A stretch of 64,000 nucleotides of DNA from Vitreimonas flagellata (GTDB taxonomy: Bacteria; Pseudomonadota; Alphaproteobacteria; Caulobacterales; Aquidulcibacteraceae), in NCBI RefSeq assembly GCF_004634425.1, contig NZ_SBJL01000004.1:186001-250000 (forward strand), in the 5' to 3' direction. The translations under genes were made by a program, and so were the position numbers. Position 1 is the stretch's first letter. Each line of letters begins with the position of its first letter. This document shows, in pieces, positions 1 to 64,000 of this stretch. The notes beneath the pieces are model-generated. The model had not been told where the DNA came from and ran no database searches. It saw nothing but the letters and a program-made list of their open reading frames with translations.

Positions 1-585
1 CTTGGCGATGATGCGCCGCCTGCCGTGCTGCGCGACATCCGCTTCCCGCGCATCGACGGTCAGCAAACGCCGGCCATCCAGCGCTTCAACGAGCTCGTCG
101 CGCAGTCGCCGCAATTCCGGCTCGAAGACGCGACCAACGAGGTCGTCGATTATCGCATTGCGTATGCCGGCCCCGAGCTCATTTCGGTGCGCTTCGATAT
201 GTCGAACGACACGTTGGGCGCCGCACACGGCAACAACACGTCGAAGGCTGTCACTGTGCTCATGAACGAAGGCCGCGCGCTTGCCGCGACCGACGTTTTC
301 CGCGCGGGCACGGGCTGGGAGCGCTTCCTAACGCAGCGCGCCGTGGCTGAAATCTCGCGGCAATATCGCGAAGACGGCTTCGTGCCGCCCGAGCGCGACG
401 TGCAGGAGAGCGCGACCAAGCCGCATCTGTGGCTGATCACGGAGCAGGGCCTGACGTTGCTCTTCCCGCCCTATTCGTTCGGCGCGCCGTACGTCATGGG
501 CGGCACGGAAGTCGTGATCCCTTGGGCGGATCTGCGCCAATATCTGAACCCCGCAGCACCCGCGCCGATCCGGCCAAGCGCATAA
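1..585 (+). CDS. DUF3298 domain protein, C-terminal part (5' end outside window)
   Basis: The frame is open at the left edge, so only the last 194 residues are visible. The C-terminus (hydrophobic strand, then PYSFGAPYVMGG, then a VIPWADL strand) has the pattern of the DUF3298/RsiV C-terminal domain, seen in anti-sigma factor RsiV and in periplasmic or lipoprotein relatives next to deacetylases. The N-terminus, where a signal peptide or lipobox would lie, is missing, so the location in the cell cannot be read. An internal ATG at 25 exists but is unlikely to be the true start. Function is unknown; domain call only. Confidence 0.7.
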   Translation, partial: LGDDAPPAVLRDIRFPRIDGQQTPAIQRFNELVAQSPQFRLEDATNEVVDYRIAYAGPELISVRFDMSNDTLGAAHGNNTSKAVTVLMNEGRALAATDVFRAGTGWERFLTQRAVAEISRQYREDGFVPPERDVQESATKPHLWLITEQGLTLLFPPYSFGAPYVMGGTEVVIPWADLRQYLNPAAPAPIRPSA

Positions 586-696
586 GCGCCGCACCCATTC
601 CCGAGGCGCGGCATGGCCGCGAGCCCGGGACCCATAAACACGGGCGATATGTGAGTGGCCGCTATTGGTGCGAAAGCTTTGCAAGTCTGTGTCTAT

Positions 697-730
697 GGAT
701 CCCGGACTGCGCTGCGCGCATCCGGGAATG
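697..730. repeat. Short palindromic element between genes
   Basis: TCCCGGA and TCCGGGA form a 7-bp inverted repeat around a GC-rich loop (CTGCGCTGCGCGCA). There is no T-run on either side. The rest of the 586-762 gap shows no coding potential. This kind of short dispersed palindrome is common in alphaproteobacterial genomes; it may end the transcript of the DUF3298 gene. Confidence 0.5.
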
Positions 731-762
731 GGTAGTATGTCGCGCTGCCTTGACGCAGAGCG

Positions 763-1971
763 ATGCGCTATCAGCGTCGGATGAAATCAGCGCACGGCTC
801 TCTGGTCGCCCTTGTCGGCGTCGTGCTGATCGGCATGACGGGCTTCGGCGTGTTTTTGCCGATCTTCCCGTTCCTGGCGCTCGAGATCGGCGCGACGCCG
901 ACACTGACCACGATCGCGATGGGCGCGTACTCGCTGGGCCAGCTCATCTCGTCGCCATTCTGGGGCCGATTGAGTGATCGCGTTGGCCGCAAACCTATTC
1001 TGATCGCGGGCCTTATCGGCGGCGTGCTTTCGTACATCTGGATCGCGCAAGCGCGCAGCGTGGAAGAGCTTGGCGCCGCGCGGCTGTTCGGTGGGCTGAT
1101 GGCCGGCAATGTCGGTGCGGCGTTCGCGGCGGCGGCTGATCTCGCCAACGACAAAACGCGTGCGCGTAACATGGGCTTGCTCGGCGCGGCGGTGGGCTTT
1201 GGCTTTATCGCGGGCCCGGCGCTTGGCGCGTTCTTGATCGGCGACGAACCGAGCCGCGAAGGCTTCGCGCGCGTCTGCTACGCAAGCGCCGGCCTCGGTG
1301 CGCTGGCGACGCTTACGGCGCTATTGTTTTTCCGCGAAACACTGCCGGCTGAGGCGCGTTTGCCCGCTGGTGTTGATCGCCCGCGGCGGATGCAAATGCT
1401 GGTCTCGCGGCCTGCGCTCACGCGCTTCGTCGCGGTGATGTTTTTGATGATCGCAGCTCAGGCCCTGATGGAGACGGTGTTTGGCCTGTGGGCCGATGCT
1501 GAACTTGGTTGGGGGCCGCGCGAAGTCGGTTGGACGTTGGCGTCGCTCGGCCTCGGCGCGGTGCTGTTGCAGGGCGGCGGCGCAGGCGCTGCATCGCGCG
1601 CGCTGGGTGAGCGCATGACGTTGTTTATTGGCTTGGCGCTTTTCGCCGCCGGCCTTGGCGGGCTTGCGGTTTCGCACGAGGTTTCGACCACGGCTGCATC
1701 GCTGATCGCGCTGGTTATCGGTCTTGGCTTGGCGACGCCTGCGCTCAATTCTCTAATCGCGGCGCAAGCTTCGGAGCACGAACGCGGCGCGGTGATGGGT
1801 TTGTCGCAATCTGCCGGTGCACTTGGCCGTGTAGCTGGACCGTTGGGCGCGGGGGCGTTGTTCGACGCTTATAGTTCCGGTGCACCATTCGTCGCGGGCG
1901 CGGTGCTGATCCTCTGTGCTTTGTTCGTGGCGCTTGGCGAGCCGGCGAAGGAAGTCGTCGGTAGCAATTAA
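763..1971 (+). CDS. MFS transporter, TetA-like drug/metabolite exporter
   Basis: A 402-residue inner-membrane protein with about 12 hydrophobic segments, the usual size for the drug:H+ antiporter branch of the major facilitator superfamily. The loop after helix 2 carries the MFS signature GRLSDRVGRKP (about residues 67-77). The first helix (GMTGFGVFLPIFPFLAL) resembles TetA/Bcr-type exporters. The second ATG at 781 (MKSAHG) gives a more typical N-terminus and may be the true start; neither has a strong ribosome site. It ends 4 bases into the convergent epmB end. The substrate cannot be told from sequence. Confidence 0.85.
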   Translation: MRYQRRMKSAHGSLVALVGVVLIGMTGFGVFLPIFPFLALEIGATPTLTTIAMGAYSLGQLISSPFWGRLSDRVGRKPILIAGLIGGVLSYIWIAQARSVEELGAARLFGGLMAGNVGAAFAAAADLANDKTRARNMGLLGAAVGFGFIAGPALGAFLIGDEPSREGFARVCYASAGLGALATLTALLFFRETLPAEARLPAGVDRPRRMQMLVSRPALTRFVAVMFLMIAAQALMETVFGLWADAELGWGPREVGWTLASLGLGAVLLQGGGAGAASRALGERMTLFIGLALFAAGLGGLAVSHEVSTTAASLIALVIGLGLATPALNSLIAAQASEHERGAVMGLSQSAGALGRVAGPLGAGALFDAYSSGAPFVAGAVLILCALFVALGEPAKEVVGSN

Positions 1972-2960
1972 TCGCTGTATTTGCGCCAAACGCCGTCGCG
2001 ATCGCGTACTTCGTACGCTTCGCCATCGTCGCGCAAACTTGGGCTCGCCAGCGGCGCTTTGCCGTGACCGCCGGGAATATCCAGAACGTAAGTCGGCTGC
2101 GCCACGCCGGAGGCGCGCTGATGCAGCTCTTGCACCAGCTCTTGCCCGCGTTCGATCGAACAACGGAAATGCGACGTGCCCTGCGCCCTATCGAGATGGT
2201 GCAAATAATACGGCTTCACCCGCGCTTCGACCAAACCGCGCATCAGATCCTCCAGCGCCTCAACACTATCGTTGACGCCTTTCAGCAGCACCGTTTGCGA
2301 CAGCATCGGCACGCCAGCATCGACGATCCGCGCAATCGCTGCGCGCGCTTGGTCGGTCAACTCACGCACATGATTAGTGTGCAGCACGACATACGTGGTC
2401 GCGCCCGCAGCGCGCAGCGCCGCCACCAAATCCGGCGTCACCCGCAGCGGATCAACGGCAGGTATGCGAGTGTGCCAGCGGATGATCTTCACATGCGCGA
2501 TCGCGGCTAGCCGTTCGGTGATTTCGCGCACGCGGCGCGCCGAAAGCAGGAATGGATCGCCACCAGTGAGGATCACCTCCCAGATGCCGGGCTGGCTTTC
2601 GATGTACGCCAGCGCCGCATCGAGCTCCACGCCGCTCAGCGTGCCGTCACCTTGAGGGCCGACCATCTCGCGGCGAAAGCAGAAGCGACAATAGACCGGG
2701 CAGACATGCACCAGCTTAAGCAAGCAACGATCGGGATAGCGGTGCACCACGCCTTTCACCGGCGTATGTGGCTCATCGCCAATCGGATCGCTCAATTCGT
2801 CGGGCGCGATTTCGAGTTCGCGCGCGTCCGGGCGGAATTGTGCGGCGATGGGGTCGTCTGGATTTGTCGGATCGATCAGCGCGTCCATCGCCGGCGTAAT
2901 CGCCACGGCGTAACGCGCGGCCACCTGGTCGAGCGGATCGGGTTTCGGTTTGGCGCTCAA
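1968..2960 (-). CDS. epmB: EF-P beta-lysylation radical SAM protein EpmB (lysine 2,3-aminomutase family)
   Basis: Radical SAM enzyme of the KamA family that turns L-alpha-lysine into (R)-beta-lysine for attachment to elongation factor P. The [4Fe-4S] motif CxxxCxxC is at C87, C91 and C94 (CPVYCRFC). A likely PLP lysine sits at K301 in GGHGKAPL. The 330-residue length fits EpmB rather than the roughly 420-residue clostridial lysine aminomutases. The start is TTG, with GGAG 8 bases upstream and only 2 bases after the stop of the preceding GNAT gene. It is the last gene of the epmA operon, which supports the EF-P role over lysine fermentation. Confidence 0.9.
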   Translation of the reverse strand: MSAKPKPDPLDQVAARYAVAITPAMDALIDPTNPDDPIAAQFRPDARELEIAPDELSDPIGDEPHTPVKGVVHRYPDRCLLKLVHVCPVYCRFCFRREMVGPQGDGTLSGVELDAALAYIESQPGIWEVILTGGDPFLLSARRVREITERLAAIAHVKIIRWHTRIPAVDPLRVTPDLVAALRAAGATTYVVLHTNHVRELTDQARAAIARIVDAGVPMLSQTVLLKGVNDSVEALEDLMRGLVEARVKPYYLHHLDRAQGTSHFRCSIERGQELVQELHQRASGVAQPTYVLDIPGGHGKAPLASPSLRDDGEAYEVRDRDGVWRKYSD

Positions 2961-2962
2961 AA

Positions 2963-3454
2963 CTAAACTCCGAAAGCCTTCGCGTATCGCACGCGACCAC
3001 CGGCTTTCAGCGCATCGGGCCGAAGCTCTAGCGCCATAAAGGCCGGACCCGAGAACGGAGCTTGCAGTGATTCCGCCGCCGCCGCCGAGAAGCCGAAGCG
3101 TGGATAATAGTCCGGATGGCCCAAAACAATGATCGCCGACAGGCCAAGATCAGCGCAGGCGGCGTTGCCGGCTTCGATCAGCGCCTTGCCTAGCCCGGCT
3201 CGTTGGAAGGCCGGAAGGACGGAAACCGGCGCCAACGCCGCCGCTGATAAAATCTCGCCGTCGCGTTCGATTTTGAGCGGCGAGTAGAGGATATGGCCCT
3301 GCAACGCGATGTCCGTCGCCGAAACGAGTTCTACCAGCGCCTCGCCATCGGCGCGCAGCTGATCGACCAGATTCGCTTCATCGTCCTGATTGAACGCATG
3401 ACGGATGATCTGGCGGATCGCGGGGTAGTCGCGTTCGGTGGCAGAGCGGATCAC
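2963..3454 (-). CDS. GNAT family N-acetyltransferase
   Basis: A 163-residue single-domain acetyltransferase. The acetyl-CoA loop is visible as QRAGLGKALI, preceded by the strand LAPVSVLPAF; the C-terminal part (GHPDYYPRFGF) matches the YhbS/predicted N-acetyltransferase subgroup. I chose the GTG start at 3454 because it overlaps the DUF7079 stop by four bases (GTGA), which implies translational coupling; the open frame upstream of it codes for the other gene. Substrate is unknown. It lies between epmA and epmB, so a link to lysine or EF-P chemistry is possible but unproven. Confidence 0.8.
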   Translation of the reverse strand: MIRSATERDYPAIRQIIRHAFNQDDEANLVDQLRADGEALVELVSATDIALQGHILYSPLKIERDGEILSAAALAPVSVLPAFQRAGLGKALIEAGNAACADLGLSAIIVLGHPDYYPRFGFSAAAAESLQAPFSGPAFMALELRPDALKAGGRVRYAKAFGV

Positions 3455-3831
3455 GTGGCGCCCCAAGTGAGTGTTTTCACGCGTAGCCAGTCGGACTTCA
3501 CCAATTGGTCCACCACGGGTTTGCTGCGAAGCTTTTGCGCGATGCGCAAGACCTCGGTCTTCGACAGATACTTGGTGACTTCGCTGACGATCCATTCATC
3601 CGGCCACCCGGCCCATTCGCCTGCCACGACCGTTAGATTGGTGAAAAATACAGGGCCAACCTCCTCTCGAAGTATCTTTTCGACTTCGTCCGCGTCGAAA
3701 CCAGATTCCTTTAGCGTCTTTGAAAGTCGCGCATCGAAAAGGCTGACATCCGTATCGAGAAAAACATCAGACAGCCCGATCCAAACCGGTTTTCGACGTG
3801 TGATCTCGGCCTCGGTGAAAGGTGTTTTCAT
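3451..3831 (-). CDS. Small DUF7079-like protein
   Basis: A 126-residue soluble protein beginning MKTPFTEAEITRRKPVW. The opening (WIGLSDVFLDTDV) and the EVGPVFFTNL...GEWAGWPDEWI stretch resemble the DUF7079 family of uncharacterised small proteins, recognised from memory. The ATG at 3831 overlaps the epmA stop by four bases (ATGA), and its own stop overlaps the next gene, so all four genes from epmA to epmB look like one coupled operon. Function unknown. Confidence 0.65.
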   Translation of the reverse strand: MKTPFTEAEITRRKPVWIGLSDVFLDTDVSLFDARLSKTLKESGFDADEVEKILREEVGPVFFTNLTVVAGEWAGWPDEWIVSEVTKYLSKTEVLRIAQKLRSKPVVDQLVKSDWLRVKTLTWGAT

Positions 3832-4751
3832 CCCGGCGTCCACAACACATCGTTGATGTGCCGCGCGCCCGTTGCCAGCATCACTAGGCGATCGAAGCCC
3901 AGCGCAACACCGCTCGCGGGCGGCATGTGCGCAAGTGCTGCCAGAAAATCCTCGTCGATCGGCCAACGCGCGCCGTAGCGCTTCTGCTTTTCGTCCATCG
4001 CTTCAATCAGGCGTTTGCGTTGTTCGACTGGATCGGTGAGTTCGCCGAAACCGTTGGCAAGCTCCACACCACACGCATAAAGCTCAAACCGCTCAGCCAC
4101 GCTCGCATCGCGCGGTGAACGGCGAGCCAGTGCGGCCTCGCGGATCGGATACTCCGTCAGCAACGTAAGTGCGCCGTCGCCGAGTTGCGGCTCGATGTGT
4201 TGCACAAGCGCGGCCGAGAACGCATCGCCATTATCCGGCATCGGCACCGGCGAGAGTTGTTCGAACGCGTCATGCACCGTCAGCCGCTCCGCCGCCGTGA
4301 ACGGATCGCAGCTGCGCTTGGCCCAGTCGAAGACCGACGCGCCTGCCGCCTTCGCCGCCACGCGCACGACCTCCACGCAATCGTCCATGATCGCCTCGTA
4401 CGGCGCGCCCGCGCGATACCATTCGATCATTGTGAACTCAGGCGCGTGCAGCGGCCCGGTCTCACCGCGCCGCCAGGTCTTGCCCAGAAAGAAGATGTTC
4501 TTCTCGCCGGCCGCCAGGAGCTTCTTCATCGCGAATTCGGGGGAGGTGTGGAGGTATCGGCCGTCCACCTCGAACGCATCGATATGCGTCTCCGCGCCGG
4601 GCGACAGCGTCAGCATCGTCGGCTCCACCTCCACGAAGCCCTGCGCCCAGAACCATTCCCGCACAGCGCGCAGGATCGCCGCCCGCTTATGCAGGAAGCC
4701 CTGGCGGTCCTGATGCCGAGCCCGGTCCCAGAAGGGGGAAGGTATGGTCAT
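3828..4751 (-). CDS. epmA: EF-P--(R)-beta-lysine ligase EpmA (GenX/PoxA/YjeA)
   Basis: A 307-residue paralogue of the class II lysyl-tRNA synthetase catalytic core, lacking the anticodon-binding domain, which activates beta-lysine and attaches it to the EF-P tip lysine. Class II features are visible: motif 2 region TWRRGETGPLHAPEFTMIEW (near residues 92-111), the lysine-pocket stretch ELANGFGEL, and motif 3 GVALGFDRLVML near the C-terminus. The length is close to that of the E. coli enzyme. It is the first gene of the operon and divergent from efp across 145 bases. The start has no clear Shine-Dalgarno sequence. Confidence 0.92.
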   Translation of the reverse strand: MTIPSPFWDRARHQDRQGFLHKRAAILRAVREWFWAQGFVEVEPTMLTLSPGAETHIDAFEVDGRYLHTSPEFAMKKLLAAGEKNIFFLGKTWRRGETGPLHAPEFTMIEWYRAGAPYEAIMDDCVEVVRVAAKAAGASVFDWAKRSCDPFTAAERLTVHDAFEQLSPVPMPDNGDAFSAALVQHIEPQLGDGALTLLTEYPIREAALARRSPRDASVAERFELYACGVELANGFGELTDPVEQRKRLIEAMDEKQKRYGARWPIDEDFLAALAHMPPASGVALGFDRLVMLATGARHINDVLWTPG

Positions 4752-4896
4752 TTCTGAGTTTTACTCGCGAAATCGAGGTTTACGGGCGCCTGCCCCGGCT
4801 TGGCCAGGGCGGCAAACCCAGCTAGAGAGGCGGCCAATTCCGGTCCTTTTGACATGAGAGAGCGCCCCGGGCGACCCGGCGGCAAGTGAGGTTTAC

Positions 4897-5472
4897 GTGG
4901 TTAAGGTCATCGCCAGCGACGTCCGCAAAGGCAACGTGCTCGAGCACGAAGACGGCAAGCTCTATGTCGTCATGAGCCACGAAACCTTCCGTCCAGGCAA
5001 GGGCACGCCCACGACCACGATCGTCATGCGTCGCATCATCGACGGCGTGAAGACGACGGCCGTCTATAAAACGACGGACGGCCTGGAGAAGGCCTTCGTC
5101 GAGCAGGTCAAGCACACGTACCTCTATGACGACGGCGACGCTGGTCTCGTGTTCATGAATCCGTCGAACTACGACCAGGTGCACCTCTCGCGGGACATGG
5201 TGGGCGATTCCATCGCGTACCTGCAGCCGGAAATGGTGGTCGATCTGACCATGTACGAAGGCCAAGCGCTGTCGATCGAATTGCCGCCGCGCATCGTGGC
5301 CACAATCGAAACCACCGAACCGGTGGTGAAAGGCCAAACGGCGTCGTCGTCGTACAAGCCGGCCATGCTCGATATCGGCGTCAAGACCATGGTGCCGCCG
5401 CACATCGACGCCGGCACGCGTGTCGTCATTTCGACTGAAGACGGCTCGTACGTCGAGCGCGCGAAGGATTGA
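4897..5472 (+). CDS. efp: Translation elongation factor P
   Basis: A 191-residue EF-P with the KOW-like N domain followed by two OB domains. It enters the ribosomal E site and relieves stalling at polyproline. The tip loop reads RPGKGTP, so the modifiable lysine is K35, as expected for the beta-lysylation branch (E. coli K34). The C-terminal domain pattern ending [19 protein letters not shown] is typical. The start is GTG, with a GTGAGG ribosome site just upstream. epmA and epmB lie on the opposite strand next door; the hydroxylase EpmC is not seen in this window. Confidence 0.96.
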
Positions 5473-5475
5473 TCG

Positions 5476-5498
5476 CGCTCCGCCTTTGGGCCGGAGCG
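5476..5498 (+). terminator. Hairpin after efp
   Basis: CGCTCCG and CGGAGCG form a 7-bp perfect stem with a 9-base loop directly after the efp stop codon. There is no following T-run, and the next gene's ribosome site starts a few bases later. It could be a weak terminator or a processing hairpin that lowers expression of the GNAT gene relative to efp. Confidence 0.4.
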
Positions 5499-5512
5499 GC
5501 TGGAGGCGGATG

Positions 5513-5968
5513 ATGAGTTTCAGCGTTGAGCGTTTGCAAAGTGGCGAAATCGCGCGGTTTCGCGCGATGAACGCGCTGTTCGCAGCCGTGTTCGAAGACC
5601 CGGACAGCTATGCCACCGCGCCGCCGAGCGATGCTTATGTCGAAGCGCTGCTGCGCAACGACACCGTGTTCCCACTTGTCGCGATCGAGCAGGGCGAGAT
5701 CGTCGGCGCGCTGGTGGCGTATGAACTGGTAAAGTTCGAACAGGCGCGCAGCGAGATCTATATCTACGACCTCGCCGTCGCCGAAACGCATCGCCGCCGT
5801 GGGGTCGCTACCGCGTTGATCAAACGCCTGCGCGAAATTGCGGCCGAGCGCGGCGCCTGGGTGCTCTACGTCCAGGCCGATTATGGCGATGAGCCCGCGA
5901 TCGCGCTCTACACCAAACTCGGCCGCCGCGAAGACGTGATGCACTTCGACATCGATCCGGCTAAATAG
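5513..5968 (+). CDS. GNAT acetyltransferase, AAC(3)-I-like
   Basis: A 151-residue GNAT. The acetyl-CoA loop is ETHRRRGVATALI, and the C-terminal strand pattern (WVLYVQADYGDEPAIALYTKLG) closely matches the aminoglycoside 3-N-acetyltransferase AAC(3)-I subgroup. Chromosomal members of this group often do not confer resistance, so the substrate is left open. I chose ATG 5513 over 5510 because GGAGG at 5502-5506 is then 6 bases away. It probably reads through from efp. Confidence 0.75.
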   Translation: MSFSVERLQSGEIARFRAMNALFAAVFEDPDSYATAPPSDAYVEALLRNDTVFPLVAIEQGEIVGALVAYELVKFEQARSEIYIYDLAVAETHRRRGVATALIKRLREIAAERGAWVLYVQADYGDEPAIALYTKLGRREDVMHFDIDPAK

Positions 5969-5995
5969 GCGCCGTCAGCTCTACGAGAAACACAA

Positions 5996-6295
5996 ATGGC
6001 TTGGTTTCGCCTGTTCGCTTGCGGTGAGGATTTTCCGGTCATCCTCGACAACAATGTCGAGATCGTCGGTTTCTACACGACGCGCTATGTCGAAGCACCG
6101 ACGCAAGGCGAAGCCGAAGCGTTGTGCTCCGAGCTTCTGTTCGAAGATGAAGATCTGCAACCGCCGCCCGGCGATTGGAGCGATCTGCAACCGCGTATCG
6201 TGTTCGAAGAGGTCGAACAGGTCGCGGAGCCCATCGACATCGACGACAATTTCTCGTTCTTCCCGATGAGCGATGAAGACGAGGAGGACTATTGA
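5996..6295 (+). CDS. Small acidic protein of unknown function
   Basis: A 99-residue protein with no domain I recognise. It starts MAWFRLFACGEDFPV, has a beta-rich first half with aromatic residues, and ends in a very acidic tail (SDEDEEDY). The stop codon shares one base with the arsC start (TGATG), so the two are translated together. No signal peptide or membrane segment is visible. Confidence 0.65.
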   Translation: MAWFRLFACGEDFPVILDNNVEIVGFYTTRYVEAPTQGEAEALCSELLFEDEDLQPPPGDWSDLQPRIVFEEVEQVAEPIDIDDNFSFFPMSDEDEEDY

Positions 6296-6648
6296 TGGCG
6301 AAGAAGGCGACCATCTATCACAACCCGAAATGCTCCACCTCGCGCCAGGTGCTTGCGATGATCGAAGCCGCTGGCTACAAGCCAGAAGTCGTCGAATACC
6401 TGAACGCTGGCTGGACCAAGAAGCAGCTCAAAGAGCTCTTCGCCGCCGCTGGTCTCACTGCCCGCCAAGCGCTCCGGACCAAAGCCGCCGAAGCGGAGGA
6501 GCTTGGTTTGCTCGACCCGAAAGTGAGCGACGCTAGGCTGATCAATGCGATGGTCGAGCATCCCATTCTCGTGGAACGCCCATTCGTCGTCACGGCGAAG
6601 GGCACGTTGCTCGCACGCCCAAAAGAACGCGTGCAAGAAATCCTCTAA
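6295..6648 (+). CDS. arsC: Arsenate reductase, glutaredoxin-coupled ArsC family
   Basis: A 117-residue thioredoxin-fold ArsC that reduces arsenate to arsenite using glutaredoxin and glutathione. The catalytic cysteine is C13 in NPKCSTSR. The three arginines known to stabilise the arsenate adduct have clear counterparts in RQALRTK, VERPFVV and LLARP, which argues for true ArsC over the YffB/Spx side branch. The ATG at 6295 follows GAGGAGG in the end of the upstream gene. No arsenite efflux pump or ArsR is nearby, so it is a solitary gene. Confidence 0.88.
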   Translation: MAKKATIYHNPKCSTSRQVLAMIEAAGYKPEVVEYLNAGWTKKQLKELFAAAGLTARQALRTKAAEAEELGLLDPKVSDARLINAMVEHPILVERPFVVTAKGTLLARPKERVQEIL

Positions 6649-6657
6649 CCTTCGGAC

Positions 6658-6680
6658 CGCCGGCTTCCAGCCGGCATCTT
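6658..6680 (+). terminator. Hairpin after arsC
   Basis: GCCGGC, loop TTCCA, GCCGGC: a 6-bp perfect stem followed by a pyrimidine-rich ATCTTCCTCCT run. It lies 10 bases after arsC and just before the cobalamin riboswitch, so it probably isolates the two transcription units. Confidence 0.5.
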
Positions 6681-6694
6681 CCTCCTGTAAGCCA

Positions 6695-6857
6695 ATCACG
6701 TCGGTTCCCTTTCCGGGGGATCAAAAGGGAACGCGGTGCAAATCCGCGGCTGCGCCCGCAGCTGTAAGCGGCGAGTTCGAGGCCAATCCACTGCGCAAGC
6801 GGGAAGGGGCCAAAGAACAACGACCCGCGAAGCCAGAAGACCTGCCGACGCGAAACT
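6695..6857 (+). ncRNA. Cobalamin (vitamin B12) riboswitch
   Basis: Conserved blocks occur in the expected order: TCGGTTCCC with pairing AAAAGGGAACGCGGTG, the core GCAAATCCGCGGCTGCGCCC followed by GCAGCTGTAAGCGG, then CCACTG, GGGAAGG, and the B12 box region AGCCAGAAGACCTGCCG ending near 6846. It sits about 35 bases upstream of btuF and should lower btuFCD expression when cobalamin is bound. The short gap to the ribosome site suggests control of translation initiation, though attenuation cannot be excluded. Confidence 0.93.
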
Positions 6858-6888
6858 CTTGGTCCGGGATGGGGCCGAAGGAGGTTGT

Positions 6889-7695
6889 GTGCGTTGGGTT
6901 CTCTGCGCGTTAGCGCTTGTCTGTGCGTCGCCCGCGTGGGCTGAGCCGCAGCGTATCGTGTCGCTCGATTATTGCGCCGACCAATTCGTGCTCGCACTCG
7001 CGGATCGCGATCAGATCACAGCGCTCTCTCGCGGCTCGCAGCGCGACGATTCCTATTTTCGCGCTCGCGCGCAGGGTATTCGCCAAACTCGCGGCACCCT
7101 TGAAGAAGTGCTCGCGCTGCGGCCCGATCTCGTGGTGCGCAATTGGGGCGGGCCGTGGGACGCCGAGCAGGTCTATGCGCGCTTCGGCATTCCGGTTCTT
7201 CAGGTCGGCGACACGCCAACATTCGCGCAAGCGCGCGAAGACGTCGTCGATGCGGCGCGCACTCTTGGCCATGCCGAACGCGGTCAAGCCATCGCGCGCG
7301 ATCTCGATATTCGTCTTGCGCGCTTACGCGCCAACGCGCCGCGCGAACGTCAGGCGGTGATGTATCTCTCGTCCTACGGCGGCGTGCCTGGATCGGGCGT
7401 TTTGATGGATGATGTCATCACACAGGCCGGCGGTCGTAACGTGCGAACCGATGCGAGTTGGACCGTGCTGCCGCTCGAAAGCATGATCACGGCGCCACCA
7501 GCTCTGATTGCACTCGGCTTCTTCGACACCGGCCGCAGCGCCGTAAACGCCTGGTCGCCAGCGCGCCACCCAGCTGTTCAGCGCGCGCTGGCTGACGCGC
7601 GTACAATTGATCTGCCCGCGGCATCGATCTCATGCGAGGCTTGGTACGCGATCGATGCGGCTGAGGCGATTGCAGCTGCGTTGCGTGCGCCATGA
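6889..7695 (+). CDS. btuF: Cobalamin ABC transporter, periplasmic binding protein BtuF-like
   Basis: A 268-residue class III periplasmic binding protein (TroA/BtuF fold). The GTG start at 6889 has AAGGAGG 4 bases upstream and yields a clean signal peptide ending near ASPAWA. The mature start PQRIVSLDYCADQF and the GTLEEVLALRPDLV block are typical of cobalamin/heme/siderophore binding proteins. The cobalamin riboswitch upstream makes vitamin B12 or a corrinoid the likely ligand. Overlaps btuC by four bases (ATGA). Confidence 0.88.
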   Translation: MRWVLCALALVCASPAWAEPQRIVSLDYCADQFVLALADRDQITALSRGSQRDDSYFRARAQGIRQTRGTLEEVLALRPDLVVRNWGGPWDAEQVYARFGIPVLQVGDTPTFAQAREDVVDAARTLGHAERGQAIARDLDIRLARLRANAPRERQAVMYLSSYGGVPGSGVLMDDVITQAGGRNVRTDASWTVLPLESMITAPPALIALGFFDTGRSAVNAWSPARHPAVQRALADARTIDLPAASISCEAWYAIDAAEAIAAALRAP

Positions 7696-8657
7696 GTGCT
7701 TCTCTACGTACCAATCTCGCGCTGATGGCACTCAGCCTCGCCGCATTTTTTGCAGCGCTTTGGCTCGGGCCGACGCCGCTCGCCAATCCGTTCGCTTCCG
7801 ATGAGGCGACGCGGACCATCGTCTGGGACATCCGCCTCCCGCGCGCGATGACCGCTTGGTTCGTCGGCGCAGCGCTCGGTCTTGCCGGCGCAGCGCTTCA
7901 AGGTTTGCTTCGCAACCCGCTCGCGGATGCCGGTGTGCTCGGCCTTTCCGGCTTCGCAGCTCTGGGCGCTGTTATTGCGTTTGCGTTTGGCTTTGCCAAT
8001 TTTGCGCCGGTGCTTGCCGTGCTGTTCGCACTCGGCGCGTCGCTCATCGTCGTCGCGCTCGGTTGGGCCGCGCGTGGGCCGGCGAGTTTGGCGTTGATTG
8101 GCGTGGGCCTTTCCAGCTTCGCCGGCGGCCTTATCGCACTGGCCTTGAATCTCGCACCAAATCCCGGCGCGCTCGCTGATCTCGTGAATTGGACTCTCGG
8201 CTCCGTCGAGGCGCGCTCCTATGAGCACGTCGCGCTCGTGAGCTTTCTTACTATCGTAGGCGCCGGTCTCATTTTCGCCGCGGCGCGTGGCCTTCAAGCG
8301 CTGACGCTCGGCGAAGAATCCGCCGCCGCGATCGGCGCCAATATCATGCGCACGCGCACGCTCGTCGTACTTGGCGCTGCCGCGTGCACCGGTGGCGCGA
8401 CCGCGGTCGCCGGCATTATCGGTTTCGTCGGCATTGCCGCACCGCACTTTGTACGGGCCGTCGCGGGGCACGATCCGGCGCGCTTGTTGTTGCCTAGCGC
8501 GCTGGCCGGCGGCGCGATGTTGGTTTGCGCCGACATCGCAGTGCGTTTGTCGCCGACCGACACTGAACTCAAACTCGGCGTCGCAGCAGCCCTCATCGGT
8601 GGGCCGGTGTTTGCGCTGATCGCCGCGCGGCTCGCGTCACGAGGAGGCGATATATGA
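7692..8657 (+). CDS. btuC: Cobalamin ABC transporter permease BtuC-like (FecCD family)
   Basis: A 321-residue polytopic FecCD permease, about 9-10 membrane segments. Family signatures include IRLPRAMTAWFVGAALGLAG after helix 1 and LLRNPLADAGVLGLSGFA, plus the coupling region IIGFVGIAAPHFVRAVAGHD that contacts the ATPase. Expected to act as a homodimer. It is fused by ATGA overlaps to btuF upstream and btuD downstream, giving a complete importer. Confidence 0.93.
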   Translation: MSASLRTNLALMALSLAAFFAALWLGPTPLANPFASDEATRTIVWDIRLPRAMTAWFVGAALGLAGAALQGLLRNPLADAGVLGLSGFAALGAVIAFAFGFANFAPVLAVLFALGASLIVVALGWAARGPASLALIGVGLSSFAGGLIALALNLAPNPGALADLVNWTLGSVEARSYEHVALVSFLTIVGAGLIFAAARGLQALTLGEESAAAIGANIMRTRTLVVLGAAACTGGATAVAGIIGFVGIAAPHFVRAVAGHDPARLLLPSALAGGAMLVCADIAVRLSPTDTELKLGVAAALIGGPVFALIAARLASRGGDI

Positions 8658-9418
8658 GCGCGCTGCTCGAACTCGACAAGGTCAGCGTGAAACTTCGCGC
8701 GACGCATGCACTGAAGGGCGTATCGCTCAACGTGCGTCCAGGTGAAGTCATCGCGCTGCTCGGGCCGAATGGCGCCGGCAAGACGACACTCATGCGTTCG
8801 GCGCTTGGCCTCGTGCCCGCTGAAGGCGTGCGATCTCTTGGCGGCGGTGATCCGACAAGGCTCACGAACCGCGAACGTGCACTCCAGGTCGCCTATCTCC
8901 CGCAACGCCCGCAATCGATCTGGCCGATCAGTGTCGAGGCGCTTGTAGCACTCGGCCGCTTCGCGCATGGCGCTGCGCCGGATCGTTTGAGCGCAAACGA
9001 TCAAGCCGCCGTCGATGCAGCGATCGAAGCATGCGGACTGCAAGCTCTACGCAAGCGCGGCATGGATGAAATCTCCGGCGGCGAGAAGGCGCGAGCGCAT
9101 CTGGCGCGTGCTTTGGCGCAACATGCGCCGCTGTTGTTGTTGGACGAACCAACGGCAGGGCTCGATCCGGCGCAAGCTCTCGCCGTGGCCGACATTCTGC
9201 GCACGCATGCGAAGACCGACGGCGCTGTTGTGTTTTCGACACATGACATCGCACTTGCGGCCAGCGCCGCGCATCGCGTTGTGCTGATGCACGAGGGTCG
9301 CATGTTGGCAGAAGGCGAGCCGGAAAAGGCGCTAACGCGCGATGCGTTGGAAGTCGCGTATGGCCGGCCGGGAAAATTGGAACGGATTGGCGATACGTTC
9401 GCCGCTGTGTTTCGCTAA
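8654..9418 (+). CDS. btuD: Cobalamin ABC transporter ATPase BtuD-like
   Basis: A 254-residue ABC ATPase. Walker A is GPNGAGKTT (residues 37-45), the signature is ISGGEKARAHLARAL, Walker B is LLLLDEPTAGLD and the switch histidine lies in FSTHD. The Q-loop region is AYLPQRPQSIWP. It is the third gene of the btuFCD operon. No outer-membrane BtuB receptor lies nearby, so that step must be encoded elsewhere. It ends tail-to-tail with the acyl-CoA synthetase gene, sharing three bases. Confidence 0.93.
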   Translation: MSALLELDKVSVKLRATHALKGVSLNVRPGEVIALLGPNGAGKTTLMRSALGLVPAEGVRSLGGGDPTRLTNRERALQVAYLPQRPQSIWPISVEALVALGRFAHGAAPDRLSANDQAAVDAAIEACGLQALRKRGMDEISGGEKARAHLARALAQHAPLLLLDEPTAGLDPAQALAVADILRTHAKTDGAVVFSTHDIALAASAAHRVVLMHEGRMLAEGEPEKALTRDALEVAYGRPGKLERIGDTFAAVFR

Positions 9419-11214
9419 AGCTTGAACGCGCCGGCCTGAATCTGGTCGTACAGCTCTGGCGTCACGCGCACGTATTCGTGCCGCTCAGGGTGGTCGAACC
9501 AGATTTCATGCTCGCATTTGTGCGGATCGAAGCCGTCGCGCACGAGATCCACCTTGCGATACTTGAACGTCCCCGTCGTTTCGATCGCAGGCTGAATGCG
9601 AATGAAGATCGGCCGCGCATAGGCTGGCAATTCGCGCGCGAGGAATCCGCGTAAGCCGCCTAGCTCAAAACCTTCGCCCGGCGTGATCGCGGCCATGCCG
9701 GCGCGACCGTCGAGTTTACCGACGCCGACACCATAGACGTTCACTTCATCGACGCCGCGATACCGCGCGATCACTTGCGCGACTTCAGTGGTCGAGACGT
9801 TTTCGCCCTTCCAACGGAACGTGTCGCCGATGCGATCGACGAAATAGAAATAGCCGTCCTTGTCTTGGCGCATGAGGTCACCGGTGCGGAACCACGCATC
9901 GCCTTTCTCGATCACGTCACGCAGGATCTTTTTCTCGGACGCGGCTTTGTCCGCGTAGCCGGTATAATTGTGGCGCGCGTCGTTCTTGATGAGGCCAACA
10001 GCCTCGCCTGGTTCGCCCAAATCGGCGAGCACGCACATGCCGTTTTCGTCGCGGACCGGCATCTCGGCTTCGACGTCGAATTTCACCAAGCGCACGGCGA
10101 AATTGCGCTGCAGATAGGGCGGCACACGCCCAATTGCGCCGGCGTGACCGTCGAAATTGAACATCGACACGTTGCCTTCGGTCGAGCCGTAGAACTCCAG
10201 AATGCGCGGTACGTTGAAGCGCTGCTGAAACTCTGCCCAAACCTCAGGGCGCAAGCCATTGCCGAAACCCAAGCGCAGACGATGCGCGCGCTCTTTCGGA
10301 TGCTCTTCAGCGTTGACGAGGTAACGGCAGAGTTCGCCGATGTAGACGAACATCGTACAATTGTTGTCGGCGACGTCGTCCCAGAAATGCGTTGTCGAGA
10401 ACTTGCGGCGCAGCACGACCGTGCCGCCTTTCAGCAAAGCCGCGCCAACACCGCAGAGACCGCCCGTCGCGTGATAGAGCGGGAGAACGCAATAGATGTT
10501 GTCGGCGGCATGGGCGTTGGTCGCGGCCGCAAAGCTGCGCATGTAGAGTTGCGCCCGCATGTGTGTGATCTTCGCGGCCTTCGGCATGCCGGTGGTGCCC
10601 GACGTGAAGATGTAAAGCGCTACGTCGTTCGCGGTGAGACCAAGACGGTGCGAAGCGAGTGGGCGCTCGGGTGCGAGGCGCGGTTCTTTGAGATCGAGCG
10701 CGCGGCGGCCGTCTTCGAGCGGGCCGGTCGCGTCGATGGACCAATAGGTCAGCGGACGCGCGAGTACGGCGCGCATCGTATCGATCGCCTCCAGGCTCTC
10801 GGTGTCGGTGATCACGTGATCGGCGTTCGAAATCGAGAGGCAGTGGGCGAGCGCGGCGCCCGTCAAGTTGTTGTTGATCAGCGCAGTGGCGACGCCGATT
10901 TTGGCGAGGCCCATCCAGGCCGGGATGTATTCAGCTCGGTTCGGCAACAAGAGCGCGACGGTGTCGCCGTGCTTCAGACCCAGGCCATCGCCCCATGCGG
11001 CGAAGCGATTGGCGAGCGCATCGAGCTGGCGGTACGTGTAGCGTTCGCCCTCGAAAACCATCGCGGTGTGGTCGGCGAATTCATCGACCGCGCGTTCGAA
11101 ATCGTCGCAGACGAGCACTTTCGAGTCAGGCTTGATCTCGCGCACGGACCAAAGCGTGCGCGACACGCCCTGCAAGAACCGCCATTCGCGCCTGATCACA
11201 CCCGTCAAACTCAT
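9415..11214 (-). CDS. Long-chain acyl-CoA synthetase, FadD6/FATP-like
   Basis: A 599-residue ANL adenylating enzyme that activates fatty acids with ATP and CoA. The AMP-binding P-loop is YIFTSGTTGMPKAAKITH, followed by FYGSTEGN, the hinge TGDLM, and a C-terminal GTFKYRKVDLVRDGF with the catalytic lysine. The N-terminal and C-terminal features match the very-long-chain/FATP (FadD6) group rather than E. coli FadD. The start has GGAGG 6 bases upstream. It lies 39 bases after the histidine kinase gene on the same strand, so co-transcription is possible. Confidence 0.9.
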   Translation of the reverse strand: MSLTGVIRREWRFLQGVSRTLWSVREIKPDSKVLVCDDFERAVDEFADHTAMVFEGERYTYRQLDALANRFAAWGDGLGLKHGDTVALLLPNRAEYIPAWMGLAKIGVATALINNNLTGAALAHCLSISNADHVITDTESLEAIDTMRAVLARPLTYWSIDATGPLEDGRRALDLKEPRLAPERPLASHRLGLTANDVALYIFTSGTTGMPKAAKITHMRAQLYMRSFAAATNAHAADNIYCVLPLYHATGGLCGVGAALLKGGTVVLRRKFSTTHFWDDVADNNCTMFVYIGELCRYLVNAEEHPKERAHRLRLGFGNGLRPEVWAEFQQRFNVPRILEFYGSTEGNVSMFNFDGHAGAIGRVPPYLQRNFAVRLVKFDVEAEMPVRDENGMCVLADLGEPGEAVGLIKNDARHNYTGYADKAASEKKILRDVIEKGDAWFRTGDLMRQDKDGYFYFVDRIGDTFRWKGENVSTTEVAQVIARYRGVDEVNVYGVGVGKLDGRAGMAAITPGEGFELGGLRGFLARELPAYARPIFIRIQPAIETTGTFKYRKVDLVRDGFDPHKCEHEIWFDHPERHEYVRVTPELYDQIQAGAFKL

Positions 11215-11253
11215 CCATCGCCTCCGCTGCGATAGATAATAGTGTTCGCGCCC

Positions 11254-13251
11254 TTAAGAAACCTCATGCCGCTCAAATGCCGCACGCACGGCGTCGAGCA
11301 GCGCGTGTTCGTCAAACGGCTTGCGCAGCAGCCCTGGGCGCGCGGCGGATTTTTCCAGCGCTTCCGCATCAGCCCAGCCGGATATGATGAGCAAGCGCAT
11401 GTCCGGCTGTTTGGAGCTACTGCGCTCGGCCAACTCCAAGCCTGTCATCGCTGGCATCGAATAATCGGTGACCAGCAAATCGATCTGTTCGCTCTCCACG
11501 ATGCGCAACGCTGCACCAGGATCGGCCGCTTCACGCACCGAGAAGCCAGCGTCGCGGAGCGCATGCGACACGAACTCCAACACACCGGCCTCGTCGTCCA
11601 CGACCAAGACCTTCTGCCCGTTGCCGCGTGGGGTGGGCGCCGCGGGCGCTTCGCTGGCGGCGCTTGTTTCGCGCGGCGCTTCGATTTGCGGCAGCAGCAG
11701 GCGGATCGTGGTGCCGCGCTCCGGTGCGCTGTCGATCTCGACATCGCCGCCGGATTGGCGCGCGGCGCCGAACACTTGCGCGAGGCCGAGGCCGGTGCCC
11801 TTGCCAGCGGGCTTTGTCGTGAAGAACGGTTCCATCGCGCGCTCGACCACGTCCGGCGACATGCCAAGGCCTGTGTCTGTGACGGAGAGCTCGATGAAGT
11901 CGTCACGCGTAACCGACGGACGTGTTGAAATTATGATGCGCCCGCCATCGGGCATCGCGTCGCGTGCATTGATGACCATGTTGAGGATGGCGAGCTCGAG
12001 CTGGTTTGCATCAGACCGCACCCAGCGCGCATCGGCCGCGAGATCGAACGCGATCGTTACGTCCGCGCCGACGGAACGGCGGAGCAATTCTTCCATGCCC
12101 GGCGCCAATTGGTGGAGATCGATCGACACAAGCTCCATGCGTTTGCCCCGCGAGAAGGCGAGCAATTGCTTGGTGAGCTTATCGCCGCGTTTGGCCGCGT
12201 CGAGCATGTGTTCGGCGATTTCGCGTTGCTTGGGATCCTCGATGCGCTTCAGCAGCATGTTGAGGCCGCCGATGATGACGGTGAGCAGATTGTTGAAATC
12301 GTGCGCGACGCCGCCGGTGAGTTGACCGATGGCCTCGAGCTTCTGCGTTTGCGCCATACGTTGTTCGGCCAGGCGACGTTGCGCGATATCGCGGAGCGCC
12401 CAGGCGATGACGCCGCCGGCGAGGATCAGGGCGAGCACGATGCCGGCGATGATCGCGGCGTTCGAATAGGCGCGTGGGCGTTCGATCAGGGCGGATGCGA
12501 TCGCGACGTGGGTTGACCAGCCGGTGAGGGGCGAGACGACGAAGGCGCTGTGATTGCGGAAGCCTTCGTAGGTGACGCCCTCGTAGATACCGGAGGGTTC
12601 GCCGCTGGCCACGGCGTTGCGGACAAATTCAGTGGCCGGCGTTGCGACGCGTTCGTCTTGCTGTTGGCTGCGGGCGATGAAATCGCCGTCGCGGTCGACC
12701 ATGGCGGCGATCGAGTTTTCCGGCAAATGCCGCATCAACAGATCCCGCATCGTCTCCGGCGCGATCGCGACGATGAGTTCGTAGCGGCCATCGGCGCCGA
12801 TGGGCTGGTACAGATAGAGGCACGGGCAGCCGCGACCTTCGCGGACGATGGTCTCCTGTTCGACGAGTGCGGCGTCGAGCGGAGCGCCGTCGCTGGAATA
12901 CGGCCGCCATAGGCTGAGCACGTCTTCGTTGGTGCTGCGATCGGCGATGATCACGTTGCGCCAATGTGGGTTGAGCGAAGCGACTTCGCGCACGCGCGCA
13001 TAGGCCAGCGGCCAATTGTGCGCTTCGAGCATCTCGGCCGTGGCCAAGACGCGCATCACGGCGACATCGGATTGCACCTGCGCATCGGCCAGCGCCATGA
13101 TGCGTTCGGCGCGTCCGAGTGCAAAGTTTTCGACGTCCTGCCGCTCGCGATCGAGCGTGAGCACGATCTGCAGCACGACGAGCAGAACGATCGGCAACGC
13201 CAAGGCGGCCGCGATCAACGCGTTCGAACGTAAACTTTGAAAAAATTGCAA
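11254..13251 (-). CDS. Membrane hybrid sensor histidine kinase with C-terminal receiver
   Basis: A 665-residue protein. TM1 is near residues 10-32 and TM2 near 265-286; between them is a roughly 230-residue periplasmic sensor that looks like a double-CACHE/PDC domain. Next come HisKA with the phospho-histidine H317 in GGVAHDFNNLL, HATPase boxes (NMVINARDAM, DTGLGM, GKGTGLGLAQV), a proline/alanine linker, and a receiver with the phospho-acceptor aspartate in LLVTDYSMPAM. The start appears to be TTG, with GAGG 9 bases upstream; a later ATG would remove TM1. No partner output regulator lies next door, so it is an orphan. Confidence 0.9.
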   Translation of the reverse strand: MQFFQSLRSNALIAAALALPIVLLVVLQIVLTLDRERQDVENFALGRAERIMALADAQVQSDVAVMRVLATAEMLEAHNWPLAYARVREVASLNPHWRNVIIADRSTNEDVLSLWRPYSSDGAPLDAALVEQETIVREGRGCPCLYLYQPIGADGRYELIVAIAPETMRDLLMRHLPENSIAAMVDRDGDFIARSQQQDERVATPATEFVRNAVASGEPSGIYEGVTYEGFRNHSAFVVSPLTGWSTHVAIASALIERPRAYSNAAIIAGIVLALILAGGVIAWALRDIAQRRLAEQRMAQTQKLEAIGQLTGGVAHDFNNLLTVIIGGLNMLLKRIEDPKQREIAEHMLDAAKRGDKLTKQLLAFSRGKRMELVSIDLHQLAPGMEELLRRSVGADVTIAFDLAADARWVRSDANQLELAILNMVINARDAMPDGGRIIISTRPSVTRDDFIELSVTDTGLGMSPDVVERAMEPFFTTKPAGKGTGLGLAQVFGAARQSGGDVEIDSAPERGTTIRLLLPQIEAPRETSAASEAPAAPTPRGNGQKVLVVDDEAGVLEFVSHALRDAGFSVREAADPGAALRIVESEQIDLLVTDYSMPAMTGLELAERSSSKQPDMRLLIISGWADAEALEKSAARPGLLRKPFDEHALLDAVRAAFERHEVS

Positions 13252-13310
13252 AAAATCCGACCTCGCGGCCGGACTTTAGGGGGCGCGTCGCCGCGCGGCA
13301 ATTCGGGAAC

Positions 13311-13391
13311 TTAGGCGATTGCGCCCTGGAGCGCCGCGAACGCGGGCAGGATCGCTAAAAACAATGTGATCAAATAGGCTTGGCCGCTCAT
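13311..13391 (-). CDS. Possible 26-residue membrane peptide
   Basis: A short frame starting MSGQAYLITLFLAILPAF and ending ALQGAIA. Nearly the whole length is one hydrophobic helix. A strong GGAGG ribosome site lies 6 bases before the ATG. It is upstream of the histidine kinase on the same strand. There is no family match from memory; it is supported only by the ribosome site and composition. Confidence 0.4.
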   Translation of the reverse strand: MSGQAYLITLFLAILPAFAALQGAIA

Positions 13392-13505
13392 GTATCCCTC
13401 CGTCTGATGACGCGCAGGGGTGTACGCATCGCTGTTTGCAGCGATGTTGCGGGCGCGTTTCGCACTTGGGGCGATTTCGAGGCGATCAGCTTGAATCGGG
13501 GCGCG

Positions 13506-13763
13506 CTAATTCGCAGCATCGTCCTCAGGAAACGCGCCGGCGAATTCCATGAAATAGCGACCGGGCGGATTGATCGCGCGAATGAAGGAATGGGCGCGCT
13601 CTTCGGCGATCTCTTTCGACGGGAAGACGTCTGGCCCGCCATGCACGCCGGGAAAAATTGTGCCGAGTCGGTAGAGGCTGAGCACGTGATAGACGCGATA
13701 AAAATTGCGCCAGCGTCGGGCCGGCGGCGCGTGTGTTGTCGGTGCGGGTTTGGCATCCAGCAT
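13506..13763 (-). CDS. Small hypothetical protein
   Basis: An 85-residue protein of unknown family, beginning MLDAKPAPTTHAPPARRWRN and containing an aromatic, basic stretch (FYRVYHVLSLYRLG) and the tail NPPGRYFMEFAGAF. No signal peptide or membrane helix. An alternative ATG at 13790 would add nine residues and place a run of ten G bases (13776-13785) inside the coding region. Confidence 0.55.
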   Translation of the reverse strand: MLDAKPAPTTHAPPARRWRNFYRVYHVLSLYRLGTIFPGVHGGPDVFPSKEIAEERAHSFIRAINPPGRYFMEFAGAFPEDDAAN

Positions 13764-13775
13764 GAAAGATAGGTC

Positions 13776-13785
13776 GGGGGGGGGG
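13776..13785. repeat. G10 homopolymer tract
   Basis: Ten consecutive G bases on the plus strand lie at the 5' end of the small hypothetical gene. Depending on the start used, it lies within codons 2-5 or just upstream of the start codon. Such tracts are slip-prone in replication and in sequencing. Confidence 0.8.
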
Positions 13786-13798
13786 CGCATAGAGTCAA

Positions 13799-13930
13799 GA
13801 TTCCCTCCTCGCGAAAGCGGGGAGGGTTAGGGAGGGGATGGCGCGGTGGATGCGGCTGTGCGCGATCTTTGATGATCGCGCTGTCCCCACCCCTGCCCCT
13901 CCCCGCTGCGCGAGGAGGGGTGAGCTAGCG
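13799..13930. repeat. BIME-like palindromic element, copy A of a direct duplication
   Basis: A 132-bp element made of two inverted hairpin arms: the left arm CCCTCCTCGCGAAAGCGGGG (continuing AGGG) is nearly the reverse complement of the right arm CCCCTCCCCGCTGCGCGAGG (continuing AGGGG). Compared with the copy at 14339-14470 I count about 12 mismatches, roughly 91 percent identity. It separates the small minus-strand gene from the plus-strand lipoprotein gene. Confidence 0.85.
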
Positions 13931-13972
13931 GCGCGTGTCGCGCGTATCAGGCTCATATTGGGGAGCATGATG

Positions 13973-14332
13973 ATGCGGGCAGCGGGATTGATTTTGGCGT
14001 TGGCTTTGGGCGCATGCGCGGCGCAGGCGCAGACGCCGCCGCGATTGGACGGCGATTGGGTCGTCGATCTCTCGACCGAGCCAGGCACGCCCTACACGCG
14101 GCCGATGCAGCTTGCGCTTCATGCCGATGGCACGGTGACGGGTTCGTTCTATGAAAGCGAAATTCAAGCTGGCCGCTGGCGCACCGATCGCGGCCGCACG
14201 TGCGTGAGCTTCCGCACGACAGACGGCGTCGGTCCGTATCACTCAGCCGCGTGTCTCGTCGGCGATCATGTCGAAGGACAGACCTGGGCCGAGCACCGGA
14301 ATTTTCTGTTCAATTGGAATGCGGTGCGCTGA
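13973..14332 (+). CDS. Small exported (lipo)protein of unknown function
   Basis: A 119-residue protein with an N-terminal secretion signal: MRAAGLILALALGACAAQAQ. It has both a lipobox (LGAC) and an AQA signal-peptidase I site. The rest is a small beta-rich domain (DGDWVVDLS, ADGTVTGSFYES, RWRTDRGRTCVSFRT), like a lipocalin-type or DUF2147-type strand pattern, but I cannot name the family. Of three tandem ATGs (13967, 13970, 13973) the last is best spaced from GGGGAG. It is flanked by two copies of the same palindromic repeat. Confidence 0.7.
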   Translation: MRAAGLILALALGACAAQAQTPPRLDGDWVVDLSTEPGTPYTRPMQLALHADGTVTGSFYESEIQAGRWRTDRGRTCVSFRTTDGVGPYHSAACLVGDHVEGQTWAEHRNFLFNWNAVR

Positions 14333-14338
14333 GTGCGC

Positions 14339-14470
14339 GATTCCCTCCTCGCGAAAGCGGGGAGGGTTAGGGAGGGGATTGCGCGGTGGATGCGTTTGCG
14401 CGCGATCTTTGGTGACGGAGCTGTCCCCACTCCTGCCCCTCCCCACTGCGTGAGGAGGGGTGAGTTAGCG
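14339..14470. repeat. BIME-like palindromic element, copy B of a direct duplication
   Basis: The second copy lies exactly 540 bases from copy A, in the same orientation. Its right end (TGAGTTAGCG) supplies the TAA stop codon of the minus-strand lipoprotein gene at 14465. The sequence between its arms (GCGCGGTGGATGCG...CGCGATCTTTGG) is also shared with copy A, so the pair arose by duplication and not by chance palindromy. Confidence 0.85.
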
Positions 14471-14986
14471 GCAACCCTCTAACGCCTGCGCGATTTCGGC
14501 GCTCCACGGATACACGTGAACTTCCCCGGCGACGTCGATGCCGATATTGGCTTGCGGCGCGGTGAGCAGCGTGGCGATGTCGCGCGCTTGGTCGCCCGCG
14601 AGTTCGGCGGTGACGCTGGGCAGGCCTTCGTTGAAGCTTTGCGCCGGCAGCGCGCGGTTGGCGTCGAGCGTGATGAGATTGAGCGTGGTCGCTTGATCGG
14701 GCGCGAGCTCGTGCGCGCTGGTGAGCGTGACGGCGCCGCTGCCGTGATTGCAGATGAGCACGAGCTGATACTCGCTCTCCGGCGCGCCAAAGCCCGCCGC
14801 GTGCGTGGCGCCGTCCGCCTGAAACGACCACGTACCGGTTTGCGGCGCGATGGAGAGGAGCGCGTAATTGGGGGCGGGCGCGTTTGCGTCGGCGATTTCC
14901 GCTGATGGTGTTTCGGCTGGCGCTGGCGCTTCGGGCGCGCAGGCGGCGAGCAGGATCGCGGTTGCGAGAATGAGCGCGGCGCGCAT
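14465..14986 (-). CDS. Small lipoprotein of unknown function
   Basis: A 173-residue putative lipoprotein: signal MRAALILATAILLAAC with lipobox LAAC, then an Ala/Pro-rich linker (APEAPAPAETPSAE). The mature part has a WSFQADGATHAAGFG stretch, VLICNHGSGAV, and a C-terminal VYPWSAEIAQALEGCR. It resembles small uncharacterised lipoproteins of Caulobacterales. The ATG at 14986 gives the signal directly at the start; the upstream extension lacks support. Confidence 0.7.
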   Translation of the reverse strand: MRAALILATAILLAACAPEAPAPAETPSAEIADANAPAPNYALLSIAPQTGTWSFQADGATHAAGFGAPESEYQLVLICNHGSGAVTLTSAHELAPDQATTLNLITLDANRALPAQSFNEGLPSVTAELAGDQARDIATLLTAPQANIGIDVAGEVHVYPWSAEIAQALEGCR

Positions 14987-14996
14987 GGTTTGCCCC

Positions 14997-15350
14997 TTAT
15001 GCTTCGTTTGCATCGTCGCCAACGCGCTCGGCGATGTCCATTGAATCGTGGAGCACGCGGAGAATGGTGAGTGTCATGTCATCATAGGTGAAGACGATGA
15101 TGTGGCGCGCGTGCTTGGGCGCTGCGCCGTGTGTTCGGGCGTGGCGGAGGTGGAAGAGCGAAAAGTCTGATCCAAGCTCTTCGAGTTGCCTAACCCCGGC
15201 GCGCGCGGGATCGGCGCGTAGCAGCTGGAAGGCGCGACGGATAAGCGCTTCGTAGGCGCGCGCGGCGCGTGTGCCGAATTTGCGACGCGAATACTGCAAC
15301 GTCTGCCGCTGCTCAGAGAGCGCGCGCGGCTTGACGATCAGTTTTCTCAT
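14997..15350 (-). CDS. parE: ParE/RelE-family toxin
   Basis: A 117-residue RelE/ParE-superfamily protein, second gene of a type II toxin-antitoxin pair. The N-terminus MRKLIVKPRALSE and the C-terminal ILRVLHDSMDI strand-helix are hallmarks of ParE, whose characterised members poison DNA gyrase. The ATG overlaps the parD stop by four bases, the usual antitoxin-first coupling. It is somewhat longer than typical ParE (about 95-100 residues), with a longer middle loop (LRHARTHGAAPKHAR). Confidence 0.88.
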   Translation of the reverse strand: MRKLIVKPRALSEQRQTLQYSRRKFGTRAARAYEALIRRAFQLLRADPARAGVRQLEELGSDFSLFHLRHARTHGAAPKHARHIIVFTYDDMTLTILRVLHDSMDIAERVGDDANEA

Positions 15351-15652
15351 TCAGCGGGCGTGCGCGCCGCTGCGGCGGCTTCTTCCGCCGAAACCTCAGC
15401 GTCAATCTCGTCCATCATCTGGTCGAAGAAGGCGTCGACATCGTCGATCTCAATACCAGGCCCGGAATCGATGCCTTCTTGGATCGCGACCTTCAGCGCG
15501 GCGAGCTTGAAGGCGCGCTCCTCTTGCTGCGCGTAGAGCAGGCGCAGGCCGGCGCGCATCACCTCGGACGCGTTCTGATACTGGCCCGTCTTGATCTGGG
15601 CGGTGACGAACTCGTCCAGCTCGTCCGTGAGGTTGATATTGCGCGTGGCCAT
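15347..15652 (-). CDS. parD: ParD-family antitoxin
   Basis: A 101-residue antitoxin. The N-terminal ribbon-helix-helix (MATRNINLTDELDEFVTAQI, then GQYQNASEVMRAGLRLL) binds the operator; the acidic C-terminal tail (EIDDVDAFFDQMMDEIDAE) should wrap the ParE toxin. It is the first gene of the pair and probably represses its own promoter upstream of 15652. Confidence 0.9.
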   Translation of the reverse strand: MATRNINLTDELDEFVTAQIKTGQYQNASEVMRAGLRLLYAQQEERAFKLAALKVAIQEGIDSGPGIEIDDVDAFFDQMMDEIDAEVSAEEAAAAARTPAE

Positions 15653-15691
15653 GAGGGGAGGATGGGGCAGTTGGCAAAGATTGGCAAGGGC

Positions 15692-16381
15692 TCAACCCGC
15701 CCCTTTTGCTCCCAATTCAACGACGTCCCAAAACCGATGGGCATGTGCCAATGAACTGTCCCAACGCGCCTGCAGCGGTTCGGACAGACAATGAAACGCG
15801 GCCGAGGCGGAGGCTTCCAGTTCGTTCGTGATCCGCAAAAAATCTCTGGTCTCGCCAAAGGTGGCCTGCTGAATATTTGCGTAATCCAGAGCGTGCGAGA
15901 GTAATGCATCACGAACTGGCCGCAGCTTTTGGCGCAGATCAAAGAGTGTTGAGTTTGTGGGTGGTCCTTGCTTCCAACGGGCCGGAACGCATTCCCTAAT
16001 ATGGGCTATTGACCTCTGGACGAGCGCCACGTTTTCACGCTCAAGAAATTGAGGGGTACGAGCGTCGTCTTCCAATGCGGCGACGACGGTTGAATCTTCA
16101 ATGAGCGGCACGAGTGCACAGAAAGTTTGACGATCAGCTTTATCGCCAGCGTCGTCTGAAATTCTGAAAAGGGAAGCGAGGGTATCCCTCACTAAAGATC
16201 GAAGCACGACATTGGTGGTCGTCCCTAGGCCCAGCCGATCCAAAGAACGACGCAACTCTTCGCGATGTTTTTCATCGCGGCCATTGAATGCCTCAACCAA
16301 AGTCCAAGATCGGGTGGCGGCCTTCGCCTCGTCACGCAGCCTTTCGGCGATGGCTTTCCCTTTTGCTACTCGCTCACTCAT
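15692..16381 (-). CDS. HEPN-motif protein, AbiU2-like
   Basis: A 229-residue all-helical soluble protein starting MSERVAKGKAIAERL. It contains the HEPN ribonuclease motif R-D-x4-H as RDALLSH (R157, H163), with hydrophobic helices around it, and the layout (long first helix, a LRSLVRDTLASLFRISDD stretch, then the motif) resembles AbiU2-like HEPN proteins from phage-abortive systems. Its codon use looks less GC-rich than that of neighbours, hinting at transfer. It lies 39 bases upstream of the parDE operon on the same strand. An RNase role is inference; no partner antitoxin gene abuts it. Confidence 0.6.
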   Translation of the reverse strand: MSERVAKGKAIAERLRDEAKAATRSWTLVEAFNGRDEKHREELRRSLDRLGLGTTTNVVLRSLVRDTLASLFRISDDAGDKADRQTFCALVPLIEDSTVVAALEDDARTPQFLERENVALVQRSIAHIRECVPARWKQGPPTNSTLFDLRQKLRPVRDALLSHALDYANIQQATFGETRDFLRITNELEASASAAFHCLSEPLQARWDSSLAHAHRFWDVVELGAKGAG

Positions 16382-16508
16382 CAGTGCAGTATTACAATCA
16401 GATGATGGCCTAGCCAGCCGCGCTTTCACCTTACCGACCTTGCCGGCGAGAAATGGGTGGGAGCACGGTGCTCCAATCTGTAAATGCCTGCGCCGTCTCT
16501 TATCCCAA

Positions 16509-16533
16509 CCCTCTCCCGCACTGCGGGAGAGGG
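16509..16533 (-). terminator. Terminator-like hairpin after thiC
   Basis: CCCTCTCCCGCA and CGGGAGAGGG form a strong stem of about 10 bp with a tiny loop, just past the thiC stop. It is half of the palindromic repeat found elsewhere in the window. No clear T-run follows. Confidence 0.5.
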
Positions 16534-16543
16534 GGCGATCGCG

Positions 16544-18492
<1,949 letters not shown>

Positions 18493-18635
18493 AAACCGGC
18501 CCGCCCGGAATGCGACCCACTTCAAAGTGAGCGCGCGCTCGGACGGAAAACCGGGTCCACTTTTCCTGAGCGCGCGCTGCGCGGCCCCCCGGGATATGTG
18601 CGCGTGGTGTAAGCCGCCGGCGCGCGCTTTGCAAA

Positions 18636-19346
18636 TCAACGCGGCGGCGGTTCCTTCAGTTCGATCCAGAGCGCTTCGGCGCGGGCGAGCACGGCGGCGT
18701 TGGCATCGTAGAGCGCGCTGGCGGCTTTGTATTTGCGGCCGTCGCTGGAGAGGGGCCAGGCGGCGACGATGAGTTCTTCGCCGATGCGCGGCAGGGGCGC
18801 GTCGATGCTGACGCTGAAGCGCGCGAGCACGGCGACGACTTCGCCGGCGCCCGGCAAGGCCCAATAGCCTGGGCAATCGAGTGCGGCGTGGATGAATTCA
18901 GGCGCGACGCAGCCGTCCGTGCCGGCGAGATCGGCGGCCGGACTCCAGGTGCAGGCGACCATGTCGCGATCGCGGAGCTTGCCGGTGAAAATGTCGAGGC
19001 CGTCGTGCTTGGCGCGCGAGGCGCCGCAGACGAAGCAGGTCGGAAAGGCGTGATGCAGGCCGGCGTAGCGTTTGGCTGCGTCGCGCGCGTCGGCGAGGCT
19101 GGGCGCGGGGGCCGCTTCGAGATCGAGCGTGGTGGGCTTGGCTTCGCCGATCAGTGTGTCGCCGTCATGCATGAGAACGCGGGCGCCGTCGCGGCTGAGT
19201 GTCAGCGGCGTGTTGAGCGGCGGCGGGACACGGAGCGCGGCTTCGGCGGGGCCGTCGATGTCGCGCGCCAGGAGTCCGCAGACATAGCCGCCATTGCCGG
19301 AATTGGGCGGGCCGTTGAAGCGAGCGTCGATGGTCAGAGTGCGCAT
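18636..19346 (-). CDS. Uncharacterised protein, probable double-hotdog thioesterase-like
   Basis: A 236-residue soluble protein. The start MRTLTIDARFNGPPNSGNGGYVCGLLARDI and the C-terminal half (FSVSIDAPLPRIGEELIVAAW, YDANAAVLARAEALWIEL) have the strand-helix-strand pattern of two hotdog folds. A central CFVCG motif (two Cys) is characteristic of an actinobacterial/alphaproteobacterial subgroup that I recognise only by pattern. Catalytic role unknown; acyl-CoA hydrolysis is a guess. Confidence 0.6.
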   Translation of the reverse strand: MRTLTIDARFNGPPNSGNGGYVCGLLARDIDGPAEAALRVPPPLNTPLTLSRDGARVLMHDGDTLIGEAKPTTLDLEAAPAPSLADARDAAKRYAGLHHAFPTCFVCGASRAKHDGLDIFTGKLRDRDMVACTWSPAADLAGTDGCVAPEFIHAALDCPGYWALPGAGEVVAVLARFSVSIDAPLPRIGEELIVAAWPLSSDGRKYKAASALYDANAAVLARAEALWIELKEPPPR

Positions 19347-19453
19347 GAGCGCATTTTGGCGCGGGCCGGCGGCGCGCGCCAGTGACGCAGGGCGTCGCGG
19401 CGCCCCTTACGCGCCACAATCTCCGTCATCATCTTGGCCGCGGAGCGCCCCAG

Positions 19454-19600
19454 ATGCCGACACCGGCCGAACTCACCATTCTCGTCCTGCTGGTCGCGTT
19501 GGGCGTCGGCCTGTGGACCGTGCTTGATCGGCTGGGCCAAGTGCAGCGCGATCTGGCGGCGCTGAAGCGCGAACGCGAGGACACGCCCCCAGAGGCTTAG
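19454..19600 (+). CDS. Small single-pass membrane protein
   Basis: A 48-residue protein: a short N-terminus (MPTPAE), one helix (LTILVLLVALGVGLWTVLD), then a charged coiled segment (VQRDLAALKREREDTPPEA). It runs against the MscS gene end, sharing four bases tail-to-tail. No family is recognised; the start at 19454 keeps the membrane helix at the N-terminus. Confidence 0.5.
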   Translation: MPTPAELTILVLLVALGVGLWTVLDRLGQVQRDLAALKREREDTPPEA

Positions 19601-20820
19601 TCGCGCTCGCGCGCTGGCCCGTCCGGCGGAATGAGCTTCAGCGTCGGGAACGGGATGACCACGCCGGCCGCGTCGAACGCTGCTTTCACGCGCTTCAGGT
19701 ATTCGCGTTGCACCGCCCATTGCTTGGCCGGGTGCGTCTTGATGCGCGCTTTGAGAACGACGGCGGAATCGGCGAGCTGATCGACGCCGACCACCTCGAT
19801 ATCGTCGATGATGAGCGAAGCGAAATCGGGATCGGCACGCAACGCGGCGCCGGTTTCCTTCATCACATCGATGGCGCGCGGAATGTCGGCCGAATAGTCG
19901 ACGGAGAGATTGAACACGGCGAACGAGAAGCTCTTGGTGCGGTTGTGGATGACTTGCGCCTCGCTGTACGGAAAGACGTGCAGCGTGCCGTCGAAATCGC
20001 GCAGCTTGATGGTGCGGAGGGACATGTCCTCCACGACGCCGCCGAACTCGCCGATGCCGATGATGTCGCCGATCGAAACAGTATCTTCGACAATCAGAAA
20101 GATGCCGGTGAGGAAGTCCTTCACCAAGGTCTGCGCGCCGAAGCCCACGGCAAGGCCGACGATGCCGGCGCCGGCAATGAGCGGGCCGATCTCGACGCCG
20201 AATTCCGAGAGCGTCATCATCGCCGCGATCAGCACGAAGAGCGTAGTGATGATGCCGCTCAGCAACGGCGCGAGCGTGCGCACTTGTGCGGCGCGGCGGG
20301 CGTTGCGGGCGCGCTTGGCGATACGCGCGAAGATGTTGGCGATGGCGAGGTTGAGCACTTCGATCGCGGCGAAGCTCACGAACAGGATGAGCGCAACGCG
20401 CGTGGCGATGCCGAAAACGGCGCCGAGCGGGCCTTCGCGCAGGTCCGCGTAATCGAAGCCCCAGATGCGCAGAATGGCCAGCACCACCGCGACGCCGATG
20501 GCAAAGCGGGCGATGCGGATGGTCCAGCGGCCGATCGGCACGCGCTTCTTGTTCGGATCAGCAGCGTGTTCCGGCGCGACGCGTTCGGTGAGCGCTTTCA
20601 GCAATGTGCGCAGGCCCCACACGAGCAGCGCGCCGCCGAGGATGGTGAGGAAGGTGAGCCCGGCGCGGATCAGGGCTTGCTCGGGATCGAGCGCGAACAA
20701 GCCGCTGAGGAAATCCTGTGCGTGCGCGATGAGAGTGTCGACGGTGGCGGAAGCAGGTGCGGCGGGAGCCGCGGGTTCGGTACTCGGCGGCGTCGTAGGG
20801 AGTGTCGGTGCTTGAATCAT
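19597..20820 (-). CDS. MscS-family mechanosensitive ion channel
   Basis: A 407-residue membrane protein. The Pro/Ala-rich N-terminus is followed by membrane helices (LTFLTILGGALLVWGLRTLL onward), a pore-lining TM3 with glycine/alanine packing (GPLIAGAGIVGLAVGFGAQ), then the beta domain with FLTGIFLIVEDTVSIGDII and the cytoplasmic C-terminal region. It releases solutes on hypo-osmotic shock. Longer than the 286-residue E. coli MscS because of extra N-terminal helices. Monocistronic. Confidence 0.93.
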   Translation of the reverse strand: MIQAPTLPTTPPSTEPAAPAAPASATVDTLIAHAQDFLSGLFALDPEQALIRAGLTFLTILGGALLVWGLRTLLKALTERVAPEHAADPNKKRVPIGRWTIRIARFAIGVAVVLAILRIWGFDYADLREGPLGAVFGIATRVALILFVSFAAIEVLNLAIANIFARIAKRARNARRAAQVRTLAPLLSGIITTLFVLIAAMMTLSEFGVEIGPLIAGAGIVGLAVGFGAQTLVKDFLTGIFLIVEDTVSIGDIIGIGEFGGVVEDMSLRTIKLRDFDGTLHVFPYSEAQVIHNRTKSFSFAVFNLSVDYSADIPRAIDVMKETGAALRADPDFASLIIDDIEVVGVDQLADSAVVLKARIKTHPAKQWAVQREYLKRVKAAFDAAGVVIPFPTLKLIPPDGPARERD

Positions 20821-20861
20821 GTTGGCGCGATATTAGAGCGCGCGCCGCCGATTTCGAGGCT

Positions 20862-21209
20862 TCATGCGCCAGGTTTTGCAAACGCGAGCGCGATCCAGCC
20901 TAAAATGAGCGTGATCCCGCCGACGGGCGCGAGCATGACGAAGCTGCGGCTCTCCGTGATGGCGAGTGCGTAGAGCGTGCCGGAGAAGATCGCAGAGCCG
21001 CCAAGGATCATGGCGCCGGCGATAAGATTGAGCCGCGCGGCGCGATTGGCGATGGCGAGGCCGGCAGCGGCGGCGAAGAGCTGGATGAAGGCGCCCAGCT
21101 GGATGCGTTCGGCATTCTCCGGCGTCAGCGGCAAGAAATGCGCGACCATGACCAGCATGATCAGCGCGAGCGCGCCGGAAAGTGCGGCGAAGATGTTGAG
21201 CAGGCGCAT
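20862..21209 (-). CDS. DUF423 membrane protein
   Basis: A 115-residue protein with four hydrophobic segments and the DUF423 (YgdD-like) features: LGAFIQLFAAAAGLAIAN and GAMILGGSAIFSGTLYALAI followed by PVGGITLILGWIALA. Inner membrane; no known biochemical role. Separated from the MscS gene by 41 bases on the same strand. Confidence 0.85.
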   Translation of the reverse strand: MRLLNIFAALSGALALIMLVMVAHFLPLTPENAERIQLGAFIQLFAAAAGLAIANRAARLNLIAGAMILGGSAIFSGTLYALAITESRSFVMLAPVGGITLILGWIALAFAKPGA

Positions 21210-21280
21210 GGGCGGTCCTAAATTGCATGCATTCTCGACATTGCAGGCGCGTGCGTCCAGCCGCGCTGAGGAGCGACATG

Positions 21281-22225
21281 ATGCAGCAGAAACGCGAACT
21301 CGGCCGCTCTGGTTTGAAGATCACGCCGCTGATGTTCGGCGGCAACGTGTTGGGCTGGACGGCGGATGAGACGACATCGTTTTCGATCCTCGATGCGTTC
21401 GTGGATCAAGGCGGCGATGCGATCGATACGGCGGATGTGTATTCGGCTTGGGTCCCTGGTCACGAGGGCGGCGAGAGCGAGCACCTGCTGGGCGCTTGGT
21501 TGAAGCGCAGTGGCAAGCGCGATCGTGTCGTGATCGGCACCAAGGTCGGCATGTGGCCGAAGCAATTGGGCATCTCGCGCAAGAACATCATCGAGGCGTG
21601 CGAAGGCTCGTTGAGGCGTTTAGGGATCGAGACGATCGATCTCTATTGGCTGCATCGCGACGACGAGGCGACGTCGGCGGACGAATATGTCGGCGCGCTG
21701 GAGGAATTGGTGCGCGCGGGCAAGGTGCGCACCGCGGGTGCGTCGAACTTCAAGCCGGCGCGGTTTGCCGAAGGCTTGGAAGAAGGCGCGCGGCGTGGCG
21801 TGCGCTTTGTGGCGCATCAGCCGGAATACAATCTGATGAACCGCGAGATCGAAGCCGAGCTTGTGCCGTTGTGCGTGCGCGAGGGCGTGTCGATCACGCC
21901 GTATTACGGGCTGGCGAGCGGGTATCTGACGGGCAAGTATCGTAGCGCTGCGGACAATGCGAAGAGCGCGCGCGCGAGCTCTGGGCGCATGGATAAATAT
22001 GCGGCTGGCAAAGGCCCGGCGGTGTTGGCGGCGCTCGATGCGGTGAGCGCGAAGCATGGCGCAACGCCGGCGCAAGTTGCGCTTGCTTGGATCATGGCCA
22101 AGCCCGCGATCGCCGCGCCGATCGCGTCGGCGACGAGCGTGGCGCAGCTGACGGAGCTGATGGGCGCGTTGCGTCTGAGTTTGAGCGCGGAAGATGTGGC
22201 GGCGCTTGACGCGGCGAGTGCATGA
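21281..22225 (+). CDS. Aldo/keto reductase
   Basis: A 314-residue NADPH-dependent oxidoreductase of the AKR superfamily with a TIM barrel. The catalytic tetrad is recognisable: Asp and Tyr in DTADVY, Lys in VIGTKVG, and His in LYWLHRDD. The C-terminal cofactor region IAAPIASATSVAQL is conserved. Most similar in pattern to YajO/general stress members acting on aldehydes. I chose the second ATG (21281), 7 bases from TGAGGAG; 21278 is the alternative. Overlaps the next GNAT gene by four bases. Confidence 0.9.
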   Translation: MQQKRELGRSGLKITPLMFGGNVLGWTADETTSFSILDAFVDQGGDAIDTADVYSAWVPGHEGGESEHLLGAWLKRSGKRDRVVIGTKVGMWPKQLGISRKNIIEACEGSLRRLGIETIDLYWLHRDDEATSADEYVGALEELVRAGKVRTAGASNFKPARFAEGLEEGARRGVRFVAHQPEYNLMNREIEAELVPLCVREGVSITPYYGLASGYLTGKYRSAADNAKSARASSGRMDKYAAGKGPAVLAALDAVSAKHGATPAQVALAWIMAKPAIAAPIASATSVAQLTELMGALRLSLSAEDVAALDAASA

Positions 22226-22740
22226 GCGCGCACACCTGGATACGCGCCGCCACGTTGGAGGATACGCAATTCTTGCCGGACATCGAGCGCTCGTCCGGCG
22301 AGGCGTTTCGCGCTGTGCCGGACTTGGCCTGGATCGCCGATGATGCGGTGATGAGCGCCGAGCAGCACGCGCCGCTGATCGAAGCGGGCGGCGTGTGGGT
22401 GGCGGTGAAGGAGGCGCGCATTGTTGGCTTCATCGCGGTGGAGACGCTGCCGGAGGCGATGCATATCTGGCAGATGGCGGTGGAGCGTGGTGAGCAGGGG
22501 CACGGGCTTGGTCGCGCCTTGCTGAACACGGTGATTGAGACAGCGTGCTCGCGGCGTACGCCGGCCGTGACGCTGACGACGTTCCGCGACGTCGTGTGGA
22601 ACGCGCCATTCTATGCGCAATCGGGATTTCGCGTGCTTGAAGACGAAGCGCTGTGCGAACGGCTGCGCGGCATTTTGGCCAACGAGATCGCGCATGGTCT
22701 ACCGGCCGAACGGCGCTGCGCGATGCGGTTGGAGCTCTAA
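22222..22740 (+). CDS. GNAT family N-acetyltransferase
   Basis: A 172-residue GNAT. The acetyl-CoA loop is GQGHGLGRALLNT and the C-terminal strand-helix is VWNAPFYAQSGFRVLED, a pattern seen in small-molecule acetyltransferases. The ATG overlaps the aldo/keto reductase stop (ATGA), so both are translated from one message. Substrate unknown. Followed directly by a strong terminator. Confidence 0.82.
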   Translation: MSAHTWIRAATLEDTQFLPDIERSSGEAFRAVPDLAWIADDAVMSAEQHAPLIEAGGVWVAVKEARIVGFIAVETLPEAMHIWQMAVERGEQGHGLGRALLNTVIETACSRRTPAVTLTTFRDVVWNAPFYAQSGFRVLEDEALCERLRGILANEIAHGLPAERRCAMRLEL

Positions 22741-22742
22741 AG

Positions 22743-22780
22743 AAAAAGGGCCCCGCTTTCACGAGGCCCTTTGGCTTTTT
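22743..22780. terminator. Bidirectional rho-independent terminator
   Basis: AAAGGGCC and GGCCCTTT form an 8-bp perfect stem with a 12-base loop. It is followed by GGCTTTTT and preceded by AGAAAA, so it has a U-run in both directions. It lies between the convergent GNAT and TonB-receptor genes and should end both transcripts. Confidence 0.88.
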
Positions 22781-22794
22781 GCTCAGTGCAAAGC

Positions 22795-25131
22795 TTAGAA
22801 GCTCTGCCCGAAACGCAACCCGATCATCATTGGACGAGCGACGACGTCGTATTGTTCGCCGAAGCAGGTGGTGATGGCGCATTCGGTGTAGCGGCCGGTG
22901 ATGGCGCGCTCGTCGAACAGATTGTCGATGAAGAGGCTGAGATTGTAATTCTCGGCCTCGAAGCCGACCGACACATCGACCAGCCAATATTCCGGCAGCG
23001 TGCCGATGAGGCCCGCTTCGGTTTGGCGGATATCGACGGAGCGTTCGCCCACATAAGACGCGTTGCCCTGCGCGAAGCCCTGCCACGAGAAGAATGGAAA
23101 CTCGTAGCGCGCGCCGAAATCGAGCTTGAGCTCTGGCGCGACAGGTAGCGCCGTACCCGACACCGTGTCGGCGATATCAGCGCTGGTGAGTTCGCTGTCG
23201 AGCCAAGTGGCGGCGGCGTTGATGGTGAGATTGTCCGTCGGCGCCCAGGTGAGATCGGTTTCGACGCCACGGATTTCCGCATCGCCGGCGTTTTGGATCT
23301 CGGTCAGACCATTGAGGCCCAGGAACGCGAATTGGAAATCTTCCCAGACTTCGAGGAACGCCGCGCCATTCCAGCGCAAGCGGCCATTGGCCCATTCGGT
23401 TTTCCAGCCGATCTCGTAATTGTCGAGGAAATCGGAGGCATAGGGCGGCAGCGTGCCGCGGCGGTTGATGCCGCCAGGACGGAAGCCTTCCGAGTAGGTC
23501 GCATAGATCATGCGATCGTCGTCGATCCGATAGGTGAGGTTGGCGCGATAGAGTTCGCCGTCCTCTTCAGTCGACTTATCGAGATTGGTGCAGGGCTCGT
23601 TGCCGACGCTGGCGGGGCCGATGCAGGTCTGTTCACCCGGATAATCTGGGGCGAGGCCGTAGAAGGCGGCGAACGTGTCGTTGAAACCGAAATAGCCGCG
23701 AAGCGAGTTTTCGGTCTGGAACGCGCGCATGCCGAGCGTGGCTGTGAGGTTCGGCGTGAAGTCGAAGGCGACTTCGCCGAACAGCGCGGTTTCTTCGTCT
23801 GTGCGCAATTGCTCGGTGAGCCAGATCGTATCCGGCCAGCCGGTCACCTCGTGCGCATCGTTAAAGTCTTCGATGATGTAACGCTGGTGGATGCGGTGCT
23901 CGGAGTGCTGGTAGAAGGCGCCGAGGATGAAGCGCAGCGGATTTTCCGCAGGCGACGCCATGCGCAATTCGTAGGTGTCGCGATTGTAGCTGTCCCGGCC
24001 TTCGACTTGTTGCGCGGGATTGATCACGTTGAAGGCGCTGTCCGTGAAGTAGGCGCCGGAGCCCAGATACGTGTCGTAGAAATAGCCGTAATCGGCGTAG
24101 TCCTGATTGCTATCGACATCGCGTTCGAGGCGTGAGGCGGCGAAGGTGATGTCGAAATTGCTGATCTGGCCTTCGACCGTCAGCGCGCCCTGGATCCAGG
24201 TGTCCTCATTCCATTCCGGGAACCAGTGCATCACTTCGAGATCGCCCTGCGATTGCTGCTCGGCGAAGATGCCGTTGGATTCCTGGGCCTGACCCATGAT
24301 CTGCGGCGTGATGGTCCAATTCTCGTTGAGGTCGATGCCGAGTGCGACGCGCGCGCCGATCGTGTCGACGTCGTTGTAATCGTCTTCGGCGACGTCAGAG
24401 TTTTCGTCGAGCACGCCGGATTCCGGATAGAGGCGCGTGCCTTCGACGTTGTCGATGTAGCCGCCCGCATGCTCCTGCCAGGCGACGATACGCACAGCGG
24501 CGCGGTCACCCAGCGGAATGTTCACGTAGCCCGCAACCGATTGGCCCCAATCGCCTTCGGGCATCGTGTTGACTTCGAGGTCATACGAGGCGCTGAAGCC
24601 CGACGTATCGGGGCGATTGGTGATGATGCGCACGGTGCCGGCTTGCGAGCTTGCGCCATAGAGCGTGCCTTGCGGCCCGGCGAGCACTTCGACGCGCGAG
24701 ATATCGTAGAGACGCAGATCGAGATTGCCGACGATTGTGGTGATCGGCTGTTCGTCGAGATAGGTGCCGACGCTCGGCATCGAACCCGAATGGTTGCCGT
24801 TTTCGCCGCTGGCGACGCCGCGCATGAACGGGCGATTGTAGCCGGGGCCGTAGCTGGCCGCGTACGAGAGCGTCGGCAGGTGCTGAGCGTAATCGGCGAA
24901 ATCGGTGATGCCGAGTTGCTCTAAGCGCTCTTCGCCGAGCGCCTGCACGCTGATCGGCACGTCTTGGAGGTTTTCCTCGCGCTTGGTGCCGGTGATGATG
25001 ATGTCGTCGAGCCCGCCTTCTGAATCCTGCGCGAGCGCGGGCGTGGTGAAGGCGGCGCCGATTGCGGTTGTTGCGAGCAACAACGTGTTGAACGCCATTT
25101 TGCGGGAGAGCCCGCGTCTTTTCGTACTCAT
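22795..25131 (-). CDS. TonB-dependent outer-membrane receptor
   Basis: A 778-residue receptor. The signal peptide ends near TTPALAQ; a TonB box-like segment (GLDDIIITGTKRE) comes next, then the plug domain (NLQDVPISVQALGEERL, YNRPFMRGVASG) and a 22-strand barrel ending in the characteristic terminal phenylalanine (GLRFGQSF). The family is the broad alphaproteobacterial type used for carbohydrates, metal chelates or aromatic compounds; the substrate cannot be told. It is 19 bases downstream of the TPR-sulfotransferase gene. Confidence 0.93.
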   Translation of the reverse strand: MSTKRRGLSRKMAFNTLLLATTAIGAAFTTPALAQDSEGGLDDIIITGTKREENLQDVPISVQALGEERLEQLGITDFADYAQHLPTLSYAASYGPGYNRPFMRGVASGENGNHSGSMPSVGTYLDEQPITTIVGNLDLRLYDISRVEVLAGPQGTLYGASSQAGTVRIITNRPDTSGFSASYDLEVNTMPEGDWGQSVAGYVNIPLGDRAAVRIVAWQEHAGGYIDNVEGTRLYPESGVLDENSDVAEDDYNDVDTIGARVALGIDLNENWTITPQIMGQAQESNGIFAEQQSQGDLEVMHWFPEWNEDTWIQGALTVEGQISNFDITFAASRLERDVDSNQDYADYGYFYDTYLGSGAYFTDSAFNVINPAQQVEGRDSYNRDTYELRMASPAENPLRFILGAFYQHSEHRIHQRYIIEDFNDAHEVTGWPDTIWLTEQLRTDEETALFGEVAFDFTPNLTATLGMRAFQTENSLRGYFGFNDTFAAFYGLAPDYPGEQTCIGPASVGNEPCTNLDKSTEEDGELYRANLTYRIDDDRMIYATYSEGFRPGGINRRGTLPPYASDFLDNYEIGWKTEWANGRLRWNGAAFLEVWEDFQFAFLGLNGLTEIQNAGDAEIRGVETDLTWAPTDNLTINAAATWLDSELTSADIADTVSGTALPVAPELKLDFGARYEFPFFSWQGFAQGNASYVGERSVDIRQTEAGLIGTLPEYWLVDVSVGFEAENYNLSLFIDNLFDERAITGRYTECAITTCFGEQYDVVARPMMIGLRFGQSF

Positions 25132-25150
25132 CTCTTACCCCTCGCTCGAC

Positions 25151-27055
25151 CTAGACTCCTGGACCCCCGTCCAGCACCGGCTTCAGCGCTGCTTTCAGCG
25201 GCTCAAGCCAAGTCTCGTAATTGCGCCATTGCTCGACGGCGTCGCCGTAGATGGGTTGGCGCACTTGTTCGGATGACGCCGTGCGGACGGCGCGCGTGTT
25301 GGTGTGAAAGGACATGCAGGCCGCCTCGAAGGGTAGGCCGCAATACTCGAGCAGACGCCGGATCTGGGTTTCGGGATCGGCGATCAAGTCTTCGTATTGC
25401 ACGCGATGGATTCGGCTGGGCAGCGTGGCATCCATATGCGCCATCAGGCGCACATAATCGCAATAATAGCGGCCCAGATCATCGAGATCGTAGCTGAAGG
25501 TTTGGCCGCGCGCGAAATGCTGCTTGAAGGCTGAGAAGCAATTGCCGATCGGGTGACGGCGGGCGTCGATGATCTTGGCGTTCGGCAAGATCATATGGAT
25601 GAAGCCGACGTGCTGAAAATTGTTCGGCATCTTGTCGATGAAGGACGGCCGATCGGTTTTGCGCTGGACACGGGTGCGATCGAGATATTCTTGGCCGAGC
25701 GCGTGGAATTGCTCTGGCGTGAAGCTGGCGAGCGCATCGGGGTAGGAAGCGCCGTGCAGATGGCCGCCGCCGATGCGTTTGGCGATGGCGATGATGTCCG
25801 GCAATTCCATCGTGCCTTCGACGGCGGAATGGCTGGAGAGAATTTGTTCGATCAAAGTCGAGCCGGCGCGCGGCAGGCCGACGACGAAGATCGGATCGCG
25901 GGTGGGATGGCCTTGGCCAGCGTGCGCGGCGAGGCGCTGCGGCGTGAAAAAGGCGATTTGGCGATCGGTGAAAGTCGTCGTGTCGTCAGCGCTGTAGCTG
26001 ATCGCGTCGCGACGGAGCTTGGCGCCGAGATCGTAATGGCGGAACGAGGCCGCATAATCGGCCGCGTCCTCGCAAGCTTTGCCGAGCGCGTAATGCAGGT
26101 GGAAGCGGTCTTCCGACGAGATGTCCTCGCGTTGCAGCTGCGCTTCCATTTGCGCGATCATCGCTTCAGAGAAGCGATAGGTCTTCATGTTGGCGAGGCT
26201 CCAATAGGCCTCGCCAAAAGACGGCGCGTGTTCGATGGCGCTTTGGTACGCGTCGATACTGGGTTGGGTGTAGCCGGCGGTCTTGCGGGCGTGGCCCAAG
26301 CTCATCCAGCCGCGCGCGTTTGAGCCGTGGCGTTCGAGCACGGCTTCGTAAATCTCGATGGCGCGGTCGTATTCGCCGATGCGGGTGAGCGCGGAAGCTT
26401 GCAGGAAGCGATAGCTTGGATTGTCCGGCTCGGCGGCGAGCAGCAGATCGATCTGCGCGAGCGCTTCCGGCGCTTTGGTCTGGCGGTGCAGCACGAGCGC
26501 GTAATTGTGGCGCGCGGCAAGGAAGCTGGGCGCAAGCTCAAGTGCGCGGCGGAGCAACTTCTCAGAATCTTCCAGGCGGCCGAGGCGCGCGGCCACCTCC
26601 GCCAGCATGCGGATGGCGGCGACATCGGTTGGGTGCGCTTTGAGATGCGTGCGCAAGGTGTGCTCGGCGATCGAAAGCTTGTTCTCGCAAAGCGCGCGCG
26701 CGGCTTCCATCAAGCGCGGATCGGTTACGCTGGCGCGGATCGATTGCGCGTAGGCGGCGTCGGCGCCGGTATTGTCGTCGAGGATCGTGAGCTGGTCGCC
26801 GAGCGTGCGCCAAGCCGCGCTCAGCTTTGGCTCCAGCGCCGTAGCGTGACGAAGCGCGGCGATTGCGGCGACATGATCGCCCTGCGCGGCGAGCGCCAAG
26901 CCCAACGCGAAATGCGCGCGACCGTATCGCGGCGTGACGGCGATGATTTCGCGCGCTTGCTCTGCCGCAAGGTCAGGGCGGGGACGCAGCAAACGCATCG
27001 CGTTCGCCAAAGCGGCGTCCGCTGTGCCCAGCTGGTCCCCGGTCATGGCCGACAT
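25151..27055 (-). CDS. TPR-repeat sulfotransferase
   Basis: A 634-residue protein. The N-terminal half is tetratricopeptide repeats (for example AHFALGLALAAQGDHVAAIAA and ARHNYALVLHRQTKAPEALA), the C-terminal half a sulfotransferase domain with the 5'-phosphosulfate loop in DPIFVVGLPRAGSTLIEQIL and a 3'-phosphate block in KIIDARRHPIGNCFSAFKQH. It should transfer sulfate from PAPS. No signal peptide is seen from the chosen ATG, which has GAGGGAGG 6 bases upstream; the open frame continues 80 codons upstream without support. It precedes the TonB receptor gene in an apparent operon. Confidence 0.88.
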   Translation of the reverse strand: MSAMTGDQLGTADAALANAMRLLRPRPDLAAEQAREIIAVTPRYGRAHFALGLALAAQGDHVAAIAALRHATALEPKLSAAWRTLGDQLTILDDNTGADAAYAQSIRASVTDPRLMEAARALCENKLSIAEHTLRTHLKAHPTDVAAIRMLAEVAARLGRLEDSEKLLRRALELAPSFLAARHNYALVLHRQTKAPEALAQIDLLLAAEPDNPSYRFLQASALTRIGEYDRAIEIYEAVLERHGSNARGWMSLGHARKTAGYTQPSIDAYQSAIEHAPSFGEAYWSLANMKTYRFSEAMIAQMEAQLQREDISSEDRFHLHYALGKACEDAADYAASFRHYDLGAKLRRDAISYSADDTTTFTDRQIAFFTPQRLAAHAGQGHPTRDPIFVVGLPRAGSTLIEQILSSHSAVEGTMELPDIIAIAKRIGGGHLHGASYPDALASFTPEQFHALGQEYLDRTRVQRKTDRPSFIDKMPNNFQHVGFIHMILPNAKIIDARRHPIGNCFSAFKQHFARGQTFSYDLDDLGRYYCDYVRLMAHMDATLPSRIHRVQYEDLIADPETQIRRLLEYCGLPFEAACMSFHTNTRAVRTASSEQVRQPIYGDAVEQWRNYETWLEPLKAALKPVLDGGPGV

Positions 27056-27261
27056 TCGGCCTCCCTCTTCAAGTGCCATCACAGTCAGCGCTGCGCCGCT
27101 GGAACCTGTCAATGTGTCAGCGATGTGAAGCGCCGAAAGTCGACGCTTGTGGCGCCGACGCCCGTTTCGCGAGCAGGCGGCGCCGCATCTGCTAAGGGAA
27201 GTGTCGCCGGCATTACGGGGCGGCAATCGACCATTGCTGCGCGTTCGTGTAGGCGGGCGCC

Positions 27262-27870
27262 ATGAGTGAGACTCTGATCGATGGATCAACCGCACGCCCG
27301 GCGCCTTACAGCGGCTTGGGCTCGGAAATCGTGCGTTGGCTGTCTTCCGCGTATCTCACGCTCGCCGGTTGGAAGGTGCGCGGCGATTGGCCGGGTGTGG
27401 ACAAGGCCGTGTTGGTGGCGGCGCCCCATACGTCGAATTGGGACGGGCTCAATATGTTGGCGACGGCCGGCTTCTATCGCGTGAAGCTCGCCTGGATGGG
27501 CAAGAAGAGTTTGACGCAAGGCCCATTCGGTTGGGTGTTGAAGGCGATGGGCTGCGTGCCGATCGATCGCTCGCAGAGCAACGATGTCGTCAACGTGATG
27601 CGTGAAGCGTTTGCGCGGCGCGCGCGGCTGATCCTGGCGATCCCGCCCGAAGGCACGCGCACTCTGGCGCGCGAATGGAAGAGCGGCTTCTATCACATCG
27701 CCCACGGCGCCGGCGTGCCGCTGGTGATCAGCGTGTTGGATTATGGAACGAAGACCGTGAGCTTGGCGGCGGTGATCGAGCCGAGCGGAGACTACGCGGC
27801 GGACTTGGCGCTCATCCGCGCGCATTATGTCGGCGTGAAAGGCAAGCATGCGGAGAAATTCGCAGCTTAG
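27262..27870 (+). CDS. 1-acylglycerol-3-phosphate acyltransferase-like (PlsC family)
   Basis: A 202-residue acyltransferase with the catalytic HxxxxD motif as HTSNWD and a second block PPEGTR equivalent to the PlsC EGTR glycerophosphate motif. The short length and the strand pattern match the small bacterial PlsC-like group rather than full PlsC. It probably acts on a lysophospholipid or ornithine-lipid intermediate at the inner membrane. Divergent from the sulfotransferase gene. Confidence 0.82.
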   Translation: MSETLIDGSTARPAPYSGLGSEIVRWLSSAYLTLAGWKVRGDWPGVDKAVLVAAPHTSNWDGLNMLATAGFYRVKLAWMGKKSLTQGPFGWVLKAMGCVPIDRSQSNDVVNVMREAFARRARLILAIPPEGTRTLAREWKSGFYHIAHGAGVPLVISVLDYGTKTVSLAAVIEPSGDYAADLALIRAHYVGVKGKHAEKFAA

Positions 27871-28098
27871 TAAAGCGCTGATCCGGGTGCGTAGAATGCC
27901 GTGCGCAGCGAATTGCGTTGCTATTGGCGCGCTTTCAGCCTATGCAGGCTCATCGAATTCGTACTTGGTTCGGTTTTTCCTTTGTCTGCGCAGCTCTTTG
28001 AGCATAGCGCGGCCCCCGGACCTACCCTTCGCCATTCTCGAGCTTGGTCACGTAGCGCATCTGCGCTGCGCGAATTTTGTTATACGTAAGGTACTCTC
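27871..28098 (+). other. Gene-free leader region before the cold-shock gene
   Basis: This 228-base gap is less GC-rich than its surroundings and has no convincing coding frame. Cold-shock genes typically have long structured 5' untranslated leaders, and the segment with GGTTCGGTTTTTCCTTTGTC (near 27970) and the TTTTGTTATACG stretch just before the ATG fit such a leader. No named RNA motif is recognised. Confidence 0.4.
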
Positions 28099-28308
28099 AT
28101 GACTATCGGCACCGTGAAGTGGTTTAATGGCCAAAAGGGCTTTGGTTTCATCCAGCCGGACAATGGCGGCCCGGACGTTTTCGTCCACATTTCAGCCGTC
28201 GAACGCGCTGGCTGGTCCTCGCTGACTGAAGGCCAGAAGATTGGCTTCGAAAGCGAAAAAGACAGCCGCAGCGGCAAGATGTCGGCAGGCCAACTCGTGG
28301 CCGCCTAA
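28099..28308 (+). CDS. Cold-shock protein, CspA family
   Basis: A 69-residue nucleic-acid-binding protein with a single cold-shock domain. RNP1 is KGFGFIQ and RNP2 is VFVHIS. It binds single-stranded RNA or DNA and melts RNA structure at low temperature or in stationary phase. Length matches CspA (about 70 residues). It is followed by a hairpin terminator, so it is monocistronic. Confidence 0.96.
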
Positions 28309-28356
28309 AGCGCTTTGCGCTTTGGCGTGAGCTTTGGCGCATACGTTTTATCTTTT

Positions 28357-28395
28357 GCGAGGCGGGTCGGCTTGGGCCGGCCCGCCTCGTGTTTT
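28357..28395 (+). terminator. Terminator after the cold-shock gene
   Basis: GAGGCGGG...CCCGCCTC form an 8-bp stem with an inner CGG/CCG pairing, followed by GTGTTTT. It lies 50 bases after the cold-shock gene and upstream of the next small gene. Confidence 0.75.
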
Positions 28396-28415
28396 GAATC
28401 ACATCAGGAGTCGCG

Positions 28416-28607
28416 ATGAACGCCCCGCTTTTTACGATTGGCCAAAGTGTCTCTGTCGCGGTTTCCAAGCGCTATCGCTTTCCCGAGGGCGCCTATCACA
28501 TCGTCGCCGCCATGCCGAACGGCGATGGCCCGACGCTCTACCGGATCAAAGGCGATCTGGAAAAATTTGAGCGCGTGATCGACGAAATGCATCTCGCGGC
28601 GGCTTGA
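28416..28607 (+). CDS. Small conserved-type hypothetical protein
   Basis: A 63-residue soluble protein: MNAPLFTIGQSVSVAVSKRY, then AYHIVAAMPNGDGPTLYRIKG and a helical tail. The beta-rich start with a YRIK core looks like a small SH3-like fold found in many alphaproteobacteria, but no characterised family is recognised. CAGGAG lies 6 bases before the ATG. Confidence 0.7.
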   Translation: MNAPLFTIGQSVSVAVSKRYRFPEGAYHIVAAMPNGDGPTLYRIKGDLEKFERVIDEMHLAAA

Positions 28608-28611
28608 GGGC

Positions 28612-28941
28612 TCAAGCGCCGGTCTCGTCGACGACGATGGGCACGGGTTTTCCGCGGGACATGGGATCCCAACCGGCAGCGATGGCGGAAAGGATGGCGC
28701 GCGTCACGAGTGACGTCGGAATCTGCGACGGCTTCAAAGGCGGTGCGCCGAATTTCGGCGGGGGCCCGGCCGGAAATTCTATGATGGCTTCGCGCTGCCC
28801 TTCCTTGTGACGCACGGCGATCGCCTTGCCGTGGCATTGCGTGGGATTGTTGGACCATTGCGGCGTGCGCTGTAGGCGCCAGATATAGAACTCGCCCTCG
28901 ACCTTGATCTCAAATTCAGTGGGGTTCTTCGCGCGCGCCAT
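28612..28941 (-). CDS. Hypothetical protein
   Basis: A 109-residue soluble protein starting MARAKNPTEFEIKVEGEFYIWRLQR, basic in the middle (CHGKAIAVRHKEGQREAIIEF) and proline-rich (PAGPPPKFGAPPLKPSQIP). No family recognised. It runs toward the plus-strand small gene, leaving only 4 bases between the two stop codons. Confidence 0.6.
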   Translation of the reverse strand: MARAKNPTEFEIKVEGEFYIWRLQRTPQWSNNPTQCHGKAIAVRHKEGQREAIIEFPAGPPPKFGAPPLKPSQIPTSLVTRAILSAIAAGWDPMSRGKPVPIVVDETGA

Positions 28942-28966
28942 GCGAGGGGATTAGCGTGGCTCGCCG

Positions 28967-29737
28967 TCACAAGCTAGCCATTGAGCGCGATCGCAGCGCA
29001 GCCTGCAATGTTGTGTAGTGCCCCAAGCCTTCGAGGATGTTGAGCGTGGCGCGCGACTGCAAGCGCGTTGCCATTGCACGGGCCATGTCGGTCGGTGTCC
29101 AAGTGTCTTCATCGCCTTGCCAGATTTCTGTCTGGCACTTCACTGCGTCGAGAACATGCGCCCAGGGGCGCACATACGTTTCCAATTCTGCGCGATAGGC
29201 GGCTTGTTGCGCGCCGAGGCATCGCTTGAGCGCCTCAAGGGCCATCGCGGAGTATGCCGGATTGGCCAACAGATCGCGCTCCGCCGCGTTGCTGGTGGCG
29301 AACATGGTTTTGAGCATCAAGTCAGGCGCGAGGGACGCCAAGATCGATTGGATGCTGCTGAGCAACCCCAATGAAAGGGCGCCGCGCCGCGCAGCTTCGA
29401 AGACGGGTCGTCCGGCCATCGTAGGAAGGAAATCGCCAAGCTCCAGCGGCGCCGCCGGCGAGATCAGCACAAGCGTGCGCACCAACGTTGGTCGATAGGC
29501 TGCGATGTGCGTCGCGGCCATGGCGCCAAGCGAAAATCCGACGACATCGATAGGCTCTGAGGTATTGAGCGCGTCGAAGCCGCTGCACACGCGGTCAGCA
29601 TAGGCGGCGGGCTGTTGTGTCAGCCGGTCGAGAAGCCGCGCGCCGCGCAGGTGCTCTGCCGGCGCCAAGGCGCGTAATTCTGTCGGCGCGCCAGGCAGGC
29701 CGTGACAATAGACAAAATCCATCTCCGAGCGGTGCAT
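28967..29737 (-). CDS. Alpha/beta hydrolase
   Basis: A 256-residue alpha/beta-hydrolase-fold protein. The nucleophile elbow is GFSLGA (G-x-S-x-G). A likely catalytic Asp lies in GDEDTWTP and the His in GLGHYTTLQ, and the oxyanion region is YCHGLPGAPTEL. The ATG at 29737 (MHRSEMDF) is chosen because the upstream extension is Arg-rich and non-domain-like. It is third in the acs operon after the SMI1 gene. Substrate unknown. Confidence 0.75.
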   Translation of the reverse strand: MHRSEMDFVYCHGLPGAPTELRALAPAEHLRGARLLDRLTQQPAAYADRVCSGFDALNTSEPIDVVGFSLGAMAATHIAAYRPTLVRTLVLISPAAPLELGDFLPTMAGRPVFEAARRGALSLGLLSSIQSILASLAPDLMLKTMFATSNAAERDLLANPAYSAMALEALKRCLGAQQAAYRAELETYVRPWAHVLDAVKCQTEIWQGDEDTWTPTDMARAMATRLQSRATLNILEGLGHYTTLQAALRSRSMASL

Positions 29738-29787
29738 CAGGCGAACGTCATCGGCAATGCGGCTGATGCGCCGGAGCGGCGGGTGCG

Positions 29788-30435
29788 CTAGCCGATCTGG
29801 CCGCCGGCTTTCAGATAGGTGCGTAGGCCGTCGTGGAGATGGCCTTCGTTGCGCCAGCGCCATTCTTCGCCGTTGCCGGCGAAGTGCCCGGCTTCGAACT
29901 CGCCTGCGACCCAATGCAGGAAAGCGCTGAGCGATGAAGCGATTCGGACGCGTTCTTGTTCGTCCGTGCCGGTGATGATGATCTGGCCGATATTGCCTGT
30001 CGGGCCGGGATCGAGATCGATGGCGATGTGATTGCCGCCGGCGTCGTCGGAGATGGGAATCCAGGCGCGATTGGTCTCTTGGATTTTGACGGCGCCAGGC
30101 GGGAAAGAACTTGGAAATTCCTCGCCGCCGAGATCATCGGCTTCCAGCTCGCGCGCGAATTGCCAATGGCGGATGACGATTTCTATCGGATTGAACGGCA
30201 GGCTCACGAAGAAGCCGGGATAGTGCGGCGTGCGTCCGAATTGAAACGGGATCTGCCCGTCAGCAAGGCGATAGAGGTCGCGCACATCTTGCGGCAGAGT
30301 TTGGCCGATCAGTGCTTCGAGTGCAGCGATCTCACGCTCGCCTGCGGGTGGACGTAGTGAGTCACGCAGCAAAGGGAGATTGGAATCGGCCCAGCGCAGA
30401 ATGCGCGCGAAGCTCTCGGCGATAGGTTCGCTCAC
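29788..30435 (-). CDS. SMI1/KNR4 family protein
   Basis: A 215-residue protein with the SMI1/KNR4 (SUKH) pattern: the N-terminal [35 protein letters not shown] is the family hallmark, followed by [24 protein letters not shown] proteins are often immunity proteins against polymorphic toxins, but no toxin gene is adjacent here. It is coupled by a four-base overlap to the stop of acs, which is unusual company and suggests a regulatory or housekeeping SUKH role. Confidence 0.85.
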
Positions 30436-32381
30436 CCGCTCACCCGATTACGCACGAGATCATCGACCACGCTTGGGTCCGCCAGCGTGCTGGTGTCGCC
30501 GAGATTGCTGAGTTCGTTTTCGGCGATCTTGCGCAGGATACGGCGCATGATTTTGCCGCTGCGGGTTTTGGGCAGACCGGGGGCCCATTGGATGATGTCG
30601 GGCGTCGCCGTTGGGCCGATTTCGCGGCGGACGTATTGGACGAGTTCGCGTTTGAGATCGTCGCTCGGCTCGACGCCTTGCTTCAAGGTGACGAAGCAAT
30701 AGATGCCTTGGCCCTTGATGTCGTGCGGATAGCCGACGACGGCTGCTTCGGCGACTTTCGTGTCCGCGACGAGCGCGCTTTCGATTTCGGCGGTGCCGAT
30801 GCGATGGCCGCTGACGTTCAGCACGTCATCGACGCGGCCGGTGATCCAGTAATAGCCATCCTCGTCGCGACGGCAGCCGTCGCCGGTGAAATACGTGCCG
30901 GGATAAGTGCGGAAATAGGTGTCGAAGAAGCGCTGATGATCGCCATAGACGGTGCGCATCTGGCCCGGCCATGAATCGAGCAACACGAGATTGCCGCTTG
31001 TGGCGCCCTCGAGGAAATTGCCTTTGTCGTCGACGAGCGCGGGCTTGATGCCGAAGAAGGGGCGTGTGGCGCTGCCGGGCTTCATCGCTGTGGCGCCGGG
31101 TAGGTTGGTGATGAGGGCCGCACCCGTTTCGGTTTGCCACCAGGTATCGACCACGGGGCAGCGTGAGTCACCGACCGTGCGATAATACCAGAGCCAGGCT
31201 TCGGGATTGATTGGCTCGCCGACCGTGCCGATGAGGCGCAAGCTTGCGCGCGAGGTGCGCTTCACCGGCTCTTCGCCGTCGCGCATCAGCGCGCGGATGG
31301 CGGTGGGCGCGGTGTAGAAGGTGTTGACCTTGTGCTTGTCGATCACGTCCCAGAAGCGCGAATTGGTCGGGTAGTTCGGCACGCCTTCGAAGATGAGCGT
31401 GGTCGCACCGTTCGCGAGTGGGCCATAGACGATGTAGGAATGGCCGGTGACCCAACCCACGTCGGCGGTGCACCAATAAATGTCGCCGTCGTGATAATCG
31501 AACACGTATTGATGCGTCATCGACGCATAGACGAGATAGCCGCCGGTCGTGTGCAGCACGCCTTTGGGTTTGCCCGTTGAGCCGGACGTATAGAGGATGA
31601 AGAGCGGATCTTCCGCGCTCATCGGCTCGGGCGGGCACTCGGCGCTGACGTTGGCGGCGGCGTCTTCATAGACGACGTCGCGGCCTTCCGTCATCGGCAC
31701 GCCGGCGCCGGTGCGGTTTACGACGATGACCGTGTTCACGTCGGTCGGCGTGTGCGCGTGCGTCAGCGCTTCATCGACGTTGTGCTTCAGTGGAATGACC
31801 TTGCCGCCGCGTACGCCTTCATCGGCGGTGATCACGCAGCGCGAATCACAATCCTTGATGCGGCTGGCGAGGCTTTCAGGCGAGAAGCCGCCGAACACGA
31901 CCGAATGAATGGCGCCGATGCGCGCGCAGGCGAGCATCGCATACGCCGCCTCCGGGATCATCGGCATATAGATGGTGACGCGGTCGCCTTTGGTGACGCC
32001 GCGCGCTTTGAGCACGTTGGCGAATTTGCAGACTTCGGCGTGCAGCTCGCGATAGGTGATGTGGCGCGATTGGCTGGGGTCGTCGCCTTCCCAGATGATC
32101 GCGGTTTGATCGCCGCGCGTCGCGAGATGGCGGTCGATGCAATTTGCGGAGACGTTGAGGATGCCGTCTTCGTACCAGCGGATGTGGAAGTCGGCTTCGT
32201 TGAAGCTCGTGTCTTTCACCTTCGTATACGGCTTGATCCAATCGAGGCGCTGACCGTGCACGCCCCAGAAGGCTTCCGGATCGTTCGAGGCTGACGCGTG
32301 CATGGCGCGGTATTTGACGTCATCCACGTAAGCGCGCTCGGCCCATTCCTTGGGGACGGGGATGACGATGGGATCGGACAT
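30432..32381 (-). CDS. acs: Acetyl-CoA synthetase
   Basis: A 649-residue AMP-forming acetate--CoA ligase. P-loop [26 protein letters not shown] block, [19 protein letters not shown] hinge region, and the C-terminal [13 protein letters not shown], whose lysine is the one acetylated by Pat/AcuA and removed by sirtuins. The length matches E. coli Acs (652). It has GAGGA 9 bases upstream of the ATG. It heads an operon with the SMI1 gene and hydrolase, and feeds acetate into central metabolism. Confidence 0.96.
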
Positions 32382-32459
32382 GGGCGCGCTTCCTCGGGAG
32401 GCTTTGAAGTTGGGGGCGATTGTCGCGATGCAGCGCGGCGTTTCAAGCGCCTACACCGA

Positions 32460-32939
32460 TTAGTGCGCCACACTTGCGGCGCGGCGGAAAACGGTGCGGA
32501 TGGTGAAATTGCTGACGAGGCGGCGCACGCCGGGCAGACGCGAGAGCGTTTCTTGGTGCACGCGCTCGTAGCGGTCGTCGTCGGCGATGACGATGCGGAG
32601 GAGGTAATCGCTCTCGCCGGTCATCAGATGGCAGTCTTGCACCTCGCGGCATTTGGCGACGGCGCGTTCGAAGGCGGCCATCGTTTCTTGCTTTTGATTC
32701 TCCAGCGTCACCGCGACGAACACGGTGGCGCTGCGGCCTAATGCGTTTTCTGAAAGGATCGCGGCGTAGCCTTCGATCACGCCCAAAGCCTCGAGTGCTT
32801 TGACGCGCCGATGGCACGCTGAGGGGGAAAGGCCGACGCGTTCGGCCAGGGTCGCAGCGGTCATCATGCCGTCGCGCTCGAGCTCGAATAGGATCTTCTG
32901 GTCGAAGGCGTCGAGCCGGCTGGGAGATTTTTCCGACAT
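32460..32939 (-). CDS. Lrp/AsnC-family regulator
   Basis: A 159-residue one-domain-plus-HTH regulator. The winged helix-turn-helix is DAFDQKILFELERDGMMTAA...LSPSACHRRVKALEALG, followed by the RAM ligand-binding domain (GRSATVFVAVTLENQK, VQDCHLMTGESDYLLRIV). It is divergent from alanine dehydrogenase across 119 bases, a pairing known for AldR/Lrp regulators that activate ald in response to alanine. The open frame extends upstream but the ATG at 32939 begins the domain cleanly. Confidence 0.9.
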   Translation of the reverse strand: MSEKSPSRLDAFDQKILFELERDGMMTAATLAERVGLSPSACHRRVKALEALGVIEGYAAILSENALGRSATVFVAVTLENQKQETMAAFERAVAKCREVQDCHLMTGESDYLLRIVIADDDRYERVHQETLSRLPGVRRLVSNFTIRTVFRRAASVAH

Positions 32940-33007
32940 TTGGCGTTTGGCGCTCGAAAATTGGCGTGTGGAGCCCTCAAAATAGCGGTATTTGGAAGAA
33001 AGTGCAC

Positions 33008-33044
33008 GAGAAATGGGATATTTGAGCGTCAAAATCCCATTCTC
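33008..33044. promoter_or_regulatory. Inverted repeat in the lrp-ald intergenic region
   Basis: AATGGGAT (33012-33019) and ATCCCATT (33034-33041) are a perfect 8-bp inverted repeat 14 bases apart; extending it outward gives GAGA/TCTC with one extra base. It lies 15 bases upstream of the ald start. It could be the operator for the adjacent Lrp-type regulator, or a hairpin in the ald leader. Confidence 0.5.
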
Positions 33045-33058
33045 GCGGAGAAATTCCC

Positions 33059-34171
33059 ATGCGCGTCGGCTGCCCGAAGGAAATCAAGGTCCATGAATAT
33101 CGCGTCGGCCTGACGCCGGAGAGCGCGGCCGAATTGGTGCGCGCCGGGCATGAGGTATTTCTGGAGACCAAAGCCGGTGAAGGCATCGGAGCGCCGGATA
33201 GCGTGTACGAGAAGGTCGGCGTGAAGATCCTGCCGAACGCGGACGCCGTGTTTGAGCAAGCCGACATGATCGTGAAGGTGAAGGAGCCGCAGGCAGTCGA
33301 GATCGCGCGGCTGAAGCCGCACCACCTGCTGTTCACGTATCTCCACCTAGCGCCGGACCCGGAGCAGGCGGCGGGTCTGATGAAATCGGGCGCGACCTGC
33401 ATCGCGTATGAGACGGTGACGGATCGCGATGGGCGTTTGCCGCTGCTGAAGCCGATGTCGGAAGTCGCGGGCCGCATGTCGATCCAAGTTGGCGCGTACT
33501 TCTTGGAGAAGGCGCATGGCGGGCGCGGTGTGTTGATGGGCGGCGTGCCGGGCGTGCAGCCGGCGAGCGTTTTGATCCTGGGCGCCGGCGTCTCCGGCTA
33601 CAACGCCGCGCAGATCGCGGTGGGCATGCGCGCGCGCGTGCAGGTGTTCGATAAGAACCCGGCGCGTCTGGAAGAACTCGACCGCGAGTTCAACGGCCGT
33701 TTGGAGACGGTGTATTCAACGAGCGCCGCGATCGCCGAAGCGATCAAGGAAGCGGACGTCGTCGTCGGCGCCGTGCTGGTGGCGGGCGCTGCCGCGCCCA
33801 AGCTGATCACGCGCGAGATGTTGAAGACGATGCGTCCGGGCTCGGTGCTGGTCGATATTTCGATCGACCAAGGCGGCTGCTTCGAGACCTCGAAGCCGAC
33901 GACACACTCCGAACCGACCTTCGTGGTCGACGGCATCGTGCATTATTGCGTCGCCAACATGCCAGGCGCGGTGTCACGGACGTCGGCGTTTGCACTCAAC
34001 AATGCGACGCTGCCGTTTGCGCTGGCGCTGGCCAACAAGGGCTACAAGAAGGCGCTGCAGGACGATCCGCATTTGGCGAACGGCCTCAACGTCTATGAAG
34101 GCGCGATCACGCACGAAGCGGTGGCGCGCGATCTCGGCAAGCCGTTCAAGCGGCCGGATTGGTTGGGCTAA
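33059..34171 (+). CDS. ald: Alanine dehydrogenase
   Basis: A 370-residue NAD-dependent enzyme interconverting L-alanine and pyruvate plus ammonia. Family blocks: GVPKEIKVHEYRVGLTPE-type N-terminus, KVKEPQ, the LTYLHLAPD-like catalytic segment FTYLHLAPD, and the NAD Rossmann motif LGAGVSGYNAAQIA. The typical length is 371. The neighbouring Lrp regulator and the inverted repeat point to alanine-responsive control. Confidence 0.95.
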   Translation: MRVGCPKEIKVHEYRVGLTPESAAELVRAGHEVFLETKAGEGIGAPDSVYEKVGVKILPNADAVFEQADMIVKVKEPQAVEIARLKPHHLLFTYLHLAPDPEQAAGLMKSGATCIAYETVTDRDGRLPLLKPMSEVAGRMSIQVGAYFLEKAHGGRGVLMGGVPGVQPASVLILGAGVSGYNAAQIAVGMRARVQVFDKNPARLEELDREFNGRLETVYSTSAAIAEAIKEADVVVGAVLVAGAAAPKLITREMLKTMRPGSVLVDISIDQGGCFETSKPTTHSEPTFVVDGIVHYCVANMPGAVSRTSAFALNNATLPFALALANKGYKKALQDDPHLANGLNVYEGAITHEAVARDLGKPFKRPDWLG

Positions 34172-34182
34172 GCACGACCAGC

Positions 34183-34333
34183 CTCCTCCTCGATGGAGGA
34201 GGCGCCGCGCAGCGGCGGAGGAGGTTCGTGCTCGGTGGTCACGAATGTGCCTCGGGAGGCTCACTGGTCTAGACCATTGGCCACACCTCCTCAGTCACCG
34301 CTGCGCGCTGATAGCTCCTCCATCGAGGAGGAG
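34183..34333. repeat. Large palindromic (BIME-like) element
   Basis: A 151-bp imperfect palindrome. The outer arms CTCCTCCTCGATGGAGGAG (34183-34201) and CTCCTCCATCGAGGAGGAG (34315-34333) are exact 19-bp inverted repeats, and each is itself a hairpin. Inner arms GCGCAGCGG..GAGGAGGT and ACCTCCTC..CCGCTGCGC also pair. The remaining 34172-34428 gap shows nothing else. Same architecture as the elements at 13799, 48245 and 53547. Confidence 0.85.
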
Positions 34334-34428
34334 CGAGGCCGGGTTCAAGACCTGGGAGAATCGTCGCGCGCTTCGCGTTGACAAGGATGCGATTCCTCGC
34401 GCCCATGCCTTAGGCTTGGGGGGGCGGG

Positions 34429-35238
34429 ATGAAACTACGCGCGCTTTTGTCTTCGATGCTTGGCGCTTTGGCGCTGTCCGCATGCGCGCCAATTGCGGAG
34501 CCTGAGGTCATCCTGCCAGAGATGCAGGCGCCAACGGCTGAAGAGGCGGCGCAGGCGCGGTGCTTTGTACAAAACCTGTACGATGGGAGTTGGGCGCCAG
34601 CTTATGCTAGACGCGAAGCGCAGTGCTTTCGCGACGATTCCTGTTTTGGTGGTTTGGGGCAGGCCTCCTCGGACGGGCGCCCGCTCTGCCACAAATGGGC
34701 GATCGCGCCGGACGCGCCGGCCTTGCGTTGGAGCCCAGCGCTTACGCATCCGCGCGTGATCGGCCCAGACATCCCGCCGCCTGAACCCATCTACGAGGGC
34801 GGGTTCGAGGCGACGAACGACTGCCTCGACGAAACCTGCACGCCGCCGCCGATCCAGCTCAATGTCGCGAGGCCTCTCTATGCGGAGCCCGATGCATCCT
34901 CGCGAATCATAGGCGCGGTCTCTATCGGTGCGTGCGTCCAGCCAGGTGAATACCGATTGCGCGCCGCGCCGCTGCGCGGGATCGTGCTGGAAACAACCGA
35001 CCGCTTTGAAGCGGGCGAGGTGATCTACCAGCTGGCCTACCAAGGCGAAGGGTATGTCGGGCTCTGGCGGCGCGGTGAAATGTCGGACTTTAGTCCTGAT
35101 GACGTCGTCGTGCGTTGGGATCAGCCGCCGGCGACTCGCCATCCGCAGGAAGGTTTCTGGCTTCAGCTCACCCGCGCCAATGGTGTGTCGGGTTGGGCGC
35201 GCGATCCCGATAGGAGCGATGAGGCTTGCCCGTCCTGA
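34429..35238 (+). CDS. Secreted lipoprotein with SH3-like domain
   Basis: A 269-residue lipoprotein: signal MKLRALLSSMLGALALSAC with lipobox LSAC. The mature part has several cysteine pairs (ARCFVQNLY, QCFRDDSCFGG, NDCLDETCTPPP) that may form disulfides, then a C-terminal SH3-like beta region (PLYAEPDASSRIIGAVSIGACVQPG...GVSGWARDPD). Probably envelope-associated; function unknown. Confidence 0.7.
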   Translation: MKLRALLSSMLGALALSACAPIAEPEVILPEMQAPTAEEAAQARCFVQNLYDGSWAPAYARREAQCFRDDSCFGGLGQASSDGRPLCHKWAIAPDAPALRWSPALTHPRVIGPDIPPPEPIYEGGFEATNDCLDETCTPPPIQLNVARPLYAEPDASSRIIGAVSIGACVQPGEYRLRAAPLRGIVLETTDRFEAGEVIYQLAYQGEGYVGLWRRGEMSDFSPDDVVVRWDQPPATRHPQEGFWLQLTRANGVSGWARDPDRSDEACPS

Positions 35239-35251
35239 GCGCACTGTTGCA

Positions 35252-36574
35252 TCAGACCGCAGGCGTCAGCGTTGGAGCATCTTCCTGTTTGCGTTGGCGC
35301 AGGAAGAGCAGCGCGAGGAAGCTTAAGCCCGTTGCGGCGCCGAGGTAGAAGCCGACATAGGTGAGTCCGCCCAGCTCCACGAGTTGAGCAGAGATCAACG
35401 GCGTCAGACCGCCGCCGAGAATGCCGCCGACATTGAAGGCGATGCTGGCGCCCGTGTAGCGCACGCGCGCGGGGAAGAGGCCGGGCAGCCAAGCGCCGAG
35501 CGGGCCATAGACGAAGCCCATGAGCAATTGCGCGAGCGCGAGGAAAAGTCCGATCAACAGCAATGAGCCCGAGCCCATCAAAGGCGCGAGCGCAAAGCTG
35601 GCGAGTACGGTAAGCACGCAGCCTGTCATCAGCACTGTGCGCGGGTTGGATTTGTCGGCCCACACGCCGGCCCAGATGATGCCGATGGCCAAGAAGAGAA
35701 TGGCGATGAGCTGCACGATCAGGAACGTCTCGCGCGAATAGCCGAGCGTGCCGACGCCGTAGCCGAGCGCAAACGCGGTCGCGACATAATAAGTGGCGAA
35801 GCAGGCGACAGCGCCGAGCGTGCCGCCGAGCACTTGCGGCCAATGCTTCACCAACACTTCGCCAAGCGGCGCGTGCGGCGGCGGCGCCTTCTCAAGCGCT
35901 TCTTTGAATTCCGGCGTTTCCGTGAGTTTCAAGCGCACCCAGAGGCCGATGATCACAAGCGCTGCACTCGCCAAAAATGGAATGCGCCAGCCCCAGGTCG
36001 TGAATTGTTCTTGCGTGAGGAAAAGACCGAGCAACAGGAAGAAGCCGTTCGCGGCAAGGAAGCCAACAGGCGCGCCCAATTGCGGAAACATGCCGAAGCG
36101 CGCTTTCCAGCCAGGCGGTGCATTCTCAACCGCGAGCAAAGCCGCGCCGCCCCATTCGCCGCCGAGGCCGAAGCCTTGGCCGAAGCGCAGCACGCAAAGT
36201 AAGAACGGCGCGATCCAGCCGACTTGCGCGTAGGTCGGCAGAAACGCGATCGCAAAGGTGGCGCCGCCCATCAGCATAAGCGAGGCGACGAGCGTGGATT
36301 TGCGCCCGATGCGGTCGCCAAAATGGCCGAAGAACACAGCGCCCACGGGTCGCGCGATAAAGGCGATGGCGAACGTGGCGTAGCTGGACATGAGCTGCGC
36401 GGACGGGGAGTCCGACGGAAAAAAGAGTGGCCCAAACACGAGGGCGGCGGCCGTCGCGTAAATGTAGAAATCGTAGAACTCGACCGCGGTGCCGACGAGG
36501 CTGGCGGTGAGCACGCGGCGCGTGTGCGGCGTGTTGATGGCGGTCGTGGTGATGGCTGCCCCCTGTTTGGCCAT
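35252..36574 (-). CDS. MFS transporter, metabolite:H+ symporter (MHS) family
   Basis: A 440-residue, 12-TM symporter. The N-terminal RRVLTASLVGTAVEFYDFYIY and GPLFFPSDSPSAQLMSSYATFAIAFIARPVG blocks are characteristic of the MHS branch (ShiA, ProP, KgtP). The loop 2-3 signature FGHFGDRIGRKSTL is intact. Substrates of this branch include shikimate, proline/betaine and alpha-ketoglutarate; which one cannot be told. The ATG at 36574 is used; the frame stays open upstream through a neighbouring gene and is not real. Confidence 0.88.
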   Translation of the reverse strand: MAKQGAAITTTAINTPHTRRVLTASLVGTAVEFYDFYIYATAAALVFGPLFFPSDSPSAQLMSSYATFAIAFIARPVGAVFFGHFGDRIGRKSTLVASLMLMGGATFAIAFLPTYAQVGWIAPFLLCVLRFGQGFGLGGEWGGAALLAVENAPPGWKARFGMFPQLGAPVGFLAANGFFLLLGLFLTQEQFTTWGWRIPFLASAALVIIGLWVRLKLTETPEFKEALEKAPPPHAPLGEVLVKHWPQVLGGTLGAVACFATYYVATAFALGYGVGTLGYSRETFLIVQLIAILFLAIGIIWAGVWADKSNPRTVLMTGCVLTVLASFALAPLMGSGSLLLIGLFLALAQLLMGFVYGPLGAWLPGLFPARVRYTGASIAFNVGGILGGGLTPLISAQLVELGGLTYVGFYLGAATGLSFLALLFLRQRKQEDAPTLTPAV

Positions 36575-36634
36575 AGCCTTTAGCTTGCCGGTTCCACGAA
36601 GCAAGCTCATGCTGCGCGGCGCGGGAGGAACGCC

Positions 36635-37075
36635 ATGACGCAACAGCAGCGCTGGTTGACTGGCTTTTATGCATTGATCGCTGTCGTGGCGCTGGTCGCG
36701 ACGTGGAGCCAGAACCTTGCGTATTTTGGTCCGGATCAGACCGGCGATGCGGGCCTCGCCTTTTTGAATGCGACGCGCGTCAATCCGGCGAGCCGTTCGA
36801 TCACGGTGGATCTCTTGCTCCTGCTGCTTGCGGCAGTAGCGTTCATGTTCATCGAAGCGCGACGCTTGGGCGTGCGCTTCGTGTGGCTCTACATTGTGTT
36901 GGGATTCATGGTCGCGATCAGCGTGACGTTTCCGCTCTTCATGATCGCGCGCGAATTGCGGATCGCGAAGACGCCAGAGCTCGGCGGGGCATGGACGCTG
37001 AAGGCGGTGGACGTCGCGGGGATACTTGTCGTTACCGCTGCGATCGCTGGATTTAGCTGGTTTGTGTTGAGCTAG
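36635..37075 (+). CDS. DUF2834-like membrane protein
   Basis: A 146-residue protein with four hydrophobic segments (ALIAVVALVATWSQNLAYF, VDLLLLLLAAVAFMFIEA, WLYIVLGFMVAISVTFPL, AGILVVTAAIAGFSWFV). The N-terminal WSQN and the central LLLLLAAVAFMFIEARRL resemble the DUF2834 group. GGGAGG lies 7 bases before the start. Function unknown; divergent from the MHS transporter. Confidence 0.7.
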   Translation: MTQQQRWLTGFYALIAVVALVATWSQNLAYFGPDQTGDAGLAFLNATRVNPASRSITVDLLLLLLAAVAFMFIEARRLGVRFVWLYIVLGFMVAISVTFPLFMIARELRIAKTPELGGAWTLKAVDVAGILVVTAAIAGFSWFVLS

Positions 37076-37116
37076 GCCGCGTTGCGAACAAAGGCGAAAC
37101 ACGGCAGCCTGTTTCG

Positions 37117-39144
37117 ATGTCGCGAATCAGTGCGTCGGCTTTGGATGAATTGAACGAAGCGCAGCGCGCGGCGGTGGAGCATGGCTTGGCGCCGTTGCTC
37201 GTGATCGCGGGCGCTGGCTCGGGGAAAACCAAGACGCTGTCGCATCGCGTGGCGCATTTAGTGGCGAACGGCGCCGATCCGTCGCGAATTTTGTTGCTCA
37301 CGTTCTCGCGTCGCGCGGCCAGCGAAATGATCGCGCGCGTCGGCAAAATGATGGCTGGCGATGTGCGGATTCCGTGGGCGGGCACGTTTCACGCCATCGG
37401 CGCGCGGCTGTTGCGCGAATTGGCGCCGGTGATCGGGCTTGATCCCGAATTCACGATCCATGATCGCACCGATAGCGCAGACCTGATGGGCATGGTGCGA
37501 CAAGAGCTTGGCGTGGCGACGGGCGCGAAGCGCTTTCCGATGAAGGGCACGTGCCTCGCCATCTATTCGCGCGTCGTGAACGCGGACGAAACCGTGAGCG
37601 ATGCGTTGGCTGCGGCGTTTCCGTGGTGCCGCGAATGGGAAGCGGAGCTGAAGACGCTGTTCGCGGCCTATGTGGAAGCCAAGCAAAAGCAGAACGTGTT
37701 GGATTACGACGATCTGCTTTGGCTCTGGGCCGAGGCGATGCAAGAGCCGGCATTGGCGCAAGAGGTGGGCGCGCGCTTCGATCATGTGATGGTCGACGAA
37801 TATCAGGACACCAACAAATTGCAGGCGCGCATCCTGATGGCGATGAAGCCGGATGGGCGCGGCGTCACCGTCGTCGGCGATGACGCGCAATCGATCTATT
37901 CGTTCCGCGCCGCAGACGTGCGCAACATTCTGGATTTTCCGAAGGCGTTCACGCCGCCCGCGCAGCTGGTAACGTTGGAGCAGAATTATCGTTCGACCGG
38001 GCCGATCCTCGAAGCGTCGAACGCGGTGATTGACCTGGCGAGCGAGCGCTTCACGAAAAATCTGCGCACCACGCGTAGCGGCGGCGGCGCGCCCTATTTG
38101 GTGAGTGTGCGCGACGAGGCGGCGCAGGCGGCTTATGTGGCCCAGCACGTGCTGGAAGCGCGCGAGCGCGGGCTTGATCTGAAGAGCCAGGCCGTACTTT
38201 TCCGCGCCGCGGATTTCTCCGCGCCTGTGGAGCTGGAGCTGGCCAAGCGCGATATTCCGTTCGTGAAATTCGGCGGGCTCAAATTTCTCGACGCCGCGCA
38301 TGTGAAGGATTTTCTTGCGATCCTGCGTTGGGCGCAGAATGGCGGCGATCGCTTGGCGGGCTTCCGCACGTTGCAGCTGGTGCCGGGCGTGGGGCCAGCG
38401 AAAGCGGCGCGTATTCTCGACGCGATGGATGAAAGCGGCGCCTATGGCGCGGTGCGCAACACCGCGCCGCCAGCGGGCGCAAGCGAAGCGTGGGGCGCGC
38501 TGAAGGATATGCTGGGCGAACTCACGCGCGCGACGGCGTGGCCGGCCGATCTCGATCTGGTCGCGCGCTGGTATGAGCCGCTGATGCAGGAGCATTACGA
38601 GGACGCGCGCGTGCGCAAGGCCGACATCGAGCAGCTGCAACGCATCGGCGCCACGTTCGCGGCGCGGCAAAGCTTTCTCACCGATCTCACGCTCGATCCG
38701 CCGAACTCAACCAGCGACGAAAGCGGGCCGGCGTTGAAAGACGACGATTATCTCATCCTCTCCACGATCCATTCGGCCAAAGGTCAGGAATGGAAGAACG
38801 TGTTTGTGCTGAACGTCGTCGATGGATGTATGCCGTCTGATCTTGGCGCGGGCTCGAACGCGGAATTGGAGGAGGAGCGGCGGCTGCTCTATGTGGCAAT
38901 GACGCGTGCGAAGGACAATCTGCACCTGATCACGCCGCAGCGTTTCTATCACACGCAGCAAAGCAAGGGCGGCGATAAGCACGTCTATGCCAATCGCTCG
39001 CGGTTTATTCCGAGCAAGGTGCTGGATAAGTTTGAGCAGAAGGCGTGGGCGCAGCAAAGCGAAACGCATAGCACAGCGCCGTACCCGCGCGGGCCGTTGC
39101 CGAAGATCGATCTCGCCGCGAAAGCGCGCGGGCGGTTTAGCTAG
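37117..39144 (+). CDS. UvrD/Rep-type ATP-dependent DNA helicase
   Basis: A 675-residue SF1A helicase. Motif I GAGSGKTKTLSHR (about residues 31-43), Q-motif LNEAQRAAVEHGLAPLLV, motif II DEYQDTNK, motif III GDDAQSIYSFRAAD, motif V HSAKGQEWKNVFV, motif VI YVAMTRAKDNL. It unwinds DNA 3'-5'. It is close to Rep length (673) and shorter than UvrD, so a Rep/UvrD-like accessory helicase; the true UvrD or AddA may lie elsewhere. No recombination partners are adjacent. Confidence 0.93.
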   Translation: MSRISASALDELNEAQRAAVEHGLAPLLVIAGAGSGKTKTLSHRVAHLVANGADPSRILLLTFSRRAASEMIARVGKMMAGDVRIPWAGTFHAIGARLLRELAPVIGLDPEFTIHDRTDSADLMGMVRQELGVATGAKRFPMKGTCLAIYSRVVNADETVSDALAAAFPWCREWEAELKTLFAAYVEAKQKQNVLDYDDLLWLWAEAMQEPALAQEVGARFDHVMVDEYQDTNKLQARILMAMKPDGRGVTVVGDDAQSIYSFRAADVRNILDFPKAFTPPAQLVTLEQNYRSTGPILEASNAVIDLASERFTKNLRTTRSGGGAPYLVSVRDEAAQAAYVAQHVLEARERGLDLKSQAVLFRAADFSAPVELELAKRDIPFVKFGGLKFLDAAHVKDFLAILRWAQNGGDRLAGFRTLQLVPGVGPAKAARILDAMDESGAYGAVRNTAPPAGASEAWGALKDMLGELTRATAWPADLDLVARWYEPLMQEHYEDARVRKADIEQLQRIGATFAARQSFLTDLTLDPPNSTSDESGPALKDDDYLILSTIHSAKGQEWKNVFVLNVVDGCMPSDLGAGSNAELEEERRLLYVAMTRAKDNLHLITPQRFYHTQQSKGGDKHVYANRSRFIPSKVLDKFEQKAWAQQSETHSTAPYPRGPLPKIDLAAKARGRFS

Positions 39145-39934
39145 ATTTTGGCGGAAGCGGGAAGAACGCGCTGGTGCGTTTCTTGTATGCTTCGTATTCG
39201 GGCCTGGTGCGTGCGAGATGCGGTTCGGTGGTGGGTGCGCCGCTGACGCGCGTCAGGAGATACGTGAGCAGGATCGGGCCGGCGATGCTCCAGAGGCCCA
39301 TGCCGGCATCGAGCGCGATGAGCCATAAGCCCCACCACGTCACCATCTCGGCGAAATAATTCGGGTGGCGTGAGTAACGCCAGAGACCGCGATCCATCAC
39401 CTTGCCGCTATTCTCGCTCTGCGATTTGAAATGCGCGAGCTGCGCGTCGGCGATGGCTTCGTAGAGGATGCCGAAGATGGCGAGCCAGAGGCCGGTGGTG
39501 GCGAGTGCGCCAAAGGTTTGCGTTGCGGGGATTTGGCCGAGCATGGCGGGCAGCGCCATGAAAAATTGCAACAGCAATTGTGGAGCGAACACCCAAAGCA
39601 ATGCGAACATCGCGAAGTTCAAGCCGTGCTTGGCGCGCGCGCGTTCGGCGAGTTTTTCGTAGCGGCGATCCCTGCCGTGCTTGCCCCAACGCCAGAGCAG
39701 GTACACGCCAAGCCGCACCGCCCACGCGGTGCTGAGAAACATCAGCGCCGTCGCATGCGGGCCGGGCGCGTCGAGTTGGGCGTACGTGCTCCAACTCAAC
39801 ACGATCACCCCCAGCGCCCACCATGAATCGATGAAGCTCGGGTCTTTGAGGCGAATGCTGATGAGCCAGAGCGCGGCGAAGAACGCCGCTGAGATGGCGA
39901 GGTTTGTGGCGAGGATGTCGAGGATGAGATTCAC
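39137..39934 (-). CDS. DUF1295 membrane protein (steroid 5-alpha-reductase-like)
   Basis: A 265-residue polytopic protein. The C-terminal block GLWRYSRHPNYFAEMVTWWGLWLI is the signature of the steroid 5-alpha-reductase C-terminal/ICMT superfamily, and the overall pattern fits DUF1295. Bacterial members are uncharacterised; NADPH-linked reduction of a lipid is only a superfamily-based suggestion. Overlaps the helicase end by 8 bases, tail-to-tail. Confidence 0.85.
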   Translation of the reverse strand: MNLILDILATNLAISAAFFAALWLISIRLKDPSFIDSWWALGVIVLSWSTYAQLDAPGPHATALMFLSTAWAVRLGVYLLWRWGKHGRDRRYEKLAERARAKHGLNFAMFALLWVFAPQLLLQFFMALPAMLGQIPATQTFGALATTGLWLAIFGILYEAIADAQLAHFKSQSENSGKVMDRGLWRYSRHPNYFAEMVTWWGLWLIALDAGMGLWSIAGPILLTYLLTRVSGAPTTEPHLARTRPEYEAYKKRTSAFFPLPPKSS

Positions 39935-39997
39935 GCGTCGCCTCCGGGCCGCGCTCTGCGGCGCGCGCGAGTGCGAAGCTAATAGAAATTGGCGTCG

Positions 39998-40498
39998 CTA
40001 GGCAATCGCTGGCCGGCGCATGATGACGTGGGGGACGAGATGATGCGTGCGGGCTGCTGCGTCGATGGCGAAGCCGAATTTCTCGTAGAAGCGAATGGCG
40101 CGGTGGTTGAAGGCGATGACGTTGAGCCACATCGGCTGATCGGCGCCGAGCCAAGCGATGCCGCGCTCCATGAGCAAGCGAGAGACCGCCGTGCCGTGGA
40201 AATCGGGGTGCACCATGAGCCAATCGAGTTCGCGGTCGTTTTCCGCGTGGCGGGTGGAGATGACAAAGCCGGCGAGGCGGTCGTGGTCGAAAGCGGCGAT
40301 GAAGGCTTGGTGTGGGTTCGCGGCGGCGGCTGCGCAGGAAGCGGTGCTGATCGTGATGATGCGCTTGTTGGCGGCGATCTGTTCGTCGCTGAGCGACGCG
40401 GCGTAAAAGGTGGCGGCGGTGGCGGAGTCTGTAAGACGCGCGATGTCGTCGGGCGCGAGGCGTGCGAGTGCCCCGGCGTCTTCAACGAGTTCGATCAC
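39998..40498 (-). CDS. GNAT family N-acetyltransferase
   Basis: A 166-residue GNAT with the acetyl-CoA loop FHGTAVSRLLMERG and the C-terminal strand-helix NVIAFNHRAIRFYEKFGF. The GTG start at 40498 overlaps the aminotransferase stop by four bases (GTGA), the same arrangement as the GNAT gene at 2963. The open frame continues upstream inside the aminotransferase gene but is not coding there. Substrate unknown; the coupling suggests a link to the aminotransferase product or substrate. Confidence 0.72.
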   Translation of the reverse strand: MIELVEDAGALARLAPDDIARLTDSATAATFYAASLSDEQIAANKRIITISTASCAAAAANPHQAFIAAFDHDRLAGFVISTRHAENDRELDWLMVHPDFHGTAVSRLLMERGIAWLGADQPMWLNVIAFNHRAIRFYEKFGFAIDAAARTHHLVPHVIMRRPAIA

Positions 40499-41817
40499 GC
40501 CACTGTCTTCAGTGCTTCGCGCACCACGTCGACGATTTGATCGATCTGGTGCTTCTCCACGATGAGCGGCGGGGAGAAGGCGAGGATGTCGCTGGTGCAG
40601 CGGATGAGGACGCCTTTGTCGAAGGCGTAGCGGAAGACTTCGAGCGCGCGTTGCGTGGGTGCGCCGGGGCGCGGGGCGAGTTCGACGCCGCCGATGAGGC
40701 CCAGATTGCGGATGTCGATCACGTGCGGCGCGTCGCGCAGCGAATGCATCGCCTCTTCCCAATAGGGCGAGAGATCGCGGGCGCGCTCGAAGAGTTGTTC
40801 GTCGCGGAAGACGTTGAGCGTGGCGAGGGCGGCGGCGCAAGCGAGCGGGTGGCCGCTCGTGGTGTAGCCGTGAAAGAGCTCGATCGGCGTTTCGGAATTG
40901 GCCAGGATGGTGTCGTAGATTTCGCGCGAGCAGGCGACGGCGCCCATCGGCACGGCCGCGTTCGAGATCGCCTTCGCCATCGTGATGATGTCGGGCTTCA
41001 CGTCGAAATATTGCGACGCGAACGGCGCGCCCAAGCGGCCGAAGCCGGTGATGACCTCGTCGAAGATGAGCAGAATGTCGTGCTTGTCGCAGAGCTCGCG
41101 CAGGCGCTTCAGATAGCCCTTGGGCGGCATGATCACGCCGGTGGAGCCGGCGACGGGTTCGACGATGACAGCGGCGATCGTGCTTGCGTCATGCAATTGC
41201 ACGAGGCGTTCGAGCGCATCGGCGAATTCAACGCCATGCGGAGGCTCGCCGCGCGAGAAGGCGTTGCGCGCGATGTCGAGCGTATGCGGCAGGTGGTCGA
41301 CGCCGCCGACCATCGGGCCAAAGCCCATACGATTGCGCACGATGCCGCCAACGCTGATGCCGCCGAAATTGACGCCGTGATAGGCGCGCTCGCGACCGAT
41401 CAGACGATACTTGCCGGGCTTGCCGCGCGCCTTTTGATAGGCGAGCGCGATCTTCAACGCGGTGTCGGCGCTCTCGGAGCCGGAATTGGTGAAGTGGATG
41501 CGATCCATGCCGTCGGGCAGGATTTCGCTGAGACGATTTGCGAACTCGAACGCGGTCGGGTGCGCGATGTTGAAGGTCGGCGCGAAGTCGAGTTCGGCGG
41601 CGGCGCGTTGGATGGCTTCGGTGATCTGCTTGCGGCCGTGGCCGGCCGCGGAGCACCAGAGGCCGGCCGTGCCGTCGAGCACTTGGCGGCCGTCCGGCGT
41701 GTAGTAATACATGCCCTCCGCGCGCGCGACCAAACGCGGGTCCGCCTTGAACGCCTTGTTCGGCGTAAACGGCATCCAGAAAGATTCGAGCGAGTTCGGG
41801 CGCGGTGTATCAGGCAT
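40495..41817 (-). CDS. Omega-amino acid:pyruvate aminotransferase (class III)
   Basis: A 440-residue PLP-dependent class III aminotransferase. The Schiff-base lysine lies in ITMAKAISNAAVPMGA, the cofactor aspartate in LLIFDEVITGFGRLG, and the N-terminus LESFWMPFTPNKAFKADPR is typical of the beta-alanine/omega-amino acid:pyruvate group. It could act on beta-alanine, GABA or a polyamine-derived amine, which would link it to the polyamine cluster 3 kb away. It ends in an overlap with the GNAT gene. Confidence 0.9.
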   Translation of the reverse strand: MPDTPRPNSLESFWMPFTPNKAFKADPRLVARAEGMYYYTPDGRQVLDGTAGLWCSAAGHGRKQITEAIQRAAAELDFAPTFNIAHPTAFEFANRLSEILPDGMDRIHFTNSGSESADTALKIALAYQKARGKPGKYRLIGRERAYHGVNFGGISVGGIVRNRMGFGPMVGGVDHLPHTLDIARNAFSRGEPPHGVEFADALERLVQLHDASTIAAVIVEPVAGSTGVIMPPKGYLKRLRELCDKHDILLIFDEVITGFGRLGAPFASQYFDVKPDIITMAKAISNAAVPMGAVACSREIYDTILANSETPIELFHGYTTSGHPLACAAALATLNVFRDEQLFERARDLSPYWEEAMHSLRDAPHVIDIRNLGLIGGVELAPRPGAPTQRALEVFRYAFDKGVLIRCTSDILAFSPPLIVEKHQIDQIVDVVREALKTVA

Positions 41818-41868
41818 GCGCTATTGTGCGACCGCGCCGCGCCCGACCGCAAGGGGTGTGACAGCAGA

Positions 41869-42120
41869 TCAGACTTCGGCTTTGCGCACACATGCTGCAA
41901 TTTCGTCCAGCAGATGCAGGCGCTGCTTCTCCAGCGTCTCAAGCGTGACGTCGGAGGCGGGCGTCAGGCCGTTTTGGATGTTCTGGATTTGGGTCCAAAG
42001 CTGGTGGTTCTTTTCCATCAGCGTTTTGAAGTGCGGATCGGCGATCTTGAGCTTGTGGATGGTTTCGCCGTGGCCGGCGAATTCTTCAGCCAGGGCTTGG
42101 TCCAGATGTTCGACTTGCAT
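41869..42120 (-). CDS. DUF465 (YdcH-family) small protein
   Basis: An 83-residue helical coiled-coil protein with the family pattern: MQVEHLDQALAEEFAGHGETIHKLKIADPHF, then KTLMEKNHQLWTQIQNI. DUF465 proteins are widespread in proteobacteria and uncharacterised. Its start is preceded by GGAGG at 6-base spacing. Monocistronic. Confidence 0.85.
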   Translation of the reverse strand: MQVEHLDQALAEEFAGHGETIHKLKIADPHFKTLMEKNHQLWTQIQNIQNGLTPASDVTLETLEKQRLHLLDEIAACVRKAEV

Positions 42121-42185
42121 GCATCCTCCATTCGGAGGGGCACGCTAGCGGATCGGGCGATGCGCCGTTTTGAGGCGAAGCAAAC

Positions 42186-44210
42186 TCAGCGGCCGTCGAG
42201 GTCGAGCGTGCGCCATTGGTAGCCGGCGAACATCTCGCTCTGGTCGTTGTAATGCGGGCTCTCGGGGTGTTCGCTGGCGCCCCATTGATGGATGACGCGC
42301 GTGGAGAGTGCGCCATCGGGCGCCCAATCCATCACCATCATGAAGCCGTCGCCGAAATCGGCGTTGAGGCGGCCGTCGGGCTCTTCGGCCCAGCGCAGCG
42401 CGCGCAATGTGTCGGGCGCGCCCTCGAGCGGGAGATCGACGTCGCCGCGGCGCAAGCGCAGCACCTCGCCGAGCGGGGGATCGATGCGGCCGAAATGGGT
42501 GCGCAGATGCGTGGCGGCGACGCGCACGCTTTCGAGCGCGTCCGGCAGCGGGCGGCCCTCGCGGCGCGCGTTGTAAATCGGGATGAAGCTTAGGCCGACG
42601 AGCGCGGCGGCGGGGCTATCATTGGCGGCGCGGCGATCCCAGCTGCGCAGCAGGGCTTGAATCTCGGCCAGTTCGGAATCGTTGGCTGCGTTTGCCGCAA
42701 GGATGGTGTTGACCATCTCGACGGTCCGCGAGCGCTCGCTGGAGACAAGATCGAATTTCGCGGCGAGCAATTGTGTGTCGCTGATCGTGCGCAGCGGCGA
42801 GAGGATTTCGACGGCGCGATAGCCGCGATTGGTGATGTAGGTTTCGATGAAGGGCGCAGCGTCCGGGAAGTCTGAGGGCTGAATGTTGGCGGCCTCATCA
42901 GTCGAATACCACGGCGCGCCGTTGGTGCTGGCGATCCAGCCGGAGCTTGGATCAATCAATTCGGGCACATTGATCAGATCGTCGTGGGCCCAGACGTTGG
43001 CGCTGACGTCGCCGGGGAGGCAGCCGGACCAATCCTGATCGGGCGCGCGGTTGGGCATCGCGGCGTTGTAGAGATAGCCAATGCGGCCGGTGGCGTCGGC
43101 GTACATGAAATTGAACGAAGGGATGGCGCGCATCGCCATCGCTTCGCGCCATTGCTGATAATTCTCGGCGCGGCCCATACGATAGAATTGCTCCATCGCG
43201 CGGATTTCGCCGGCGGCGGCGTAGCGCACCGCGACCCAACCATCGGCGGTTTCGAAGGCGGGGCCGTGTACGGAATAACGCAAAGTGCGCGGCACGGGGA
43301 TGGTGAACCAGCCCATCTTCACCCAGAGCCAGATCGTGCGCGTCTCAAAGCGACGCCATGCGCCGTCGAAGAAATATTGATCGCGATGCGCGTCGTCGGT
43401 GGTGAGTTGGTAGATGTCGGCGAGGTCCGGCAGATTGACCGTGGCGGCAAAGCCCAGATGGCCGTTCGTGCCGAGCACGGGGAAGGGCGCGCCGGGAAAG
43501 AGGCCGCCATGCATGCGCCAGCCAGTGTCGCTGGAAACACCCGCTTCATACCAGGCGACGGGGCCGGCCCAAGGTTGGTGCGAATTGACGATGAGTCTGG
43601 TGTGGCCGTCGTCTGAACGCGAGGGCGCGACGGCGAAGGCGTTGGAGCCCCAATCGATCGAGGGCGCTTGCGCTTGTTCAGCGGCGCACGGATGCGCGCT
43701 CTCGTCAGCAACGAGGCCGAGCGTGCGTTCGAAGCCCCAGAACAACGGCACGGTGAGCGCTGAGCCCGCGGCGACGTCGCGGCCGGTGACGTTGCGCGCG
43801 CCGGGCAGCACTTCGTCAGGATGCTCGGCGGCGTAGGCGTTGAGGCCGGCGGCGTAGGCTTCGATGATATCGCGGAACTCGGGTGAGAGATCGCGCTCGT
43901 AGCCGGCTTGGACCGCGCCTTCGACGTCGATCAGATGCCAAAGGAAGTCGCCGCGCGCGCCCTCTTCGCCGAGATGGGCGCCAAGGCGACCGCGTGCGGC
44001 GAGGATGACGAGCTGGATGGTGGCGAAATTGTCCTCGGCGTGGGCGTAAGCGAGGCCGTAAGCGGCTTCGGCGTCAGTGGCGCCATGCACGCTGGGTACG
44101 CCGTAGGCGTCGCGCGTGATGGTGGGGTTATAGGTGACGTTGGGGGCGGCGGGCGCGGGTGCGCAGGCCGCGAACGCGAGTGTGACGAGCAGCGCCGCGA
44201 TGCGTTTCAT
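42186..44210 (-). CDS. Penicillin acylase/AHL acylase-family lipoprotein
   Basis: A 674-residue Ntn-hydrolase of the penicillin acylase family (QuiP/PvdQ/HacB relatives), which amidates or deacylates N-acyl compounds such as homoserine lactones. The mature beta-chain serine after self-cleavage is S189 in DWGSNAFAV. An N-terminal signal MKRIAALLVTLAFAAC carries a weak lipobox with Cys16, so the protein is probably anchored in the envelope. The N-terminal ITRDAYGVPSVHGATDAEAAYGLAYAHAED stretch is conserved family sequence. No LuxI/LuxR genes lie nearby. Confidence 0.88.
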   Translation of the reverse strand: MKRIAALLVTLAFAACAPAPAAPNVTYNPTITRDAYGVPSVHGATDAEAAYGLAYAHAEDNFATIQLVILAARGRLGAHLGEEGARGDFLWHLIDVEGAVQAGYERDLSPEFRDIIEAYAAGLNAYAAEHPDEVLPGARNVTGRDVAAGSALTVPLFWGFERTLGLVADESAHPCAAEQAQAPSIDWGSNAFAVAPSRSDDGHTRLIVNSHQPWAGPVAWYEAGVSSDTGWRMHGGLFPGAPFPVLGTNGHLGFAATVNLPDLADIYQLTTDDAHRDQYFFDGAWRRFETRTIWLWVKMGWFTIPVPRTLRYSVHGPAFETADGWVAVRYAAAGEIRAMEQFYRMGRAENYQQWREAMAMRAIPSFNFMYADATGRIGYLYNAAMPNRAPDQDWSGCLPGDVSANVWAHDDLINVPELIDPSSGWIASTNGAPWYSTDEAANIQPSDFPDAAPFIETYITNRGYRAVEILSPLRTISDTQLLAAKFDLVSSERSRTVEMVNTILAANAANDSELAEIQALLRSWDRRAANDSPAAALVGLSFIPIYNARREGRPLPDALESVRVAATHLRTHFGRIDPPLGEVLRLRRGDVDLPLEGAPDTLRALRWAEEPDGRLNADFGDGFMMVMDWAPDGALSTRVIHQWGASEHPESPHYNDQSEMFAGYQWRTLDLDGR

Positions 44211-44342
44211 GTTTTCCCCCAAGCGCGCACTGTGGCTGGACCCGATCAGGGCCGCAAGCGCGGCGGCGTGACTACTTCGATAGTCCAGATAGGCTTGTGA
44301 TCACAGACTGGATCGGCGCTTTTAGGGATGGTAGAGGCGTTT

Positions 44343-45686
44343 ATGGGCTTGGCCGGGATCATTGCACGCGAGGAGGCGCGCTTTCGCGACACGCACGCGA
44401 AGAGCGTGGCCGAGGCCGGCGCTTTGGAGGCGCATTGGCTGTTTGGCGCGCCATTCCATTGGATGAAGGATTGGGCCGCACCCGCCGCGATCGTCGCGGC
44501 GCGCGGCGAGGGAGCCACGCTCACCGATATCGACGGCAACACGTATGACGATTTTTGCCTCGGCGACACGCCGGGCATGTTTGGCCATGCGCGGCCGGAG
44601 ATTGCGCGCGCAGTGGCGGCACAAGCGGCGCGCGGCGCGACCTTTATGTTGCCAACGGAAGAGGCGGCTGAAGTTGGCGCACTGTTGGCTGAGCGTTTTG
44701 GGCTGCCGTTTTGGCAGACGACGCTTTCAGCGTCCGATGCGAACCGCGCTTTGATCCGTTGGGCGCGGGCGGTGACGAAGAAGCCGGTGATCGTCGTGTT
44801 CGATGGCTGTTATCACGGCATGGTCGAGGATTGCTTCGTCGAGCTGCGACATGGGCGGACGCGCTCTGATGCGGGGCTCGTAGGTCAAGCGCTCGACATC
44901 ACGCGCACGACGCGCGCGGTGCCGTTCAATGACATAGGCGCGCTGGAAGCGGCGTTGGCGCAGGGCGATGTGGCAGCGGTGTTGGCCGAGCCGGCGATGA
45001 CCAATTGCGGCATGATCCTGCCGGAAGAGAATTTCTGGAAGCGCGCGCAGGCGTTGGCGAAGAAGGCCGGCGCGCTGCTGATTATAGACGAAACCCATAC
45101 GTTATCGGTTGGTTGGGCGGGGGCTGCCAAAGAGCGCGGCTTGACACCGGATGCGTTAGTCGTCGGCAAGGCGATAGCGGGAGGTTTTCCCGCGGCTGTC
45201 TGGGGTGTCACATCGGAGTTGGCTGAGAAGATAGCCGCCGTTCCACGCAGCTCAGGTCGCTCCGGAATTGGCACGACGCTATCTGGCAACGCGATGGGAA
45301 TCGCGGCCATCGGCGCAACTTTGCGCGAATTGGCGACGCCGGAAGCATACGAGACGATGACGCGGAACGGCTTTGAACTGGGTGAGGCGCTTTGGGCCGT
45401 TATCAAGAAGCACGATCTGCCTTGGTGCGTGATTCATCAAGGCGCGCGAATTGAAATCGTGTTTGCTTCAGTTCCGCCAAAAAACGCAGCCGAGATGCGG
45501 CCAGCGTTAGCGCAGCATGAGCTGAACCATGCGCTCCATTTGTATCTGATCAATCGCGGCGTGTTGATCGCGCCGTTTCACATGATGATGCTGGTCTGCC
45601 CTGCGACGACCAGCGCACAGATTGACCGCCTCGTCGCGGCGGTCGATAGCTTCGCGTCTGCATATTCCCAAGAAAGCGCTACATGA
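44343..45686 (+). CDS. Class III aminotransferase, glutamate-1-semialdehyde aminomutase-like
   Basis: A 447-residue PLP enzyme. The Schiff-base lysine lies in ALVVGKAIAGGFPAAVWG, the cofactor Asp in LLIIDETHTLSVGWAG, and a GWHG-like phosphate region in VVFDGCYHGMVED. The ATG at 44343 has GAGG 6 bases upstream; 44328 is an alternative. It is coupled by an ATGA overlap to the glutamine-synthetase-like gene, so it probably works in the same polyamine or amino-acid route, but the amino donor is unknown. Confidence 0.85.
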   Translation: MGLAGIIAREEARFRDTHAKSVAEAGALEAHWLFGAPFHWMKDWAAPAAIVAARGEGATLTDIDGNTYDDFCLGDTPGMFGHARPEIARAVAAQAARGATFMLPTEEAAEVGALLAERFGLPFWQTTLSASDANRALIRWARAVTKKPVIVVFDGCYHGMVEDCFVELRHGRTRSDAGLVGQALDITRTTRAVPFNDIGALEAALAQGDVAAVLAEPAMTNCGMILPEENFWKRAQALAKKAGALLIIDETHTLSVGWAGAAKERGLTPDALVVGKAIAGGFPAAVWGVTSELAEKIAAVPRSSGRSGIGTTLSGNAMGIAAIGATLRELATPEAYETMTRNGFELGEALWAVIKKHDLPWCVIHQGARIEIVFASVPPKNAAEMRPALAQHELNHALHLYLINRGVLIAPFHMMMLVCPATTSAQIDRLVAAVDSFASAYSQESAT

Positions 45687-47056
45687 GCATTGCCGATCCG
45701 AAGGAAGTCAAAGCCTTCCTCGACGCCCATCCCGAGATCCAATTCTTCGAAGTGTTCTTCACGAACATGGCGGGCGTGCCGCGCGGCAAGCGCCTGCGCC
45801 GTCACGAGATCGAGGCTGTGTATGCGCAGGGGCGCTTCCTGCCGGGCTCGATCCTGGTGAACGATATTACCGGCCAGGACGTCGAAGCGACCGGCTTGGT
45901 GTGGGAGGATGGCGACGCCGATCGTGTGGCGCGGCCGATTGCGGGGCGCTTGACGCCCGCGCCGTGGTTGGGCCCGGACGTCGGGCAAGTGCCGGTGTCG
46001 ATGTACGAGCTTGACGGCAAGCCGCACGATCTCGACCCGCGCCATGTGCTGCAACGCGTGATCGATCGCTTCGCTGCCGATGGGCTCGTGCCGGTGGTGG
46101 CGTGCGAGCTGGAATATTATCTGGTCGATGCGCGGCGCACCGCGAATGGCAAAATTCAATTGCCGCCCTCGCCGCTGACGGGCGATCGGCCGACGCAGCA
46201 TCAAGTCTATGGCCTGCGCGAAGTGGAGGAGGCGGCGCCTTTCCTGCGCGAGCTTTGGGCCGCGGCCGACGCGATGGGCGTGCCGCTTGAAGGCGCGATC
46301 AGCGAATATGCGCCGGGCCAATTGGAATTGACGTTGAAGCACCACGCCGATGCGCAGCGCGCGGGCGATGATGCGGTGCTCTATAAGCGTGCGGCCAAGG
46401 GTGTTGCACTGCGCCACGGCTGCGAAGCGACGTTCATGGCGAAACCGTTCGCCGATCTCGCGGGCTCGGGCATGCATTTGCACGTCAGCGTCAATGATAA
46501 GGCCGGCAAGAACGTGTTCGCGTCCGACAAACCGGAAGGCGAGCCAGTGTTGGCGCACGCCGTTGGCGGCATGAAAGCGTTGCTCGCGGATTCGATGGCG
46601 ATCTATGCGCCGAATGCGAATTCGTATCGCCGCTTCAAGGCGAACTCATACGCGCCGGTCGCGCCGACATGGGGCGTCAACAATCGCACCGTATCGTTCC
46701 GCGTACCGGCCGGTGCGCCGAACACGCGTCACATCGAGCACCGCGTCGCCGGCGCCGATGCGCATCCGACGCTCGCACTCGCAGCATTGCTTGCTGCGGT
46801 GCATCACGGGATCACCAACAAGATTGATCCAGGCCCCGCGATCGTCGGCGACGGCTACGCGCAATCGGAAGGCGGCGAGCGGATACCGACAAATTGGTTC
46901 GCGGCGGTCGATCGCTTCGCGGATTCGGCGGTGCTCAAGGGTTATCTGGGTGACCGTTTTGTGCGCATGTACGCCATCGTAAAGCGCACGGAGCAAGAAC
47001 GCTTCCAAAGCGTGATCACAGATGTTGATTATGACTGGTATTTGCGTGCTTGTTAG
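45683..47056 (+). CDS. puuA: Glutamine synthetase-like gamma-glutamylpolyamine synthetase (copy 1)
   Basis: A 457-residue GS-fold enzyme that probably joins glutamate to the amino group of a polyamine using ATP. The N-terminal beta-grasp lacks the classical GS tail; the catalytic blocks are SGMHLHVSVN, NNRTVSFRVP and RHIEHRVAGADAHPT. It ends 71 bases before the Pot transporter binding-protein gene, and its closest relatives are PuuA/GlnT-like enzymes. It differs clearly from the second copy at 54633, which suggests a different substrate. Gene symbol tentative. Confidence 0.82.
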   Translation: MSIADPKEVKAFLDAHPEIQFFEVFFTNMAGVPRGKRLRRHEIEAVYAQGRFLPGSILVNDITGQDVEATGLVWEDGDADRVARPIAGRLTPAPWLGPDVGQVPVSMYELDGKPHDLDPRHVLQRVIDRFAADGLVPVVACELEYYLVDARRTANGKIQLPPSPLTGDRPTQHQVYGLREVEEAAPFLRELWAAADAMGVPLEGAISEYAPGQLELTLKHHADAQRAGDDAVLYKRAAKGVALRHGCEATFMAKPFADLAGSGMHLHVSVNDKAGKNVFASDKPEGEPVLAHAVGGMKALLADSMAIYAPNANSYRRFKANSYAPVAPTWGVNNRTVSFRVPAGAPNTRHIEHRVAGADAHPTLALAALLAAVHHGITNKIDPGPAIVGDGYAQSEGGERIPTNWFAAVDRFADSAVLKGYLGDRFVRMYAIVKRTEQERFQSVITDVDYDWYLRAC

Positions 47057-47127
47057 CGGCTAGCTGTGGTCGCAATCACGGGGGGGCCGCTCGTTAGGGT
47101 GGCGCAGGATCAGGAAAGGGCAGTTCC

Positions 47128-48234
47128 ATGTCGAAGGGTAAGTACATCCGAGGCGCCTCGCGCCGCTCGCTACTTCAGCAATTCGGCGCCGCCGCGATCG
47201 GCATCTCGTTTGCGGGCGGGCTTTCGGCGTGCGGCCGCCAAGGCGGCGGCTCCGAGCGCGTCGTGAACTTCTACAATTGGGATACGTATATCGGCCCAAC
47301 GACGTTGGAAGATTTCCAGGCCGCTGCTGGTGCGCGCGTCGAGATGAGCTTGTTCGCAACGAACGACGAATTGTTCGCACGTTTGCGTGCGGGCAATCCG
47401 GGCTTTGACGTGATCGTGCCGTCGAACGAATTCGTGACGCGCATGAGCCAAGCGCAGATGCTGATGGAATTGGATCATTCGAAGATCCCGAACATGGCGA
47501 ATTTGCTGCCGGAATTCCAAGACGCCGCGTTCGATCCGGGCCGTCGCTATTCGATGCCTTATACCTGGCTCGTGCTCGGCATCGCCTATCGCAAGGACCG
47601 CATGCCGGCCGGTTTCGTGCCGAATTCCTGGCGCTATCTGTTCGACAGCCCGCAATTCTCGCAGCGCCTCGCGCTGCTCTCGGAATCGGCGGACCTCATC
47701 CGTCTGTGCGCGAAATACAAGGGCCATTCGGTCAATGGCATTCCGGACGCGATGCTGGCTGAGATCGAGCAAATGCTGATCCGCCAGAAGCCGCATATCA
47801 AAGCGTTCCACGAAGACGATGGTCAGGATTTGCTGGCCGCGGGCGAAGTGGACATCGTGCTCGAATACAATGGCGACATCGCGCAGCTGATGGCTGGCCC
47901 CGGCGGCGAGGCGTTTGACTTCGTGGTGCCCACGGAAGGCACGTTGATCAATTCGGATTGCTTGTGCATCCCGACGGGCGCGCCGCACGTTGATGACGCG
48001 CATGCTTTCATCAATTATCTGCTCGACGCCGAAGCCGGCAAAAAGATTACCGAAGAAATTCAGTACCCGACGCCGAACGCGGCGGTCGCAGCTTTGATGG
48101 GGCCTGAATATCAAAGCAATCGCGTGATCTTCCCGCCGGCCGAAGTGATGGCCGTCAGCGAATACGGCGCGTTCGAAGGTGACGATAAGTCACGTCAGTA
48201 CGAAGAAATCTTCACGCGCATCAACGCGGCGTGA
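47128..48234 (+). CDS. potF: Polyamine ABC transporter, periplasmic binding protein (PotD/PotF)
   Basis: A 368-residue solute-binding protein. The leader has a twin-arginine motif SRRSLLQQF and a lipobox LSAC, so export by Tat and lipid anchoring are likely. The mature start RVVNFYNWDTYIG and the DVIVPSNEFV, MPYTWLVLGIAYRK blocks are the PotD/PotF pattern; the Trp and acidic residues for amine binding cannot be fully placed. It starts the transport operon. Confidence 0.9.
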   Translation: MSKGKYIRGASRRSLLQQFGAAAIGISFAGGLSACGRQGGGSERVVNFYNWDTYIGPTTLEDFQAAAGARVEMSLFATNDELFARLRAGNPGFDVIVPSNEFVTRMSQAQMLMELDHSKIPNMANLLPEFQDAAFDPGRRYSMPYTWLVLGIAYRKDRMPAGFVPNSWRYLFDSPQFSQRLALLSESADLIRLCAKYKGHSVNGIPDAMLAEIEQMLIRQKPHIKAFHEDDGQDLLAAGEVDIVLEYNGDIAQLMAGPGGEAFDFVVPTEGTLINSDCLCIPTGAPHVDDAHAFINYLLDAEAGKKITEEIQYPTPNAAVAALMGPEYQSNRVIFPPAEVMAVSEYGAFEGDDKSRQYEEIFTRINAA

Positions 48235-48244
48235 TGCGTTTCGA

Positions 48245-48376
48245 CCCTCTCCCCTTGTGGGAGAGGGTGACGCGAAGCGCCGGGTGAGGGGTGCAGGCGC
48301 GGCGCCTGCCGGATGAGCCGGTGCCCCTCATCCGTCATCGCTTCGCGATGACACCTTCTCCCACAAGGGGAGAAGG
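48245..48376. repeat. BIME-like palindromic element inside the pot operon
   Basis: A 132-bp element in the gap between potF and potH. The left hairpin arm CCCTCTCCCCTTGTGGGAGA (continuing GGG) is nearly the reverse complement of the right arm CCTTCTCCCACAAGGGGAGA (continuing AGG); inner arms CGCGAAGCG..TGAGGGG and CCCCTCA..CGCTTCGCG also pair. The right arm ends just before the potH ribosome site. Confidence 0.85.
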
Positions 48377-48392
48377 CCAAGCGAGGGAGCGT

Positions 48393-49298
48393 ATGGAGCA
48401 GTCTTGGAAAAACGCGAAAGCGGCGTTCGCGGCGATTGCCATCCCGCCGATCGCTTGGCTGTTCTTGTTTTTCCTCGTGCCGCTCGCGGTGATCTGGGCG
48501 TACTCGTTTGGCGAGAACACTGGTCCCGTCACCATCGATCTGACAGGCACGTTCGCGAATTACGCGCGCGCGCTTGAACCTCTCTATCTGCAGATTTTCT
48601 GGAAGAGCATCATCATCGCGGGTGCTACGACGCTGCTGTGTTTGGTGATTGGCTTCCCGGTGGCGTTGGCGATCGCGTTCGCATCGCCGAAGTTGAAAGC
48701 ATGGCTGCTGCTGCTGATCATGCTGCCGTTCTGGACCAATCTTTTGATCCGGACGTTCGCGCTGATCGCCGTGCTGCGCGAGCAGGGCTACGTGAATTTC
48801 ACGCTCGAATGGTTCTGGAACAATACCTCATCGCTGATGACGATGGTGGGCATGCAGCCGCTCGGTGAATTCGAGCCGCTGACGTTGCTCTATAATAATT
48901 TCGCGGTCATCGTCGGCCTCGTCTATGTGCACCTGCCGTTCATGGTGCTGCCGCTCTATTCCGCGCTCGACCGCATGGATCGTTCGCTGATGGAAGCGAG
49001 CCTCGATCTGGGCGCTGGGCATTTCCGCACAATCTGGTCTGTCGTCGTGCCGTTGGCGGGGCCGGGGATCGCGTCGGGCGTGCTGATCACTTTCATTCCA
49101 GCGCTTGGCTCGTATCTGACGCCGGACCTGTTGGGCGGCACCGATAGTCAGATGATCGCCAACGTGATCGAGCGGCAATTCAAGCGGGCCAATGATTGGC
49201 CGTTTGGCGCCGCACTTTCCTTCCTGCTCATGTATCTCACGGTGATCGCGATCTTCGTGCAGGCGATGATGCAGCGTCGTTCGGATCGGAGAGCGTAA
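48393..49298 (+). CDS. potH: Polyamine ABC transporter permease PotH/PotB
   Basis: A 301-residue six-TM permease. The ABC permease coupling motif is visible as SLMEASLDLGAGHFRTIWSV followed by VPLAGPGIASG, and the FWTNLLIRTFALI block is typical of PotB/PotH. Its ATG at 48393 follows GGGAG. The stop overlaps the potI start by one base (TAATG). With potF, potI and potA it makes a complete polyamine importer. Confidence 0.93.
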   Translation: MEQSWKNAKAAFAAIAIPPIAWLFLFFLVPLAVIWAYSFGENTGPVTIDLTGTFANYARALEPLYLQIFWKSIIIAGATTLLCLVIGFPVALAIAFASPKLKAWLLLLIMLPFWTNLLIRTFALIAVLREQGYVNFTLEWFWNNTSSLMTMVGMQPLGEFEPLTLLYNNFAVIVGLVYVHLPFMVLPLYSALDRMDRSLMEASLDLGAGHFRTIWSVVVPLAGPGIASGVLITFIPALGSYLTPDLLGGTDSQMIANVIERQFKRANDWPFGAALSFLLMYLTVIAIFVQAMMQRRSDRRA

Positions 49299-50182
49299 TG
49301 GCCGACGAAGCGCTCACCTCGATGCCGACGCCCAAGCTTGCGCGTCCAAAAAGGGAAAAGCCGGGGCCGCTCGAATATATGCGGCAATGGCCGCTGCGCG
49401 TGATCGTCGGCGCGACGTTGCTGTTTCTCTATTTGCCGCTGATCACGCTGATGGTGTTCAGCTTCAACGACAGCCGCCGCAATATCGTGTGGAACGGCTT
49501 CACGCTCAAATATTACGAGAAAGTGTTTCAGAACGACTCGCTGATCCAGGCGTTCGTGAATTCGCTGACGATTGCCTTCTTCACCACGATCTTCTCTGTG
49601 ATCCTTGGCGCGTTGGCGGCCGTGATGCTGTGGCGCTTCCGCTTTCCGGGGAAGACGGCCGTCGAAGGCGGCATGGCGCTGCCAATCGTGGTGCCGGAAA
49701 TCTGCATGGGCGTGGCGATGCTGGTGTTCTTCGCCCGCGTTTTCCCGTGGCCGATGGGTTTGCCGTGGCCGTTGAATTTGGGCGCCATTACGATTGCGCA
49801 CATCTCGTTTGCGTTCCCGTTCGTGGCGACGGTGGTGCGGGCGCGGCTGGCGTCCTTCAATCGCGAGCTGGAGGAGGCGGCCAAGGATTTGGGCGCGAGC
49901 GAATGGCGCACGTTCTGGGACGTGTTGGTGCCGCATATGCAGCCCGGCCTGATTGCAGGCGCATTGCTGGCCTTCACCTTGTCGCTGGACGATTTCGTCA
50001 TCACCTTCTTCACCGCTGGGCCGGACACGATCACGTTCCCGGTGAAGGTCTATTCGATGCTGCGCTTCTCGGTGACGCCCGAGGTCAACGCCGCCTCGAC
50101 GATCCTGATTGTTCTCACTGTGGTTCTCACGGCGATTGGTCTGCAAATGCAGAACAAGGCGCCCGCGGATCAGAAGGCTTGA
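49298..50182 (+). CDS. potI: Polyamine ABC transporter permease PotI/PotC
   Basis: A 294-residue permease, second subunit of the Pot channel. The coupling loop is LEEAAKDLGASEWRTFWDV and the PotC-type start YLPLITLMVFSFNDSRR is clear. It starts one base into the potH stop and ends 4 bases before the ATPase gene. It forms a heterodimer with PotH. Confidence 0.93.
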   Translation: MADEALTSMPTPKLARPKREKPGPLEYMRQWPLRVIVGATLLFLYLPLITLMVFSFNDSRRNIVWNGFTLKYYEKVFQNDSLIQAFVNSLTIAFFTTIFSVILGALAAVMLWRFRFPGKTAVEGGMALPIVVPEICMGVAMLVFFARVFPWPMGLPWPLNLGAITIAHISFAFPFVATVVRARLASFNRELEEAAKDLGASEWRTFWDVLVPHMQPGLIAGALLAFTLSLDDFVITFFTAGPDTITFPVKVYSMLRFSVTPEVNAASTILIVLTVVLTAIGLQMQNKAPADQKA

Positions 50183-50186
50183 TGCA

Positions 50187-51362
50187 ATGACCGATATTGC
50201 GCACTCTAACGCCCCCGCGCCGAAGGCCGCGCCGCACATCAAAGAGAACGCCATCATCAAGTTCGAAGGCATCACCAAGCGCTTCGGCAAGATGGTCGCG
50301 GTTGACAATGTGAATCTAGAAATTCGCGAGGGCGAGTTTTTCGCACTGCTCGGTCCGTCCGGCTGCGGCAAGACCACATTGCTGCGCATGCTGGCCGGGT
50401 TCGAGACGCCGACCGAAGGCCGCGTGCTCATCGACGGCAAGGATGTGGCAGCGCTGCCGCCGAACAAGCGGCCGGTGAACATGGTGTTTCAATCCTATGC
50501 CGTGTTTCCGCACATGAAGGTGGCCGACAACGTCGCCTACGGCCTGAAGATGGATGGCGTGCCGGGCGGCGAGATCAAAACGCGCGTCGAAGAGGCGCTG
50601 GAGCTGGTGAAGCTCGGCGGCTTGGGCGCGCGGATGCCGGATCAGCTTTCGGGTGGTCAGCGGCAGCGCGTGGCTCTGGCGCGTGCGCTGGTGAAGCGGC
50701 CCCGCGTGCTGCTGCTGGACGAACCGCTCTCAGCGCTCGACGCCAAATTGCGCGATCAGATGCGCTCGGAGCTGACGAGCCTGCAAGAGAAGGTGGGCAT
50801 CACCTTCATTATGGTGACGCACGATCAGGACGAAGCGCTCGCTATCGCCACACGCTGCGCCGTGATGAATCGCGGCGTGCTGACGCAGGTGGCCACGCCC
50901 GCCGATCTCTATGAATTCCCGAACTCGCGTTTCGTCGCGGACTTCGTCGGCAGCGTGAATATGTTCGAAGGCACATTGGCGGAAGACGAGCCAGGTCATG
51001 CTCTGGTGCAGGTGCCGGAGCTGACGGCGCCGGTTTATCTCGATCATGGCGTGACGGGCGCGCGCGGCTCGACTGTGTGGGTGGCGCTGCGGCCCGAGAA
51101 AATCGAGATGCACAAGCGCGAAGCGGGCGTCTCCGGCATGAAGATGGAAGACGCGCCGGCCGGCACCAACGTGGTTGGCGGCATCATCCGCGACATCGTC
51201 TACCTCGGTAGCGAGACCATATATGAAGTGGAGCTCGAAAGCGGGCGGCGCGTGAAGACGTTCCGCTCGAATTTGACGCGCTACGACCAGGAAGATTTCA
51301 CCTGGGATGAGCCGGTATGGTTGGCGTGGCACGCGTGCTCGCCGGCGGTGCTGCTGTCCTAA
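50187..51362 (+). CDS. potA: Polyamine ABC transporter ATPase PotA/PotG
   Basis: A 391-residue ABC ATPase. Walker A GPSGCGKTTLLRMLAGFE, Q-loop VFQSYAVFPHM, signature LSGGQRQRVALARALVKRP, Walker B VLLLDEPLSALDAKLR, switch His in VTHDQDEAL. A C-terminal TOBE domain (about residue 290 onward) may bind substrate or regulate. It energises PotHI. ATG at 50187 is 4 bases after the potI stop. Confidence 0.94.
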   Translation: MTDIAHSNAPAPKAAPHIKENAIIKFEGITKRFGKMVAVDNVNLEIREGEFFALLGPSGCGKTTLLRMLAGFETPTEGRVLIDGKDVAALPPNKRPVNMVFQSYAVFPHMKVADNVAYGLKMDGVPGGEIKTRVEEALELVKLGGLGARMPDQLSGGQRQRVALARALVKRPRVLLLDEPLSALDAKLRDQMRSELTSLQEKVGITFIMVTHDQDEALAIATRCAVMNRGVLTQVATPADLYEFPNSRFVADFVGSVNMFEGTLAEDEPGHALVQVPELTAPVYLDHGVTGARGSTVWVALRPEKIEMHKREAGVSGMKMEDAPAGTNVVGGIIRDIVYLGSETIYEVELESGRRVKTFRSNLTRYDQEDFTWDEPVWLAWHACSPAVLLS

Positions 51363-51374
51363 AGCGAAGTGATC

Positions 51375-52136
51375 ATGCACAGCGACCAACAACGTCCCGT
51401 TCTGGGCGTCATTTCCTGCAACCGCGATGTCGAGGGACAGGCCGCGCAAGCGGTGATGACGCGTTATCTTGTCTCCGCGCTCACCTACGCTGATGCGGCG
51501 GGCCTACTCGTGCCGGCGATGCCGGGCTTGATGCATGCGAAAGAGGTGGCGACGCGGCTTGATGGCTTGTTGCTCACGGGCACGCCGTCGAACCTTGACC
51601 CCAAGCGTTATGGCGAATTGGTGGACGACGCGCCCGGTCCCTTCGACCCGGACCGCGACGAGATGACGGCGCGTTTGATCGAGGCGATGCTCGAGGCTGG
51701 CAAGCCTGTGTTCGGCATTTGTCGCGGCTTTCAGGAATTGAATGTCGCGTTCGGCGGCACGCTGCGCCGTGACATGGCCGAGCATCCCGAGCTCATTCCG
51801 CACCACGCGCCCGACGACAAAAGCTTCAGCGAATTCTTCGAGCATATTCACCCAGTAAGGCTCATCGAGGGTGGAGTGCTGCACAATGCCTACAAGGAAG
51901 ACGAGATCGATATTGTCAGCGTGCACTATCAGGGCGTTGATAAACTCGGATCTGGCTTGAAGGTGGAAGCCGTCGCGCCGGATGGCGTCGTCGAAGCGAT
52001 ATCGACGCAGGTGAACGGCGCTCCGGTGCTCGCAGTGCAATGGCACCCGGAGTGGAAAGCCAACGAAAACCCGCAGAGCCAGGTTTTCTTCCAATTGCTC
52101 GGCCGCGCGCTGCGCGGCGACAAACTCAGCGCTTAA
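51375..52136 (+). CDS. puuD: Gamma-glutamyl-gamma-aminobutyrate hydrolase family (PuuD, class I GATase fold)
   Basis: A 253-residue class I glutamine amidotransferase-fold peptidase. Catalytic Cys in FGICRGFQE, His and Glu in QWHPEW, and an N-terminal SNLDP block matching PuuD. It cleaves gamma-glutamyl-GABA to glutamate and GABA at the end of the Puu pathway. A GTG at 51369 is an alternative start. It lies 12 bases after the transporter ATPase, so is part of the same operon. Confidence 0.88.
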   Translation: MHSDQQRPVLGVISCNRDVEGQAAQAVMTRYLVSALTYADAAGLLVPAMPGLMHAKEVATRLDGLLLTGTPSNLDPKRYGELVDDAPGPFDPDRDEMTARLIEAMLEAGKPVFGICRGFQELNVAFGGTLRRDMAEHPELIPHHAPDDKSFSEFFEHIHPVRLIEGGVLHNAYKEDEIDIVSVHYQGVDKLGSGLKVEAVAPDGVVEAISTQVNGAPVLAVQWHPEWKANENPQSQVFFQLLGRALRGDKLSA

Positions 52137-52169
52137 CGCGCCAACAAGAACATACGATCGAGGAAACTC

Positions 52170-53546
52170 ATGGCCCGCAATTATAATATTCCTGAACTGC
52201 GTCGTCTCGACATCGAACACCATCTGCCGGCGCAGGCAAACTACGCCGAGATCGTCAGCCTTGGTGGCAGCCGCATCATCACGCGCGCCGAAGGCTCGAC
52301 CATCTATGACGGCGACGGCAACGCGCTGCTCGACGGCATGGCTGGCCTCTGGTGCGTGAATGTCGGCTATGGCCGGGAAGAATTAGTGGAAACGGCGACG
52401 CAGCAAATGCGCGAGCTGCCTTTCTACAATACGTTCTTCAAGACGGCGACGCCGCCAACCGTGCTGCTCGCGGCAAAGCTTGCGGAGAAGCTCGGCGGCG
52501 ATCTGAAGCATGTGTTCTTCAATTCGTCAGGCTCGGAAGCGAACGACACCGTGTTCCGCATGGTGCGCCATTATTGGAAGTCGTTGGGCCAGCCGAAGCG
52601 CAACGTCTTCATTAGCCGCTGGAATGCCTATCATGGTTCTACGGTTGCCGGCGTGAGCCTCGGCGGCATGAAGCTGATGCATGCCATCGGCGATCTGCCG
52701 ATCCCCGGCGTCGAGCATGTGATGCAGCCGTACAAGTTCGGCGAAGGTTTCGGCGAAGACGAAGAGGTATTTGCGGCGCGCGCGGCGCAGGAGATCGAGG
52801 ATCGCATCCTTAAAGTAGGCCCGGAGAATGTCGCCGCGTTCATCGGTGAGCCTGTGCAGGGCGCGGGCGGGGTGATCATTCCGGCGAAGTCCTATTGGAA
52901 GCGCGTCGATGCGATCTGCAAAAAGTACGGCATCCTGCTGGTCGTGGACGAGGTGATCTGCGGCTTTGGCCGCCTGGGCGAGTGGTTCGGCTTCCAGCAT
53001 TTCGGCGTGACGCCCGATCTCGTGCCGATGGCGAAGGGCTTGTCGTCAGGCTATCTGCCGATTTCGGCGGTCGGCGTGTCGCACAAGATCGTCGAGGTGC
53101 TGCGCGAGAAGGGCGGCGATTTCATTCACGGCTACACCTATTCTGGCCATCCGGTGGCGGCGGCGGTGGCGCTGAAGAATATCGAGATCATCGAGCGCGA
53201 AGGTTTGGTCGGGCGCGTGAAGAACGACATCGGCCCGTATTTCGCCGAAGCGCTAAAGCGCATCGCGGATGATCCGATCGTTGGTGAAGTGCGTTCGCTT
53301 GGTCTGATTGGCGCGGTTGAGATCGTGTCGAAGAAGGGTACGAACGAGCGCTTCACCGGCGAAGAGGGCAAGGCTGGGCCGATCGTGCGCGATCATTGCA
53401 TCAAGAACGGCCTGATGGTGCGCGGCATCCGCGACTCGATCGTGATGTGCCCGCCGCTGATCATCACCAAAGCCGAGATCGATCGGATGATCGACATTAT
53501 CGGACGATCGCTGCGTGAGGCTGAGCCCGAATTGCGCGCGCTTTAG
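52170..53546 (+). CDS. spuC: Polyamine:pyruvate aminotransferase, SpuC-like (class III)
   Basis: A 458-residue class III aminotransferase. N-terminal DIEHHLPAQANYAEIVSLGG is typical of SpuC/putrescine-pyruvate aminotransferases; the Schiff-base lysine lies in LVPMAKGLSSGYLPI and the cofactor Asp in LLVVDEVICGFGRLGEW. It would deaminate putrescine or a gamma-glutamyl derivative to an aldehyde. Ribosome site GAGGAAA is present. It is the last gene of the pot-puu operon. The aldehyde dehydrogenase for its product is not in this window. Confidence 0.88.
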   Translation: MARNYNIPELRRLDIEHHLPAQANYAEIVSLGGSRIITRAEGSTIYDGDGNALLDGMAGLWCVNVGYGREELVETATQQMRELPFYNTFFKTATPPTVLLAAKLAEKLGGDLKHVFFNSSGSEANDTVFRMVRHYWKSLGQPKRNVFISRWNAYHGSTVAGVSLGGMKLMHAIGDLPIPGVEHVMQPYKFGEGFGEDEEVFAARAAQEIEDRILKVGPENVAAFIGEPVQGAGGVIIPAKSYWKRVDAICKKYGILLVVDEVICGFGRLGEWFGFQHFGVTPDLVPMAKGLSSGYLPISAVGVSHKIVEVLREKGGDFIHGYTYSGHPVAAAVALKNIEIIEREGLVGRVKNDIGPYFAEALKRIADDPIVGEVRSLGLIGAVEIVSKKGTNERFTGEEGKAGPIVRDHCIKNGLMVRGIRDSIVMCPPLIITKAEIDRMIDIIGRSLREAEPELRAL

Positions 53547-53652
53547 CTCCTCCCCCGCCTGCGGGGGAGGTCCGGAGCGAAGCGACGGGGAGGGGGACGT
53601 GCCGCCAAGCCCTCTCAGTCGCTTACGCGACAGCTCCCCCTTAAACGGGTGA
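53547..53652. repeat. BIME-like palindromic element / terminator
   Basis: The left part CTCCTCCCCCGCCTGCGGGG (continuing GAGG) is a strong hairpin right after the spuC stop; the right part CCCTCTCAGTCGCTTACGCG (continuing ACAGCTCCCCCTTAAACGGG) pairs back to the inner CGAAGCGACGGGGAGGGGG. It separates spuC from the convergent GntR gene and probably terminates transcription. Same architecture as the elements at 13799, 34183 and 48245. Confidence 0.75.
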
Positions 53653-53656
53653 GCGG

Positions 53657-54337
53657 TTACGCGGTGAGCGCTTCGTGCGTCGTGGCCAAACCATTCCGGC
53701 CGATTAGGCCCATGCCGTCGGAGATGTCGGCGGCGATGGCGGTGCGGAGTGCGCTGGCGTCGCGCGCTTCGACGGCGCGGATGGCGGCTTGGTGGCTGTC
53801 GTTCAAATGTGCGCCGCTGACGCGGCCGTGCACGACGCGCATGAATGGGCCGAATTGCAGCCAGAGCGTTTCGATCAATTGCGTCATCGTCCGCCGACCG
53901 GTGGCGCGATAGAGCGTGAAGTGGAAATCGTGATTGGTCTTCATGTACGCGTCAGTATCGCCACTGGTGATTGCCGCGTCGAGCGCGGCATCGATTTCGC
54001 GCAAACGCGCGATGTGCGCTGCATCAAGATGCGGCAGTGCGAGCGCTGCGGCTTCCGGCTCCAACATCAAGCGGCAACGCAGCAAATCTTCGAACCGCTC
54101 ACTCGTCATCGGCGGCACACGCACGCGGCGCTTGGAGCGAATGGAGACCGCGCCTTCGGCCGACAATCGTGACAACGCATCGCGCACCGGGGTTTGGCTC
54201 ACGCCCAATTCGGCGGCAATGCCGCGCGTGGAAAGTTCATGTCCCGGCGCCATGCGGCCGGTCACGAGACGCGTCCGCAATTCAGCGTAAACGGCCGTAT
54301 TGAGGCCCTCTTCGGCGTCTTCGAGTTCGCGGTCCAT
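53657..54337 (-). CDS. GntR/FCD-family transcriptional regulator
   Basis: A 226-residue regulator. The N-terminal winged helix (AELRTRLVTGRMAPGHELST, AAELGVSQTPVRDALSRLSAEG) is followed by an FCD-type helical ligand domain (LRCRLMLEPEAAALALP, NHDFHFTLYRATG, with His residues that usually bind a metal). ATG 54337 is chosen because it begins the family N-terminus; the open frame upstream adds no domain. It lies between the two polyamine blocks and is the obvious candidate to control them. Confidence 0.9.
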   Translation of the reverse strand: MDRELEDAEEGLNTAVYAELRTRLVTGRMAPGHELSTRGIAAELGVSQTPVRDALSRLSAEGAVSIRSKRRVRVPPMTSERFEDLLRCRLMLEPEAAALALPHLDAAHIARLREIDAALDAAITSGDTDAYMKTNHDFHFTLYRATGRRTMTQLIETLWLQFGPFMRVVHGRVSGAHLNDSHQAAIRAVEARDASALRTAIAADISDGMGLIGRNGLATTHEALTA

Positions 54338-54417
54338 TCTGAAGCTTAACCAGATGGCGCCTTGAAAAGCACGGAAAAACGTCAGGCGAATGTCGCTCAA
54401 TCCATCTGTGCGTTGGC

Positions 54418-54447
54418 TTGACTTGCCATTGGGCGCCCCAGCATACT
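54418..54447 (+). promoter_or_regulatory. Candidate promoter for the puuA2-puuB genes
   Basis: TTGACT (54418-54423) and CATACT (54442-54447) with an 18-base spacer resemble -35 and -10 boxes, placing a start about 180 bases before puuA2. The rest of the 54338-54632 gap, about 295 bases, has no gene I can support. A GntR/FCD operator is expected here, but I cannot fix one palindrome. Confidence 0.35.
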
Positions 54448-54632
54448 GAGACATCAGGTGACTTATGCGCTCCCGCAGCCTTCGTCAGAGGGCCGATGGG
54501 CGTGGCCTGCGAGTGGCTCTCCGCTGCACGCACTTAATCGCGCCGCGCTCGTTTGAAAGAAATTCATGTGCGGTTTTCGCGCGCCATTCCGGCGCGTTTG
54601 CGCGTGCACGCCTGCAAACCGAAGTGTGATAT

Positions 54633-55994
54633 ATGGAAAAGAGTTTCGCCAATTGGATCAAGGAACGCGGCATCGCCGAGGTGGAATGCCTCGTGCCCGA
54701 TCTCAACAGCGTGGTGCGGGGCAAGGTGTTCCCGGCGCAGAAATTCCTGCAGAGCGAGCGCGATGGTTCGTTGCGGATTCCGTCGAGCATTTATCTGCTC
54801 ACGGTGACGGGCGAGTATGCCGACGACGCGGATGAAGCATTGTCGATGCAGGACCCGGACGTCGTGTTGCGCCCCGATCTCGAAACGCTCTGCGTGGCGC
54901 CCGGTTACAAAACGCCGACAGCGTTCGTGTTCGCCGACGCGTATCACACCAGCGGCGAGCCCTACGATATCGCGCCGCGTTATGTGCTGAAGCGCGTGGT
55001 CGAGCTGTATGAGAAGTTGGGGCTCCGGCCGATGGTGGCGCCGGAATTGGAATTCTATCTAACGCAGGTGAACACCGATCCGGATTTGCCGTTGATGCCG
55101 CCGGCAGGGCGCTCAGGGCGTTCGGAAACGTCGCCGCAGCCCTATGGCTTGGAAGCAATCACCGAATACGAAGATCTGATCGAGACGATTTATGAGCATG
55201 CGGAAGCCGCGTCGCTGCATCTCGATACGATGATCCACGAAAGCGGCACCGCGCAGCTCGAGATCAATTTCAATCACGGCGATCCGGTGCACGTTTCGGA
55301 TCAGGTGTTGGTGTTTAAGCGCATCGTGCGCCAGGTCGCGCTGAAGCATGGCGTCTATGCGACGTTTATGGCCAAGCCCATGGAGAACCAGCCAGGCTCG
55401 GCGATGCACCTGCATGTCTCAGTAGTGGACGCGAAGAAGGGCAATAATCTGTTCGGCGTCGAGAAGGCGGAAGGCGTCGATGGCAACACCGATATGTTCC
55501 GACACTTCGTCGGCGGCTTACAGAAATACCTGGGCGATGTGACGCCGCTGTTTGCGCCGAACGTGAATTCGTTCCGCCGGATGCGGCCGGATTTTTCCGC
55601 GCCGATCAATCTGCAATGGGGTTACGACAATCGCTCGTGCGGTCTGCGCGTGCCGATTTCGCGACCGGAAAATCGTCGCATCGAGAACCGCCTGCCGGGT
55701 GCGGACGCGAACCCGTATCTGGCGATCGCGGCGGTGCTGGTGTGCGGCTATATCGGCATTCGCGACAAGATCGCGCCGAACGAGATGGTGCAGGGCAGCG
55801 CGTACAAATGGGCGCGCACCCTGCCGCGCACGCTGAGCGAAGGGCTCGATCGCTTCAAGACGTGCCAGCCGGTGATCGAATTGCTGGGCGAGCATTTCTG
55901 CACGGCGTTCCAGATGATCAAGGCGCATGAGCTCAGCAATTTCGAGGGCGTGATTTCGTCCTGGGAACGCGACCACTTGCTGCTCAAGGTTTGA
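54633..55994 (+). CDS. puuA: Gamma-glutamylputrescine synthetase-like (GS family, copy 2)
   Basis: A 453-residue GS-fold ligase of the PuuA type. N-terminal SFANWIKERGIAEVECLVPD, then the RGK block VVRGKVFPAQKF, catalytic SAMHLHVSV, DNRSCGLRVP and RRIENRLPGADANPYLAIAAV. It starts the puuA-puuB unit with only one base before puuB. The first step of the Puu pathway is ATP-dependent glutamylation of putrescine. This copy matches classical PuuA better than the one at 45683. Confidence 0.9.
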   Translation: MEKSFANWIKERGIAEVECLVPDLNSVVRGKVFPAQKFLQSERDGSLRIPSSIYLLTVTGEYADDADEALSMQDPDVVLRPDLETLCVAPGYKTPTAFVFADAYHTSGEPYDIAPRYVLKRVVELYEKLGLRPMVAPELEFYLTQVNTDPDLPLMPPAGRSGRSETSPQPYGLEAITEYEDLIETIYEHAEAASLHLDTMIHESGTAQLEINFNHGDPVHVSDQVLVFKRIVRQVALKHGVYATFMAKPMENQPGSAMHLHVSVVDAKKGNNLFGVEKAEGVDGNTDMFRHFVGGLQKYLGDVTPLFAPNVNSFRRMRPDFSAPINLQWGYDNRSCGLRVPISRPENRRIENRLPGADANPYLAIAAVLVCGYIGIRDKIAPNEMVQGSAYKWARTLPRTLSEGLDRFKTCQPVIELLGEHFCTAFQMIKAHELSNFEGVISSWERDHLLLKV

Positions 55995-55995
55995 A

Positions 55996-57279
55996 ATGAG
56001 CTTCAATTCCGGCCTCGGCATGGAGCGGTCGTATTATGCGGCGACCGCCAATCCGTTCGCACGAGCGCCGAAGCTTGAAGGCGAAGCGCACGCTGATGTC
56101 GTGGTCATCGGCGGTGGCTTCACCGGCTTGCATGCGGCGCTGAACTCGATCGAGCGCGGCTTCTCGGTGATCGTGTTGGAGGCCGGTCGTATCGGCTGGG
56201 GCGCGTCGGGCCGCAATGGCGGGCAGATGATCCCCGGTTGGCGCAAGAGCGCCGCCGATCTCGTCGCACGCTATGGCGAAGCGAAGGCGCGCACGCTGTT
56301 CGACATGGCGATGGAGGCGCGAAATCTCAGCGTCGAGCGCATTACCAAACACAACATCGCCTGCGATCTGCGCGTGAACGGGCATTTGACGGTCGCTGCG
56401 AAGCCTGCCGACTTAAGCTGGATGCGCGAAGAGGCGGACGTGCTGGCGCGCGTGATGGCTTATCCGAATGCGCATGTGCTGAACGCGGACGAAGCGCGCG
56501 CGAAGCTCAACGCGCCGGGCTTTCATGGCGGCTTTCTCGATGAGTGCGGCGGGCATGTGCATCCGCTGAACTATGCACTGGGATTGGCCGAGGCGGGGCG
56601 CGGCGCTGGCGTTGTGTTGCATGAAGACTCGCGCGCTGTGTCGTTGGAAACGACCAACGGCGTTGTCGCGCGCACGGAATCGGGCGTCGTTCGGGCGCGC
56701 TATGGCGTGTTGGCGTGCGATGCGTTGCTGGGCGGTCTGGAGCCGCGCGTCGCCAAGCGCATCATGCCAGTGGCGAATTATTTGGTGGCGACAGAGCCGC
56801 TGGCGAATGCGCGCGAACTTATCGCCGATGATTTGGCCGTGAGCGACAGCCGCTTCGTCGTGAACTATTTCCGCATGAGCGCGGACAATCGCCTGATCTT
56901 TGGCGGCGGCGAGCGTTACACGCCGGAACCGCCAGCAGACATGGCCGCGTTCGCACGGGGGCACATGCTCAAAGTGTTCCCCCAACTCTGCAATGCGCGC
57001 ATTGATTATGCATGGGGCGGTCTGGTGTCGATCACCATGTCGCGGCTGCCGCACATTGGGCGCACGGGCGATCTCTTCTTCGCGCACGGCTATTCGGGGT
57101 TGGGCGTGTTGCTGCCAGCACTGACGGGCAAGGTGCTCGCTGAAGCGATGGCGGGTACGGCCGAGCGTTTCGATGTGCTGGCAGGCCTCGCGCCGCCGGA
57201 ATTTCCGGGTGGCGCGGCGTTGCGCTCGCCGCTCTATGTGCTGGGCATGCTCTGGTACGCGCTGCGCGACCGGCTTTAG
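55996..57279 (+). CDS. puuB: Gamma-glutamylputrescine oxidase-like FAD oxidoreductase
   Basis: A 427-residue DAO-type flavoprotein. The FAD Rossmann motif is VVVIGGGFTGLHAALNSIER, then GWGASGRNGGQMIPGW, and the C-terminal PHIGRTGDLFFAHGYSGLG contacts the flavin. It oxidises gamma-glutamylputrescine to the aldehyde. It directly follows puuA2, as in other Puu operons. It ends overlapping the eda gene by four bases on the other strand. Confidence 0.9.
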   Translation: MSFNSGLGMERSYYAATANPFARAPKLEGEAHADVVVIGGGFTGLHAALNSIERGFSVIVLEAGRIGWGASGRNGGQMIPGWRKSAADLVARYGEAKARTLFDMAMEARNLSVERITKHNIACDLRVNGHLTVAAKPADLSWMREEADVLARVMAYPNAHVLNADEARAKLNAPGFHGGFLDECGGHVHPLNYALGLAEAGRGAGVVLHEDSRAVSLETTNGVVARTESGVVRARYGVLACDALLGGLEPRVAKRIMPVANYLVATEPLANARELIADDLAVSDSRFVVNYFRMSADNRLIFGGGERYTPEPPADMAAFARGHMLKVFPQLCNARIDYAWGGLVSITMSRLPHIGRTGDLFFAHGYSGLGVLLPALTGKVLAEAMAGTAERFDVLAGLAPPEFPGGAALRSPLYVLGMLWYALRDRL

Positions 57280-57911
57280 CGCTTTAGCGCCACGGCTTTC
57301 TTTGCTGCCTCTTCGATCGCCGCCCAATCACCGGCTTTGATCTTGTCATTCGGCGCGATCCACGAGCCGCCGACGCAGAGTACATTGTTGAGCGCGAGAT
57401 AGGCTGGCGCTTTTTCGAGCGTGATCGAACCCGTCGGGCAGAAGCGCGCGGCGGGCAGCGGCGCGCCGATGCCTTTGATGGCGGCGACGCCGCCGAGTTG
57501 TTCGGCCGGGAAGAATTTGAAATGCGTGTAGCCGAGTTCGAGGCCGCGCATGGTTTCGCTGGCCGTGGCGACGCCGGGAATGAACGGGATCGATGCGTGC
57601 TCCGCCGCCTTCATCAATTTCTTGGTGCCGCCGGGCGAGAGCGCGTAGCGCGCGCCGGCATCGATCGCGGCCTTGAGATCATCTTCGCTGAGCACTGTGC
57701 CGGCGCCGACGATCATCTCGGGCGCAGCGTCCGCAACCGCGCGAATGGCGCCGAGCGCCGCCGGCGTGCGCAGCGTGATCTCGATCGTGTTGATGCCGCT
57801 GGCGAGCAGAACGCGCGCGAGCGGTTCGGCATGGCCGACATCCTCGATCGTAACCACCGGCAGAACCGGCGTCAGCGACATCACGTGGGCGGACGTCAGC
57901 TTCTCGCTCAT
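57276..57911 (-). CDS. eda: KDPG aldolase (2-keto-3-deoxy-6-phosphogluconate aldolase)
   Basis: A 211-residue class I aldolase, TIM barrel. The Schiff-base lysine is in FKFFPAEQLGG; the general-acid Glu in EITLRTP and the VGAGTVL block are standard. It splits KDPG to pyruvate and glyceraldehyde-3-phosphate for both the Entner-Doudoroff and the uronate routes. ATG at 57911 overlaps the kdgK stop (ATGA), so it is translated with kdgK. Confidence 0.93.
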   Translation of the reverse strand: MSEKLTSAHVMSLTPVLPVVTIEDVGHAEPLARVLLASGINTIEITLRTPAALGAIRAVADAAPEMIVGAGTVLSEDDLKAAIDAGARYALSPGGTKKLMKAAEHASIPFIPGVATASETMRGLELGYTHFKFFPAEQLGGVAAIKGIGAPLPAARFCPTGSITLEKAPAYLALNNVLCVGGSWIAPNDKIKAGDWAAIEEAAKKAVALKR

Positions 57912-58903
57912 CGGCGCACATCCGATCCTGAGGCGGAAAGGTGGAAGATCACGTCGGCTTCGCTGGCGAGATTGAAATCGCCAGCAATGGTGTGCTTGAG
58001 GCACGCGGCAGCGACGGCAAAGTCGAGCATGTTTTGATCGTCGGCGCCGTTCGCGAGGCCGTGTAGCAGGCCAGCAGCAAAGGCGTCGCCGCCGCCGATG
58101 CGATCGACGATGCCGGTGATTTCGTTGTTTTTTGTGCGCGTGGCGCCAGAGCGGGTGAACATCAGACCGCAGAGTTCATGGTGATCGGAGCTGACAATCT
58201 TGCGCTCCGTGGCGGCGACACGTTGCAAGTTTGGATAGCGCGCGAAGGCGATTTTCGCGGCTTCATCGTCGCTACCACATTTGTCGCCGGTGACGAGCGT
58301 GATGTCGCGCGCGTTGGCGAACATGAGATCGGCTTCGGCGAAGAGTGCATTCAAGGTCGGGCGCGGATCGTCGCCGCGCACTTCCCAAAGCTTGGCGCGG
58401 AAATTGGCGTCGAACGAGACTTTAACGCCATACGAACGCGCGGCCTTCACAGCGCGCAGTGCGGCTTCCGCCGCGTTGGCGCTGACGGCGGGCGTGACGC
58501 CGGAAACGTGCAGCCAATCGGCGCCGCCGAGCGCGGCTTTCCAATCAATCGCATCGGGTGCGGCGAGCGCGAATGCGGATTGCGCGCGATCGTAAAGCAC
58601 ATCGGACGGACGTTGGCCGGCGCCGGCCGTCATAAAGTAGAGGCCCATACGACCCGCGCCATTTTGCACGGCGCTTGTGTCGACGCCGTAGCGGCGGAGT
58701 TCGCCGAGTGCGCCTTGCGCGAGTGCATTGTCGGGCACGACGCTGACCATGCGCGCATCATGACCGAGCCGCGCGAGCGAAATCGCGACATTGGCCTCGG
58801 CGCCGCCGTAATGGGTCGAGAGCTGCGGCGTTTGCAGCAGCAATTCGCGGCCGGGCGGCGACAGGCGAATAAGCAATTCGCCGAAACAAACGAAGCGGGT
58901 CAC
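57908..58903 (-). CDS. kdgK: 2-keto-3-deoxygluconate kinase
   Basis: A 331-residue PfkB-family sugar kinase. N-terminal CFGELLIRLSPPGRELLLQT and YGGAEANVAISLARLG bind sugar; the C-terminal GGGDAFAAGLLHGLANG has the catalytic Asp and anion hole. It makes KDPG from KDG. The start is GTG, with GAGG 5 bases upstream. It lies in the operon rpiB-like, kduD, kdgK, eda. Confidence 0.92.
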   Translation of the reverse strand: MTRFVCFGELLIRLSPPGRELLLQTPQLSTHYGGAEANVAISLARLGHDARMVSVVPDNALAQGALGELRRYGVDTSAVQNGAGRMGLYFMTAGAGQRPSDVLYDRAQSAFALAAPDAIDWKAALGGADWLHVSGVTPAVSANAAEAALRAVKAARSYGVKVSFDANFRAKLWEVRGDDPRPTLNALFAEADLMFANARDITLVTGDKCGSDDEAAKIAFARYPNLQRVAATERKIVSSDHHELCGLMFTRSGATRTKNNEITGIVDRIGGGDAFAAGLLHGLANGADDQNMLDFAVAAACLKHTIAGDFNLASEADVIFHLSASGSDVRR

Positions 58904-58923
58904 GTGATCCTCTTAATGCCGGC

Positions 58924-59682
58924 TCAGCGCGCGAGCCAGCCCCCGTCCACCGGGATAATGGCGCCGTGCACGTAATCTGACGCGGCGCTGGCCAGGAACA
59001 CAGCCGCACCGCCCATGTCGCTCGATTCACCCCAGCGGCCGGCCGGGATGCGGTCGAGGATTTGTGCGTTGCGTTTTGGGTCCGCGCGCAGCGCCTCGGT
59101 GTTGTCGGTGCTCATGTAGCCGGGCGCGATCGCGTTCACGTTCACGCCTTTGCCGGCCCATTCGCAGGCGAGCAATTTGGTGATGCCGGCGAGGCCGCTT
59201 TTGCTGGCCGTGTACGAGGGCACGCGGATGCCGCCTTGGAAGGAGAGCATCGAGGCGATGTTGATGATCTTGCCGTGGCCTTGGCTGATCATGTGACGGC
59301 CGACGGCTTGCGCGAGGAAGAACGCGGATTTGAGATTGGTGTCGATCACCGCGTCCCAATCTTCCTCCGTGAAGTCGACGGAATCGTTACGGCGGATGAT
59401 GCCGGCGTTGTTCACAAGGATGTCGACTTTGCCGAACTCGGAGACCGTGCGCTCGACGATGCCGGCGATGGGCGCGGTGGAGGAGAGATCGGCTTCGATC
59501 GAAACGAAGCGGCGGCCGAGCGCTTTCACCTTTGCGCCGGTTTCCTCGGCCGGGCGGCGGCTTGTGGAGACGATGTCGGCGCCAGCCTCCGCCAACGCCA
59601 GCGCGATGGCTTGGCCGAGGCCAACATTGCCGCCGGTGACGATCGCGGTTTTGCCGGCGAGGCTGAACAGGTTGGCGCTCAT
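58924..59682 (-). CDS. kduD: KduD-type SDR, 2-dehydro-3-deoxy-D-gluconate 5-dehydrogenase
   Basis: A 252-residue short-chain dehydrogenase. NAD(P) motif VTGGNVGLGQAIALALAEAG, NNAGI, catalytic Ser in INIASMLSF and YTASKSG, and the end HGAIIPVDGGWLAR matches KduD. It reduces 3-deoxy-hexodiulosonate to KDG, or oxidises the reverse. It is followed 20 bases later by kdgK and sits 33 bases after the RpiB-family gene. Confidence 0.9.
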   Translation of the reverse strand: MSANLFSLAGKTAIVTGGNVGLGQAIALALAEAGADIVSTSRRPAEETGAKVKALGRRFVSIEADLSSTAPIAGIVERTVSEFGKVDILVNNAGIIRRNDSVDFTEEDWDAVIDTNLKSAFFLAQAVGRHMISQGHGKIINIASMLSFQGGIRVPSYTASKSGLAGITKLLACEWAGKGVNVNAIAPGYMSTDNTEALRADPKRNAQILDRIPAGRWGESSDMGGAAVFLASAASDYVHGAIIPVDGGWLAR

Positions 59683-59715
59683 GGCTCCCTCGGATTGTTC
59701 TTATTCGCGGACCGC

Positions 59716-60357
59716 TTACGAAGCGCGCACGCGGCGCAAATAATCGGCGATGGCCGTGTCTTGCGCATTGGCGAAGAAGAGTTCTTCGAAGCGCTCGCCG
59801 GCAATCGCTGACTTCAGCAGCTCTTGGTCAACCGACTTCAGCACCGTCAGCATGTCCTTGCACGACGCGGCTTTCACCTCTTTCAGGATGCCGCGGTTCT
59901 TCGCCATGATCTGCGCGCGCTCTTTCGGGTAGCCGAGGCCGCGCTCGCCGTCGAAGAGCTTGCGATAGCAATCTTGCAGATTGAGTTCGGCGGCCCAGCC
60001 GAAGCCTTTGGCGTACGGCATGGCGATGGCGTTGCCGTCATTGATTTGGCCAAACAGGAACGCGTCGGTCGGGTCAATGATGAGACCGCAGAACACGCCC
60101 GGCATGGAATTGGCCGCGAGCATCGTGCCCATACCAGTGCCGCAGCCGGTGACGACGAAGTCGGCGGCCTTTGAATTGATGAGGATGCCGGCGAGCAAGC
60201 CGTTCATCACGTAGGTGAGCGAGGCTTTGTCCTCGGCGGTGTACATTCCGTAGTGATGGACTTGGTGGCCGAGCGGCTCAGCGACCGATTTCAGCGCGTC
60301 GTGCACGATGCTGCTTTTGGCGGCTTGGCTGTTTTCGATGATGAGCGCGATTTTCAT
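59716..60357 (-). CDS. RpiB/LacA/LacB-family sugar isomerase, probable DhuI-type
   Basis: A 213-residue RpiB-fold isomerase. The family anion-binding loop is VTGCGTGMG, followed by GLIIDPTDAFLFGQINDGNAIAMPY; it has about 60 more C-terminal residues than ribose-5-phosphate isomerase B (about 150). Long members of this family next to KduD, in streptococci, are DhuI, which isomerises 4-deoxy-5-ketouronate. That is the function I infer here. It is first in the kduD-kdgK-eda operon. Confidence 0.8.
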   Translation of the reverse strand: MKIALIIENSQAAKSSIVHDALKSVAEPLGHQVHHYGMYTAEDKASLTYVMNGLLAGILINSKAADFVVTGCGTGMGTMLAANSMPGVFCGLIIDPTDAFLFGQINDGNAIAMPYAKGFGWAAELNLQDCYRKLFDGERGLGYPKERAQIMAKNRGILKEVKAASCKDMLTVLKSVDQELLKSAIAGERFEELFFANAQDTAIADYLRRVRAS

Positions 60358-60446
60358 GGGCTGATCCTGTTTGGCTTAGAGCTTCAGGGCTGGCTTGGTC
60401 AGACGGTACGCGAGGTCGCCGCCGCGTGAGAGCAATTTGATCTTCT

Positions 60447-60461
60447 TGGTAACCGGTGTCA
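60447..60461. promoter_or_regulatory. Candidate LacI-type operator upstream of the uronate operon
   Basis: TGGTAACCGGTGTCA with a central ACCGGT palindrome (C/G centre) lies in the 137-base gap between the LacI gene and the isomerase gene. LacI-family operators commonly have a central CG and TGxxACCGGTxxCA-like sequence. The outer half-sites match only partly. Confidence 0.4.
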
Positions 60462-60494
60462 GAATCCGATTCAAGCGGCTTTTCCGGCCCGCGC

Positions 60495-61568
60495 TCAGCG
60501 TGGTGCGGGTCCGGTGGAGTCGCGGACGACCAGGGCGGGCGAAGTGGCGGGGGCGGCTTCGCGGGCGGGGGTCTCGTCCTCGTCGGCCTCGGAGAAGCCG
60601 ATCAGCTTTTCGGCGGCCATGCGGCCGATTTCGCGGGTGGGCGTGCGCACTGTGGTCAGCGGCGGCCAGACGGAGGAGGCGATTTGGAAGTCGTCGAAAC
60701 CCACCACCGAGACGTCGTTCGGGCAGGTCAGCCCGGCGCGGCGGATGGCATGGAGCACGCCGGCTGCCATTTCGTCGTTGGCGGCGAAGATGGCGGTCGG
60801 GCGGGGCGAGCGCTTCAGCAATTCCGCGCCGCAGGAGAGGCCGGTCTCGAACGTGTAGGCGCCCTGGATGATGTTGTCCTCATCCAGCTTCAGGCCGCGA
60901 TCCTTGAGCTCTTCGACGAAGCCGCCGTGGCGTTCGTGCGAGGAGCGGAAGCTGGGCGGGCCGGAGATGAAGCCAATACGGGTATGGCCGAGTTCGGCCA
61001 GATGGCGCGCGGCGGCGCGGCCGCCTTGGCGGTCGTTCGAGACGATGATGTGCTGGGGTTCGTCCACCGGCACCGAGGCGATGCGGATATAGGCGCAGCC
61101 GACTTCATCGAGGATAGTTTTGACGCGATCATCTTCCGAGACGGATGGCGTCAGCACCACGCCGGAGAGTTTTTGGCGTTCGATAAAGCGGCGAAAATCC
61201 GCGAGAAACGTGGGATTTCCTCGATTGCACGGATGCACGACAAGTTCGTAGCCGGAGCCACGCATCGCATCGAGCATGCCGAGCTGCATGTTCACGACAT
61301 ATTGCGGGTTCGGGTTGTCATAGACGAGGCCGATCAGGAACGAGCGGCGGAAGGCGAGGCCGCGCGCTTGCGGATCGGGCGAGAAACCGATCTCAGCGAT
61401 GATGCGGTTGATGTTCTCGCGCGTCTCTTCTTTGACGAACGGCGATTGGTTGATGACGCGCGAGACCGTCTTCTTCGAGACGCCGGCAAGGCGCGCGACA
61501 TCGTTGATCGTGGGTTTCTTTTCCCCGCCCAGGCCGCGTCGCGGGGGCGTTTTATCGTCATCAGCCAT
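60495..61568 (-). CDS. LacI-family regulator
   Basis: A 357-residue repressor. The helix-turn-helix and hinge are [21 protein letters not shown]...GFSPDPQARGLAF; the rest is the periplasmic-binding-protein fold (IGLVYDNPNPQYV onward). It lies between the minus-strand uronate operon and the divergent zwf-edd genes, so it likely senses a KDG/KDPG-type intermediate and controls both. The C-terminus has a short Ala/Glu-rich tail. Confidence 0.9.
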   Translation of the reverse strand: MADDDKTPPRRGLGGEKKPTINDVARLAGVSKKTVSRVINQSPFVKEETRENINRIIAEIGFSPDPQARGLAFRRSFLIGLVYDNPNPQYVVNMQLGMLDAMRGSGYELVVHPCNRGNPTFLADFRRFIERQKLSGVVLTPSVSEDDRVKTILDEVGCAYIRIASVPVDEPQHIIVSNDRQGGRAAARHLAELGHTRIGFISGPPSFRSSHERHGGFVEELKDRGLKLDEDNIIQGAYTFETGLSCGAELLKRSPRPTAIFAANDEMAAGVLHAIRRAGLTCPNDVSVVGFDDFQIASSVWPPLTTVRTPTREIGRMAAEKLIGFSEADEDETPAREAAPATSPALVVRDSTGPAPR

Positions 61569-61611
61569 TGTGCGCGGACCTTAGGCGCCGCGGGCGCGGA
61601 TTGGCAATGTA

Positions 61612-61627
61612 ATTGTCGCGGGACAAT
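61612..61627. promoter_or_regulatory. Candidate LacI-type operator upstream of zwf
   Basis: ATTGTCGCGGGACAAT, a 16-bp palindrome with a CG centre and 7 of 8 pairs matched, lies in the 122-base lacI-zwf gap, next to a possible -10 (TATAGA, 61632-61637). It is well placed for repression of zwf-edd or autoregulation of lacI. Confidence 0.5.
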
Positions 61628-61690
61628 GACATATAGACAAAGCGTTGGCGCCCTGTTTGCGCCGGCGCGCGAACACTAGTTTGAGAGCGC

Positions 61691-63157
61691 ATGGCAGAGT
61701 TCATCCCCGTCCCCCCGTTCGATCTGGTCGTTTTCGGCGCCACGGGCGATCTCTCGCTGCGAAAACTCTTTCCGGCTTTGTTGCACCGGTTCCTGGACGG
61801 GCAGATCCCGGCGCAATCGCGGATTATCGGCGTGGCGCGATCTGACCTCGACACCGAGAGCTTCCGCAACATGGTGCGCGAGAGCCGGGGCAAGTTCTCA
61901 CCGAACGCGTGTGTGGATGAGGGCAAGTGCGAGGATTTCGTCCGGCACGTGGAATACGCGCGCGTCGATGCGAGCGCGCCGGCGGAGCAATGGGCGGCGC
62001 TGAAGGATTTGCTGGCGAACGGCAATGGCAATGTCCGCATCTTCTATCTCTCCACCGCGCCGTCGCTGTTTGTGACCATTGCTGAACGACTGCAGGAGAC
62101 AGGCTTAGCGACGGCCAATTCGCGCATCGTGCTGGAAAAGCCGATCGGCCGCGATTTGGCGTCGTCACGCGCGATCAATGACGGCGTGGGCCGCGTGTTC
62201 GATGAACAGCGCACGTTCCGCATCGACCATTACCTCGGCAAGGAGACGGTGCAGAATCTGCTCGTGTTGCGCTTCGCCAATATGATGGTGGAGCCTGTGT
62301 GGTCGCGTGAGCACATCGATCACGTGCAGATCACGGTGGCGGAAGAACTCGGCGTCGAAGGTCGCGCGGACTATTACGATAAGTCCGGCGCGCTGCGCGA
62401 CATGGTGCAGAACCATTTGCTGCAGCTTCTGTGCTTGGTGGCGCTGGAATCGCCGAACTCGATGGATGCGGATGCAATCCGCACCGAGAAGCTGAAGGTG
62501 CTTTCGGCGTTGCGCCGTATTGGGCCTATGGATGTCGCGGGCAAAACAGTGCGCGGCCAATATCGCGCTGGCTTGGTGGATGGGAAGCCTGCGCCGGCGT
62601 ACGCGGATGAAGTCGGCAAGCCGTCGCGTACCGAGACGTTCGTGGCGATCAAGGCGCAGGTGGACAATTGGCGCTGGGCTGGCGTGCCATTCTATCTGCG
62701 CACCGGCAAACGCATGAGTGCACGCCGTTCCGAGATCGTGGTGCAGTTCAAGGATACGCCGGTGCCGATCTTTGGCGCGAATGCGGGCGTGCCGAATAGG
62801 CTCGTGTTGCGCATCCAGCCGGATGAAGGCGTGCGTCTGTGGCTCAATATGAAGGAGCCGGGGCCGGGGGGTTTGCGCATTAAGGCGGCGCCCCTTGATC
62901 TGACGTTCGAGGATGCCTTCGGCGTGCGTTACCCGGATGCGTATGAGCGGCTGCTGATGGATGTGGTGCGCGGCAATCTCGCACTCTTCATGCGCCGCGA
63001 TGAAGTCGACGCGGCCTGGAAATGGGCGGATGAATTGTTGGCGGCGTGGGACGCGAACGGCGCGGAGCCCTATCCGTACGCTGCGGGTTCCAATGGGCCA
63101 ACGCAATCGGCGCTGCTGATGGATCGCGACGGCCGCGCGTGGTGGGATCCGGATTGA
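61691..63157 (+). CDS. zwf: Glucose-6-phosphate 1-dehydrogenase
   Basis: A 488-residue enzyme, NAD(P)-dependent oxidation of glucose-6-phosphate to 6-phosphogluconolactone. Nucleotide motif [18 protein letters not shown], active-site [13 protein letters not shown], and [12 protein letters not shown]. Typical length. Its stop shares one base with the edd start (TGATG), so both ED enzymes are co-translated. The lactonase (pgl) is not seen in the window. Confidence 0.96.
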
Positions 63158-64000
63158 TGGCAGCGCTCAACAGCACAATCGCCCAAGTCACCGAACGCAT
63201 CGCGCAACGCAGCGCGAAGCGGCGGCGGCATTATCTTGATCTGATCGATGCGTATGATCCGACCAGGCCGGCGCGGGTGAAATTGGCGGAAGCCAACCAG
63301 GCGCACACGTCGGCCGGATGCGCCGTGCAAGATAAAATCCAATTGCTCGGCGGCAAATGGCCGTCGATTGGGATCGTGACCGCGTACAACGACATGCTCT
63401 CGGCGCATGCGCCGTATGAGCGTTTTCCTGATGTGATCCGTAAAGCGGCCCGCGAAGCGGGCGCGGTGGCGCAAGTTGCCGGCGGGGTGCCGGCGATGTG
63501 CGATGGCGTCACGCAGGGCTTCGAGGGCATGGAGCTTTCACTGTTCTCGCGCGATGCAATCGCGCTGAGCACTGCGGTGTCGCTCTCACACGCGACGTTT
63601 GACGCGGCGCTGCTCTTGGGGATTTGCGACAAGATCGTGCCGGGCTTGCTGATCGGTGCGCTGCGCTTTCCGTGGTTGCCGGCGATCCTCGTGCCGTCCG
63701 GACCAATGCCATCCGGTTTGCCGAACAAGGAGAAGGCGGCGCGGCGTCAGCTATTTGCGGAAGGCAAGATTGGCCGCGAAGAATTGTTGAAAGCCGAGGC
63801 GGAGAGCTATCACGCGCCGGGCACGTGCACGTTCTACGGCACAGCCAACTCCAATCAGATGATGATGGAGATGATGGGCTTGCACATGCCCAGCGCTGCA
63901 TTCGTGCCGCCGAACAATCCGTTGCGCGATGCGCTGACGATTGCGGCGACGAAGCGCGCGGCGGAGATCACGGGGCTTGGAAGCGATTATCGCCCGATCG
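63157..64000 (+). CDS. edd: 6-phosphogluconate dehydratase, N-terminal part (runs off window)
   Basis: The first 281 residues are visible. Fe-S cluster cysteines are in [12 protein letters not shown] and [15 protein letters not shown], and the N-terminal [18 protein letters not shown] is a signature of the IlvD/Edd family. It dehydrates 6-phosphogluconate to KDPG, the substrate of the eda-encoded aldolase next door. The 3' end is outside the window. Confidence 0.95.

What the first reader, a model, noticed from the sequence alone, without database searches (positions are those of the whole stretch)
14997..16381. ParDE toxin-antitoxin pair next to a HEPN ribonuclease-motif protein
A canonical parD-parE pair is preceded by a gene with the HEPN motif R-D-x4-H (RDALLSH), similar to AbiU2-like proteins. 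The gene appears less GC-rich than its neighbours. The cluster is flanked by palindromic elements on both sides, like a small mobile defence or stability island. The HEPN gene lacks an obvious antitoxin (MNT or other) next door, so ParD or another protein might restrain it.
Basis: partly seen in the sequence, partly recalled or inferred. Interest (0 to 1): 0.5.

Follow-up and report, generated by a model that had tools for sequence, protein, structure and literature searches.

The report
Swappable defence-gene slot beside resident parDE
A probable phage-defence RNA-cutting gene sits in a small chromosomal slot between the vitamin gene thiC and an older toxin-antitoxin pair, and related bacteria that keep the pair mostly carry a different toxin or defence gene in the same slot.

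Summary
The genes are real. 15692-16381(-) encodes a 229-aa HEPN protein of the AbiU2 kind. It scores below Pfam's cut-off, but its only close homologue found passes it, and R157...H163 is invariant in 5 of 5 sequences. parD (15347-15652) and parE (14997-15350) are canonical. The HEPN gene is foreign in composition (GC3 0.52, z -3.9); parD is native (0.81).

The HEPN gene is accessory: 2 of 60 family genomes have a clear match, both as thiC-HEPN-parD-parE. parD looks older than its neighbour: 8 of 8 strong ParD homologues in those 60 genomes, plus a split ninth, lie beside thiC with variable cargo between (AbiU2, zeta toxin, DUF3800, DUF5131, Fic, Ymh+DUF5343, one unknown). Genomes without this parD carry PARIS, HipAB, a methylase or Swt1-HEPN+DUF5343 there. 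Homology upstream of parD ends about 35 bp before its ATG, at a conserved repeat with leaderless-promoter geometry. Cargo has lower GC3 than parD in 8 of 8 pairs.

So this is a one-cargo hotspot with an exchangeable occupant and, in 9 of 27 loci, a resident parD (parE detected in 6). Enrichment for defence genes is suggestive only. ParD as HEPN antitoxin is poorly supported. No integrase was seen. Functions are inferred; structure prediction failed.

The parts
15692..16381 (-). HEPN_AbiU2-like predicted endoribonuclease, 229 aa: the cargo gene
   Evidence: GC3 0.522, z -3.9
15893..15913 (-). HEPN motif RDALLSH (residues 157-163, R-x5-H)
   Evidence: R157 and H163 invariant in 5 of 5 aligned homologues; position checked
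15653..15687 (-). conserved parD leader: TTGCCAAT-2nt-TTGCCA direct repeats; TTGCCA at -35 and CATCCT at -10 relative to the ATG (candidate leaderless promoter/operator)
   Evidence: repeat present in 8 of 9 parD loci while DNA further upstream differs; pattern search; the consensus promoter scanner did not report it
15347..15652 (-). parD antitoxin, 101 aa
   Evidence: TIGR02606 E 2.8e-22; PF03693
14997..15350 (-). parE toxin, 117 aa, overlapping parD by 4 bp
   Evidence: PF05016 over cut-off; PDB 7ycs toxin E 1.5e-6
16509..16533 (.). palindrome next to the thiC 3' end (terminator- or REP-like), border of the slot on the thiC side
   Evidence: homology of several relatives reaches 16489-16509
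16544..18394 (-). thiC, conserved flank of the slot
   Evidence: PF01964 E 1.1e-185; matched in 27 of 30 genus genomes
14465..14986 (-). small lipoprotein-like gene beyond parE, variably present
13506..13790 (-). conserved small gene, the distal backbone border of the variable slot

Best explanation
The DNA between thiC and the small gene at 13506-13790 is a chromosomal slot for accessory defence or toxin genes. An older resident, parDE (in some genomes parD alone), sits at one side of it in part of two genera, driven by its own compact promoter (a TTGCCAAT repeat at -35, a -10 just before the ATG, probably a leaderless mRNA). The gene between thiC and parD is exchangeable cargo. Here it is an AbiU2-type HEPN protein, predicted to be a metal-independent endoribonuclease (R-x5-H) that stays quiet until phage infection and then cuts RNA so that the infected cell stops growing. 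Cargo is probably replaced by homologous recombination in the conserved flanks (thiC on one side, parDE or the backbone on the other), without an integrase. ParDE most likely acts on its own, as a gyrase-targeting toxin with its antitoxin, and penalises loss of the slot. Shown here: gene identities, the conserved motif, the resident ParD, the turnover of cargo, uncoupling of cargo and parDE, foreign composition of cargo, and the conserved 35-bp leader. Inferred: RNase activity, phage trigger, gyrase target, stabilising role, leaderless start and route of exchange.
For: AbiU2: the homologue passes PF18734, R and H are invariant in 5 of 5, and a profile of the five finds 8 of 16 independently fetched AbiU2 loci. 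Resident parD: 8 strong ParD hits in 60 family genomes (E below 1e-38; next hit 6.6e-21), all 8 beside thiC, plus a split copy in G011. Cargo differs: AbiU2 (own, G542), zeta (G005), DUF3800 (G007), DUF5131 (G006), Fic (G018), Ymh+DUF5343 (G615, G497), unknown (G011). Uncoupling: ParD/ParE of G542 and G615 are 87/91% identical yet their cargo differs; G615 and G497 share cargo families but their ParD/ParE are 62/50% identical. Homology upstream of parD ends at 15687-15688 in 4 of 5 same-genus relatives and at 15674 in the fifth. Cargo GC3 is below parD GC3 in 8 of 8 loci compared. TA/defence families by Pfam or PADLOC in 17 of the first 40 slot ORFs scanned against 0 of 10 ORFs from other variable junctions (Fisher p 0.009). 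L. lactis AbiU2 did not inhibit E. coli growth (PMC3985639, passage), so an antitoxin need not be needed.
Against: The enrichment is weak on equal terms: counting Pfam families alone it is 11 of 40 against 0 of 10, p 0.06, and six more slot ORFs scanned later added none. The slot ranks only 4th of 18 junctions by length variation. 13 of 27 slots gave no recognised TA or defence family, one of them (G015) nearly empty; PADLOC also found nothing in nine slot ORFs that Pfam had left without a telling family. Both genomes with the close HEPN homologue have parDE, with the same 4-nt junction, and homology of G542 runs to 15692, which also fits a HEPN-parDE unit. parE was not detected in 3 of 9 parD loci, which weakens addiction. 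No structure support: AlphaFold pLDDT 42. No phage or toxicity data exist here for this protein.
Confidence: 0.5

Rival explanations
1. Three-gene toxin-antitoxin unit: HEPN is a toxin restrained by ParD, or by the ParD-ParE complex, and the three genes function and move together.
For: Both genomes with the close HEPN homologue have it followed by parDE, the stop codon lying 4 nt (GCCC) before the parD -35 box in both; no MNT gene next door.
Against: The same kind of ParD accompanies five other recognised cargo types and one unknown, and in several the cargo lies on the opposite strand. Cargo and ParDE are uncoupled. None of the 19 other AbiU2 loci examined had this ParD or ParE within the flank held (at most 1.5 kb a side for 16, about 5 kb for 3). 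L. lactis AbiU2 was not toxic in E. coli (PMC3985639, passage).
Confidence: 0.1
2. Neutral variable intergenic region: parDE and cargo are unrelated passengers, with no stabilising role for parDE and no defence role for the slot.
For: Six of 18 junctions in this stretch vary by more than 4 kb; 13 of 27 slots gave no recognised TA/defence gene; 3 of 9 parD loci lack a detectable parE; the Pfam-only contrast is not significant (p 0.06).
Against: 17 of 40 slot ORFs are TA/defence families by Pfam or PADLOC against 0 of 10 at other variable junctions, those by Pfam only; the parD leader is conserved across two genera.
Confidence: 0.35
3. A dedicated small mobile element carries HEPN-parDE, with the palindromes as its ends.
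For: Palindromes near the cluster; foreign composition of the HEPN gene.
Against: No integrase or transposase family among 46 slot ORFs. The palindrome remains beside thiC in the nearly empty slot of G015. The two 134-nt elements flank another gene. parD is compositionally native. The only tRNA found in the window is 9 kb away.
Confidence: 0.05

Closest known systems
AbiU2 / HEPN_AbiU2 (PF18734), component of lactococcal AbiU
   Same: Similar size, R-x5-H motif, profile match; PMC3710099 lists AbiU2 as a HEPN family with the active motif, in operons with R-M genes or a Sel1-repeat gene (passages).
   Different: No abiU1, Sel1 or R-M gene seen next to it; 19-24% identity to three other AbiU2 of the order; this parDE neighbour in only 2 of 21 AbiU2 loci examined.
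ParDE type II toxin-antitoxin
   Same: Antitoxin first, 4-bp overlap, both families over curated cut-offs.
   Different: A resident of one chromosomal locus, with a conserved leader abutting exchangeable cargo.
Core defence hotspots of Pseudomonas aeruginosa, cDHS1/2 (PMC10250203, abstract and outline seen)
   Same: Fixed core-gene flanks with varied defence genes.
   Different: Those have medians of 26 kb and 6 kb and many systems; here cargo of about 0.8-1.8 kb lies between thiC and parD in the nine parD loci.
Hotspots without mobile elements (Oliveira et al. 2017, PMC5635113, passages seen)
   Same: Fast gene turnover between core genes, no recognised integrase, proposed exchange by recombination at flanking core genes.
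   Different: Here a TA pair lies inside the slot beside the exchanged part; recombination in the flanks was not tested.
HipAB stabilising a genomic island in Shewanella putrefaciens (PMC8978831, abstract and outline seen)
   Same: A TA pair that helps keep an accessory island.
   Different: That is a tRNA-integrated 48-kb island with integrase and excisionase; here none seen and stabilisation untested.

Membership tests
HEPN_AbiU2 (PF18734) | Profile match over the curated cut-off | tested here: inconclusive
   Window protein 18.8 of 26.8 bits; its 49% identical homologue 33.6 bits, over the cut-off; reciprocal profile finds 8 of 16 AbiU2 loci
HEPN_AbiU2 (PF18734) | R-x4-6-H catalytic motif | tested here: met
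   R157 and H163 invariant in 5 of 5
HEPN_AbiU2 (PF18734) | HEPN helical fold | tested here: inconclusive
   AlphaFold pLDDT 42, all helical but unusable
HEPN_AbiU2 (PF18734) | RNase activity and phage abortive infection | not testable with these tools
   needs bench work
ParDE type II TA | parD (RHH antitoxin) directly upstream of parE toxin, both recognised | tested here: met
ParDE type II TA | ParE poisons gyrase and ParD neutralises it | not testable with these tools
   family knowledge only
HEPN-MNT (type VII) TA | MNT nucleotidyltransferase gene adjacent to HEPN | tested here: not met
   neighbours are thiC and parD
Defence hotspot | Conserved flanks, varied defence genes between them | tested here: met
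   14 of 27 loci in two genera with TA/defence families of several kinds; statistical enrichment over other variable junctions is only suggestive
Integrase-driven genomic island | Integrase or recombinase, attachment sites | tested here: not met
   none among 46 slot ORFs; attachment sites were not searched systematically

The most novel reading that the evidence does not exclude
The parDE pair is a resident anchor of a one-cargo immune slot: cells that lose the parD side of the slot are poisoned, while the cargo upstream of the fixed parD promoter can be swapped by recombination in thiC and parDE, so the lineage renews its anti-phage weapon at a fixed, addiction-protected address.
Probability: 0.3. 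Interest if true: 0.65.

Novelty: new variant of a known kind. Interest (0 to 1): 0.45.

Why it matters
A fixed address between thiC and parDE, at a 35-bp parD leader, lets one pull out defence-gene candidates from this bacterial family: several slots hold genes without any family recognised here. It also gives a natural test of whether a chromosomal toxin-antitoxin pair protects a neighbouring immune locus from loss, a question usually asked for plasmids and large islands. For the HEPN gene it turns 'what is its antitoxin' into 'does it need one'.

Tried and rejected
Close relatives of the HEPN protein were sought in plasmids, phages, IMG/VR and genome contigs: only one other carrier, the same contig already seen as G542. 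Scans with two distant AbiU2 proteins in IMG/VR found none. Weak hits (L002-L005) and two (G468, G589) were dropped: ORFs of L003 and L005 were read and looked unrelated; L002 and L004 looked like a topoisomerase and a phosphotransferase (by eye). A weak hit elsewhere in G015 was not followed. Structure prediction failed twice, so no fold search was run. The 134-nt repeat as island border was rejected: two full copies and eight partial copies in the genome. No Rfam match in 13000-19500. The slot as the only variable place was rejected: it ranks 4th of 18 junctions.

On the enrichment count: the 40 slot ORFs include two genomes of a third genus (G537, G589); 20 of the 46 slot ORFs were also scanned with PADLOC. 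The 10 control ORFs were picked by eye from 33 listed and scanned with Pfam only; one, an ABC transporter, also overlaps AAA_21 ('putative AbiEii') and was counted as a transporter.

Script faults: minus-strand loci were not turned, so the proteins printed for L007, L010, L011, L014, L016 and L019 are wrong and unused; one search gives a wrong-frame value for the G023 zeta gene, corrected. Paper searches: ParDE+HEPN+defense; thiC+hotspot; DUF5343, none; none of the titles and abstract openings shown described this arrangement; the listings show only the top papers. A passage search in PMC10121019 showed none on thiC.

Full report
OBSERVATION. ParD and ParE pass curated cut-offs. The window HEPN protein matches HEPN_AbiU2 (PF18734) below the cut-off (18.8 of 26.8 bits, E 0.0012) and no PADLOC model. 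Its one close homologue, 49-51% identical, passes (33.6 bits). In an alignment of the window protein with four homologues from the order, R157 and H163 are invariant, and a profile of these five finds 8 of 16 AbiU2 loci taken independently from the class. The motif spacing is R-x5-H. The gene is a compositional outlier (GC3 0.522, z -3.9, against 24 backbone genes), while parD (0.814) and parE (0.712) are not.

DISTRIBUTION. The HEPN gene is accessory: found in 1 of 61 genomes of the first set (the window's own), and in 2 of 60 genomes of the family with a clear match, plus one weak hit elsewhere in G015. The second carrier, G542, is in another genus; the same contig appears as WGOB01000020.1, a MAG named Alphaproteobacteria bacterium isolate RI_27. 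It has the same order, thiC-HEPN-parD-parE, and in both the HEPN stop codon lies 4 nt, GCCC, before the parD -35 box. More distant AbiU2 genes exist in the order (G518, G642, G459; 19-24% identity). The one in G642, in another family, also lies 3' of thiC with one small gene between. ParD and ParE profiles found no partner in the other 19 AbiU2 loci within the flanks held.

THE RESIDENT PARD(E). A profile of this ParD over 60 family genomes gives eight hits below 1e-38 and then a gap to 6.6e-21. All eight (own, G005, G006, G007, G018, G542, G615, G497) lie within 2 kb of the 3' end of thiC; a ninth, G011, has ParD in two frames at the same place. ParE was detected beside six of the nine. In nine of nine there is other DNA, 0.8-1.8 kb by the coordinates, between thiC and parD.

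THE CARGO. Of 30 genus genomes, 27 gave a thiC match and 23 had enough 3' flank to read; with the four genomes of the second genus that is 27 loci. Four genus genomes with thiC were dropped because the contig ends or lacks the flank (G012, G021, G025, G028); of the two thiC matches in G003 only one was followed. By Pfam and PADLOC 14 of 27 hold a toxin or defence family: AbiU2 (own, G542), zeta toxin (G005, G014, G023), DUF3800/PDC-M04 (G007), DUF5131 with a partner/PDC-M41 (G006), Fic (G018; also SoFic and PDC-S04), DUF5343+Swt1-HEPN/PDC-M34 (G020), HipA with an HTH protein (G026), AriAB/PARIS fusion (G004), D12/type II methylase (G003), Ymh+DUF5343 (G615, G497). One (G015) is nearly empty: 133 bp between thiC and the gene at 13506. 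In the other 12 the ORFs scanned gave no telling family; G010 has a DUF559 protein, not counted. Three HEPN families occur in this one slot: AbiU2, Swt1 and Ymh (PMC3710099 names Ymh as a HEPN domain, passage; PADLOC match to Aga_HEPN).

UNCOUPLING. ParD/ParE of G542 and G615 are 87/91% identical, yet the cargo is AbiU2 in one and Ymh+DUF5343 in the other; G615 and G497 share these cargo families although their ParD/ParE are only 62/50% identical. The window's ParD is closest to G005 (82%), whose cargo is a zeta-toxin-like protein. In the eight loci compared (G011 left out) the main cargo gene has lower GC3 than parD every time. DNA homology upstream of parD stops at 15687, 15688, 15687 and 15687 in G005, G007, G006 and G018, at 15674 in G011, and at 15692 in G542. 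The retained 35 bp carry TTGCCAAT-2nt-TTGCCA in eight of nine loci. TTGCCA falls at -35 and CATCCT (CATTAT in G011) at -10 relative to the A of the ATG with a 17-nt spacer, the geometry of a leaderless promoter (inference; the consensus scanner found no promoter at its threshold). A search of 398 order genomes with this pattern gave 34 hits in 32 genomes. In the two genera the eight hits are exactly the eight parD leaders; the other 26 hits lie in 24 other genomes and were not examined; the reversed control pattern gave six hits.

CONTROLS. The backbone on both sides is largely syntenic in nine relatives. Of 18 junctions between conserved genes, this one ranks fourth in length variation (133-4887 bp in eight relatives), behind junctions varying by 5.8-6.6 kb, so turnover as such is not unique. 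Content differs: 17 of the first 40 slot ORFs scanned are toxin or defence families by Pfam or PADLOC, against 0 of 10 large ORFs from other variable junctions, which hold peptidases, a TonB receptor, dehydrogenases and the like (Fisher p 0.009). That control was small, Pfam only, and picked after seeing the slot. With Pfam families alone the contrast is 11 of 40 against 0 of 10, p 0.06, or 0.08 with 45, and six further slot ORFs added none. The enrichment is suggestive, no more.

INTERPRETATION. The reading I favour is an exchangeable one-cargo slot with a resident parD or parDE in part of two genera. Exchange by recombination in the flanks follows the model for hotspots without mobile elements (PMC5635113, passages) and was not tested. 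AbiU2 as RNase and abortive-infection protein rests on family knowledge (PMC3710099, passages). Lactococcal AbiU2 expressed alone in E. coli did not inhibit growth (PMC3985639, passages), so the missing antitoxin is not a puzzle that ParD must solve. ParD as HEPN antitoxin is not excluded, since both known carriers have parDE, but it must explain why the same kind of ParD lives with five other recognised cargo types and one unknown. The palindrome at 16509-16533 stays beside thiC in the nearly empty G015 slot and reads as a feature of thiC, perhaps its terminator.

LIMITS. No usable structure, so no fold search was made. The carriers of the close HEPN number two. All functions are inferred.

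Noticed in passing
window 13799-13932 and 14339-14472: Two 134-nt direct copies (91% identical) of an element with inverted repeats flank the small gene at 13967-14332; eight partial copies elsewhere in the genome.
   Followed up: partly
L077:3508-5577 (G004): A 689-aa fused AriAB (PARIS) protein, PADLOC E 1.6e-153, lies in the thiC slot of a related genome.
   Followed up: partly
L092:4817-5488 (G642): A distant AbiU2 gene lies 3' of thiC, one gene away, in another family of the order: the slot may be older or wider than two genera.
   Followed up: partly
L098:298-1486 and L099:241-1438: A Ymh-family gene plus a DUF5343 gene, a pair that parallels the DUF5343+Swt1-HEPN pair (PADLOC PDC-M34) of G020: DUF5343 may be a partner of several HEPN proteins. 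The paper library holds no paper with the word DUF5343.
   Followed up: partly
L074:3926-5605, L076:4252-5745, L078:4244-5338: Large slot genes (559, 497, 364 aa) without a significant Pfam family or PADLOC match: candidate unknown defence genes.
   Followed up: partly
window 22226-30431: Another highly variable stretch, 2.7-8.7 kb in relatives; it contains tRNA-Trp at 25771-25867.
   Followed up: no
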